Part shown: positions 1 to 64,000 of the stretch, one piece after another
Layout of the letters: every line of letters starts with the position of its first letter
How positions within the stretch are numbered: position 1 is the stretch's first letter
DNA from: Odontesthes bonariensis
Lineage: Eukaryota; Chordata; Actinopteri; Atheriniformes; Atherinopsidae
DNA length: 64,000 nucleotides
Direction of reading: 5' to 3'
NCBI RefSeq assembly: GCF_027942865.1
Contig: NC_134510.1
Coordinates: 33,788,663-33,852,662, forward strand
Notes under the pieces: generated by a model
The model's database searches: none
What the model was told of the DNA's origin: nothing
What the model saw: only the letters and a program-made list of their open reading frames with translations
Position numbers and translations under genes: made by a program

Positions 1-511
1 CTTCCACAATAGCCTATATTTGGATAGGCTATATTCGACACAATAATTCAAAATTGGCTGGAGTTTGGAGGCAGCTTTGAAACAATTTCGTTCAGTCTTT
101 TTGGGGGAAAAATATCCTTTACAAAAGGAATCCTCCGTTATTTCTATGCGAGTTATCTACACAACGATCCTAACAAAGATCAGCGTGCCTCAAAGCGAGG
201 GCATGTCTGTGGTCAAATTAAGAAAGTGAACCCAAGTGTTGTTCTAATTTTGTGAAGGTGACATATATAGGCTATCATTTATTTATTTATTTATTTTTTA
301 CAGTTTTGCTTTCTAACAATCCAAAAAGAAAAGAAAAAGGTGACATTTTCTCCGAAATGTCGAGCTGTAATTTTTTACATGGAGACGGTTGCTAAGCGAC
401 AAATTATTTGCCAGTTAGCGCCAATCGGTTCTGTGAGGTGATTGGGTGTGACACCTTGGCTTCGAACGCCTCTCAGCCAATCGGAGCTGATGTGTTCTTC
501 TTCTCTGGCAG

Positions 512-1330
512 GTTGTACGTCCACCCGGACTCGCCGTTCACCGGAGAGCAGCTGATGAAACAAATGGTTTCCTTCGAGAAAGTCAAGCTGACAAACAACG
601 AACTGGACCAGCACGGACATGTAAGAGCCCTTTCCCTTTCCTCTCTAATGACCCTGAAAGGTAACAACAGCAGGTGACGGTTTAGCTAGCCCCAGTTATC
701 AGTAATGCGCTATTTATGGAGGCCTCACTGCTCTGAGAATAGCTTAGAGACATGTTTATGACCCCGTCTTCATAGGCCACATCACAGCAACAAATCCAGC
801 TCAACTAATTATTTTACGTATTTGAAATTGGTAGTCTACAGAACAAGTTTCAAGGTTCAGTTGGATTTGTAATTCGCTGTTAAATGTGACACGTTATGGG
901 CTTAAGTGCGGAAATGGATCAAAGTCCATGTGCTAATATTCAAAATTCACGTCTCCGATTCCATTCTTTTGTCTTCCCGGCATAAATAAAAGTTAGCAGT
1001 GACATTTTAATTATAGTAACCCGCCTGACTCAAGGGAATTGTTCATTTAATCCTCCTTTCACTCAAGGTATCATTTCGAGGGCAAGCGTGGACCAGAAAA
1101 AACACCCACACCACCCAAAACACTTTCAGCTTTTATCCATTAATTGGCCAGCAGTAAGACTCTCTCTGGGAAATACGGTAATTACTATCTTAAAGGGCGG
1201 GTACACTTTTTTTCAGTCCAAAAAGAACCTGATGATGTACACCGACGCATCCAAAACAAATATACAGTATGATGAACCAAAAATCCCTTTGATTTCTGTC
1301 ACTTTTTTCAGTTTCTGTTCCACAGAACTC

Positions 1331-1374
<44 letters not shown>

Positions 1375-2305
1375 ACGCTACAACAGTTTGTTTTAATACA
1401 TCATTTAGGTCATTCTCACTAAATTAGATTGAACGTTTTATTAAATACTCTAATATATAGATTAGGTAGAAAACATTTAGTTTTCTCAGTTTACGTGTTT
1501 CTAACGGGACTTTTTCTGGAAATCTTTTTGTGCAGTTGAAGCCTGGAAATTTTAAACAGAAAAATCATTTGCAAATCAAAACAATAACATAAATTATGCA
1601 TCTTTGTTACCCAGCTTCTTTGGCTAATTAATTAATGATATTTTAGTTTCAATGAGAGAAATACTTTGTAATATTAGTTAAAGAAAACATTTTAAAATGG
1701 AGGGAAGCAAACTTCAGCAGATGTTAAATCATTACCCACTAATGCCTTTAAAACGTGTTTAAGCTGACAGAAAATAATGGGATTTTAAGGTAAATCTAAA
1801 AGCTGTTGTTGTTTTGGTTTTTTTTTTGAGCTTCAGATTGTGCCCATTTGTCAAATGTTCAAATATCAGCTACTTTGAAGCTCTCGCAGGACTTCTTGTA
1901 CATATTTACTCAGAATCCAGGACTGAATGTTAATATTTGAACAAGTATTCAAACAGAGCGACGTTAAGCAGAATTCCTGATGAGTTTAGCTTTGATTATG
2001 GGAATTATGTTTGTCACAGAGGGCGGATGATGTGTCGGACTGTCACTTTTTAAATCTTTTTTTTTTTTAGATAAAGACAAAAATCAGATAGATTTTTACT
2101 TCTTCTGAAACCACTGACTGCAGAGCTGTGCTTTCATTGGGTGATTTAAAGATAAAGCTCGTCACATTTTATATTGGTGAGAGTGAAAACGAGAAAAGAA
2201 ATAAGTCTGTCCGCCTTTAGTTTTCTAATGAAGACACACATCTTGGGTCACAGGAATGTTACTCAGGGAACAAGTAGTGATGGCAAGGATTTCTAGCATC
2301 AGGCT

Positions 2306-2338
<33 letters not shown>

Positions 2339-5300
2339 ATTGTAACGAAGGGGCATCTCAGGCGATACAGCAGTGTGGCTCACTGATGCGTTTTGTGGAT
2401 CCCTGTGACACAGAGGAATAAGATGTGGCTTTAAATTGACAGACGTTACTTGATTTATTGATTTTAGTTTGTCATTGTTGGCAATAAGAGAAACCTAACA
2501 GATCACCTCTGGAGAGGACCTTTAATTCTTCTGAGCATACCAGACGTGACCTTGATTTTGACGTACAGTTTTTACCCCAGCTCGCATCATCCGATTTATG
2601 CTCTCCCCGTCCTCCGCAGATCATCCTCAACTCCATGCACAAGTATCAGCCACGGGTCCACATCATAAAGAAGAAGGACCACACCGCCTCGCTGCTCAAT
2701 CTCAAATCTGAGGAGTTTCGCACATTCGTCTTCGTTGAAACCGTCTTCACCGCCGTCACAGCCTATCAGAACCAGCTGGTGAGTGAATATCAAGACGGGG
2801 CTCTTCTTTTGGTTCTCTATAAAAAATGGATTGAAGCTTTTGAGCTTTCGAGTATACCAAACAAATCTTATAAACTCTTGGAGGATTTTTCATCCTTGTG
2901 TTTGTTAAAACTGAGCCTGAAAGTACCGTCTGGATACGAGGCGAACGCCACAGAGCAGCCACGAATCATCAATTTACATTTATTTTGTGCAGCACAAAAA
3001 TCATATAATATAATCACAAAAGCTTCTGTGACAAAATCAAATAATAATAATTCGAGATAAACTCGCTGTTCACTCCGGATAAAAAGCCCTTTTATAAACA
3101 TTCAGTGCTGCAAACCGGGAGGCCGTCACAGGTGCTTATTTTGAGCATTTTTAGATTATTTTGATGTTTTTAATCGGATGATCAATGCTTGTTTTATTTC
3201 TAAATAATAAAGCAGTGATTGTGTTCTTATTGGCTTCCTAAAAAAAAGAAGCCTGTAACTGGTTGTAGGAAAACTGTGTAGCGCCCTCTAGTGTGCAGAT
3301 ACTGACGCCTAAAATGTCTCACAAACTTAATCTAAAATGTCTCACAAACCTGCCAAATGCAGCTACAAATATGTGAAATTGACAATTATAAGTGAGTTTC
3401 CTTTTTCAGTTAATGAAAACATCACATTTTTTGACACTACTGGCTTTGTACTTTTAGATATTAACCATAATAATAATAATCATGGACAGAAGGCGTGTGA
3501 AGAAGGAAAATTTATGTTTTTTTTACATGTATACAGTTTTGCAGCTTCTCTTAAGAATTAAATAAAAGGTCAAACCAAAGGAGATTGTGCTTTAAAGCAA
3601 CTATATCTTTATGGAGACACTTCACGTCTAAGATGTATTTTTTTTCCAATCAACAAAGCCCGTACTGAATAAGGAAAAAAGGTGTTTTAAGCATGCGGCT
3701 CCGTCTGCTCTGAATCAGCCGCAGAAGCAGCCGAATCTGAAGGAGCTGGTTTCACTAAACAAATTCAAATAAACCGTTTACAGTTTAGTGGCAGAAACAT
3801 CTGGCTGCAAATGATACGACCGTCTAGAATTGTCCAAGTTTGACCTGTGATGACCAATGAAGACCTCTTGCGATACTTTTTATGTCCTTTAATTTTGATG
3901 CATCTGTTTCTTGTTGTCTCTGTTTGGCCGTACAGTAAAAACATTCTCTGTGTTGATCTATTTTTCGTTTAATAAGTGCAGATCGGGCTGCCGTCTGTCT
4001 TGGCCAGGACACTCTCGTTAAAGAGTTTAAAGTCTCAATCTCAAGGTTGAATTTAGATCAATTTAATAAAGATACACTTTGTACTTCAGGTTTATACATT
4101 TAAGGGTACAAGTGTCTCCTTCAGTTAACCTGGAATAAAACTAAAAGATTCTTTTTTTAAAAGCATTATTGTGAACATGCTTTTCACGTCTTTAATTTTT
4201 TCCTTCTAATCTGAAATATGCATGATTAAGAAAGCAAGAAAACAGCGTTTTCCACTTTATTCCTACATGTCTCTTGGCCCTCTGGTAGTTTCTCAGCAAG
4301 AACAACATGTAAATGACGTATAGTGGTTGAATAAAAGAAAGAAAAGGAAGAGAACCCGGCCGACCTGACTCGTTTTGCTTTGTTTTCCCAGATAACCAAA
4401 CTGAAGATCGACAGCAACCCGTTTGCCAAAGGCTTCAGGGACTCCTCGCGGCTGACAGACATGGAGAGGTACAGGGGATTCTGGGTTCTGCACTGTTTGT
4501 TTACTTCTGCTCCGGCCAATAAGATACAAGAGGAGGAGAGTTTGATGTCCACAGTTGCTGCTCGTTAGTAAAAACAGTGCAGGCGCGACAGTGTTTATTT
4601 CCCTCCGTTTATCGCTAGGTAACAGATAATCCATCCAATCTGTTCTTCTTTTCTTCTACATCTTACCTCCACTCTTTTTGCCCATTTCCTTATTTCCATT
4701 TCCATTTCCTTTATTCTTTTTCATCCTCTTTTTTTGTATTTTCTCATCACTGTTTTGTTTACTTTGTCATTTTTTTCTTAACTTCTTTTCCATTTCTTTG
4801 CCTTATTTTTGTTTTTTCTTGCAATCTTTAATAGGGATTCCTTGTTTTTCTCAAGGAATATTCTTCATTGTCCTTTTTATTAGATTTTTGGTTGTCATTT
4901 CTTTCACTTAATCCTTGTTGGTATATTTTTACTTTTCACCATCTTTTTTTCTTGAAATCTATCATTTTCTTGCTTTTTAATGTCCTCTTTTTCTTTGTGC
5001 TCTGTTTTTCCTCGTTCTTTAACCCCCTTTGTTCCTGCCCTTGTTGCCCCTCTTCTCATTTCTTTCTGCCTCTTCGTCCCTTCACTCTCTTACTTCCTTT
5101 GTGGTGTTTTCATCCGACTTTCTCTCTTGCTATATTCTCTACTTTTATTTTACACTTTGCACAAAAGTGAGGAGTATCACACAAACACAGAAACAAATTC
5201 CCCTCCAAAGGATTTCTGTGGGCGCTGCCAAAACACACACAGACACACACACACACTTCTCGTAATTCCCGATTCCGGCACTATGGCCAAAATCAGCTGA

Positions 5301-7042
5301 CAAAATAAAACCATCTGCTCATTTACCTCAATCAAAGATCCCAAACAGAGACTGCCGAAACCCAGCCAGACTTCCCCCCCCGCCCTTCCCCCTCCTACTC
5401 CTTCTTCTTCTTCTGTCTTTCTCTTTTTGAGGGCTGTGAATTAGACCTGATCAATTGATCTTCGGGAGCTGCAGAAATCACATTAGTCTGGAGTCGGCCA
5501 CTGCACTAAAACACACTGTAATTCAATTGGCTGCTCTGACTGATTGAAACCAGCATGCCCCGCCCCACTCCCCCCCTCCTTACTTCCCTCCCTCACTGTC
5601 GTGCATTGTGGGAGTTTGCTGTGGCCTCTGCGCCGCAGGGGCCCCGTCGCTGATAAAAACACACACATTTGTACTCCTCTGCTGACAGATATTGCACTTT
5701 CCTAACCTAATTGGAGCGGTGGCGGCTGCAGAGGGGGGGGCTGCTAATGCGGACGCATGGCTCTCATGATGCAGACCACTTGCCTGTTCACTCACACATG
5801 AACACACACTGCCTCCCCCAACAATTTGTGTCACTGTGTTTGAGAAGTGCTGTCTGACAAGACTCAAATGAGCTAATGCACTTTGTGGGATAGCAAACAC
5901 ACACACACACACACAGATGCCAAAATCTACATACAGTCTGCGCTAACATAGACACAGCGTGGAGACGCAACAAACCTGTGAATTAAAATATCTCTCGACA
6001 TATTGGACACATGCAGTGACATCAAAGCTGCCAAAATACTGAAACTTTGTTTTAAAAATGTATCAAACACATAACAATTTGATTGTAGAGAATAAAATGG
6101 ATTTATTCTTAAAAATGGAGAATAATTTCTCTAAAACAAGTAAATGTAGGTGAGGAATAATAATAAAAAATAAAAGATATGTGATTTTTACAGTTCGTAT
6201 TTGATCTTGTGATCTTGTGTTACATAAGCCTTGAAATATTGAAAATCTCTACTAGGTCAAAAATGTTGGTGAAACGCTGCAAATATTTCCGTGCATGTGT
6301 TCTAATTGCAGATTTTCTTGTATGCAAGTTAAACCCATGACTACAGCTGCATTTCTAAATGTCTAAAAAGAAGCAAAGAGATTTATTTTGGGGCTGTTTC
6401 TTTGGCTTTTGCTGCAGGGAAAGTGTTGAGAATCTAATCCACAAGCACTCCTACGCCCGGTCACCGATCCGAACCTACGCTGGAGACGAGGAGAACCTGA
6501 GCGAGGACGGACACACGCACACCAGAGGTGAGCGGTGGTCATACACAAACATGACACAGAATAAGGGACACGGGTTGTGATGGGGAAAATATTACAGTGG
6601 TGAGATCAAGTGAGTTTGTAACAGCATTCAATCTCTACACTTCAGCCAACAACATATCAGTTTCAGTTTAGCTTCATCTTAATTTTTTTATTGACCTCTC
6701 ACCCTCTCTGCAGGTTCAGCATTCACAGCCTCGGACAACCTCTCCCTGAGCTCCTGGGTCACCACCACCTCGGGCTTTTCAGGCTTCCAGCACCCACAGT
6801 CCCTGTCGGCCATGGGCACCGGCGCCGCCTCCTTGCCCCACCCCATCCAGGGCTCCCTGCCCCCCTACAGCCGGCTAGGCATGCCGCTGACGCCCACCGC
6901 TCTGGCTGGAACCATGCAGGGCAGCGGGCCGTCCTTCCCCTCCTTCCACATGCCCCGCTACCACCACTACTTCCAGCAGGGGCCCTACGCAGCCATTCAG
7001 GGACTCCGCCACTCCTCCACGGTCATGACTCCCTTTGTATGA
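512..7042 (+). CDS. tbx20: T-box transcription factor Tbx20, 3' part (five coding exons)
   Basis: Nuclear DNA-binding regulator of heart and motor-neuron development. Coding exons are 512-620, 2620-2778, 4392-4468, 6418-6527 and 6714-7042 (TGA at 7040). Every junction is GT-AG and the phases join without a break, giving about 260 residues; earlier exons lie left of the window. Exon 512-620 starts inside an Arg codon and reads [11 protein letters not shown], in the first half of the T-box. Exon 2 carries [16 protein letters not shown] and [10 protein letters not shown]. Exon 3 carries [15 protein letters not shown], the end of the T-box. Exons 4-5 give the Tbx20-specific tail ([28 protein letters not shown], and the C-terminus [11 protein letters not shown]). 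These tail motifs separate Tbx20 from other T-box proteins. One oddity is FVET where most T-box proteins have FPET or YPET (exon 2). Identification is firm; only splice-site details are inferred. Confidence 0.95.
1331..1367. repeat. (AT)n microsatellite
   Basis: Uninterrupted alternating TA dinucleotides in the tbx20 intron between the first two visible exons. Confidence 0.95.
2306..2337. repeat. (TG)n microsatellite
   Basis: About 16 TG units in the same tbx20 intron, some 280 bases before the next exon. Confidence 0.95.
3281..3294 (-). promoter_or_regulatory. CTCF-like motif in tbx20 intron
   Basis: The - strand reads ACACTAGAGGGCGC, 13 of 14 positions of the CTCF core. Confidence 0.35.
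4636..5165. repeat. Pyrimidine-rich (TC) tract
   Basis: About 530 bases almost entirely T and C on the + strand, in the tbx20 intron after exon 4392-4468. It has no fixed period. ORFs through it translate to Phe/Leu/Ser-rich strings and are not genes. Low-complexity sequence of this kind can adopt purine/pyrimidine triplex structure. Confidence 0.8.
5896..5914. repeat. (CA)n microsatellite
   Basis: Short CA run in the intron before tbx20 exon 6418-6527. Smaller CA runs lie at about 5227-5256. Confidence 0.85.
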
Positions 7043-8087
7043 CTCGGTCTTGCAGAGGAGATGACCGAACCTCGCTCTGACGCTCACCTCTGACACGGTG
7101 CAACAAATTATTTCTCCGCTCTGGCTCACCTTTCCCTCTGCTCTGTGTAAATAGTCCACCCGCAGTGAGTGAGGTGACACAAAGAGGATGTGGCAAACCG
7201 ACAGTAAAGCCCCCCTTTAGGAGCAGCAAATCCTCCGGTTCCTATGAACACTTAAGAGACTCTGTAAAAAGACAGAAGACCTCAACACAAACTATGAAAC
7301 CTGATGAAAGACGAAAACATGTGCATGCTTTATCTCAGCCCTTGAAGAACACAATGCGGATCCTCAAATCATTTTCACCAAAAAGGGGAGATCCCCGTCT
7401 CCCACAGTTGCTACTGGCAACGGGATCTCCACCAAGACTTTGAAGATGGCAGGCTGCTGTGTGATCCTTCAACGTGACACTCTCTGTGTTGGACACCGAG
7501 GTTCAAACTGAACATTTCAGTATGAAAGACAGGCAGAAGCAGCCGTCTCAGCTTTCCACTCCGTTTGAGAAAGTCAGCCATATGTACAGCTCAGAGTTAC
7601 AACCCCACACTTCACTGAAGAGAACGTCAAAAGGGTCAAAATCCATTGTACAAAGAACATGAACCGATGCATTTACTCATAGGAAAATTTTCACTGTAGA
7701 CTTACAGGAAAAAAAAAAAGGAAAAACTAACTCATAGGACGCATGCTGACTGCAGTAGACAAACACACTGGATAACTTTATATGGTATAACACAGTGTTA
7801 AGGTGCTCACCTGCAAAAAGGTGACTGATTTCTTTTTTTTTTTTTTTTTTTTGCTTTGTGTATAAGGTCGGTCACATCAGGCCATGGGTGCAAAGTAAAG
7901 ACCATGAATGTATTATCATAGCTGGAAAGTGGCCATTTTACACATTCTAAACATGCACAGAAAATATCCCCACAGATAATCAATGCAAACAACAGTTGGA
8001 ACTGCAGACTTAACTTTAAATCCAAGCTGAGCAGTAAAATTAGAAAAGGCCAAAACAACCAATACAACAACCCTAAGTAAAAATAAA
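7043..8087 (+). other. tbx20: Probable tbx20 3' untranslated region
   Basis: Non-coding sequence directly after the tbx20 stop codon. It holds a 16-20 base T run near 7830-7852. An AATAAA hexamer at 8082-8087 could be the poly(A) signal. The end is a guess because no transcript data can be seen and other AATAAA-like sites exist. Confidence 0.35.
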
Positions 8088-9858
8088 ATCAATTACCAAA
8101 TAAATTGCTGGAAACCTCATCTCTTACTGAAGTGGCTTTCACATCAGAGCTCAGAAGTGATAATTAAAACATGCAAGAGGGAAAACGGCATATAAAGCAA
8201 CAAAAGAAAAAACCAAAAAGCTTCTGATGGACACTAATCTGAGGAGAAACTGGTGGCCACGAGGCCTGAAAAGTGCAGTTCTTCTGCTTTGAGATGCATT
8301 CAGCTGGATGGTGATTTCCTACAGACTCTGCAGTGGCGTAAAAACTAAACTCCACCAGATGAGCATGCCAGTCGTTTGCTCGTGCTCAGGAGGCCGAAAA
8401 GTTGGTTTGACCTGCTCAACTCTGAAAATACGTTGTATAATCTCCACTTCCTGGTGTGACCAGGCCAGTTCAAAAACATTAATTTCATCATAATTTCATT
8501 TTGATTTATTTTATTTTTTTATTCCGATCAGTGAATGAAACCGGCTGTAGTCAGTTTTCACGGGTCTGAAACAGGCTCCGACTGGTTTTCAGGCACCTGC
8601 AGCCTTTCAGCAGCGAGTCTGCAGCAGGTGAGCTGATTCATGGTCGACTCACTGTGTCGACAGGGCGTCCACACCTGAAAGTAATGGTTCTGCGAGGCCT
8701 CTTTCAGAGCACACAGGGAGGAGGAGGCTGCAAACGCCGGCTCACTCTCACTAATGCTACCTCACCTGTGTGCTTATTTATTTGAAAAGCTTTAAATATA
8801 GAAACAGAGCTGGGGACTCAATCTCTAAGAGTTTAATTCCTTCTCATTCCTCATTTTATCCAGTGGCTGTTGTCTTAAATTAAGTCATTAAAATTAGAAA
8901 GATAAATCATAAACCATTAGGATGCCTTTAGGTTAGGTTTAGGGAAACATCTACATGAAGAGCTGAATTTATAACAGTGGGAGATCATTCCACTGGAGCA
9001 GGACAGAATATTTGAAAAACAACTAATGGAAATGGAGTAATTTGGCTGCAAGGCCTCACATTCATGCAGAAAATTTTCAGTTTTCAGCTTTTTGCATGAA
9101 AGAAAAGCACCTAAATTATAACACTTCTACCGACTGAAGAAACAGATTATTCTAAACTGTAAAGAAGAGCCGATTAAACAAACACTGTAAATGACTTCTG
9201 CCACTTTTTTCCACCACACGAGAGCCTGTCGGAGCAGAATATGGACGTGAATGTTGCACGTTATTGATTTTATCTCGTGGTTTAGTAAGCAGAACAAGTT
9301 TAGTTGGTTTTTTTTTTCATTTTAGACCTTTTTCTGATGTACAGCCTGAACTGAATGTTGGTTTCCATAATTGTAAATGTTAAAACACTTCTGAGTTACC
9401 ACTGAAAATAATCTCCTTTTGAGAATGTTTAGTTTCATTTTTTTTTATGCCATAATCTGAATACGACACCCAACGACATTGTGTTTTGATGATTTTTAAG
9501 TGCAATATATTTATTTTGCTCTCTGGAAATAATGTGTAATGTACTATGCCACATTTAAAAAAAGTTATTTGTAAACCATGAGAAATATATCTATCACCAC
9601 CCAGACACCGAGTGCTCTTTGTTTGATTGCATTCCACTTATAGAAAATGTGCTCTCGAGCAATGATGATCGGACATGAATGAAAATCCTGAAAATCATGA
9701 CTTCTTTCCAAGCATGACTGATGGAAAACATTTTTTTTGTAGGTTTTTGGATTCACTAACATTTAAAGAAAGTTTCTTTTTCATAAGAAGAAATACAAAC
9801 AGCATTCTGTGGATTTTGAAGCCTAATCAAGTGATGAGCTTCCTCAGAATACCCTGCA

Positions 9859-9872
9859 GCGCCACCTTGTGG
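9859..9872 (-). promoter_or_regulatory. CTCF-like motif downstream of tbx20
   Basis: The - strand reads CCACAAGGTGGCGC, 13 of 14 positions of the CTCF core. Confidence 0.35.
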
Positions 9873-12800
9873 ACAGTCTGCCTCATATCTCCACTTTCTG
9901 CATAGTGTTTCACCGGCTCAAGCTTAAACGAGAAATATTTTACAAGATCCACATAATTTAAGCAGTCACATTGATTTAAAAGCAGTAGCACCACAAGTCT
10001 AAGGAATAGCTTTTACTGGTGCAAAACATTTGTGCAGAGAGTGTTTTTAGACTAAGTAATACTTAGAAATATAACAACTGTAAACTGCAGATGTCATGAT
10101 CAGTCTTTACGAGGAAAAAGTTGAAAATATGACATGTAAGCCAACCGTTTACATGCAACTAAGAATGTTTTTCCTTGAGAAACAATGCGACCAATTAGCT
10201 TGGTGAGTAAATTATAAAAATGAGTCTGAGATTACTTCTATAAGCTGAAGTCACATACAAAGAAGTCACATTCTGTCAAAAGTCTACAATAAACAATGAA
10301 TAAAAAGAGGGATGACGTTACTCGCCTGCTAATTTATAAACTTTATTGTTTCTGTAATTAAATGACTTAATACTGGAAAGAAAAATAAGTCCGAATAAAA
10401 ACAAATGCTCCCTTTTACCTTTACAGTTAAAGAAAGAGGAGAGCTCACAATCCAGGTGATAAAGACTAACTTCTGGGACACATTAGCAGTGGTCAAAAAA
10501 AAAGTCTGCAGAGTGGTAAACAAAGGACATTTAATAATCAGATCTTAAGCAGTATGCGTGTTTAGTCTGTGCAGTTACTCTATTCTGTGTTTGTCCAGAG
10601 CTTTTCCCCAGTTTTATTCATAGTAGGTGTAGTAAACTTCTCCTGTTTATATACACAGTCTCGTCAAACTCCAGTCCCAGCTCCACTGGGCCACTGTTCG
10701 TGTTACGGGTTACATGCACCAGGGGCAAATCAAGCAAGATGCCATGATGCTGGGGACTGCTGATAAAATGTTCAAAACATTTTGCTGTAGGAGATTACTG
10801 CATATGTAAGTATGGCTGAATGCACAGACGTTAACTTTGAGTTATCTGAATGGGGATTTTGTCAGATATTTTATTTGAACAGAGGGACACTCTGGAAATG
10901 CTTTAAACGTAGTCTTAATTGGCTGATTTTTAGTCTCAAATTCTGATACATTTAGACGTCTGACAGAGACAGAAAAATGTGTGAATGAGAGCAGCTTGTT
11001 GGGAGTTTGGCTGGTTTCATATACAAAAAGATGGAACTTTAGAGCATGTTCACGGTGCTATTTGGGCCTGTTTGACTTTAGTTGAGTGTATAGGTGTAAG
11101 ATTGATTCTAACTGCAACCTCGTTGTCTGGGTTTGTTAATACAGGTTTGATTTGGTTTAATTTCAGTATTACTGTGACAGAGATGAGCAAAATTAGCAAA
11201 TTACTGCCACTGAAGAACAGCGGACCAAAAGCTAAACCAGTCATCAGACACCAGACATCATTAGAAAATGTTGTTTTTTTTAATTAATTTCCGATGTTTA
11301 TCAAATTGTTTAAATAATCCTGAGCAAAAACACAATTTACTGCTGTTTGAGTAATATCAAAAAAGCACAATGTCCAGCTGTTTTGTGTGAACGTGTGTTT
11401 ATTTTTGCATACAGTTTATGCTTTAAGGCATGAGTCCTCAAAGTAACATTAAGAATGTGCCAGAAAAAAGTAGCACCGAAGCTGTCATCTTGATCCCGTT
11501 CTTTTACCAGGACCATAACACCTTTGGCAAATGTGTCAGGTGTCCTTGGATTTCAAGGATAAAGGCATATAAAATGATAGCAGCACTTTGTGGCTTTCGT
11601 TTTGTCTTGGGACTTGCACAAAAATGTGAATATTACCAGAGGACTAGAAGCAGATGTCTGAATGGGAAAAAATGTCCATTTATTATCAGAGATCAGATAA
11701 AACAAACACAATGTAAAGGAAAAAAAGATTAAGTTCCAGAGCCTGAAAAATACACCCGTTATGTGCATTATTGACTTGGATGCACACACTTATACATATA
11801 AACACACACAGTCTTCTATCACCAGAGCCATCAGCCGCCACCGCAGACGAACTGACGGATCGATGGCTGGACGTTAGTCACCGTTTCACCAGGAAGAAGG
11901 CACTACTTCTGCCTGATAAGAATCGGTTACATCCTTCGAAAATAAATAAATAAACAAATAAATAACATCCAGTGTGGCTCTGATTCGATTAAAGGGAGAA
12001 GGGAAGGGCAAGGCAAGCCACCATGAGGTATGGCCCAACAAATTGGAGCTAACAGTTGGGCCAGAGAGTCCATTTTGGGGCATAATTTACACAGTGAGGA
12101 GCATGAGCTGAATCTAATGTCATTTCCATCAATTTTGCATTTTGGCCCTTTTTCCTTCCCTCAGGCTTTTAGCAGCCATTTGAATCATCTGGTGGAGGAC
12201 AGCAGGCAAGCATTACAATGTCGAAGACGACATTTAGCACAGCAGCAGAGTGAGAGGTGGTTCTTTATGGTGTGGTGACTGGCTGCAGCATGCTATTGTG
12301 GACCCACTGCTGAGCCATCAGGGAAATGGCTAACAATATGCTAATAGGTTAAGAGTACAGAATAGTCCCAGACAAGCTACTTAATGGACGTTTTATCTGC
12401 AGGTCAGGAGTCTCATCAGCTCCAATCTCTCCTGACAAGACGTGCCAAGTCACATTTAGCGATAAAATGCGTTTAACAAACAGGCTACAAAATGCTTCAG
12501 GCAGGACAAAGGACACGGACACACAGAAGAGCTTGTGGTGAAATGTGAAACCAGTTGGCAAACAATGGAAAATCATTTACGGAGAAATGCAGCTTGAAAA
12601 CAAAGTTGTCTGAGGACAAACGGAGTTGACAGGACTTCATGAAAAAGCTCAAACTAATCTGCTTCCAGTACAATTTCTTCTCAGATGTAGATGATTTTGC
12701 TAAAGGTTTCTGTGCCCGAATGTAGTCTGAAACAGAGGCTGTTGGAGGGGATTTCAAAATTCTTCAAATATATTCATTTTAGGCAATACTTATATGAGAT

Positions 12801-14074
12801 AACCTAAAATCAGCAGAGACAAAGCGAGATTTCTACTTTTTTTCCCCCCTGATGTGGTAAAATCCCAAATGCCTCCCAAGGCCCCAACCTACTTTTTGCC
12901 TTCTGCCATGCTGGCAAGGATGTCCTACTTTTTTTTTTTTTTTTAAAGGACAGAGCATGCTATCAATATATGCTCCATTTTGGGAGCTGGACTGCCTTTT
13001 TTCCTCAATCTCCAAAAGAAACAGGACACCATAACCCACGAGCTGAATGCATGGAGATGGAGCTAAATATGAGAAGTCAGACTGGATTTATTGGTTCCAT
13101 ATTTGCTTTGGATGTCTACTTTGGGAGAGGTGGTAACAATCTGAAGTGGAGGCCACTTTTGCCTCAACTTTTCTGTTGTTTGACCTTTAGTCTCTACCAT
13201 AACAAAGACAGAAATCATATTTGCTACAGAGCTGATTTAGTAAAACTCTGTAAGAAATAATGAAGCTAGTCTGTTTTTCACACTTTGTCTTTCTGATGAA
13301 ACGGCCTCAGTATCACCAGAAACCATGTTAGTCCACATCCTCAAAACATGTCCCTTTCCAAGGTTAGAAAGCATGTTGTTATGTGTAAGCCAGGGTTCAT
13401 GTGACATAGGAAAATGTGTAAGCCCTTAACATGAATATGAATTCTTATCCCAACCATGAGGATGTATGTATTTTTTATTTTAATTCTCACCCTAATTATT
13501 TGAAAGAGAGTGGAATAGAAAAGTGAAATGAAGCCCAACCCACATTCTTATAAGGGTTTGTGACCAAGTCCACAGGGTTGAATGCCTACATGGCATAAAA
13601 TGTTGATAAATGAGATAAAAATGAGATAAAATGTTGAATCTAAGACTCAACTAGACAATAACCTCCCTAATTTTCAAACAGCGAGATGACAAATGTCTCT
13701 GTATGCAAACGGATCAGGAAAATATTGTGCAATTTGTGGGCTTTTTGCTGCATTTTGTGCATATGATCAAAGTTCTGGTGCTGTACAATCTGGTCTGAGA
13801 GGAGGTTGGATGAAATCTGTTTTTTTTCTCTTTACTTGTGGTTTACTGCTCCTTTCTGAAGAAGCATTTTCTACACATAGTAACATAAAGGGTTAAAGGA
13901 AGATGTCAGGCTCAGATTCCATAAAAGCCCACTGCATATCATGATGTGAGAAAGGTTAAACCACCCAACAGCATACAGGACAGAGAGAATAACTCCACCT
14001 TAAACAGCAGCATCATAAAAATGCAGCTTTCCTATCAAAGCGCACTGTGAAATATTCCTTGACACTTCAGTTTG

Positions 14075-14088
14075 CCAGTAGGAGGCAG
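14075..14088 (+). promoter_or_regulatory. CTCF-like motif between tbx20 and herpud2
   Basis: CCAGTAGGAGGCAG fits 13 of 14 core positions. Confidence 0.3.
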
Positions 14089-14189
14089 TACGCCATTTGT
14101 CACCATATGCAGTCCTTTAAAAGCTGCTGTTTTACTCACCAAGCAGTCGACCTGGAAGCATTAGCCTTTACTTTGTTTTTAAATTCATT

Positions 14190-14345
14190 TAAATTATTTT
14201 ATTTGTTTCTCTTTATATTATTTTATGTATTTTTTATGCTTCTTCCACTCCCTGCTGCAATGCTTTTATTTTATGTAAAGCACTTTGAATTGTTTTGTAC
14301 ATGAAATGTGCTATACAAATAAATTTGTTTTGATATGATATGATA
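14190..14345 (+). repeat. LINE 3'-end fragment (L2/Rex1-like)
   Basis: Contains the fish LINE 3' tail pattern: a TGTAAAGCACTTTGAATTG segment, then a GAAATGTGCTATACAAATAAA segment, ending in a short TGATA tandem. No coding part remains. The family is judged from the tail only. Confidence 0.7.
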
Positions 14346-17300
14346 CTTGGAGCATTTCAGGCTCAAACTAACTCCTCCCTACTCCTGCAGGGAATATAAA
14401 CTCTACCGGTTTGTTATTGTTTGTGCAGAGCAAGGGGTGTGCAGCCCCACCTTAGAGCTTTGTGTGGGTGAAAACATTATTAAATGACTAGCTTACAGTC
14501 TCAATGTCTGTTTTTAACATAAGAAGATGAAGATGTTTCATGTGTCCCTGCTCAAACACACCTGATTCAGATGTAAGCTCTTCAGCAGAAGCCCAACCAT
14601 GACCCAGGTGTGTCGGCACAGGAAAGCATCCCAGACATGTAGGGCTGAAACTCACCAAATGCACCATGATCTACTGCCCAATCAGACTTTTTTACCTGTT
14701 TGAATAAAATGTAACTCTTCTAAAGAAGGACCCTTTGATGGCTTTCCTCCAGCTCAGAGAGAAAACATCAAACTCATGGTTGGGAACCTAATGAATCAGA
14801 GGATAATCACAAGATCTTTGCACAGTGCTCCTGCAGGCCGAGTTGATATCTACTATCAAGTACAGCCAGATAAATCCAATCTCACATGCAATATAATCAT
14901 CACCTTATACTGTGAAAGTTTATACCAGAGGCTAAAATAAATATTGAGATGTTTTTTTTCCCTTCTGAAATAACAAACATTTTTATCCGTTCAGTTTTAG
15001 TATCCTGGTGCATTCACAGCAGGAAAGCTTTGTGGCCAGCAGTGAGTGCTTTTCTGGGTTGTTATTTTCTGGGTTACGCCTCACAGGGCACATACAGGCT
15101 GTCTTATATTACTGCTGAAGGGTTTTCCAGCCACATGCTGCTTGATGCTTGTTGGAAACATTACATGGGGCTAAAACATATTCCCAACTCCTCTGTTCGA
15201 TTTAATCATTGATAATGACTTATTGCTATTTGCTAACAGAGCATTACACTAGATGAGCCACAGTAAACTGTTAAACTGTAATAAAAACTATAAATAAAGA
15301 GTATAATGGGGTTTGAAGGTGCAACTTCCTATTTTTCTTATTTATTTTGTCATAAAACACAATATGTTATGATTTTGTTATGCTTGATTGAGAACAGCAT
15401 CAGATCCTTTTGCTGTGAAGTGTGTTTTGCTTGAAATATAACTGAAATTGCGATTCGCTGTCAGTTATTTTATCGAGTTCAGTCCTTTGGGAAAATGTCA
15501 AAATTGTTTAAGCGATGCATAAAGTGAAATGTACCTAATGGATTTTTAGTTTGAAAATGCTAGGAAACTTTAAATGCCTTGCAAATTATAGGAAAACAAG
15601 AGTCAAAAGGTTTCAACAAAAGCAAAGCTGCCATTTCTAATTCTCCTGTTATGTCTGACCAACAGTCCAAAGAGGAAGTACGTACATTTTCCTGTCATGT
15701 ACAACAAAGAAAAGCATAAAATATTCTGCATAAAAAACACCAACTACAGCAGTTATTCAGCTGTTTGACAAATCAGATTAACTCCAAATGCAATACTTTC
15801 TAAATAATGTCGTGCATTTCTTCCACTGACAAACATTAGCGGTTACAGTGATGCATCTCCAGAAACACCTGGCCTGCAATGTGCAGACACCCCTTACTGC
15901 AGGGCACTTACACTGAGAGCATGTGCTGCAGTGTATCACCATCCCATCCTCGCAGGTGTCACCCTCCATCTCTCCTCCCCATCGTGCCCCTGTTCGCCTA
16001 ATAAACTCAGTCTGTCTCCTCTTTCTCTGCACCGTGGCAGGTGTCCAGCCCAACTGCTGCCTCTAAAAGGACAACAAGGCCTGATAGCAGGGAAACAGGA
16101 GCAAGCCGACTGCATAACAAGGACTTATTATGATGATGAAATGTCCTACACGGCCCCAAACACCCTCTTAGAGAAATCTTTTCCACTGATAAGGGGAGTC
16201 TAAACCCTCACCCCAGAGCTGCTTAGAGGTGGAGGAGGAGAAGGGAGGGGTTCTAACCTGATTGGATCTGTGGCTCAGAGGGGGCACATGTAACAAAATC
16301 AAATGGCCGTCAAGCTGCTGTCATGCATAATTAATTGGGCCTCCTACAACCAACTACACAAAAATCCATGGTCATTTGATTAGGGGGTTTTGGAGGACTC
16401 TGAAGTGCATCGCTGTCTGAGCTACTTCCCCGCTCACCTCTCTATCTGCGAGGATCGTGTCAGAGAGACTTCAGCCCGCCCAAGTTTGACTTTAACAACC
16501 AGCCGAAGCAAATCCCAAACTTTCACTGGGGCTCCAGGTGAAACTCGCAGGCCTTTTGATGGCAGGACCACTTCTTTAAAAAGTCATCCCAGACAGGATC
16601 AATGCACAAAATGTTTTGGGAAAAACACGACATAAAAATAAAGATAAGGTGAGATAAAGGTGACCTGCAAGTTCAGCAGGAGGAGCTTTCCTTTGTACAC
16701 TGCAGCGCTTTAAAGCCGAGGCTGATGCTGGAAGAAACGGGGCTGCTCGAAGCTCAGGGATCCAACCAACAAAGCACAAAGAACACTCATTCACTAATCT
16801 GACAATGTATGAAGAGAAAAATACTACAAATACAGTGATAAGTGATGAACACTTGACTGGGAAACCTATCGATGTGTGTGTGTATCTATGTGTGAAACAT
16901 TTCCAGTGTAATCTCTACAGTTTGCAGCTTGATTCTGTAACACTTCTTTTCTAAATACTGTCACTGTGTCCTAAATCACTCTCTCACTAATATAACTTTT
17001 GCACATAACTAAAAACTAATTGTGTTGAGCCGTTTGTTACTTTCTGCTCCGTTGACACTTACCCAAATTAAAACATTCTACTTATTTTATGCAAGATACT
17101 TCTTACTCGCATAATAACAACATAAATTAATTTTTATTGATAAAAGAATGGCAAACCAAACTTGAACAGCTCTGGCGTTGCTGCAGAGGTCAGCAATTTA
17201 TTTTCTTTTTTTAAATAAATTGGAGAAAACAATTATAAGATCCAAATGATGGATTATTATGGAAATATAAAAGCTGAATAATATCCTCTCAGTGCAGGGT

Positions 17301-18592
17301 TGTAATCTTCTGTGTATGGAGTAATGAGTCATTTTTACGCTATTTAAACTTCTTCTTTCCTTAAGTTGCAATATGCAGCAACGGGACAGAAAATAAAAAG
17401 GATTTTTACCTGATTATGAGAATAGATTAATAGATTAAGCAATCCAACCTTTAGTTTCCTCGCTCCAAAACAACGAAAGTGAAAGACGACCCCTCTGCAG
17501 CCTGCACAACTTCAAGTTAAATCATAGAAATGATTTAAAAGGTGTACGTTCCCATGAGTTAAGCTACAGCAAATAACGTTCCAGCAGCCTCAGTCTTTGA
17601 ATACGTTCATCTTTTGTACATAAAAAATAAAAAAAACATAAATCAGGTAAGAAGCAGCAGTCGAATCTGTAGTTCAGGTAATTATCAAAACTGTGAACTC
17701 ATCTTTATCATCAATCAGCAAACCTCCAAGAACCTGCACACAAACTTTGCAGAATTTCTTATTTAACATTATTGTATACAAACATCTTCATATGTCGTGG
17801 AGCTTCTTGCTGGCAGCACGCAGTCGATGTGAGATTTATGAAAATGAATAAATGCATCAAACCAGCATCCTTGCACATTTGGTCTGTAAAACTACTGGAG
17901 AAACACCTTCACGCTGCCTTTCATTCAGCCTACAACTAAACGAGATTTCGAAACAGGAGAACAACCTCGCATACATGATCTGTAACTTTCTAATGGTCTC
18001 AGGGAGGCCACAGGGTTGTGTTTGCACACACAGTCAATAATGCATTTAACCATCTGCAGGTCTGGTTGTAAATGTAACGATGCATCAACAGCCTCTGGGT
18101 GCTATGGAACTGGCATGTAAGTTGCAAAGATTTGTAAAGATGAACTAGCTTAAAGTTTTTCATTTGTAGCATTTGGTTTTCTTATTTTATTTAAATCTCA
18201 TTTCACTTCAAATCAGACACACTTTCCTGTTTTTTTTTCCATTTACTCCTATCCAGGTTAATCACTCTGGTTCTGCTCTCGTCTACAACTTGTGATTTTC
18301 TTATCAATTGTATGGAATAAATAAAAAAAACAATCTGTCATTGTTTTTTTTTTAAATGATAAGATGGGATATTATTATTATTATTATCAAACTGACCACA
18401 CTTTTTTCTTAACTGAAAAGTAAAAATAGGGCAAACGAGGAATCGGTTGTTTCAGCCCTGCTTTGTAACGCATCACAACTCTGAGGGTGCAGGTCATCTG
18501 TGGGTAGATGTTGCCACCTGCAGGACATCCGAAGAACTACAGCACAATGTAAGAGTAAACCACAGTCAAAAAGTTAAAGTGCTGCAAGATTT

Positions 18593-21500
18593 TTTATTCA
18601 AAAAGCATATATTCAGGAATTAAAGATGCATATACTTACATATGTAAATAGATATGTTCAAACACACAGAGTGGGAAAACAATGTGCTTCAGTAGCTGCA
18701 ATGCCTTTATGCACTTTGTGTGCATACATGAAAATGTCTTTGAGGATGTATCTTTTCAGGGTTTTAAGGAAACAACTCCCGCTCATTTTAGGGATTTTTC
18801 TTTTCCTTTTCAATCCGAGTCACATAAATCATTAAAAAGAAAGTTTAAAAGGCATGAAATCATCACTCCTCAAAATGGAAGACGGCTCCCTGTCGTCATG
18901 AATTCACCATTGATGAAAGAAAAAATAAAGGTAACGACTGAAGCATTTACTCCATTAACACGACGGGACATTTCTTTTCATTACAGTTTCTTTTTTTCTC
19001 GTACTCTCTGCAGTGACACTCTGCATCTGCGATCACACTTCCGTTGTTGGCAGCAGGTTAGGACTCCGTTTCTGACGGCCTGTTATTATGAGGTCTGGCA
19101 TAAAGGTTTGTCAAGTTGTTTTTGGTGAATAGATTAATTCAGAAAGTTGAGACGAAGGTTGGAAATTCTGTAGCGCGGTACCTGCTGACGCGGAGTAAAA
19201 GGGTAAGGTGAGAGGCAGAGTGCCTTCCTAGTTGGCCGGGTGGGGCCGTCCCTCGGGGATGAGCGAGGTGAAGAAGGTGATGATGAAGGACCAGGCGGTG
19301 GTGAGGAAGGTTGGCTCTGGGAGAGCAGCAGCCGGAGCCTGGGCCTGGTCCTGGTCCTCCGGGCCTCCAGCACCTTCTTCACCGCTGTCGTCATCCTCCA
19401 ACCCTTCATCCATCAGACGTTCCTGCGGCAAACACAAGCTTTTAGCTTTCCGATCAGTTATTTTTGTGCTGGTTGGTACATACTCAGTTGGGCATAAATA
19501 GTCACTGTAAGCAGTTACGAATGAGATGCAGTAAATAAGTTGGCACCTGAGAGATGTCAGGTGACAAACAGATGCTAAATGCAAAAAAACTAGGGCTGGG
19601 CAACGATTAAAATTAATCACATGATTTCTCTGATTAATCGCATTTGCACACAAAATCCAAAAATTAATTCCAAATAGCCTTTAGCATTTAGTTTTATTTT
19701 AAATGTGCTGCCATATGAATGAAAGTGCCATAACATTTGTTGTGCAAACACACTTTTAACATCAGCATCTTTCTGTAGTTTTTATGTAGAAGCCTCGCTC
19801 CACTGTCTGTTTCCTTGAATGACTTGCTGCTATCAGTTGTGTGTTTTGGCTTTAAGTGATATTTTAGACTGGAACTACTACGCTGAGAAGACAATTCAAC
19901 TTGGCCGTAAATGCCGGAGTTTTTTTTTATTTATTTTGAAATGCGTGCTTTTATGTTGAAACAAGTAAAACAGGAAGTAGCGCCGGTTATCTCCGTGAGC
20001 TTCACACAGAGACCGAGGAGCCCCTGTAACGGTGATGTTACCTGCTAGTTTATCTTTATTTTATCACTCCATGCTTCGTGGTGTTTACTGTAACTGTGTG
20101 AATGTGATGCAGAGGAGAAGTAAAAGTTCAAGAATCCTAGTTTTGACCGTGAAGATTGCCTCTGGGGAATGACTCTGCCGTTGGTTGAGAAGCTAAAGGC
20201 TAAAGTGGCCAGTGTTACTTTGATTATTTATTGGTACCAGCGGCAATGCTAAGAATGCTATTTCTTTAATGATTACAACCACTAATGTTGTCTTTTACTT
20301 TGTTTACTTGAACATTTAGTTCTACTGTGTTGATGTGACGTTAATAAACATCTGTGAGAAGAACCGGAGTCTCGCATCCAATCAATGGGCGGCATAATGG
20401 CAGAGTTTACAGATGACTTTGGTTCTGTCGACTCCGCCGTCTGGAAGAACTTCAAAATGAAAATGGCCGAGTAAAAGTTCAGTACCCTTCTCCAAGTTTG
20501 GTGGATCCGCCAATTAACTTTCTTTTCCGGTTCCGCAGCAGACAGCAACAGACTTTTACAAAATAAAAGCCTGTGAGCAACATACTTTTACAATAATAAA
20601 ACCTGCGTTAATGCGTGATAAAATATTTATCGACGTTAAATAATTAACAAGTTAACGCATAATAACAAGTTAACTCGCCCAGCCCTGAAAAAACATCACA
20701 TTTAGAGGCTGTTTATCTTCAAGAGGAACATTTTAAACAGGTCGGACAAAAGAGCAGTGATGTAGAAAAGCAATCTCCAGCCCACCATTTCCTGTATGTC
20801 CTGGTGTCTCCCAGCTTCTTCCTGAGGAGCGCCGGCCCTTCCTCCTCCTCCTCCTCCTCCTCCTCCGAGGTTCTGCTGCTCGGGTCTGAAGGGGAACCAA
20901 CCTGCCTGGTGCCTAAAAACATGAACACTCGGGTTTAAGAAGGATTTTTTTACAAGACAAACCTGTGGAGGATAAAGTTGACTGAGAACTTAAACCTTAA
21001 AAAGCACTGCTCTGAACACATATCTGTAAAGTACATTTGGATTTCTTCCTGTGTCCTGCCACAGAGACTCACAGGTAAACCAGCAACATGGCGCCGACCA
21101 CCATCACGAAGCGACTAAAGGAGGAGTAGAAGTAGACGATGCTAAGTAGGACACCGGCGCGAGACACCGTGTAGAGCCAGTCCAGCCAATCAGGGTTCAG
21201 CTCGTCATCGTTCAACACCGGGCCGCCCTGCGCGTTCATCTGGATGGGGTTGGCTGGCTGGTTTTCTGGTAAGGGGTTGTGGGCGGGGTTGGGGCCCAGC
21301 GGTGGCGGCGCAGCCTCGTTTGGTGGGGCAGGCTGAAGGGGTGAGGAGGGAGGAGAGGTGGTGGGAGGCTGAGAGGCGGCTACAGCTGCTTGACTACAGA
21401 GAGGATGTGAGAAGAGGACAAACAACGGAAATACATCAATCTCGGAACAAGTTGTAACTTGGATTAGCAGCCGTGATGAGGTAGAGATGATGAGACTTTT

Positions 21501-24500
21501 CTTATACTTACTATTGCATGTAGTAGTGGTGTGCGTACATCTGCTGCCACCACAGCATCTGCATGGGCATGCTCATGGGGTAGGGGGGCATGTTGGCAGA
21601 GAGGTCGCCTTGTAAAGGCAGCTGTGCTGCATTCGGCCTGTAAAAGCGTGTCATGCTATTTGTTAAAGCATTAATTAATTATCATTAAAGTTTTGAATGT
21701 ATTGTGACTTGCTTTAACATGTAAATCTTTCCTGAGTTTCTCTTGCCGTTGGGTTAAATGTGATATGGAATTATAGAATAATGGACCAAATTTAAAAATT
21801 CCTCTCTTATATGTGGCCCAGGCTATTTGAATTTGACCGTTTTCTTCCTCTGTGTTGTTTCTAACTCTGTAATGTAGCTTGATAGCACCACTCTCTGTTG
21901 ATGATACGCAGTTTAGTTTATTCGACTGACGCTCGGTAACCGAAGCTCCATCCCCTGCTAAAGATGCATAACATTATGAGCAGAACCAATTTGACTTTTT
22001 TCATTTTATCATGCTCCTCACAACTTAATTCAGACATGTATTTATAAGTGATGGAAGAAGATGTGACGTGTGCCCAGTATTTGCCATTTGTGTCAGATTT
22101 GGCAGTGCATGAGGTGCAGTATAGTATCAAACTGTTTATGGAGTCACAATCTTCTTACATCTGCTGATACCAAAATAATTCATACTAAAACACAGCAGCG
22201 GTGGAAGGAAACTGTTGAAAATATCACTCACAGAATGTTATATTCATTAGAGTTTAACTCCTCTGATCATACGTCACATTTACTGTGTCTGTTCATGCGG
22301 CTACAGCAGTAAACATTCAGCTTCAACAGATTAATGGAAAGATGTGCATAGGAGCTAAAAATGTTTTGGATGCACATTTCTTATTTTGTGACATTTCAGA
22401 AGTTCTTTTGATTTTGTGCGGAACCAGAAGTGGGGACAGTGGACTCAGTAAGACTGGTGGCCTTTACATCACTCTCTAAATTAGTGATGCTCCGATTGAT
22501 CGGCCGATAATGCCCAAAAATAGCCTGATCGGCGATCGGAAAAATATGCCGATCAAAAAACCGATCACGTGACGTAAATTACTAGCGACCACTTTCTAAT
22601 GTGGTACATGACGTGTGTACAGAACCGAACAGGCAAAACCTCTACAGTGCATCTCGACAGCATGACCTCTCCTGTCTGGAATTTCTTCAAAGTGTGTCAG
22701 AAAGATGTGAAACTTACTGCGGTCACGCCATCTGCGCTCCGGAGAGGCACGGTCGCGCTAGCTACACTTGAAAATCGAGTGCCCGTTTACATCGCGTCGT
22801 ACGGTAAAGCGTGTGAGCGGATTTGTGGTGCATTCAAGTGCACCCCGTAAACTCAGAAATCTATATCGAAGTTGATTTTTCATTTGTTGGAATACATACA
22901 CCTGTCATTACTTGGTTGTTTTTTTTTACTACATTCTTTTTAATGATTAAAACAAAATGATAGAACAAAATTCTTGAAGCATATTCAGGTTCAAACTCAT
23001 TTCTGCATAGTCAGATTTGAAAACTTCATTTAGAACCAAATCAAAATGTTCTCTGCCGACTCCACCAGATTCTTGTTCTACATGTCCCCAGCTACCTCTG
23101 GTGGTTTAATTTCTATAAATGGTACACTCTCTGCTAGATGAAGGGCATAGAAATGTCCGATTCCTTCCGTGATCGGCAATCGGGTAGATCATGATTTTGG
23201 TGATCGGTCCAAAAAATGCTGATTGGAGCATCTATACTCTAAATGCATGTGTGATGTTGTTTTCTGGTAGATAAACCTTTAAAGTGATGGTGTAAACCGT
23301 CTATTTCCCCTCTATTTTGCTATTTTTTGAGTGTGGTGCCTATAACTTCAGCACAAATCCGATGCGTTTGGACCTTCTTACCACTGAGGGACACCGGAGG
23401 CACTGTAAGGGGGGAAGCCACCGCGATGCCTCAGCCCATCATAACTTCCTGGGACAGAGGAGGAGGAGGAGGAGGGCGAGGCAGGATTCGGTGTAGATGC
23501 AGAGGAGGGGGATTCGGTGTTGTTTGAGCTCTGTGACCAAATATAAACACCAACTGGACTGTAACCAATCATTGAATAACCAACACATGGAAAATCTGCA
23601 GTCGAGCCAAAGGATTTGCAGCAGCCTTCACAGTTTGCATAAGAGGTCACAGACAGACATTCTGGGATGAGCATGTGACCTAGTAACATGCTATGCAGGT
23701 GATCCGTTTACCACTGAGTACAAGCCAGCTTAGCTGAAAACTCATCAAATTGTCAAATGCAGAGAAGAGTCTGTTGTCTACTCACGCTGGACTCAGAAGT
23801 AGAAGAGGTGGAAGCACTCTGAGGCATGGGCGAGCCTGGGGGACTACGAGAGGCACATACGAGATGCATCATGTGGTACTCATCCTGCTGTGGGTCGACG
23901 AGGCCAAGAAACAATCCAGCGATGTGGGGGTGGGGGGGGCAAGGGGATGGGGTGGAGGTTAGGGCAGCAACAGACAGGAGAGACAAAAAAGAAACAGAGA
24001 AAGTAGAAGGATTAGTGCGGAAAAGACCGGAATTCAAACACAATGTTCCCCTTTGTCGGTAACCCACATCATATCAGCCATTGTTTCCCTGGCAACCATT
24101 TTCAGTTCCCCCACAGATGAAACACACAAACACACGTTTGCACAACTGTTTAAAACGGTAAACTGAATGTTCAACTAATTATACACAAACACCTCTGCAA
24201 AACAACCAGTTCATCAGATAGTCGGGTTCATTCTGCGGCTGGAACAGATCAAATCTCATTGGTCGGGATGTGGGCCATCATTTGGAGCTAAAGGCATTTG
24301 AGCCTGAAGCCAAACTTTACAATGTTGTATGAACATATGAATAAATTCACCCTTCCACAGCAGCTTTTACCTTTCGGAGCACATCTCTGAGCTGCAGGTG
24401 GTCGTGGAGGAGCTGTCCTAAGTACACCAGCTGCTGGTCTTTGGAGCGCTGCAACACAAACAGCATCACACGGTGACACACAGACAGTGAGCAGCAGCTT

Positions 24501-26737
24501 TAATGCCTTTTTTCTTTTTCCATTAAAACTAATGGCAGCAGACGCCTGTTTTTGAGTCCTCGCAGGCCACAATCATTTCAGCATTTTCTTTAAAACAAAA
24601 CAAGGAAATACTTGTGTAAAAATGCTGGAGTTCCTCTTCTGTTATTAGTTGGAACTGAAGCCAAACACCCACACATGTTTTCAGTAAACATGGCCACCAA
24701 CCTCTCAGCACAAAGACAATGGGCCTCATGCAACAACCGTTCGTACCCACGGATCTGTTCTTAAGTCGTGCGTAAGAGTGATTTAAGAGAATTTGCGCAT
24801 TCACCAATCTTTTAGTATTTTATGTTTTCTTTCAGGTACCAACAGAATTTACGGAGTGATCCAGACCTGTCGTAGGAGTTTCCTAAAATAGTTTGACGCA
24901 ATATTTGAAGCAAACACAAATAAATATATACATAATACCCCATTATGATGTTTAAATTATGCACTAATTGAAGGTTAACTCTGTATATAACAAGGTCAAT
25001 GGGAAGCATAACCAGCGGCTGAGACTGTGTAGATATCCTTGTCAATCAAACCCAATTCCACCACACGTTCAGGTCATCACCACCCTTAAATTTTTGGCCA
25101 CAGGAACCTTTCAGAGGGAGATTGGAGACAGATCGGGGGGGTCCCAGTCCTCTGTAAGTCGTGCGCTCCCCTTGGTCATCAAAACTCTCATCAGTTTATC
25201 ACCCATGGTACATCAGATTCCCATACACCGCTGTCCAACAAGTACAAATTAAGAGGGACTTTCATTCCGTGGCTGGACTGCCAAACATAACCGGAGCAAC
25301 AGACTACATACGCTTCAAAGCCCCCGTGCTGTTGGGGAGCGCACTGAGCTGAAGGCCAGGTGGGTGTGTCTCCATACAGCGGGGGGCAAACTGCTCTATA
25401 GCCCAGAGAAGGCATGCCAAATTTGCACAATATTGCCATGAACGAGGGTCTCCTACAACCTGAACCAACCCAGGCAGACCAGAAGGTGTGGTGCCAGAAG
25501 ACCCCCCTCATGGACCGTCCCATCGAAGTGCCATCATGATGAGGCAACAACTGATTGCACGGCTTTAGTTGCAGTCATCGAGCACCTGGCCATGGCGAGA
25601 CGTTTTTTAAGCCATTTTCATATCAAACCATTTCTTTTTTATTGTGGTGACATTACGAACTACAGGTGACAAAGAATTAACAGCACTCGTAATTGCTTCC
25701 CATTTCTTCGCTTTAGCAGGTCCCATAATTCCACTGCTGACACTGCTAAAAATGACAGATTTTTTCCTTTTTGGATCTCTAAAAGCAGAAATTCAATCTC
25801 AGAGACCGCAAAGTCTTTTTGCGCCTCAATGCAGTTCTCATGAGTCAACATTCAACACTTCCTGGCACAGGAGCGAGGAAGCACTGCCTTATATGGTATC
25901 ATTTTGGGCATGGAGTATGCAAATCTACTATCCTTGTGCACGTGCATTTAAATACGCACGGGTGACAGTATTCATTTACGCAGGTCGTTTACACACTTCA
26001 TCTGAAGTTAAGAGCTTTTGTTGAATCTGATTTTGCGTTTGTTCGTGAAAAATTTGAATAAAAAACATGAAAATGTTCTTGCATGAGGCCCACTGTTTTT
26101 TATGTCCAGCTGTGAGAACTTTTTGTTGGGTGGAACAATGTTGTTCAGCTTGTAATATCAAAGCCACACTTTGTGTAAGCTGGTGCCTGACTGGATCAGA
26201 TTTCAGAGCATCCACTGGGTACAAGGGTCTTCACTTTTTCTCACACAGAGGAGCACATCAAAGTATGGCCGTCTTTCTGTGCACACGGTTTGCTCTTTCT
26301 TTTGCAAAATGATCAGAACTTCACACACAGGGAGATACAGACTTATATAGATCGGTCTGAGAGGGTTAAAGCCAACCAACAGAGTCATGACTCAGCATAA
26401 AAACGGAGGCATTTAAAGTTTCGAACATACATAAATCAACTTCTGGACGACAATGACCTGAATTATGTTACAGAACTGGTTTAGAAAACATGTTTTTTTT
26501 CTCCCTACTCCACGCGCATTTAACTTCCCTCAGACGTTAAACAGAATAACAAAGAGTTATTTACCGGCTTGCTGGGGTACACGGTAGAGATGTGACTCTT
26601 CAGCCTCTCCACAGTCCAGTTGAGGAAGCAGTTAATGGTGTGATCTTCATACTTCTGGTTGGGGGCCTTAATGACCAGGGTTACAGGACTATCAACTGCT
26701 CCAGCGTCCATGGCTCATAATATTAAAAGGGTGGGCT
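18593..26737 (-). CDS. herpud2: HERPUD2, ER-associated ubiquitin-like membrane protein
   Basis: ER membrane protein of the Herp family, which recruits ubiquilins and supports ER-associated degradation. Coding exons in transcript order are 26711-26565, 24448-24371, 23887-23786, 23530-23382, 21637-21512, 21393-21073, 20912-20786 and 19422-19228. All junctions are GT-AG and phases agree, giving 414 residues (human about 406). Residues 9-88 form the ubiquitin-like domain (VTLVIKAPNQKY, then KDQQLVYLGQLLHDHLQL). The middle is Ser/Pro-rich, followed by MQMLWWQQMYAHHYY. Residues about 280-308 are a strong hydrophobic membrane hairpin ending GAMLLVYL, followed by HQAGWFPFR. The C-terminus is TTFFTSLIPEG-like and ends PAN. 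A GGA microsatellite in exon 7 encodes Gly 324-331. A probable acceptor at 26738 would put the exon's 5' edge at 26737. AATAAA on the - strand at 18593-18598 would end the 3'UTR. Confidence 0.93.
19591..20687. mobile_element. hAT-type DNA transposon, non-autonomous
   Basis: Inserted in the last herpud2 intron. The left end is TAGGGCTGGGC and the right end is its complement GCCCAGCCCTG. Both subterminal regions are rich in ATTAATCGC/GCGATTAAT-like motifs. The flanks, AAAAAAAC on the left and AAAAAACA on the right, resemble a slipped 8-bp target duplication. No recognisable transposase remains; a 71-aa to 88-aa open stretch on the - strand (20282-20548) matches nothing I know. Confidence 0.75.
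22482..23236 (+). mobile_element. hAT element with BED-finger remnant, 8-bp TSD
   Basis: The left end TAGTGATGCTCC and right end GGAGCATCTATA are imperfect inverted repeats. They are flanked by identical 8-bp duplications CTCTAAAT at 22474-22481 and 23237-23244. Repeated GATCGG motifs lie near both ends. Around 22670-22720 the + strand reads SPVWNFFKVCQKDVKL, the start of a BED-type zinc finger as in hAT transposases. The rest of the transposase is gone. It lies in the herpud2 intron between exons 4 and 5. Confidence 0.88.
24721..26092 (+). mobile_element. PIF/Harbinger relic (HARBI1-like transposase fragments)
   Basis: Ends are GGGCCTCATGCAA and the complementary TTGCATGAGGCCC, lying in herpud2 intron 1. 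Between about 25050 and 25330 the + strand carries Harbinger transposase pieces in two frames: PPHVQVITTLKFLATGTFQ, GDRSGGSQSSVSRALP and then RFPYTAVQQVQIKRDF. Around 25655-25740 the - strand reads like the Myb/SANT partner protein (KKWEAITSAVNSLSP), divergent from the transposase as in intact Harbingers. Frameshifts and loss of most of the catalytic region show it is dead. Confidence 0.85.
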
Positions 26738-28260
26738 CTGAAGAACCTGTTGTGTCACAACTCAGGCCTCACCTGAGGAAAAAACCTCCCCTAAATGTCC
26801 TTCATTTTGGGCTCCATACAACACCTAAAACAGCCCTTCTCGTGAGTAGTGGGCGGGGGTTCCTCCCCTAAAACATCTGCTTCATTTGTAGATTCTGTTG
26901 TCTTTTCCAGCAGGAATTCTGACGACGACACGTCTTGGATTTCTGGTTAAAAGAGAGAAGAGTCTCCAGTTAATTTCACTTGCCTTCTGCTTAAATCCAG
27001 TCTCATGATTATAAAAGTGTCAGAATCATTAAAAACCATGCTGCATTCACTGGAAAATTCAGAAACAAATGAGTGATTCCCTTAAAAAGAATGACATGAA
27101 TGCCGTTGGATGTTAGCACATGACTAATATTTGTGACAGGACTGTGTTAGCTTAGACAAAGTGAGCTTCATAAAGGGAAATTACGTGGCCTGTGAACTGG
27201 GGTTTCAACGTCTATGCCTCTAAAATAACCCCCCAGCACAGAAGAGAGCAGTAAGCTGTTTACAGCGTTCAACAAGAGAAGCCAGAAGACGGTGTATGTA
27301 GAAAATGAAACTAAATAAATACAGTGTTGGCTCATTATCACATGATCGCTGTTGGCAACACAAAATAGAAGAATAGACAGAAACAGATGTTTTCAGGTGT
27401 TGTGAAATCCTCTATTATATCATAAGATTTCCTAAATAAAAGGTCACTTTTACAGAATAACATTAACACATAAGAATAACACACAAGTCCTGTTTATAAG
27501 TTTAATGGTTTATTCTGTGGAAATGACACCGACTGACTGACTGAAAGTGCGTGGAGCTACTACAGCCCACTTTTATTTATTCACGGTCATTAAAGCACCG
27601 ACTATGTGCCTGTTTGATGTGATTTAAATCTTTTGAGCTCTTTTGCAAACAAGTATTTAAATTATATCACAGACTGCCTCAACTGTCTATACTTGAAATT
27701 AAAACCAATTCATTTTAAGCCCTTATTCAGACTTGTAAAAGGCTTAAATAATGGTGCACATTCACCTAACAGCTTATATAGCGGGAACACTGCGAATATA
27801 TAACAAGGAAGTAAAATAATTACCAATCATCCGAACAGAAACTAAATGCTCTTTGGGTGGAGGTCATAAGTTTCGGCTGACACTTCCTGACACCTGCCAT
27901 GTTGTTTCATCTTTAAACTACCAAAACAACTGACTAAATGTCACTTTCCCCGGATCAGGCTAAACCAGCGGGGTTATACAACTATCTTCGCAAATAAGTT
28001 TACTAGTAAAAGTCTCAAAGTGAGATACAAAAAGATTAAAATTACGTTTTTAAGGCAGGTTATTTTGGGCAGCTCGCTTTTTATCCAGACGCTTGCCATG
28101 AAGCCAGGGAAACGCGGTTAGCTTGTTAGCCTATGTTAGCTTCTCTGTGGTTTGCTGGCTACGCGGTCGCGCGAGTAGACCGTAACCGCAGTGACAACAC
28201 ATTTAAAAATCAATACGACTCGAAGCGAGGTCATCAACTCAAACAGCTCTGCTTTTGTAC
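26738..28260. other. Upstream herpud2 intron / gene-free sequence
   Basis: Between the ATG-bearing herpud2 exon and its likely non-coding first exon. AT-rich, with no coding potential and no repeat I recognise. Confidence 0.5.
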
Positions 28261-28345
28261 CTGATAGCTCCTCCGGCAGCGTCGTCTCCTCCTCGCCCCA
28301 GCGCAGCTCGCCTGTCCTGTCCTGTCCTGTTGTTGTAATGTCGGC
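28261..28345 (-). promoter_or_regulatory. herpud2: Probable herpud2 non-coding first exon and promoter region
   Basis: A CpG-containing, GC-rich stretch upstream of herpud2. On the - strand it ends in CTATCAG|gtacaaaag, a good splice donor that would pair with the acceptor just before the exon carrying the ATG. The start site is unknown, and there is a short tandem of CCTGT units at about 28312-28330. This is inference from composition and splice signals only. Confidence 0.4.
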
Positions 28346-29616
28346 TGTGCGAGCGGAAATCATGTGACCATTATGTTCCCAACAGCTGATCAGTAACAAA
28401 AATAAAAGGTGATGAGCCCACACCGAAACAGCAACAACAACCATTAATACTAAAACCAATAAAAGGCAAGCCAGTTTAGCTATGAAGAAAGGAAATATTT
28501 CTGGTTAGATGTCGGTTGTGATTGAGTTGTGATGCTAACAGGTGTTTCAACAGACCCGCTGGAAACTTTTTACATTTACATTCTTTTGCATGATTTATGT
28601 CATTTTATTTACAGGAATATGGCCGTGCCATAGGAGATATTTTTATTTTCTGATACATTTGAATTTTTATTTCTATTTTAAATTTGTTTTTACAACTTTT
28701 GTTTTTTTAATTCACTAACTCGTAAACAAAAAAAAGAAAAATGTCACCAATCGAGAGTTCAAGGGGCTCCTTCTACCTTCTTATTAACAAACTTCTTGAC
28801 AAAAATGAACAAATTTATTATAATAATTAAATAATTTACGTTGTGCAAGTTCACACTTCACAAAATATCGCTCAAAGTTCAATTATGTAGATTACAACTG
28901 AAAACGTGTCATGTTAATAGTTCACCATTTGACTCTCGAAATGTCCTTGTTCATGTTCATTTCTCACTTTTTTGTGACCTCTGAATTCACTTCCTCCCTA
29001 TGTAAAAATGGGTCCCATGGCCATCTGCCCAAATATGTGTACATCTCTCCATTTATCCATTTAACTACTAACCATCAATATACTATCATCCATTCCTTCA
29101 CCATACACACTTAATCCTATTCAGGGTCATGAAGGGGCTGGAGCCCATCCCAGCTGCCATCAGGTGAGAGGTGGAGAACATCCTGGACAGGTCGCAAGTC
29201 CATTGCAGGGTCAACATGAACGCCACAGAGAAAAACAACCATGCAATCGCACTTACTTTAGTAGTTATTTCCAAAATAATCACCAAATGGAGTTTATTAT
29301 CTTACTAATACATTGACTTTAAAATAAATGGAGTAGCAAATTATACCTTGAGAGGAGTAAAACACTGTAAATAATCACCATTTTCTTCCAAACATGATCT
29401 AGTTTCAGCAATAAAGCCTACTAATGAAACTGAAACCATTGTAAACATAGACTATCCCAGCTCAGTTGCTGCACTGACAGATCAGTAAAAAAATCATTCT
29501 AGTGATTCGACCATCTTATAGTTCTTAGTTGTCTATTTCAGTTGAAACACTGGCATTTGCCAACCAAAAATACAGAATACAGAAAAGAATAACTGTTCAC
29601 GCATTTTTCAAAAACT
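28346..29616. other. Intergenic DNA between herpud2 and the CHK kinase gene
   Basis: AT-rich and gene-free apart from the dispersed repeat at 29085-29235. ORFs up to 107 aa here lack any family signature. Confidence 0.5.
29085..29235. repeat. High-copy teleost dispersed repeat fragment
   Basis: Contains a TCAGGGTCATGAAGGGGC segment, then GGAGCCCATCCCAGC, then TGGACAGGTCGC with a following GCAGGGTCAACAT. This word order is familiar from a very common fish repeat. The family name is not certain. Confidence 0.55.
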
Positions 29617-29787
29617 TTTATTAATTCACAAATTATTCGGAGAGCACGCTTGACAGTAAACATCATAGGAAAGTGCTTTGGGTCGTTTCTGTGGGTGATT
29701 ATTTTTCGGTATTCAGATTTACAGGTTCAGAACAGATGCTTATTTTCTTATGGTTTTGTTGTAGAGGCTAATGATCAGCGTTTCTGA

Positions 29788-31429
29788 TTACTGCTTCAGT
29801 TTGTGCAGAACCTCCTTGGTCAACTGTTCACTATATCGGTTGATCTTCCAGTGTCCCGGCATCCATCCCAGCAGAAAACGATGGAAATCTGTCCATGCAA
29901 ATGCAAACATCTCCCTCCACTCTTTCTCAAGAGCATCAAAGTCCACGTCCTTTTTAACAGATCCTTTCAGCTCTGTGAAATAGTGATCCAAAAGTCCTGG
30001 TACCCTCTTTTCACACTCCTTCTCCTCCATGCAGCTTCCAAGGAAGTACACTACGTCTTTCATCCCACAGCCCCCACCAACATACTGAAAGTCTACAGCT
30101 GCCACATCCTCTCCACTCGGGGAGAAACAGAAATTAGCCAACTTGGTGTCTCCATGAACGATGGTCTTGAAGTGACATCCACTGAGTATCCTGTCGATGT
30201 CACCAGCGGCCGCTTTTAGTTCGGGGTAATCCATGGCTTCTAGCTCATCTGGTCGGGTCTCCAGATGCCAGTAGGTACCGACAGGCCACAGGCCCTCAGG
30301 TGCCACACCCAGGAAGAGAGCATGAAAGTGGGCAAGCCAGCTCAGACAAGCTCTTATCTCTCTGTCCTTCACTCTGGTCCTGTAAAAAATAACTTTTTTT
30401 AAAATCTAACATTGAGAGAATTGCAAAGGAAAAACATTTCTTTGCATTTTTTTCATTTCCCATATCAGAATCTGTTTCAGAATCGGAAATTTTATAATTC
30501 CTTTAGGCAACATCTTCCACTTAACAACCAGCTGGTGATTTTCAGACTCCGTCTGGCCCACATAACACTTTCCAGTGTTGTAACTTAGCAGTTGAGAGAC
30601 AAAAAGGGTCCAGATTAAGCCCAAATGTGAGTGCTATCTAGTCTGTTTTTGATTTTGTAAATGTGGGACTTAAGGACAAGATTACATTCTATGGTTTACC
30701 ACAGGTGAGAATGAAATGAAACCTACTTTCATTACATTACATTACATTACTTTACGGTCATTTTGCAGATGCTTTTATCCAAAGTGACTTACAAAAAGTG
30801 TGTTCCACATCGGTAGGCAAAAGAACTTCAGGTCACAAGAAATCATAAGTGCATTTCCTTCCAAAACCAAACAGCTAAGAGCATAACTAGTGCTAGAGTA
30901 AGTGCGGTAAGTTAGGTGCCTAGACAAATGATAAGACAATTTAGGAAACAAATAAGTGCGTAAGGAGCAAGGATGAAACAGGTGATGTCCTAAGAGAGCG
31001 GATCAGGATCAGGATCAGGGTAGAGTACTTTCACGTGATGCTTTAATGTTTTCCCTACCTTCTCTGATCATAACCCGCCACATCCAGATCTTCCAGCACG
31101 ATGAGCATCTCGTCGCCATAGGAACAGGCAGCCAGGCAGGCAGGGATGCGACAACTCTGAGTGGTGGAGTAGTTCTGGTACCAGTGTGTCTCCACCTGGT
31201 AGGATCTGACTTTACGTCTGTGGGAAAGATCTGTGTTCCAGCCGCCGGGGTGCTCTGCCTCATCTGGAAACTTGACATGTTTGACGACCACAGAGGGCCG
31301 GTCGCAGGCCTCCAGGTGCAGCCGCACTATCTCTCCGTAACCGCTCCACAGTGTCTGGATCTTAGCCCCAACATGCAGAGATGAGGCGCCACATGTCTGC
31401 AGAATGAGTTCCTGGTACTCTTGCTTCAT
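29788..31429 (-). CDS. CHK/EcKinase-like (DUF1679-type) small-molecule kinase
   Basis: Choline-kinase-fold protein of the ecdysteroid-kinase-like group, annotated in animals under names such as dhs-27-like; its substrate in vertebrates is not established. Two coding exons, 31429-31059 and 30379-29788, join in phase (AG|G, Arg124) to give 320 residues. The ATG at 31429 is the first usable start, because the frame upstream meets a TAA in the preceding exon. Residues 199-206 read HGDTKLAN, the catalytic HGDxxxxN loop. Residues 219-222 read VDFQ, the metal-binding Asp segment. An N-terminal VVVKHVKFP probably holds the ATP-anchoring Lys. A 5'UTR exon probably ends at 31707 (donor gtaaac). AATAAA on the - strand at 29617-29622 fits as poly(A) signal. 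It may be a local paralogue with no human partner in this block. Confidence 0.85.
30728..30830. repeat. Fish dispersed repeat with (ATTAC)n head
   Basis: A short TTACA tandem is followed by GCAGATGCTTTTATCCAAAG and TGACTTACAAA, a word pair found at the ends of many teleost repeats. It lies in the single coding intron of the kinase gene. The right edge is not clear. Confidence 0.6.
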
Positions 31430-32028
31430 TTCCACAGCCAGAGCTGAAACAAAGCGGGTGGGTTTCACAGTGTAAATAACATATTCTGGTTAAAATGTTG
31501 CTGATGGCCTGACTTGTAACATGTGTGTAAGCTCATGCAGCCTAGTAGAAAAATTCAGCTGAGTCTTTTCCACAAATATAAGTGGAAACTACGATGACAA
31601 ATAACACTGAAACAAATATATCTGAATCCAAATATTTTAGATATGTAGCAATAATTCTGTAAAATATTTAGAAACCTTCACAGTAGACTGTATATGCTCT
31701 GTTTACCATCAGCTTCAGGAAGTCTTCTCTCCGTCCCTCTGTTTGCTGTTTAAAGTAACAGAAGGGAAATAAAGTGAGCCACATGAGCACCGTTGCCACC
31801 TTCTGGACTGGAGTGCACATACATTTATTTGTAAGAACAGAATACATCGAGGACAGAGTACCAGGCTGGATATAGTCTATTTTATTTCTAATTATAGATA
31901 CTAATTAAGAACATTATGTGCTTTTTTAAATGTATTTATTTATTTTAGTCATTTATTATTATTATGATTATTAGTTAGTAGTAGTATTTTTTATTACAAT
32001 TGGTATTATTATTGTTGTTGTTAATATA

Positions 32029-33254
32029 GGCAAGGCAAGGCATCTTTATTTAAATAGCGCATTTCATACCACAGGCAACTCAATGTGCTTTACATAAAGA
32101 CAAGGCATTTAAAAGAACAGCATAAAGCAGCATAAAAACAAGCAATTTAAAGAGAAAAAAAATAGAATAAAAATTAAAGCAATCAAAGAAGAGGGGAAAA
32201 GAAATATATAAACTCAACCATAAGCACACCGAAAGAGAAATGTTTTTAACCTGGATTTAAAAGTGCTTACAGTTGGGTCTGATTTCAGTTCTGCTGGTAG
32301 TTTGTGCCAGTTGTGTGCAGCATTACAGCTAAAAGCTGCTTCACCGTGTCTAGTTTGAACTCTGGGCTCCACTATCTGACCTGAGTCAGCAGATCTCAGA
32401 GCTCTGCTGGGTTTATACTCTGCTAGCATGTCATTCATGTATTCTGGACCTAAACCATTCTGTGATTTGTAGACAAGCAGCAGAACTTTAAAATCTATTC
32501 TGTATCTGACCGGTAGCCGATGTAAAGACTTGAGAACTGGGGTGATGTGATGTGATCTCTGTGTTCTGGTTAAAACTCGGGCTGCAGCGTTCTGAATGAG
32601 CTGCAGCTGTTTGACTCTTTTGGGGGAGTCCAGTCAGAAGACCGTTACAGTAGTCGAGTCTGCTGGAGATGAAAGCATGAATCAGCTTCTCCTGATCTGT
32701 TTGGGACATGAAACCCTTAATTCTGGATATGTTCTTAAGTTGATAAAAGGCTGATTTGGTGACTGATTTGATATGATTGTTGAAGGTCAGGTCTGAGTCT
32801 ATCAGCACGCCGAGGTTCCGGACTTGGTCTTTAGTTTCTAGAGACAGTGACTCAAGATGTTTACTGACAGCAAACCTCTTCTCTTTGTTGCCAAACACAA
32901 TGACCTCAGTTTTTTCTTGATTTAACTGAAGGAAATTTTGGTTCATCCACTTTTTGACTTGCTCTAAGCAGTCGCACAATGACTCTATAGGACTGCAGTC
33001 ATCTGGAAACAGTGCGAGATATATCTGTGTATCATCTGCATAGCTGTGGTAGTTGACTTTAGAGTTCTTCAGAATTTGACCCAGAGGCAGCATGTATAGA
33101 GTGAACAGAAGGGGTCCAAGAACTGACCCCTGAGGAACTCCACATGTCATAGCCACTCGATCAGATTGATTACTTCCAATAGTCACAAAATAACTCCGCT
33201 CCTCCAAGTAGGACCTGAACCATTCTAGGACTGTCTGAACCATTCTAGGACTGT
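32029..33254 (-). mobile_element. 5'-truncated non-LTR retrotransposon (Rex1/CR1-L2-like)
   Basis: The - strand encodes the second half of a reverse transcriptase. CGVPQGSVLGPLLFTLYM and HSYADDTQIYL (the YADD active site) lie near 33150-33040, followed by NFLQLNQEKTEVIVFG. The frame breaks near 32630 and resumes in another frame as LRSADSGQIVEPRVQTRHG to the stop at 32214. The 3' tail at 32029-32100 has the ATTTAAATAAAG then GCCTTGCC pattern. The 5' part, including the endonuclease, is missing, and a 20-bp tandem duplication lies at the truncation point (33215-33254). Not active. Confidence 0.9.
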
Positions 33255-33353
33255 ATATACAATACAATATACAATCATTGTAAATATTAATAATTGTTTT
33301 GAGCTACTTGACTAATTAGAATGTCCCCCAATGGGGGGTGAATAAAGTATTTT
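33255..33353 (+). repeat. LINE 3'-end fragment abutting a microsatellite
   Basis: Contains TGTCCCCCAATGGGGGGTG followed by AATAAAGTAT, a hairpin plus tail typical of a fish LINE 3' end. The following (TATTC)n tract would then be its tail repeat. Confidence 0.55.
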
Positions 33354-33419
33354 TCTATTCTATTCTATTCTATTCTATTCTATTCTATTCTATTCTATTC
33401 TATTCTGTTCTATTCTATT
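33354..33419. repeat. (TATTC)n microsatellite
   Basis: About 13 pentanucleotide units with one TGTTC variant near the right end. Confidence 0.95.
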
Positions 33420-34322
33420 TCCTGTTACACAAAATACCATTGACATCAGTTTAGCATAATAATCTTACTTTAGCATTAAGAGTTTTCATTTGTGCTTCGT
33501 TGGGAGTGTGAGTATAATTTTGTATTTTTGTTTGAAACATTATGATCAGTCCAATATAGCAGCACCTTAAAATCACATTTCCATAGCTTCCATAGCACAA
33601 GAGCGTAGGCAAGGTGCTCCTGACATAGAGCAGTGTTTTATGGTGATGCAGCCTTGTACCACACTGGCACAAACAACAGTGTAATTTCTTCTATGACAAA
33701 AAGTCCAATTTTAAAAGAAAAAAACTACACTTTATATACAGATTTATACACATACATATCTTAGTAAAATACACAGATTTAAGCAGGAATGTTTTATCTT
33801 TGGTTACCCCTGCAAGTTAATTTGAGTAAGGTTTGCATTTGTCTATTTGTTTGTTATTCAAAGATCAATTTATATGAGAACTATTGACCATAGATATCAC
33901 GTCGTCTCACGTGCGCCACTGTGTGAGGCATTTATGAATGAACTTTCCAGACTCCCCTGGATCTGATTATTTTTTATGAAGAACAGTGGGGGAGTTCATG
34001 TATTTTTCTTTAAAGTTTTGACCATTAGTAATTTACCTTGTGATATATTTAAAACTTCATTAGTTTGTAATCAATATTTTCATCTGAAAAATATCTTCAA
34101 TTTCCCAGAGTACACTTTTATTCTGTAAAAGTACATTTTTGCTGTGACCCATCCACCCCTCTATGAGACCGCAGTGGTACATTCCTAATGACAGCTCCTT
34201 TTGAGCTAGCGTTCATTTCTCGAGCATCACACTGTCAGAGCCACGGACAGCATTGATTTAACCAAAAAGTTGGCGTTATATTTGTGTCATTGCAGCTTCA
34301 TTCAACACTTAAAACCACCAAC
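33420..34322. other. Intergenic / ankmy2 upstream region
   Basis: No coding sequence seen. The ankmy2 promoter and 5'UTR must lie in the right part (roughly 34100-34322), but no TATA box or CpG-dense block marks the start. Confidence 0.4.
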
Positions 34323-37300
34323 ATGTCTGCTCCTAAGAAGGGAGACTTGTCTTCAAGCGAAAAGGAGCTGTTTGAGGTTATTACTGCGGGTAAGCCTCTT
34401 CGGCTAACGCTAATCCCTGGTTAGCTTGTAGGATAAGGAACATATGATGCTAATAGATGAATGTCAGCGTAAATTTTTCCCAACTTCCTTTCTTAATCAC
34501 GGCAGTCAGTTTAGTTTTCTTGTGTGGTGTGTTAGGAACCAAAGTCTTCAACCTCCGTGATCTTATATCACAAGATAGAAGAGATAGAAATTTCAACATG
34601 ACCGTGAAAGTGTAACAGTTGCGTGACTTTAGAGCTGCATAGCAACTTGTGTTAAAGCTTGTAACTGTATTTATGTGTAAAAATAAAAATGTAATTTTGT
34701 CTTTTAAGGAAATGTTCAAGAAGCCTCCAGGCTACTGGGCTGTAAGGATGTTCGAGTTAACTGTTTGGACGAGGTAACAGAGTATTTCAGACACAAGAGG
34801 GGTAAACTTTGGTTTACAACGTGACCAATAGACTGAGATTCTTCCTGTTTGGTTGAGAGTGATGTTTTTGTTGTTTTCCTATTACTGGTGGATTGTTTAT
34901 TCGAACAGAAAGAGTTTGTAAAGGAGCAAAACAGACACAACTAAAACTTAACTTAATCTTAAACCCTTACTTTGGGGCAACATAATTCACTATGTGTGAT
35001 TCTGCAAAAACGATACTATACTGTTTCTTACTTGATGTTTTATCCAATACTATTGTGTTGTGCAGATTTTGTCAGCTCTTTGTCTCATCCACAGTATGGG
35101 ATGACTCCCCTCATGCACGCCGCGTACAAAGGAAAAGCAGATATGTGCAAGTTGCTGCTGCAACACGGAGCAGACGTGAATTGTAATGAACACGAGCATG
35201 GATACACAGCACTGATGTTTGCCGGCCTTTCAGGTGCGTTTTGATGTAAAATGTCAAACCTGTAGCATGTTTTTTCTCATACAAATAATCTAATTAGACA
35301 TATGAGGGGGAGTGTTGTGACTCTTGTTCCTCTGTGCCTGAAGGGAAAATTGATATCACGTGGATGATGTTGGACGCAGGGGCTGAAACAGATGTAACCA
35401 ACTCTGTTGGACGGACAGCCGCGCAGATGGCAGCCTTTGTTGGTATGTTGATATCAAACATGTCCTCAATCTCTCAGTATTTAATCGTTGTCGGATCACA
35501 AATCCTTCTTTGTCGGTTAGAATATCATTTTCCTGTTCATGTTATATCTTGATATAGTTAGCTGATAAATGATTGTCTTTATCTAATGATGATTTAAACA
35601 TGAAAAAGGCACCTCACTCAATGGATGAACCAGTGTTGAGTCTACACATAATTGTCAACTTAACGATTTAACTTAACTTTAATTTAATTAACTTAATTTT
35701 AAATAGTATATTAAGGTGCTTTGTTACTAGTAGATTTTCACAAAGACACATAATTTGTTCACATTTATTTAGCTGCATCTACAAAAAAAAAATGCAGAAT
35801 AGTATTTTTGCACCAACAAGGTGATTCTCAAAGAGTTATTAGCTGGAAACGTGGAATAATTCATCATGGGTGCAGCGTGTTCTGGACAAGTGGAGGACAG
35901 AAGAAGAAGTGTCAGGCCTAAAGAACTATCTACAGCAGATGAACAGGATCTGAAAGTGATGTCCTTAAGAAAGAGGAAAAAATCCAGCAAAGACCTGACA
36001 CAGGAGCTGAGAGATGCATCTGGACCTTCAGCTGATCCATCTGCTGTTGGCCCAAGCCTCATCAGAAATGGGCTCCATGGAAGGGTGGCTGTCAGGAAGC
36101 CGTTCTTCAGGAAGGGAAACAGGGAGAAAAGGCTGAGCTGTGCCAAAGGACACAAGAAGTGGGCTGAAAATCAGTGGCAGCAGGTCTGATGGAGGGATGA
36201 ATCCTCCCCAGAGCCCAGACCTCAACATTACTGAAGCAGTGTGGGATCATGTTGGCAGAGAACGGAACAAAAGGCAGCCCACATTCAAAGAAGAGCTTTG
36301 GGATGTCCTTCAAGAAGCCTGGAGAACTATTCCTGAAGACGCCTTAAAGAAAGGACAGAAAGCTCGTCTGAGAGGGTTCAGGCTGTGCTGGAGGAGAAAG
36401 GAGCTCAGATCAAATATTCACTTTAAGGCTTGTTAGAACTGTGCAACTCTGATTTTTGCCTTATATCTTGTAGTTCAATTTATTCATATTGAAAAATTTC
36501 AGTAAATTGTTGCATCTGTCTCACGTTTTCTGGCAATATATTAGAAAATATTGGGAGTGGCACAAGACTTTTGCACAGTATTGTACATGGATGATCTCTT
36601 TAGAATATAGTTCTGTTACTATAGCAGGTGGAGAACACTGTTGTCACTAAAATGTTTTAGTTGCACAATTCCAGATGTTGTTAGCTGTGGATTTGTTCCA
36701 TCTGTGGTCTGAAAACTCAAAAGGATGTACCAGCTTTAGGTTTAAGTTGCTACTTAGACCCCTTCTGTCTTTTTTTTAAAGTAGCATATATCTATAAAAA
36801 TAAACCACCTCCTCTTTTCCTCCACAGGGCAACACGACTGTGTCACAGTGATCAACAACTTCTTTTCACGTGCTCGACTGGACTACTACACCAAGCCTCA
36901 GGGTTTGGAGAAGGAACCCAAGCTGCCGCCAAAACTGGCTGGACCCTTGCACAAGGTCATCATGAGCACTAACCTGAACCCTGTTAAGGTGAGACTGAAC
37001 ATGCGGGATCCAAAGAGGCCATGACTTTGTTGTTATTTTTTAAGTTTTTCTTCAAACGTTGACTAAAATTATTCATAATTCAGACCTGCACCGGCCATTT
37101 TTAAATGTCAACTGAGCATCTCCTACCTCTAGACCTCACAAGCAGTCGTTTTCATTGATCAAATCCCTCCTTTAATCATTGGGGAAGTTATCAGAGAACT
37201 AGATAGAAATGGAATTTTCTATGTATTGATAGAAATGTCCTCGTTGTTATTATTATTGATTTAACCAAACACAACTAGAAATGTTAAAGAGACACAGAAC

Positions 37301-39862
37301 AAACATATTAAACACTTAAGGCCAATATTTTATTGTCTTAAAACACTCTAGATAACACTTGTGAAGTTTAAGATCTGAAATGGTTTCATCTTCATTGACT
37401 TTTTGAGAAGGGGGGGTCACATTTGATTTCTTATTGTTAGTAATACTTTATCTTTTAAAATAAAGAAGATGAAATGTAGCACACAGATAAGAGATCTATG
37501 AGGGCCTGTTCACGGTTAGTGGTCTGTTCGTAATCCTGGAGAGGAAGTTGCCTTTTGGTGTTTCGATTGTAAAGCTGATGAAAAGATTTTTTTAAACTAT
37601 AGTTTCTTCATTCATCTTACATATGAATATCACATCACTTTGCTCACTAAACATGTAATTGGAGACAAAATCTTAAGCTCAAGTTGCAGTTGGCGTACTA
37701 TGTTAAATGTTAAACTTATCGCTTCTTCCTTTCTGTGCCGTATGATGCTGCATTTCATGTACCTTTTTATGTGGTACGTTTGCACTCAAAATCTTTTATT
37801 TTTCTTTTACATCGGGATAAACTAAAAAGTTTTTCTTTTAACCGTGTCAGTTGGCCTTTGGTGAGACCGTGGCCGAGTTATCGGCTTGGAAATCCAACAT
37901 TTTGTGACATTTTCTCTTAATTTATCCTCGTCGGAGAGCTGAAACTCGGGCTTCCCCGTTATAATTGAATACAACAAATATACAACATCCAGTATTCGGG
38001 AAAGCAGACAGACCATAAACAGTCTCAGGGTAAAGCAGTAAATCAGAGAAATAAAACGTGATTTTCCATTGATTTATCAGGGTTATGTTCTTTATCTCGT
38101 ACAAACCTCCATACAACCCAGCACAGCTGCTGAGTCGGCTCATTTTTATGTCTATTTTCAGTCCGTGCTCTGCTGACTGTGCGTGACAGCATTTTAAAAC
38201 GTGCCCTAAGTCTTTATAGTCTTTACACACAGTTGTGGCCGTTGTCCACCCTCCCTCTGCACAAAGGTTGTGGCCTAAAAATGTTCCTTACAGCAAAATA
38301 AGAACAAATGAATGAATTCTGAACAAGTGAATTATAAAAAGTCTCTTGGAACGACATGGATATTTTCTGGTGTTTTCCAGCTGGTGATGCTGGTGAAGGA
38401 AAACCCGCTGCTTGCAGAGGTGGAGGCTCTGGGTAAATGCCGGCGGGTGATGGAGCTCATCTGTGAGAAGTGCATCAAGCAGCAGGACATGAACGAGGTT
38501 CTGGCCATGAAGATGCACTACATCAGCTGCATGCTTGGAAAGTGCGCCTCTTTCCTCAAGGACCGCGAGGACAAGCTGGAAGGCCTCATAAAAAGGTGGA
38601 AAATCCACTTTCGTTAATCAATCCCTTGAGGTTATTTTTAGCTTTTTTTTTTTGTTTTGGAGATGTCTTGATACACACGAGGAGGCAACATTTTGCGGGT
38701 TGATGGAAACCCGGCTCATGAGTGTGATATTGAAGAATACTTCGTCTCACATTTAATCTCTTTGTGGTTCTTCAGTTTGCTGAAGGGTCGAGACAGCGAT
38801 GGTTTCCCCGTGTACCAAGAAAAGTTCATCAGAGAGTGTATCCGCAAGTTCCCGTACTGCGACGCAACTCTGCTGCAGCAGCTGGTGCGGAGCATCGCTC
38901 CCGTGGAAATTGTGAGTTTTATTTTGATCAAACTTTCTGTGTCCTACTCAGGGGAATTATTCTGGTGTGAAAATGAAGATGGAGGACAAACTCCTCCATG
39001 TCTTCCATAATTTGAATGTCTGTGCTTTTGATCTCCATGCAGCGACTGATGGTTTTGTTTTCCTCTTCACATCCCCGCAGGGTAACGACCCCACAGCTCT
39101 GTCAGTGCTGACCCAGGCCATCACGGGTCAGGTCGGCTTCATGGATGCAGAGTTCTGCACCTCCTGCGGAGAGAAAGGAGCTGAAAAGAGATGCTCCATC
39201 TGTAAAATGGTGAATGTCAAAGCTACCAGATAAGGTCCACATGGGAGGCTTTAAAGAAGTGTTTTTTATTCTTTTTTATGCTGGGGATCATTGACTCGTC
39301 ATTTAGAGTCACAGCAAACGTTATGTGCTTGGTTTCATTTCATAGCAGCTTCTGGTGGCCTTTCTTTCTTTCACCGACATTTAATCTCTGCTCAAATAAA
39401 GCAAACTTCCTTTTTCCTTTACCTTGTTTAATCAGGTGATCTACTGTGGCCAGTTCTGCCAGAAAATGCACTGGTTCACCCACAAGAAAGTTTGTAAGAA
39501 GCTCCAAGAGCAGCGAGAAAAGCAGGAAGCAGAAGCAGCCAAACTGAGGATGCAGCAGAGCAAAGGTAATTCATCTACAGGCAAAAAAATGGATTCATAT
39601 AGCACCAAATCACAACAAATGTCCTCTCAACTTCAAAGATATAGTCCAATTCTAATCCAATAAAATCAGATCAGTTTAAATCCAAATGAGCACACAAAAT
39701 GGCTGGCTTCAAACTGAAGTGACGTCTGGTGTTTCAGAGGAGAGTGAAGCTGTGCAGGAGGCCACGGACTCCATGCAGGAGCTCTCAGTGGAGACCAACA
39801 GTGAGGTCGGCCCCTTAGACTCTGCCGCAGACTCCTCTGCCGTCGCAGCTGCTGACAACTGA
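34323..39862 (+). CDS. ankmy2: Ankyrin repeat and MYND domain protein 2
   Basis: Scaffold protein linked in vertebrates to cilia and Hedgehog signalling through transport of adenylyl cyclases. Ten coding exons: 34323-34389, 34709-34773, 35095-35233, 35344-35442, 36828-36988, 38381-38595, 38776-38911, 39081-39209, 39436-39565 and 39738-39862. All are GT-AG and phases join, giving 421 residues (human 441). Residues 46-78 (GMTPLMHAAYKGKADMCKLL) and 81-112 are ankyrin repeats, with a third from about 115 (SVGRTAAQMAAFVGQHDC). The middle contains DMNEVLAMKMHYISC. Residues 320-357 form a complete MYND zinc finger: C320, C323, C332, C335, C341, C345, H353, C357. The acidic C-terminus ends AAADN and is shorter than in human. 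A poly(A) signal AATAAA lies at 40649-40654. Confidence 0.95.
35580..36588 (+). mobile_element. Tc1/mariner element, internally deleted (copy 1)
   Basis: Lies in ankmy2 intron 4. The right end reads AGACTTTTGCACAGTA, a Tc1-type terminal repeat ending at the TA target; the left terminal repeat is eroded. The + strand carries the transposase N-terminal half to about 36190 (GLHGRVAVRKPFF, GHKKWAENQWQQV). It then jumps directly to the C-terminal segment (PQSPDLNITEAVWDHV and EELWDVLQEAWRTIP). The block with the second catalytic Asp is missing. The same junction occurs in the copy at 53.5-54.7 kb. Confidence 0.88.
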
Positions 39863-40670
39863 GGAGCTTCTTAACACTCGATGACAACGGCCGCCTTCTC
39901 CACCATACATCCATCCGGCCCGGACAGAAACTGGCACCAAGAGGGAAAGCCAGACAGAGACGGGTCTGGGAGCAGGAAAAAAATCCATATTTATTATCAG
40001 CCTGAGACACCAGATGAAGAAGCATTGTGCCACAGCCGTCATCTTTTCGTCCATTTTCAAATGATGTTGTCATTTGTGAATGTAAATACTACATAAGTTA
40101 ATCTTTCGGAGGAACTGAGAGAAATGTGAAGAGCTCAACGGTTCCCGTCCACGATGGAGCGAAAATCTGCCTTAAGAAACTGTAGCAACCTGCAGGAAAG
40201 AAGTGACTGTGTGGCCAATCAGAATCGTCTGTTTGCAATGCACCCGATTGTTATCGAGATGTTTTTATACCGACAGCCTCTGCGTGTGGATGGCACGGCT
40301 GCTCAACGTTGACCAAAAATGTGTGTTGATATTTTTTAAATGTGAATGGTGTAAAGATGAGTTTATCTCAGTGTGTTGTAAATGATGTCACTGCTCAGGA
40401 TGTTTTTCAGATTAGAACTAAATTAAAGTTTTTTTTCCCTTAAATTGAAGCAACATTGTCGTGCACAGCGCGGTAACACCTGTCGGTTTGTTTTGAAGAA
40501 TACGATCACTTTGATTTTGGTACTTGTTGTTGTGCAGCCTGAACGGACAGAGGAGCTGAAGTCAAACGTCTTGTCCGGTTTGTGTGTGTGTATGTTCTGA
40601 AAGCTGATGAGTTCCAGTGTGTCAACAGACCTGATCCCAACTCCAGTAAATAAAGACCAACTTCAGCACC
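39863..40670 (+). other. ankmy2: ankmy2 3' untranslated region
   Basis: Follows the ankmy2 stop codon. The AATAAA at 40649-40654 is the likely cleavage signal. Short ORFs here are not conserved-looking. The 11-bp satellite starts about 170 bases further on. Confidence 0.6.
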
Positions 40671-40838
40671 AATTTTCTGAGTCAGTTTTCATCTTTTACT
40701 GGCATGTTCCTTATTTTTCCAGTTTTTCTTTGTGATGGTCTGATCTGAGAAAGCACCAGAAAGCCAAAGGGTTCCCTATTTAGCAGAAACATCTGTACAT
40801 TTGAATGCAGCCGAGTCATTAAAACTGCCTAAATACAA

Positions 40839-43800
40839 GCATGTTAGAAACATGTTAGAAATATGTTAGAAGCATGTTGGAACCATGTTGGAACCATGTT
40901 AGAAGCATTTTAGAAACATGTTGGAACCATGTTGGAACCATGTTGGAACCATGTTGGAACCATGTTGGAACCATGTTGGAAACATGTTGGAAACATGTTG
41001 GAAACATGTTGGAAGCATGTTGGAACCATGTTGGAACCATGTTGGAAACATGTTGGAAGCATGTTAGAAACATGTTAGAAGCATGTTGGAAGCATGTTAG
41101 AAACATGTTAGAAGCATGTTGGAAGCATGTTGGAACCATGTTGGAAACATGTTGGAAGCATGTTGGAAGCATGTTAGAAACATGTTAGAAGCATGTTGGA
41201 AGCATGTTAGAAACATGTTAGAAGCATGTTGGAAGCATGTTAGAAACATGTTGGAACCATGTTGGAACCATGTTGGAACCATGTTGGAACCATGTTGGAA
41301 ACATGTTGGAAGCATGTTGGAAGCATGTTAGAAACATGTTAGAAGCATGTTGGAAGCATGTTAGAAACATGTTAGAAGCATGTTGGAAGCATGTTAGAAA
41401 CATGTTGGAACCATGTTGGAACCATGTTGGAACCATGTTGGAACCATGTTGGAAACATGTTGGAAACATGTTGGAAGCATGTTGGAAGCATGTTAGAAAC
41501 ATGTTAGAAGCATGTTGGAACCATGTTGGAACCATGTTGGAACCATGTTGGAACCATGTTGGAAACATGTTGGAAACATGTTGGAAGCATGTTGGAAGCA
41601 TGTTAGAAACATGTTAGAAGCATGTTAGAAGCATGTTAAAAGCATGTTGGAAGCATGTTGGAAGCATGTTGGAAGCATGTTAGAAACATGTTGGAAACAT
41701 GTTGGAAACATGTTGGAAACATGTTGGAAGCATGTTGGAAGCATGTTAGAAGCATGTTAGAAGCATGTTGGAAGCATGTTAGAAACATGTTAGAAGCATG
41801 TTAAAAGCATGTTGGAAGCATGTCAGAAACATGTTGGAACCATGTTAGAAGCATGTTAGAAACATGTTAGAACCATGTTGGAAGCATGTTGGAAGCATGT
41901 TAGAAGCATGTTAGAACCATGTTAGAACCATGTTAGAAACATGTTGGAAACATGTTAGAACCATGTTAGAAACATGTTGGAAACATGTTAGAAGCATGTT
42001 GGAAACATGTTAGAACCATGTTAGAAACATGTTGGAAGCATGTTAGAAACATGTTAGAACCATGTTAGAAACATGTTGGAAGCATGTTAGAAACATGTTG
42101 GAAGCATGTTAGAACCATATTAGAAACATGTTGGAAGCATGTTAGAAACATGTTAGAACCATGTTAGAAACGTGTTGGAAGCATGTTAGAAACGTGTTGG
42201 AAGCATGTTAGAAACATGTTGGAAGCATGTTAGAACCATATTAGAAACATGTTGGAAGCATGTTAGAAACATGTTAGAACCATGTTAGAAACGTGTTGGA
42301 AGCATGTTAGAAACATGTTGGAAGCATGTTAGAACCATATTAGAAACATGTTGGAAGCATGTTAGAAACATGTTAGAACCATGTTAGAAACGTGTTGGAA
42401 GCATGTTAGAAACATGTTGGAAGCATGTTAGAACCATATTAGAAACATGTTGGAAGCATGTTGGAACCATGTTGGAAACATGTTGGAAGCATGTTAGAAA
42501 CATGTTAGAAGCATGTTGGAAGCATGTTAGAAACATGTTAGAAGCATGTTAGAAGCATGTTGGAACCATGTTGGAACCATGTTGGAAACATGTTGGAAGC
42601 ATGTTGGAAGCATGTTAGAAACATGTTGGAAGTATGTTAGAAACATGTTAGAAACATGTTAGAAGCATGTTGGAAGCATGTTGGAAGCATGTTAGAAACA
42701 TGTTGGAACCATGTTAGAAGCATTTTAGAAACATGTTAGAAGCATGTTGGAACCATGTTGGAAACATGTTGGAAACATGTTGGAAGCATGTTGGAAGCAT
42801 GTTAGAAGCATGTTGGAAGCATGTTAGAAACATGTTAGAAGCATGTTAAAAGCATGTTGGAAGCATGTTAGAAACATGTTGGAACCATGTTAGAAGCATG
42901 TTAGAAACATGTTAGAAACATGTTAGAAGCATGTTAGAAGCATGTTGGAAGCATGTTGGAAGCATGTTAGAAGCATGTTAGAACCATGTTAGAACCATGT
43001 TAGAAACATGTTGGAAACATGTTAGAAGCATGTTGGAAACATGTTGGAAACATGTTAGAACCATGTTAGAACCATGTTAGAAACATGTTGGAAGCATGTT
43101 AGAAACATGTTAGAAACATGTTAGAAACATGTTAGAACCATGTTAGAAACATGTTGGAAGCATGTTAGAACCATATTAGAAACATGTTGGAAGCATGTCA
43201 GAACCATGTTAGAACCATGTTAGAAACATGTTGGAAGCATGTTAGAAACATGTTGGAAGCATGTTAGAACCATATTAGAAACATGTTGGAAGCATGTCAG
43301 AACCATGTTGGAACCATGTTAGAAACGTGTTGGAAGCATGTTAGAAACATGTTGGAACCATGTTAGAAGCATGTTAGAAACATGTTAGAACCATGTTGGA
43401 AGCATGTTGGAAGCATGTTAGAAGCATGTTAGAACCATGTTAGAACCATGTTAGAAACATGTTGGAAACATGTTAGAACCATGTTAGAAACATGTTGGAA
43501 ACATGTTAGAAGCATGTTGGAAACATGTTAGAACCATGTTAGAAACATGTTGGAAGCATGTTAGAAACATGTTAGAACCATGTTAGAAACATGTTGGAAG
43601 CATGTTAGAAACATGTTGGAAGCATGTTAGAACCATATTAGAAACATGTTGGAAGCATGTTAGAAACATGTTAGAACCATGTTAGAAACGTGTTGGAAGC
43701 ATGTTAGAAACGTGTTGGAAGCATGTTAGAAACATGTTGGAAGCATGTTAGAACCATATTAGAAACATGTTGGAAGCATGTTAGAAACATGTTAGAACCA

Positions 43801-46800
43801 TGTTAGAAACGTGTTGGAAGCATGTTAGAAACATGTTGGAAGCATGTTAGAACCATATTAGAAACATGTTGGAAGCATGTTGGAACCATGTTGGAAACAT
43901 GTTGGAAGCATGTTAGAAACATGTTAGAAGCATGTTGGAAGCATGTTAGAAACATGTTAGAAGCATGTTAGAAGCATGTTGGAACCATGTTGGAACCATG
44001 TTGGAAACATGTTGGAAGCATGTTGGAAGCATGTTAGAAACATGTTGGAAGTATGTTAGAAACATGTTAGAAACATGTTAGAAGCATGTTAAAAGCATGT
44101 TGGAAGCATGTTGGAAGCATGTTAGAAACATGTTGGAACCATGTTAGAAGCATTTTAGAAACATGTTAGAAGCATGTTGGAACCATGTTGGAAATATGTT
44201 GGAAACATGTTGGAAGCATGTTGGAAGCATGTTAGAAGCATGTTGGAAGCATGTTAGAAACATGTTAGAAGCATGTTAAAAGCATGTTGGAAGCATGTTA
44301 GAAACATGTTGGAACCATGTTAGAAGCATGTTAGAAACATGTTAGAAACATGTTAGAAGCATGTTAGAAGCATGTTGGAAGCATGTTGGAAGCATGTTAG
44401 AAGCATGTTAGAACCATGTTAGAACCATGTTAGAAACATGTTGGAAACATGTTAGAAGCATGTTGGAAACATGTTGGAAACATGTTAGAACCATGTTAGA
44501 ACCATGTTAGAAACATGTTGGAAGCATGTTAGAAACATGTTAGAACCATGTTAGAAACATGTTAGAAACATGTTAGAACCATGTTAGAAACATGTTGGAA
44601 GCATGTTAGAAACATGTTGGAAGCATGTTAGAACCATATTAGAAACATGTTGGAAGCATGTCAGAACCATGTTAGAACCATGTTAGAAACATGTTGGAAG
44701 CATGTTAGAAACATGTTGGAAGCATGTTAGAACCATATTAGAAACATGTTGGAAGCATGTCAGAACCATGTTAGAACCATGTTAGAAACATGTTAGAAGC
44801 ATGTTAGAACCACGTTAGAACCATGTTAGAACCATGTTAGAAACATGTTAGAAGCATGTTAGAAACATGTTAGAAGCATCTTAGAACCATGTTGGAAACA
44901 TGTTGGAAGCATGTTGGAAACATGTTGGAAGCATGTTGGACGCATGTTAGAAACATGTTGGAAGCATGTTGGAAGCATGTTAGAAACATGTTAGAAGCAT
45001 GTTAGAAGCATGTTGGAACCATGTTGGAACCATGTTGGAAACATGTTGGAAGCATGTTGGAAGCATGTTGGAAGCATGTTGGAAACATGTTGGAAGCATG
45101 TTAGAAACATGTTGGAAGCATGTTAGAAACATGTTAGAAACATGTTAGAAGCATGTTAAAAGCATGTTGGAAGCATGTTGGAAGCATGTTAGAAACATGT
45201 TGGAACCATGTTAGAAGCATTTTAGAAACATGTTAGAAGCATGTTGGAACCATGTTGGAAACATGTTGGAAACATGTTGGAAGCATGTTGGAAGCATGTT
45301 AGAAACATGTTAGAAGCATGTTGGAAGCATGTTAGAAACATGTTAGAAGCATGTTAAAAGCATGTTGGAAGCATGTTAGAAACATGTTGGAACCATGTTA
45401 GAAGCATGTTAGAAACATGTTAGAAGCATGTTGGAAGCATGTTGGAAGCATGTTAGAAGCATGTTAGAAGCATGTTAGAAGCATGTTAGAAACATGTTGG
45501 AAACATGTTAGAACCATGTTAGAACTATGTTAGAAACATGTTGGAAGCATGTTAGAAACATGTTAGAACCATGTTAGAACCATGTTAGAAACATGTTGGA
45601 AGCATGTTAGAAACATGTTGGAAGCATGTTAGAACCATATTAGAAACATGTTGGAAGCATGTCAGAACCATGTTAGAACCATGTTAGAAACATGTTGGAA
45701 GCATGTTAGAAACATGTTAGAACCATGTTAGAAACGTGTTGGAAGCATGTTAGAAACATGTTGGAAGCATGTTAGAACCATATTAGAAACATGTTGGAAG
45801 CATGTCAGAACCATGTTAGAACCATGTTAGAAACATGTTAGAAGCATGTTAGAAACATGTTAGAAGCATGTTAGAAACATGTTAGAAGCATGTTGGAACC
45901 ATGTTGGAAACATGTTGGAAACATGTTGGAAGCATGTTGGAAACATGTTGGAAGCATGTCTGAAGCATGTTAGAAACATGTTAGAAGCATGTTGGAAGCA
46001 TGTTAGAAACATGTTAGAAGCATGTTAAAAGCATGTTGGAAGCATGTTAGAAACATGTTGGAACCATGTTAGAAGCATGTTAGAAACATGTTAGAAGCAT
46101 GTTAGAACCATGTCAGAACCATGTTAGAAACATGTTGGAAACATGTTAGAAGCATGTTGGAAACATGTTGGAAGCATGTTGGAAACATGTTAGAACCATG
46201 TTAGAACCATGTTAGAAACATGTTGGAAGCATGTTAGAAACATGTTAGAACCATGTTAGAAACATGTTGGTAGCATGTTAGAAACATGTTGGAAGCATGT
46301 TAGAACCATGTTAGAAACATGTTGGAAGCATGTTAGAACCATGTTAGAAACATGTTAGAACCATGTTAGAACCATGTTAGAAACATGTTAGAAGCATGTT
46401 AGAAACATGTTAGAAGCATGTTAGAACCATGTTGGAAGCATGTTGGAAACATGTTGGAAGCATGTTGGAAGCATGTTAGAAACATGTTAGAAGCATGTTG
46501 GAAGCATGTTCAACATGTTAGAAGCATGTTGGAAGCATGTTAGAAACATGTTAGAAGCATGTTAAAAGCATGTTGGAAGCATGTTAGAAACATGTTGGAA
46601 CCATGTTAGAAGCATGTTAGAAACATGTTAGAAGCATGTTAGAACCATGTTAGAACCATGTTAGAAACATGTTGGAAACATGTTAAAAGCATGTTGGAAA
46701 CATGTTGGAAGCATGTTGGAAGCATGTTAGAAACATGTTAGAAGCATGTTAGAAGCATGTTAGAAGCATGTTAGAAACATGTTGGAAGCATGTTAGAAAC

Positions 46801-47036
46801 ATGTTGGAAGCATGTTAGAACCATGTTAGAAACATGTTAGAAGCATGTTAGAACCATGTTAGAACCATGTTAGAAACATGTTAGAAGCATGTTAGAAACA
46901 TGTTAGAAGCATGTTAGAACCATGTTAGAACCATGTTAGAAACATGTTAGAAGCATGTTAGAACCATGTTAGAACCATGTTAGAAACATGTTAGAAGCAT
47001 GTTAGAAACATGTTAGAAGCATGTTAGAAACATGTT
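40839..47036. repeat. 11-bp minisatellite/satellite array, about 563 units
   Basis: Direct tandem repeats of the unit CATGTT-R-GAA-V, where R is A or G and V is A, C or G. The whole 6.2 kb is therefore a string of about six monomer types with rare other changes (CATATT, CGTGTT, CATTTT, GTATGTT). By coordinate arithmetic the CATGTT words stay in 11-bp register from 40840 to 46505. A single 9-bp unit (46505 to 46514) shifts the phase once, and the array then runs on to its end. The left part is TTGG-rich and the right part TTAG-rich. Most units with V=A contain the palindrome ACATGT. Since 33 bp is eleven codons, every frame reads the same 11-residue repeat, which creates spurious ORFs on both strands. 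The array lies between the 3' ends of ankmy2 and lrrc72. Confidence 0.98.
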
Positions 47037-47704
47037 CCAGCACTTTACACAGAAAACTGATGCAGGTCTGAGACACAGAGTGACGGTGATTTTATTCATG
47101 GATAATTTGTTCCTCTATTAGTTTTTGTCTCTTCCCTTTAATCGTACATCCACAATCAGTTTCCATCTCCAACTTGTTATTTCTGGCTTAGTTTTGTGTT
47201 AGCAACCAAATTAATCATTCATCGTTTGAGCCCATTATTTTGTCATTATCATTTTTCCCGGCTCTGAGAGTGGTACATTTGAATCTCTTTTTAATCTTAT
47301 TGGATCATCCATCATAGTTTCCCAACTAATGATGGTCATTTTGCACATTGATGGACATTCAGCTCTCTTTCTGAACATTTTGAATCCCATTTTCATGTTG
47401 TGGTCCCATTGAGGTAATTGAGGATGTTTCTGGTCTTCTTATGTGATGCTTCTGATCTTTTGAGAATTTAATTTGACAAAATTTGAATCATCTTTTTGTC
47501 ATTTCCATTATTTGGTGTTTTACTTTTGTTATTGAGCATATTTGGCCATGAATGGCTCCTTTTGCGGCGAATTTTGACCATCTGGTGACTGATTTAGGTC
47601 ATTTGCACATCTCTGTGGGTAAGTTTAAGTTTGTGATGCTAAAAGCTGTAGAGATGACATTTGATTAGCAGTATCTTGACTTTGACAACGTCCAAGTTTG
47701 CCTT
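47037..47704. other. Unique sequence between the satellite and lrrc72
   Basis: No gene found. It contains loose repeats of a CATTTG/TCATTT-like word. A TTTATT at 47091-47096 is an alternative - strand poly(A) signal for lrrc72. Confidence 0.5.
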
Positions 47705-47821
47705 TTTATTGCGAAACATTTTGAAAACACTGCAGAGACACTGAGAAAGTGAAGGTAATCTCTGTAATGACTGCTGGGACCAAATGCTAAATCAGATGCA
47801 GATCTTGTCTCTCTTTGTGCA

Positions 47822-50800
47822 CTACTGTTTATGTCTGCCAAAGGCCACCGACTGGAGAACACGATGATGATCCTGGTTGAAAATCTGGAAGGATCTTTTC
47901 CGCTCTGATGGTTTAATTTCTGACAACACAACAAAAGCCGGAAAAAAAGGCAAAATGTAAGATTTCATAAAGACGAAGCGTTGGTCAGAAAAGTCCCTCT
48001 GAGGGTACGTAAACCATACCTTTTCTGTCTAAGATTTGGATCGATGGCAAGCAGTGGATCACATGGTAGCGATACCCAGGTTCATGAGACATGGGATTCA
48101 GGAAAAAAGCTGCAGTTTAAAAAAAGAAAACATTGTCACATCTCAGTGTCTCCAGGTTGATGTAAATCAGTCGGATCCTTGCAGACGCCTTTTCCGGCCC
48201 CGGAGGGCGCTCTTTATCACGGGTCTCACAGTTTGTCACTCACTGGCGTTTTGCAGCTGCTGCATCCTCCTTAGCTCATGCATCGCGTCCGCCAACCCTC
48301 TGATCTGGTTGTTGTGGAGATACAGGAGTCGAAGGCAGGTCAGGTGATTTAGGGCACCTGTGTGAGAGGCGGAAATGAAAAATTACACGATGACACGATG
48401 ATTTGTCTTCTACAATAAAGCTTGTTACACTGAGCTCATATGGTTTTCATTTCCCCACAGAATGTTTTACATGGAAAAGATAAATGTTCAAGGTAAATGT
48501 TACTCTTTTTCTTGACTACATCTGTTTGGCAGATCAAATTAATGAAAAACATCCAAGACATTTTTTGAGGATTAAACAAGGGTTTCCCAAACTTTAATTC
48601 AAAAGGAAAACTCCACTTGAGCAGATTTTTTTTGCTTTCATTGCCTAAAATATGAGCAATTTTCCACAAGCATTAATTAGTCCAAAGGAGTAAAGTATTT
48701 AGTTGGTAACAAAACAACCCTGATTGATCAACTCTTAGTTTTCTACTTGTAAAAATAGTGCTATAGAATGGTTTACTCTGTTAGTAATGGAGTGTTTTTA
48801 CATTGTTGTTTTGGTATCTTAAATCAAAAACTCGAATATTTCTGCCACCACCTCCTTAGATTTTAAGACATAGGTTCTACACGCCATTAAAATCCATCCT
48901 TTTTATACTCAAAGGAGAAATAAAGTTGCACCTTTCACAGATTTGATGCTATTATGTTGAAGGTAAAGTTCAGTCAAGCAGCAGTTGAGGGAACGACAGC
49001 TGAGCTCTCTGATCTGGAAGAATTACAGTAGAAATTAAATCACCTTCCACTCAGTTTAACTCGCATGCGATATGGAATGATGCGAGTGCCATAAAAATAA
49101 CAACTCTGTAAACAAATAAGAAAACAAATTAGGAAATATACACAGAAATAGATGAATAAATGTGGAAATAACCAATCGTGTTTTCTTTAATGCCATCTAT
49201 TTACTTTTACTCCTTATTTTTCACAATTTTGTCTGTGCTGTGTCCCCAAACTTTTGCTCTGAGTCACTCAGTTTTCAGCATCTTACCTCATAACTTACCT
49301 TGTTGCAAGAGGAAACTACTTTCCCCCTTTTTCACCTTAACCTCTAAATCTTTTTCTGAACACGTGAGGAAAGAAATAATCAGCAGAATAAGTAGCAAAA
49401 CCTTCACTCGCGTTACATGTACAGGACCTGAGTTCAGTCTGGAATTAAAGGCCCTGTCACACTGTTGCGTATGAGAGAAGCATATGAGTTGCGTATGAAA
49501 ATTATTACTCATACGCTGGTATACGCTGACATACGCCAGGGGAACGTTAGGCATAGATTGTATACGTTTCAAGCACGCTGGCATACGTTGGCATACGGCA
49601 TACGCTGAGGCAGAAATAAATTTTTGAACATGCTCAAAACTTTTGTGCGTATGGTTAATACGCTAAACATACGCTAGGCATACGCTGAATACGCTAGAGG
49701 TACGATATAGGTACGTTACTGATAGGTCGAGAACTCTGGACATAAGTTGCCATATGTTGGCATGAAGGTGTACCGTACAGCTAGCGTATTTATAGCCTCC
49801 GCCCGTCTGCCGCCTCCATCTCCGCCAGACGGGCGGAGATGGAGGCGGCAGGCAACCGACGATTCACAGGAGCGGTCAGGAGGAAGAGTTGGGGATCTTG
49901 ATCGCTCAGAAGCATGTAACTCATCAGCCGCAGGTGCATCAGGCATTTCAGCAGGTTTGGGTGAGAATGATTCTTGTGTTTTTTTGCCTTTTCCTCGGCC
50001 CAGGGCCCGGGCAAACGACGATTGCTTCTTGGGAGGCATGATCGAGATGAATGTCTCGAGAGATGTTGATAGCGCGTCGTCTACTGCAATATTGGAGCAA
50101 TGTGGAAAGGCTGCTGATATAGGCGCGTTGAAACGTACGCTGGGCATGCGCCGTTCATATGCTACTCATACGCTAGTCATTTTTTATTTTCAAGGACTTT
50201 TCGTGCGTATGAAAATTATATTATTAATTTTCATACGCAACTCATACGCTTCTCTCATACGCAACAGTGTGACAGGGCCTTAAGAATCAGATGGGACTGT
50301 TACACCCCAACAAAATGTCAGAACAAACTTATAATTCAGGTCCTGTAGATGTGACATAGATGCATGACACACCACCTGATTGGCTTAGAGCAAAATCAAT
50401 AGAGAAAAGCATACACACAGAAACAGGGGAATGAAAAAAAGAGTATAAAACAAAGTAAATGGAAAGAACAACATTTTTACTTACAATTATTCTTATTCTT
50501 TCCATAAGCATTGTAGGTAGAGTTTCATGGAAGCGTACCTTGTTATTGTTCAGCCACAGCCTCCTCAAAAAGCGAAATCTTGATAAATCAGGAACACTGG
50601 AGAGTTTTCTACACAACAAAAGGCCAGAAATTCCAAATACTGTCTTTAGATTGCCTCCTTTGTGTGAAAGTACTCGCAATACATGCTGGAGTTATTTGTG
50701 TAAGCAATATCTTTTTCTTACTTTTTGGCGAGACTAAGCTGGCAAACATCCATGTCCGTCTTTATTCCACGCCTCTGAAGAGACTCTTTGATGTCCTGTG

Positions 50801-50903
50801 TTTGGCGAGAGGACAGAAAAGTCTCAGAGGATTACATGAATGTGCAGTGAAAATGCTGCCAGTGTTTGTTTTAGATAAAGTTGTTCACCTCAGTCACCTC
50901 CAT
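47822..50903 (-). CDS. lrrc72: Leucine-rich repeat-containing protein 72
   Basis: Small LRR protein of unknown biochemical role. Rebuilt from seven coding exons in transcript order: 50903-50889, 50795-50722, 50608-50539, 49013-48932, 48357-48244, 48109-48020 and 47919-47822. All junctions are GT-AG with agreeing phases, giving 180 residues. Exon 1 encodes only MEVTE. Exons 2-3 join as SLAKK then KLSSVPDLSRFRFLRRLWL, the first LRR. Exon 4 gives NCCLTELYLQHNSIKSV. Exon 5 gives LTCLRLLYLHNNQIRGL. Exon 6 has the LRR cap (FFLNPMSHEPGYRYHVIHCL, then ILDRK). Exon 7 has KRSFQIFNQ and VLQSVAFGRHKQ before TAG. The human protein is about 100 residues longer at the C-terminus. Most exons are too short to show as ORFs. 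An AATAAA on the - strand at 47705-47710 fits the 3' end. Confidence 0.87.
49449..50280. mobile_element. PIF/Harbinger-type MITE, 832 bp, TAA target duplication
   Basis: The left end AGGCCCTGTCACAC and right end GTGTGACAGGGCCT are perfect complements. The inverted repeat extends about 56 bp with one mismatch (CATATG against CGTATG). The flanks are TAA at 49446-49448 and TAA at 50281-50283, the 3-bp TWA duplication typical of PIF/Harbinger. The subterminal left 250 bp holds many CATACGCT/ATACGCTA words. The interior has open frames on both strands; the - strand one starts MPPKKQSSFARALGRGKGKK and lacks any transposase motif. It sits in lrrc72 intron 3. Confidence 0.85.
49807..49851. repeat. 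20-bp perfect inverted repeat (hairpin) inside the MITE
   Basis: Arms 49807-49826 and 49832-49851 are exact complements (CTGCCGCCTCC to GGAGGCGGCAG) around a 5-base loop. The sequence is GC-rich and would form a stable cruciform or RNA hairpin. Confidence 0.9.
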
Positions 50904-51106
50904 TGTCTGCCGCTTCTCCAGAGCAGTCAGAGTGGTTGCCAGGAAACTCCTGCCATAACAAACAGAAGAGCGTTCTCTTTTATCCAAAAAGATACATGAC
51001 TTATCTGGGAACTCTGTAATGGTTTTAGGAGATTATTTCTGTTTGATGATACTTTTGCACATTTTAATCTTAGTCTGCAACACTTACCTGTATGTGAGAA
51101 AGATAT

Positions 51107-51120
51107 CCAGCAGAGGGCAG
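51107..51120 (+). promoter_or_regulatory. CTCF-like motif upstream of lrrc72
   Basis: CCAGCAGAGGGCAG fits the CTCF core CCASYAGRKGGCRS at all 14 positions. It lies about 200 bases upstream of the lrrc72 start. Binding is inferred from the motif alone. Confidence 0.45.
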
Positions 51121-53540
51121 TGTTGACAAGCAAAGACAGTTATTTCTCCCACAGTTTCTAAATGTCAGCAGTGAAGATCCAAAATATTTTCACATGGCTT
51201 CATCCTCCAAAGGCGAAGAGTCGGTTTAAAAATACAGAAACCGGCTCATTAACATCCTTTGTAAAAGGAGGAAATTGTTATACAACCTAGGTGCAAAACT
51301 ATCAAAAAATGGCTTCTAAAGAAGAGTCAGAAATCAGCTGCACATTCAATCTGAGGCCAGAAATGCTTTATCGACTTGAAATGTGTAGATCCCACTCTGA
51401 TTTGTTTTTGCAGTATGAAAACCACACACATCATGCACCCTTGCAGGCTCTATTGAGGTGGGAAAGTGTTTGAATTAACTTGTTTGACCATAAGTAATTA
51501 AATCAAATCTACAGAAAATCGATAATATCATTACAATTTGATTATATTCTCACACATCTATTGTTATCAATGCAAAGATGTTGAATGCATGACAAAGTTT
51601 AGGAATCTGCCATGAAGGAAAACAACTATTAGGAGCCAGGAAGAAAAGCCCACCAATCACGACAACCCCTACTGTAACCATGGTTACTTGGTTGAATGGC
51701 ATGACAGCCGTGGGGCGTGGCTTTTAAAGAAGAGCTGAAGCAAAGCAGAGAGGGAGGAAAAGGGACCTGTGAATTGTATTTATTCAAATTTGACAAAGTT
51801 CTGCATTTCATATACGCGCTAACTGTAAAGTGAAGTTGATTCTTTAGCTTTTGTTAGCATTTAAATTTTAAATCAAAACACAAGTTTCGACAAAAACTAC
51901 AAATTCTTTGGCAACTGGCTCAGCAGCATTAGGCCAGTGAGGTGTGGCGTGGTCATATTTAAGATGGTAACACCTCAGACTGACCCTAACGTAATCATGT
52001 CTGTCCGCTTGTTACAGACTTTACTAATTAGCTTCGCTTACAAAAAGGAGAACACCTGTCCTGTCTCTGTGAAATGATGATAAACTCTTTCTGGCAGCGC
52101 TCAAGCTCACTAAGAAAAACACAATTAGAAAATGTGTGAGTGAAGAAGCCACACATCCCATCTCGGGCTAAATATATGACTACGAAATGTCTTGGAATTT
52201 GGGAATCTTGGAGAAGTTGCCACAGTTCATCTGTGGTTTTTCTTCTGTCTCTTTATGTGATCCCAGACTGACAGCATGCTGTTGAAATGCTGGCTCTGCG
52301 GGGGCTTTATGATCTGTTTGGAAGACGTTTTGTCCCTACTGTGGCTGAAAATAATTCCTTGTGACTCTGGGTGTTTTGGATCTGCGCTCTGCTGCGAAAT
52401 GAATGCCTCTTTGCAAAATAAACATCCAGTGAATATATTGGTTTTGTACCATCATTACTGCATAAATACCAGCCTTGATTATAACAGGATAAACTCAGGA
52501 AGCAACATTAGTGCCCGAGACACAATCTGTCAACCGCTGTTTGTCCTCTGTTGAGAACTTTTCCAAACTGTGTCACCACAATGACCCCGACCTGCTGGCT
52601 TGGTTCCAGGTGTTGTGCATAGCTATTGTCCTCCTCCGGTTGCCCTCGCCACACCTCTCATTACTGCATACGGGCGCTTCCTGATCATGCACACACTCCT
52701 GCCGTCCTGCCTGTCAATATGCTCTTACACATTCACCTTTCACTTCCTATGAGGGTCGGGGGAAACAAGTTCCTGCTGCTGAGTTTCAGCGTGCAGAGAA
52801 AGAGAGGCACCTCTCAGTTTTCTCTTTCTTTGCTTAGCGAAAACACAAAAGCTGGCGCCTATCATATTTACCTTTCAGCATTCATTTAAGCCGGTCTCAT
52901 AAGAAGCTCAGAGGGGGCATCAAAGAGTAAATAGTCCTCCGAGAAGAAGCAGCCATGTTGTCCTTTATTTTCTCTCGGAAGTGGACTGAATGAACCTGCG
53001 GTGTCTCTGTTTGAGGAAGAACAAAAGAGATCGGAAACAATAACAGAGGCTGAGTGTGAAGTTTAATGACAGACTGCTCACCTGCTGAGTGGAGTCAAGA
53101 TGAAATAATTATTGAAGAGTTTGGTAAGTTTTAAGCTTTAAGAGTCTGGTACTTGTGTATATTCCTATTCCAAAGGGAATCATCAGACAGCTAAGAAGTG
53201 ACTGTTGAGATTTGAAAACTGATTTTTCCTTCTATCTGAACATTCACGGCAATAATGCAACTCACACCCATCGTACTACATGGGCCACCGAATGCTAAGA
53301 TGCACATACTGCTGTCACATGATCATGGAAACAAAGGGGAATCTGGATTTTGATTTCATTCTGAAACTGTTAGCTCTCTAAAGGGATCCAATTTAACTTC
53401 TTCTCTCGTGAAAGATTTTCAGATTCTGACACTCAGTTTTCAGTCTGTTTCAGGTCAAGCTTTAAGCGGGCTTTTGAAACATGAAGCATTTTGTGTGCAT
53501 AAACACATCTGGCTAGCTTACATTTGTTGTATAGTAGCCT
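51121..53540. other. Intergenic DNA upstream of lrrc72
   Basis: No coding exon recognised. ORFs up to 92 aa (52276-52554) have no family signature or splice context. Confidence 0.5.
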
Positions 53541-54670
53541 ACTGTGCAAAGGTCTCGAGAAAGTGTGTTTTTTTTGTTTGTTAAGCCACTTAATACTGGC
53601 CTATGAATCATTTAAGGATTAAAAAAAGACACCCAACGAAAAGTATTGTGTCTACATATAACAGATGAAACTCGTCTTAAAACCCATTTTTATTCCCTGG
53701 CTTTTAACCCAGCATGAGACTCTGTTTCTGTTGTTGTTTTGTTTTAATATTGTTATTGTTTATTGTTGTTTTTACATTGTTCTTATGTTTTATGCCTTAT
53801 ATTTCGTGTTGTTACTCATGTACAGCACTTTGTTTCAGCCACGGCTGTTTTAAAGGGCTTTATAAATAAAGTTGAGTTGAGATGAGAAAGAGCCTGTTTT
53901 AAATTGTATCTTTAGGGCTCTCTGTCACAAACACACATCATTTGTTCCCATTCATTTGGATGAATCTGCAACTTGTCAAAGATAGCCCAGTTTGACGGAC
54001 ATAAAACAGTATTCTTTCACCAACAATATGACTCCCTAAGAGCTATTGGCTTACAACTTGGCATATCTCAGGGTGGTGTGCAGCATGTCTTTAAAAAGTT
54101 TGAGGAAACTGGACGAGTGGAGGACAAAAGAAGTGTCGAACCTAAAAAACAGATCAACAGACCTGATACAGGACCTGAGAGATGCATCTGTGGCCCAAGC
54201 CTCATCAGAAACGGTCTCCATGGAAGGGTGGCTGTCAAGAAGCCGTTCTTAAGGAAGGGAAACAGGGAGAAAAGGCTGAGGTGTGCCAAAGGACACAAGA
54301 AGTGGGCTGAAAATCAGTGGCAGCAGGTCTGATGGAGGGATGAATCCTCCCCAGAGCCCGGAGCTCAACATTACTGAAGCAGTGTGGGATCATGTTGGCA
54401 GAGAACGGAACAAAAGGCAGCCGACACCCAAAGAAGAGCTTTGGGATGTCCTTCAAGAAGCCTGGAGAACTATTCCTGAAGACTCCTTAAAGAAAGGACA
54501 GAAAGCTCGTCTGAGAGGGTTCAGGCTGTGCTGGAGAATAAAGGAGCTCAGAGCAGATGTTCACTTTAGAGCTTTAAAACAAACTCTGTTTTTGCCTTAT
54601 AGACTGTGTGCATGTTTCAGTAAATCCTTACACCTACTTTCCATTTTCCTGGCAATATATAAACAAATTA
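53541..54670 (+). mobile_element. Tc1/mariner element, internally deleted (copy 2)
   Basis: The left end TACTGTGCAAAGGTCT matches the complement of the right end of copy 1. The + strand carries FHQQYDSLRAIGLQLGIS and KFEETGRVEDKRS (helix-turn-helix region), then GLHGRVAVKKPFLRKGNRE. After the same deletion junction near 54350 comes PQSPELNITEAVWDHV. The second catalytic Asp is missing. A LINE tail is inserted at about 53665-53885. The right terminal repeat is diverged or lost. Confidence 0.87.
53665..53885 (+). repeat. LINE 3' tail nested in the Tc1 copy
   Basis: Starts ATGAAACTCGTCTTAAAACC, contains TGTACAGCACTTTG, and ends TTTATAAATAAAGTTGAG with a GTTGAG tandem. It interrupts Tc1 sequence that is otherwise alignable with copy 1. 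Confidence 0.7.
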
Positions 54671-54719
54671 AAAGAACGTATTTGGAATTTTTCTTTCTGA
54701 CAGTTTGATTGTTGAATGA

Positions 54720-55110
54720 TGGGAAAAAATATCATAATGAACCTTTCTGTCCTTTTTCTTTTCCATCTTCATTTTCATCTTTCATCGTGTTTTCCCTTCT
54801 TTTTCTCACACTGTTTAATCTTTTCTTCTTTTCATTTCTGTTCTGCTTTCTTTTCCACAATCCTCACTGTCTTATCTCATTTAAATCATCCTATCTATCT
54901 CCCTTTCTCCCTTATACCCTTCTTAATGTCCTTTTTTTAGTTTTTGTTCTTTCCTTCAATTTTTACCATCATTCTACCCAATTTCCTTACTTTTTTTTTT
55001 ATCTTTCCTATCTGTGCCATCCTTCCTGTTATCTTTCCTTACCTTTATTGATTTGGTTATGTCCTATTTCTTTTCAATGCACACCGTACTTTCCAACTTT
55101 CAGATTTTGG
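54720..55110. repeat. Pyrimidine-rich (TC) tract
   Basis: About 390 bases almost purely T and C on the + strand, directly after the Tc1 copy. It resembles the tract at 4636-5165 in composition. The 166-aa ORF through it is low complexity and not a gene. Confidence 0.75.
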
Positions 55111-56021
55111 ATGTCAACCCTGTTTTGTATCAGAATAAATCTGAGCATGATTCAAACAATAACCTTTCATGAAGGACAAAAAAAACAAAGCATTTGTGTG
55201 ATTAATTGATGCAAATTGGCAAATTATCTCACATGCTGTATCATCTTTCATCCTCATGAGCAACAATTAGTGTCTGCACTTTTCATATCAGTAAGACAAG
55301 CCAGGAATGAGTGTTCCCCACAAAAGTAATTATATCTCTCTTTGTTTAGTACACCCCACTCACAAAGACTCCAGTTAGTCTGGGCACTCGCTCCTTCAGA
55401 CGTGTAACTGACAGGGAACGAGAGGATGGCAAAGGCAGACAGCAAATTACTCTCAGGCAGTGTCACCTTTCACTCGTGAATTAAACATGCACTCAAGAGA
55501 GACAAGTTACAGCGAAGAGAAAATGACAAACTAAGCAGAAAGTAAAACATTTTGCTGTTTTAAGCTGTCAGCTGTGTAGATGTTGTTGTGATTAATTCTC
55601 TTTCACTGCTGAAGATGAGCGCTGTGGACTCAAACTGTATTTGTAATCATTTCTGTTTGGTCTGACAGAAGAAGTCAGACATTTCACAATTTCTTTCTGT
55701 TCGTTTCAGCCTTGCTGGACTATATAAAGTCCATGAGCAAGACTTCATAGTCTTTGTATTGGATTGTACGCTGGATGTTTTTCAGAAAGTTTCGGATGGA
55801 TGATGTCGATTTGTGCTCCTCGGATGGTAACCTTTACTTTTCACATTTAATAACTTTAATGTTTCAGTTATCCTGGACTGTCTCCGTGAAGTTCACATTT
55901 TTCAGGTGTAATGTGTTTCTGATTTATGATGTGAACTGTGAACTATGAGGCTGTTTTTAAGTACTTTTTAAAATCTTTGTACAACGAATTATAAAACAAA
56001 GCAACACCTGTTCACTTAAAG
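55111..56021. other. Intergenic DNA without recognised features
   Basis: AT-rich sequence with no gene or repeat that I recognise. Confidence 0.5.
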
Positions 56022-56218
56022 TGGGAGCAGCTGAGCTCGGGAAGTAGAGTGGTCATCCTTCAGCTGGAAGGTTGCTAGTTCAATCCCCACCTTTCCAAGC
56101 CTACATGTTGAGCTATCCTTAGATAAGATACTCAACCCCACATTGTTCCCAGTGACTGTTCTTTAATTGTAAGTTGCTTTGGATAAAAGTATCTGATAAA
56201 TAAATGGATAATGAGGTA
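56022..56218 (+). repeat. tRNA-derived SINE-like element
   Basis: The head reads like a diverged tRNA, with a B-box-like AGTTCAATCCCC near 56080. The tail GCTTTGGATAAAAGTATCTG then AATAAATGG is shared with fish LINE/SINE ends. Confidence 0.65.
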
Positions 56219-56778
56219 AAAGTTCCAGTGTTTAGCATTTAGCAGGATCTGTCAGAAGAAATACAGTAAAATAATGAAAATGGTGCTTTTGTCTGAGTGA
56301 AATCACATGAAAATAAGGACTGTTGTGTTTCCCTAATTTTGGAACTAGCAGTTTATAGCTACAGACCATTGTTGTCCTCCCACAGATTCCTCCTCATCGC
56401 AGTCCGCCATGTTGCACTTCTTTGTTTCTTCAGTAGCCCAGAATGGTAAAACCCAACACTTGCTCTTCAGAAGGGCTTTTATGTTATTTTATGCCAGTGT
56501 AGTTTAACCGACACCAAACCCGATCTCATGGCAGAACATGTAATGGCTACGTTGGTCAGCAGCGCTTCATGAAAAAGGCCCAAAATTCAAACAGTGACTC
56601 AGATTCTCATACTCTGTTCCCAACAGAGACACTGTGTGATGATTTTGATGCTCGACGTCACATTACCATGTAGACATTCAACATGTGAAGATATACATGT
56701 GCGATATTGCTGATTTGGTCATGAGCTCTCCAATAAAAACACCAAACAGGCCTGTTTATACCCTTAAATACAGCCATT

Positions 56779-57072
56779 TTCGGGGCAGCTGTGGTTCAGG
56801 AGGAAGAGCGGTCGTCTGATCAGAAGAGTCTCTGGACCACATGTCAAAGTGTCGTTGGGCAAGACACCGAACCCCACGTTAACCACGTTGCCAACCGATG
56901 GTCCATCAGTGTATGAATGTGTGTGATAGAGAAAAAGCTCTGTGTAGCCTGTAATACTGCATAGACTAAGGTTACGTAAGACATGCTGCACGAGTGTGTG
57001 TGTGGTAAAAAAAAGCGTTTTGAGTGGTCATCCACACCAGAAAAGCACTATTAAAGTACAACCCATTTACAA
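56779..57072 (+). repeat. SINE-like teleost repeat
   Basis: Starts GGGGCAGCTGTGGTTCAGGA. It contains TTGGGCAAGACACCGAACCC, then GAAAAAGCTCTGTG and TTTTGAGTGGTCA, and ends AAAGTACAACCCATTTAC. The order of these words matches an abundant fish SINE-type repeat. The flanking segments 56676-56778 and 57079-57190 are similar to each other. Confidence 0.75.
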
Positions 57073-57190
57073 TTTACCATTCAACATCTCGCGACATGGA
57101 GACATGTTTGACCCTGCTGATTTGGTCACGAATCCTCCAGCCAAAACAACCAAATGGGTCATTTGTTCATACTGGTAAATACGACCGTTA

Positions 57191-59233
57191 ATGGCATCCT
57201 CTAAACTATCAGCCCGCTAAAAAAAAAAAAGTAAAATACAGCTCATACAGCGTTTCCACATTGGAGCAGATGTTACCCTCAAGTGTTTCCTTTAAACCAC
57301 AAAGTCCAAATAGGACGCAAAGCACTTTCAAGTTGGACATCTGTACATGACAAGTTATTTTTTACTTCTGGGATGCACGACAACACTTTACAAAAACAGT
57401 TTTGTCACTTCCTGGCTGGGTTGAAGCAATAGCACCACTCGCTTAGGGGTAAAAATCAATACTGCCTGTTGATTAAAAAAGAAAGAAAAAAAGAAGATTA
57501 GGACTAAACATGCCACGGCACCGTTTGAGCATGCAGTCGTTTTGTGGAGGAGAGCAGTCTCTTATTAAGAGCCCCATTTAAAAGCTACCCCACACAATGT
57601 TTTCAGGAGTCCTTTCACTTCTTTACTTTCCCTTCACTCGTGAATGGTTTGGTTAAGATAAGAGTTAACACATGGCTGGGGTTAGAATTAATATACATGT
57701 TACAAAAAACATACCTAAGGTTCGAACAATATGCAGAGCTGGGGCTTGAATATTTCACTATTCATACGTCACTGTTCTAAAGGCGATTTAAAAAATGATA
57801 ACCACTGAAATAAAAGAAAATGACACGTTGACATTTTTCTTTATTTTAGATATATAGCAAATGAGACCAGGCTCAGACTTGACGGGCAGGGAAACTGCCC
57901 CATTTCACTACATACATACAGTTAAATTAACACCCAACAGTTATAAAGCTCACACGGGATGTGTGTTTGTGTCCAAATATTTAAACATTTTGACGGTTTT
58001 GTGCATTCTTGTGCTCTCTAATTTATATTTACAGTGTACGTGAGATTTATACATGTTTTACAACTTATATCATGCTGCTGGAAGCAGACTGAGACTAATG
58101 ACTTTTTCATTACTGTTTAATGACCAGAGAGGTTGTTAAATAGCATTTGAGTCTGATTCTTGTGAAAACATTTTTTTTCAATGACACACAGTTATTTTAG
58201 AGAAAATATTTCTATACAAACGATTAACATGAGGCCATGTAATGGCCTAAATACTGTAAAAACAATAAGCTAAAGAGGCCAGACGGGTCTCTGCGTTTCA
58301 TGACATCTTGAAAACTCATGCGATCCGGGAACAGCAGGAGTCAGTAAAAGCGCCTGTTTATTTCAGCATCACAACAGTATCCAGAGCTGAAGAACATTTC
58401 ACTGAACTATTTCACCAGTGTAAAGCAGAGGAGAGCTGGATCACATTTTGGATTTCACAGCTGCATAAAAATCTGATTTGAAACAGTCTGGGCAGCTGGT
58501 GTTTCTCATATAAGTTCTATATCCTGATTTTTACAGGTAATTTTTACTATTTTTTTTCTTCTTGGCTCAGAAAACCTTATCCTATAAAGCTGTTTTCTGT
58601 GAGCAAAACAATTTGTCATGTTTTTTGTTTCGACTGTTACTGCTCATGTCAGACCTTGGGACTGCTGCGTTCTGGTAAACCAATCCAGATATCTTTGCTT
58701 ATTAAAACAGCCTACTGTATTAAATCTAATTCAGATGTAACGTCTGCATTCTTTTATTATTGTCATCATGAAAATAACAACCCGCTTCTGTTTCCAGGCA
58801 CTCTTTAGGCAACATATTCTCCTCAAAGCAAAGCTGATTAGATCAAATTGTTCATTCTTAATTAACCTGAAGTGAACCATAATCCCATTTCTGTGAAGGA
58901 ATCTCGAAAAACGTTTTAGTTGCTTTTGTCTGATACAAATGTGAGAAATCCAAGGAAGGACTTTTATTCTTAAATATAATTTTTTCGTGGCAATATCGGT
59001 ACATTCTAAATGGATTTAAAACAAGTGAATCGTGTCTTCATCATCCTCGTGAAAAATTTGAGTCTTAATCAGCATCAGGGATGAATTCAAGCTCTCCAAA
59101 ATTAAAACAAAACAAACAAACAAAAAAAATGGGTGGGGTAGTCGTACCCGCGTGCACTTATGGGCGACCAACCAGACCCTCCCGAAGGAGACGCACCTGA
59201 GTAGCTGCCAAAGCGAGAGGCGGGCCTGGTTGA
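57191..59233. other. Intergenic DNA upstream of sostdc1
   Basis: No gene seen. AT-rich, with no clear repeat. It probably holds distal regulatory sequence of sostdc1. Confidence 0.45.
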
Positions 59234-59239
59234 TATAAA
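59234..59239 (+). promoter_or_regulatory. sostdc1: TATA box of sostdc1
   Basis: TATAAA in a GC-richer context, 91 bases before the ATG. Transcription would start near 59264, leaving a short 5'UTR of about 65 bases. It is the clearest core promoter in the window. Confidence 0.65.
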
Positions 59240-59329
59240 TCCGCTCTCCTCACATGGAGCAGCTCATCCAGCATCGGGACACTTGCCTCCTGTTGTATCC
59301 CTGCTTCTCCATCATACCCACCACCAGCC

Positions 59330-61465
59330 ATGCGCCTCAACACGCGCGAGTCGTGCCATTCCCTCTTCTTGTTCTGCATCCTCCTGAGGAGTTGCCAAGC
59401 CTTTAAGAACGACGCCACGGAGCAGCTGTTCTCTCACGTGAGCGAGCCGGTGCAGGAGGTTCAGAGCAACGTGTCCCTGAATCGCGCGCGGAGCGGCGGG
59501 AGAGGAGCGGGCAACGCGGCTCAGGACAGAGGCGGTGAGTGGGGGGAGGAGGTGGATGCTCCGCTGCTTTAGGTTTCACGTGGACATTTAATATCGTTTC
59601 GATATTTTTATGCTTATTCCTCCATTTATTTATTATTATTGATTATGATCATTTTTGGTTGTTTTTCCATTCATTTACTATTTTTAACAATCCTATAATG
59701 AATTATCTTAACCCACAAACAACCTTTTTTCTGTTCATGGAGTTGAATGAACACAACTAACTTCCCAAAGCTCCACAATTGTCCTTTTTTTTATTTTACA
59801 AATTGATAAAGTTATGGTTTCAACACCAGAGAGAAGTTTTTGTTCTCTGCATCTTTCATGTCTCAAAGACTCAAAAATGGGACCTTTTCAGTCAGGACTT
59901 TATCTCATCATCACCATCCCATCATTGTTTACATCAGTGATCTTTTAGCTCACTTGCCAAAAGTGTATGGGATTGAACAGCATAATCAATATCCTACAGG
60001 CATTCAGGGAATTTGGAATAATTAGGGAAAATGTGGTGTCTTTTCATCCAAACTGTTTGCTGAGGGGAGGTTTACTGTCTTAGCCTTTGAAAATCCATTG
60101 CAACACCTAAAACAGCATCAGCAGTTGCAGAAAAGGACAGCAAAGCTGTAAGTTAAATATTTCTTAGACCTAGAGTTACTTTAGGGATATTATATTTAAA
60201 GAAAGTTGTTGTAGTTTACACTTTCCACTGAGATCATAGAATTTTGGGAAGAGACTTTTCCTCCATCCGTCACCAGAGTGAGCTGTAGCAACTCTCACCA
60301 CAAACCTGGCTCGCTGTATTTAAGCAGCCGATGTTTTCTCCGTATGATTGTGTCTCTGAGCTCTCCCAGTAGCGGACTGTGATGGATGGGAGGGGGGGTG
60401 GGGTGGAGTAGCAAGGGACAGGAAGATGGAACCTCTCCCCTCGTCATTCATCCAGCGCTGTCACTGTGTTGTATGGAGCTGTGTGAATGGAGGTGGGCTT
60501 GGGTTACAGTCACAGAGAAGATAGCAGGGGGACAGGATTTGTAGCCTGCAGGAGAAAGAGCTGCCCGGACACAAATAATCCCCTTGCTAATCCTTGCTTC
60601 TCTGACTTTTTAAAAAAGAAAGAGTTTTCTTGGTCACAATGGTATAATTCCTTTTAGAAGAAGAAAGGTCAAAGTGCTTTTGTGCTGCTTTCTTTGTGTT
60701 CCTGTGAGTTACCAGAGGCCGCAAGGAGCTTATGATCCACAGTGGGTGTGAATGTTCTGTATAATCATTCAGTTATCCAACATTATCTTTACATTTCAGA
60801 TTGAAATTATTGTATAAATACATATGTTTTTAACCAAAAATATATGTATTTCAACTTCTTAAGCATGATTTTCTGTTTACATGTTTCATCAAAGATAGCT
60901 GGCATATTAATGAAAAAATCTGATCGACTTGATAATGATTTAGAATTGTTTCCCATAGCTTTGCTGCTCAGCTGTCGACGCTATTGTCTTGCTAATCTTT
61001 CACATCTGTCTGTCCACAGAACGGAGCCAAATCGGATGCAGAGAGCTGAGGTCCACTAAGTACATCTCTGACGGCCACTGCACCAGCATTAACCCCATCA
61101 AGGAGCTGGTGTGTGCAGGCGAGTGTCTCCCGGCTCAGATGCTTGAAAACTGGATCGGTGGGGCCCAAGGCAGGAAGTTCTGGGCTCGCCGGAGCGGTAA
61201 CCACGACTGGCGGTGCGTCAACGACAAGACCCGAACTCAGCGCATCCAGCTGCAATGCCAGGATGGCAGCACAAGAACATACAAAATCACGGTGGTCACC
61301 TCCTGCAAGTGCAAGAGGTACTCGAGGCAGCACAACGAGTCAGGTCACAAGTTTGAGGAGCCTGTTCTGTTGCCGCCACAGCTCTTGCACAAACACAAAT
61401 CCAAGAGCAAGAGGAGGTTGGGCAAGAGCCGGCTTGGTGAGAACCGGCATGAGACTGAACCCTGA
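59330..61465 (+). CDS. sostdc1: Sclerostin domain-containing protein 1 (ectodin/Wise)
   Basis: Secreted antagonist of BMPs and modulator of Wnt signalling through LRP5/6. Two coding exons, 59330-59534 and 61020-61465, join G|AA in phase to give 216 residues (human 206). Residues 1-24 are a signal peptide with a hydrophobic FLFCILL core, cleaved before FKNDATEQLFSHV. A glycosylation site NVS lies in the variable linker. From residue 75 the cystine-knot domain reads CRELRSTKYISDGHCTS, ELVCAGECLPAQML, WRCVNDKTRTQRIQLQCQDG and CKCKRYSRQHNES. The basic tail (HKHKSKSKRR) favours heparin binding. The two-exon structure matches the SOST/SOSTDC1 family. Confidence 0.96.
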
Positions 61466-62054
61466 GAGCTGGGAGACAGACAGACTTGAAACCCTCAGGA
61501 GTTTTTCTCCCAGTGGCATCCAGAGGTTGCAGTTGTGGATTATCTCTCTGTGACTGGGACTTGATTTATGTGAAGCTGGTTCCTCACTATGACGAAGACT
61601 GCAATGGGCACACTAATGACTCCATTTTGGCATTTTTAAATCCATTTGGTTAAAAGTAATGTGAACAGGACTGAGGTGTACAGTCTGAAGTGCTCTCTGG
61701 AGCAGACAAACTATGACCTAGCTGTAGGGCTGTGCATGCGTTTCAATAATCTTTTTCAGTATACTGATGAGATCTGCAGCCAACTAGGCACCAACACCAG
61801 TACAAAACACCACATATCTTAAAAAACAAACAAAAAAATGTCCTGTGTAAATATTTGTACATATATTAAAGTTTACTGTTTTGAAATATGGCCGTGTGTA
61901 TAAGATTTTACTATGTAAGATTTATGATGTATGATGTAATATATTTCCTTTGGCAACATACCTGATAAATTTTGCTCAAGTGGCCTTAGTCTTTGGGTGA
62001 AGTCCTGAAAAGCTTTGTCATTAATCATCCTTGTAATAACTTTGTATGAAATAA
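61466..62054 (+). other. sostdc1: sostdc1 3' untranslated region
   Basis: Non-coding sequence after the stop. An AATAAATAAAA cluster at about 62049 is the likely poly(A) signal; an ATTAAA near 61866 is an alternative. Confidence 0.6.
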
Positions 62055-63122
62055 ATAAAACTTTCTTTTTTATCCCGTGTTGTTCCCAGTGAAAAATGGA
62101 GGCTTAAAGACTCAGTCAACACTGGAGGTCTGACATTAAGACTTAAACCAGGCCAGAATACGGCTGTCCAGATGTCCGACACAATAACAAATTCATTCCA
62201 CCCTTTTTTTTCATTCAAATAGATTTCCACAAACATGATTTGCACAAATCTTTTATCAGCCGAGCTTGATAAAAGCGAAGCAATGTTAGAACAACAGTGT
62301 CACAAGTTGTTTACCTGTACATCTGTCTCAAGCAGCAGATTAGTTCATAAACTGCATCAAGTAGCTGTTAATTACTTCTTTTCAAAGTAGTTGAAAATGC
62401 CAAACACTAAAATGAAATCAAAACTTGAGGATAAGAGAAAGTTAAGAGCAAAACGTTTTTTCAAAATTGCATTAAAAAATACTCAAGAAGCCCCTTGATC
62501 ATTTATTTAACTAATTTAGTTTAAAGATAAAATATCACCTTAACTTTCAATGTTTCATTCGATTCTTATCCAACTGTCAGAGAGTCATCATAAAATTAGT
62601 TAAGAAAACTGATAGACACTGTCCACAAAACCTTTTTCCCACAAGAAAGGGAAGTTGTTAGTTGTATTTACTTATTTTGCAAATGAAAAACTATTTTTGT
62701 GGAATCAAAATAAGGACTAATATAATCACTTCCACAGGATCTTGTGGAGTATTTCCATTTTGCCCTATAATAAAAGACACGCTGCGTGCTTGGAAAACAG
62801 TAATAAAGCAGTTTACTTAAGGTTGCAGACTCACAAGTGCTCTACTAAAATTGGGTTGTTCTTAAAACGAATAAGGGAATTAAGGGAATTTAGGGAATTT
62901 TTGTTCAAATCCGGTCTCAGGGTGGTTTATTTTTAAAGCCGTAACCGGAAGTGCAGTGGCTACTCTGTTAGCTTCACAGCTGTGTTTCTCGTGAGTTATC
63001 CATCCACGTTGCTAACCGTACACGCACACACACACACAACACACACCGCCCAATAGCTAGGAATGAATAGTTTTAGGAAATTCCTACTTTGACATCCCCT
63101 ACACACCCCCATTCATGAGCTG
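62055..63122. other. Intergenic DNA and crppa upstream region
   Basis: No gene seen. AT-rich to about 62930, then GC content rises towards the crppa start, with a CA-rich run at 63020-63048. Confidence 0.5.
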
Positions 63123-63373
63123 ATGGAGGTCAGTCATACAAATGTGCAGAACGATGACATTGAACCGGAGAGGCCCGCTCATCCCGCGGTTTTCCCATCC
63201 GGCGAAGCCCGGAAGAGCGACCACCACCCGGCGGGACACTACGTGGACTTCCCGGTGTCGGTGGTTCTTCCTGCCGGCGGCACCGGAGAGAGAACCGGAC
63301 TGCAAACGCCAAAACAGTTCTGCTCGTTTCTGGGAAGACCGCTTATAAGCTACACTATCCAAGCTTTCGAGAG
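63123..63373 (+). CDS. crppa: CRPPA/ISPD CDP-ribitol pyrophosphorylase, first exon (partial)
   Basis: Cytosolic enzyme that makes CDP-ribitol from CTP and ribitol-5-phosphate, used by FKTN and FKRP to glycosylate alpha-dystroglycan. The exon runs from ATG 63123 to a donor at 63374 (GAG AG|gtagga); 83 codons plus two bases are visible and the rest lies beyond the window. After a variable leader, residues about 45-83 read [15 protein letters not shown] then [20 protein letters not shown]. This is the nucleotide-binding LPAGGxGxR signature and following PKQ of the IspD/cytidylyltransferase fold. Its position next to sostdc1 on the same strand matches other vertebrates. Confidence 0.93.
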
Positions 63374-64000
63374 GTAGGAGAAGATAAATCAGAAAAAAAC
63401 ATCCTGTTTGTAGAAAATATTCAGGTAGATGGAGAACAGGAAGTGAAATTAACTCTTAACCCACTCTGTGTTTCCAGGGCCGTAATAACTAGATTAAAAG
63501 GTCCCGGGTAAACAATGATCGTGCTGGGCCCCCACTAACTCACATATACATTTTTTTTCCTCAGATATCCACAAACTTATTAGAGCTGATTTATAAAAAA
63601 CACATCTAAGTAATTGCACTAAATATTCTCAGATATCACCTTCTTAGAGGTGAACATGCCGGTTCCTTATGATTACAGATTAAGAATTGCAAAGTTTTAG
63701 TTATCAGTTAGTTATCTTGGGCATCGGAGATAATAATGAAAATATTGAAGTGTTTAGGCTAAACTATTTCCCTTTGAGGATCAATAATAATTGCAAAGTT
63801 GCTCTCACATCATGTTGAATTTTGGGTTTGTTTGCACCACTGTAAGGCAGACATCCCAAGTCTCCCGGAAGTTCCGGGAGTCTCCCTGATATTGATAGTT
63901 AATCACGGTTGCCCGCAAGTCGGATAAAATATCCCGGATTTTAGACTATGCGAGGGAGTGTTTTTTTTTTTTTTTTTAATGCCAGTGAGAGTGTGCAGGC
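63374..64000 (+). other. crppa: Start of crppa intron 1
   Basis: Intronic sequence to the window edge. Holds the dispersed repeat at 63845 onward. Confidence 0.7.
63845..64000. repeat. Dispersed repeat fragment, cut by the window end
   Basis: Contains GACATCCCAAGTCTCCCGGA followed by the palindromic TCCCGGAAGTTCCGGGA and CCCGGATTTTAG. This start is familiar from a high-copy fish element. The class cannot be judged from this part. Confidence 0.5.

Follow-up and report, generated by a model that had tools for sequence, protein, structure and literature searches.

The window, that is, the whole 64-kb stretch of Odontesthes bonariensis DNA analysed here, contains two genes that converge on a long tandem array of an 11-bp unit. 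The features at this locus are as follows.

35086 to 39495, plus strand: domain-bearing exons of the putative ankmy2 gene, with ankyrin repeats at 35086-35238 (Ank_2, E 1.7e-9) and the second half of a MYND finger at 39427-39495 (zf-MYND, E 8.5e-6).
40649 to 40654, plus strand: AATAAA motif lying 183 bp to the left of the array, a candidate poly(A) signal for ankmy2.
40838 to 47036, plus strand: tandem array of 564 units of CATGTTRGAAV, found by Tandem Repeats Finder, pattern scan and unit parse.
46505 to 46513, plus strand: the sole out-of-register unit, 9 bp long and the one register break in 6.2 kb (unit parse).
47091 to 47096, minus strand: AATAAA motif at a distance of 54 bp from the array, a candidate poly(A) signal for lrrc72.
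47988 to 50691, minus strand: exons of the putative lrrc72 gene, encoding leucine-rich repeats in four open stretches with approximate borders (stitched peptide).

The earlier note had placed the array between the convergent 3' ends of ankmy2 and lrrc72, and this placement holds. The pair of ankyrin and MYND domains, together with the gene order, supports the name ankmy2 for the left gene; one ankmy2 open reading frame, compared with solved structures, has no meaningful relative there (best E 0.95). The right gene is probably lrrc72, as judged from its domains, the gene order and one solved structure: the best match of the stitched peptide, which was assembled by hand and contains two residues that do not come from the DNA, is a chain whose deposited name is leucine rich repeat containing 72 (E 2.6e-25). 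No Pfam family was found in three minus frames of 49000-64000 or in two plus frames of 26000-41000, all unstitched, and thus the leucine-rich repeats become visible only after exon stitching. Single open reading frames of the window gave no or weak Pfam matches, and some further frames were likewise without a match. Farther to the right, a sclerostin/DAN domain is encoded at 61016-61408 and an IspD-like stretch, which falls short of the Pfam cut-off, at 63255-63389, and T-box exons are present at the far left of the window; in vertebrates, sostdc1 and crppa adjoin lrrc72. The positions of the two AATAAA motifs imply that, without the array, the candidate poly(A) signals would be about 0.24 kb apart. 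An ATTAAA motif at 40818 is closer to the array than the AATAAA at 40649.

About 563 copies of CATGTTRGAAV had been reported in the earlier note, and our in-register parse resolved 6.2 kb into 564 units, head-to-tail and in a single orientation, a count that takes in both the short unit (9 bp) at 46505 and the one at the right edge, at 47031. Tandem Repeats Finder, a program of the kind that note had called for, recovered the array at 40837-47036 with period 22 (281.9 copies, 88% matches, 0% indels) and, in a second row, at 40838-47036 with period 33; no row with period 11 was printed. The next longest tandem repeat among those that the program listed in the window is 67 bp. Allowing up to 3 mismatches, a two-unit pattern gives 562 matches across the window, whereas 0.02 would be expected from 100 shuffles, and with up to 5 mismatches the 562 matches inside the array are all on the plus strand. 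Two of the eleven unit positions are frequently variable, as had been noticed before. Among the 563 units of 11 bp, position 7 is A in 330, G in 231, T in 1 and C in 1, and position 11 is G in 233, A in 204 and C in 126, T being absent there in all 563; at each of the remaining nine positions the commonest base is found in 545 to 563 of the units. The array can indeed be read as a string in a six-letter alphabet, since 508 of the 564 units are of the six monomer types that two bases (A, G) at position 7 and three (A, C, G) at position 11 can form, and unit types that occur once account for only 10, including the 9-bp and the right-edge units. When the array is divided into twelve bins, the fraction of units with G at position 7 is 0.66 in the first and 0.19 in the last, with uneven values between.

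The unit string shows strong order: 12-unit words found two or more times make up 62.2% of it. The corresponding coverage is 0% when the monomers are shuffled (200 shuffles), and among 200 first-order Markov strings it reaches 4.3% at the highest. The strongest self-matches are 48/48, 39/40 and 35/35 units at lags of 138, 130 and 129 units, respectively, and the three best scores (48, 37 and 35) compare with a best score of 6 to 8 in five shuffles. Gapped alignment merges these three self-matches into a single tandem duplication of 1.4 kb, the copies of which differ in one of 125 aligned units (124 are identical) and by four whole-unit indels, 9, 1, 1 and 2 units long. The block duplications, all on the plus strand, are as follows.

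41126 to 41455: tandem block of 14 units (154 bp), from a lag-14 run of 16 units.
41401 to 41620: tandem block of 10 units (110 bp), from a lag-10 run of 10 units.
41830 to 43303: first 1.4-kb copy, made up of units 90-223 when numbering starts at 0 (gapped alignment).
42182 to 42456: tandem block of 9 units (99 bp) within the first 1.4-kb copy, from a lag-9 run of 16 units.
43348 to 44766: second copy of the 1.4-kb duplication, units 228-356 (gapped alignment).
44569 to 44788: second tandem block of 9 units (99 bp), from a lag-9 run of 11 units.

Shorter tandem blocks of 4 and 6 units are found at the right end of the array. Furthermore, an older and weaker relation links units 289-377 with units 386-470, of which 71 match and 8 mismatch, with numerous unit indels.

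We consider, with a probability of roughly 0.83, that the array is an expanded minisatellite, or large VNTR, at one intergenic locus, which grew by slippage and unequal exchange in steps of whole units. Head-to-tail units of about 10-100 bp at one locus characterise this class, to which the 564 copies of an 11-bp unit correspond, and the order of the variant units records gains and losses of blocks. The label "satellite", used previously, describes a tandem array that is real, although the term is generous; since a single locus was open to examination, "expanded minisatellite or VNTR" is the safer name. The virtual lack of indels within units, blocks of several sizes and the little-diverged 1.4-kb copies suggest that slippage made the small steps and unequal exchange the large ones, and that growth was recent. 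Recent expansion had also been proposed in the earlier note, and the near identity of the 1.4-kb copies and the rarity of singleton types agree with it; however, a single burst does not, because variants at positions 7 and 11 are common throughout the array and several rounds of block duplication are visible. The length of the array is likely to vary between individuals, and both "recent" and "variable" are to be read as statements from the internal identity of this one sequence.

When the flanks are joined at the array edges, one CATGTT-bearing stretch remains, and it is a plausible seed of one unit. Growth may have begun from such a short stretch in the small gap between the two candidate poly(A) sites. 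In a first phase, units would have multiplied through replication slippage, with neighbouring units pairing as short hairpins in some stretches; later, unequal exchange would have added and removed blocks ranging from 4 to about 130 units, spreading the common variants and keeping the array young. The space between the convergent 3' ends presumably tolerates extra DNA, which would allow the array to persist, and we think that it has no selected function. As for the hairpins, three 110-nt stretches of the plus strand of the array, folded as single-stranded DNA, gave z of -3.9, -3.8 and 0.05, the first two folding better than all 200 shuffles; one minus-strand stretch gave -2.1, and two flank controls gave 0.0 and 1.2. 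The plus-strand stretch at 0.05 and the value for the minus strand indicate that hairpins are not a general explanation, and pairing between adjacent units may help slippage in parts of the array.

An alternative possibility is that the array is one locus of a genome-wide satellite family, its seed having been brought by a mobile element or an extrachromosomal circle. Families of this kind comprise many arrays of one unit, often in heterochromatin, and arrays with so short a unit and such a length frequently belong to them. However, allowing up to 5 mismatches, the two-unit pattern has no further copy in the 64-kb window except a match at 19043 (5 mismatches) and one overlapping the left edge, the joined flanks leave the one-unit seed described above, and no target-site duplication was seen by eye at the joined flanks. 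We regard this origin as unlikely, albeit less so than the two alternatives considered below.

The unit also resembles half of a binding site for the p53 family, whose consensus is RRRCWWGYYY (PMC3386156). In the half-site register the unit is AAVCATGTTR plus one base, so that neighbouring half-sites in the 11-bp register could pair with a 1-bp spacer, and the array might be a natural operator on which p53, p63 or p73 load, either controlling ankmy2 or lrrc72 or assembling into a nuclear focus. The array has 530 decamers with a CWWG core, of which 2 are perfect, 415 have one mismatch and 113 have two, and thus 417 are within one mismatch of the consensus; 324 of the 495 full sites at 1-bp spacing have at most 2 mismatches in 20. 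Among 400,000 random 11-bp units of roughly the base composition of the window, 1.7% give a decamer with at most one mismatch, a chance rate that is not striking, since the idea was conceived after the unit had been seen. In the mouse, three genes are under p53 control through tandem repeats that contain p53 sites (PMC3386156). In another paper, p53 is reported to tolerate 1-bp and other short spacers, and the first ten bases of a p63 crystal oligonucleotide are identical to one decamer of the array (PMC6696488).

Several observations stand against an operator. The 2 perfect decamers in the 6.2-kb array compare with 17 (besides 71 with one mismatch) in the other 57.8 kb of the window, so that the array shows no enrichment of perfect half-sites, and 528 of 530 decamers end in a purine, which is a mismatch. 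A p53 cluster would have several RRRCWWGYYY half-sites, some of them perfect, 0-13 bp apart; the 1-bp spacing agrees with this, and the perfect ones amount to the 2 of 530, beside the 415 of 530 with one mismatch. Constraint on the core C and G, a supporting rather than defining sign of such clusters, is not seen: the nine conserved positions carry 14 monomer-type changes, and the core C or G accounts for 6 of these against about 3 expected (a crude count, as monomer types are not independent events), and a coreless unit with CATATT was amplified to 13 copies. Furthermore, the array sits at the ends of two genes, away from promoters. Motifs with a 1-bp spacer or of a half-site type occur at only 1.1-5.1% of 7705 high-confidence p53 peaks (PMC7735755), p73 activity falls by 90% with one spacer base (PMC6696488), and a longer spacer tends to lower transactivation (PMC2719629). 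Because perfect half-sites are not enriched and the core bases are unprotected, p53 binding is a minority reading: a natural operator array appears quite improbable, and we give binding with a biological effect at the array a very small chance. Slightly more doubtful still is the fuller proposal that hundreds of near-consensus half-sites at a gene-rich locus, expanding by blocks, load hundreds of p53-family molecules, with array length altering the local or global p53 response. The joined flanks, as an empty site, also hold one perfect RRRCWWGYYY decamer, and another, read by eye outside the scored slice, crosses the right edge:

47028 to 47037, plus strand: perfect RRRCWWGYYY decamer.

The array, or at least its 1.4-kb duplication, might instead be an assembly artefact of misjoined or haplotype-duplicated reads. 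Repeats are a familiar cause of assembly error, the 1.4-kb copies adjoin and are nearly identical, and a falsely duplicated haplotype could produce that block. However, the copies differ by their indels of 9, 1, 1 and 2 units, the composition at position 7 shifts unevenly along the array, the edges of the array are sharp with gene parts in both flanks, and 6.2 kb fits inside one long read; we therefore judge an artefact very improbable, about as much so as the fuller p53 proposal. A coding function can be rejected, as the four open reading frames of at least 80 aa in the array (104-127 aa, two per strand, at the left end, in units that mostly carry G at position 7) spell only the unit. A prokaryote, phage or contaminant origin was likewise rejected, as an exact search of the viral and prokaryote contig collections with a three-unit pattern gave 0 matches. 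A scan of the window against Rfam at gathering scores gave no match. Among the papers listed for searches by topic, no description of the array was seen, which is weak evidence of absence. At least one of four 10-mers of the unit occurs in 273 papers; judged by title and the start of the abstract, the 20 matches listed appear unrelated to any repeat.

The expanded minisatellite stands as our preferred reading: the array is real and striking, yet of an ordinary kind, namely a layered minisatellite of very large size. Large minisatellites and VNTRs are known as a class for their internal variant maps and higher-order blocks, and the present array shares with them a short unit, one locus, few variable positions, block duplications, sharp edges and gains and losses of whole units. 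It differs in pairing a mere 11-bp unit with a length of more than 6 kb, and in being known from one sequence. It offers a worked case of a very short unit reaching kilobases next to two conserved genes, with a variant map in which block duplications of several layers are preserved. Should proteins of the p53 family bind to it, the array would exceed by far every other natural array of such half-sites known to us, and would test whether the length of a repeat tunes a stress response.

In the mouse genes Rbl2, Ncoa1 and Klhl26, fuzzy tandem repeats contain p53 response elements, and known p53 site clusters diverge fast (PMC3386156). Clustered p53-like half-sites in fast-evolving tandem repeats are common to these genes and to the array. 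However, the Rbl2 cluster is 117 bp long and lies in intron 1, with six of seven half-sites perfect and binding demonstrated (PMC3386156), whereas the present array is 6.2 kb long, has a fixed mismatch in nearly every decamer, lies at gene ends and is known from sequence. The zebrafish transposon EnSpmN6_DR is likewise repetitive fish DNA with p53-like sites near genes, but it is a dispersed element of 346 bp and the array here is tandem (PMC3485254).

To the right of lrrc72, the gene that converges with ankmy2, two matches were found:
61016-61408, + strand, Sclerostin/DAN domain (E 3.8e-69)
63255-63389, + strand, weak IspD-like stretch (E 1.3e-5, below cut-off)
The former is probably sostdc1 and the latter probably crppa; with these names, the gene order is the one known from vertebrates.

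The left end of the window holds two T-box exons:
507-635, + strand, T-box exon (E 1.3e-13)
2614-2784, + strand, T-box exon (E 6.6e-14)

Two Tc1-like transposase remnants were also observed, the first of them inside ankmy2, between its Ank exon and its MYND exon:
35968-36156, HTH_Tnp_Tc3_2, below Pfam's cut-off
54204-54299, HTH_Tnp_Tc3_2, below Pfam's cut-off

At 33209-33419 a few short tandem repeats are clustered:
tandem repeat with a 20-bp unit
67-bp run of the pentanucleotide TTCTA
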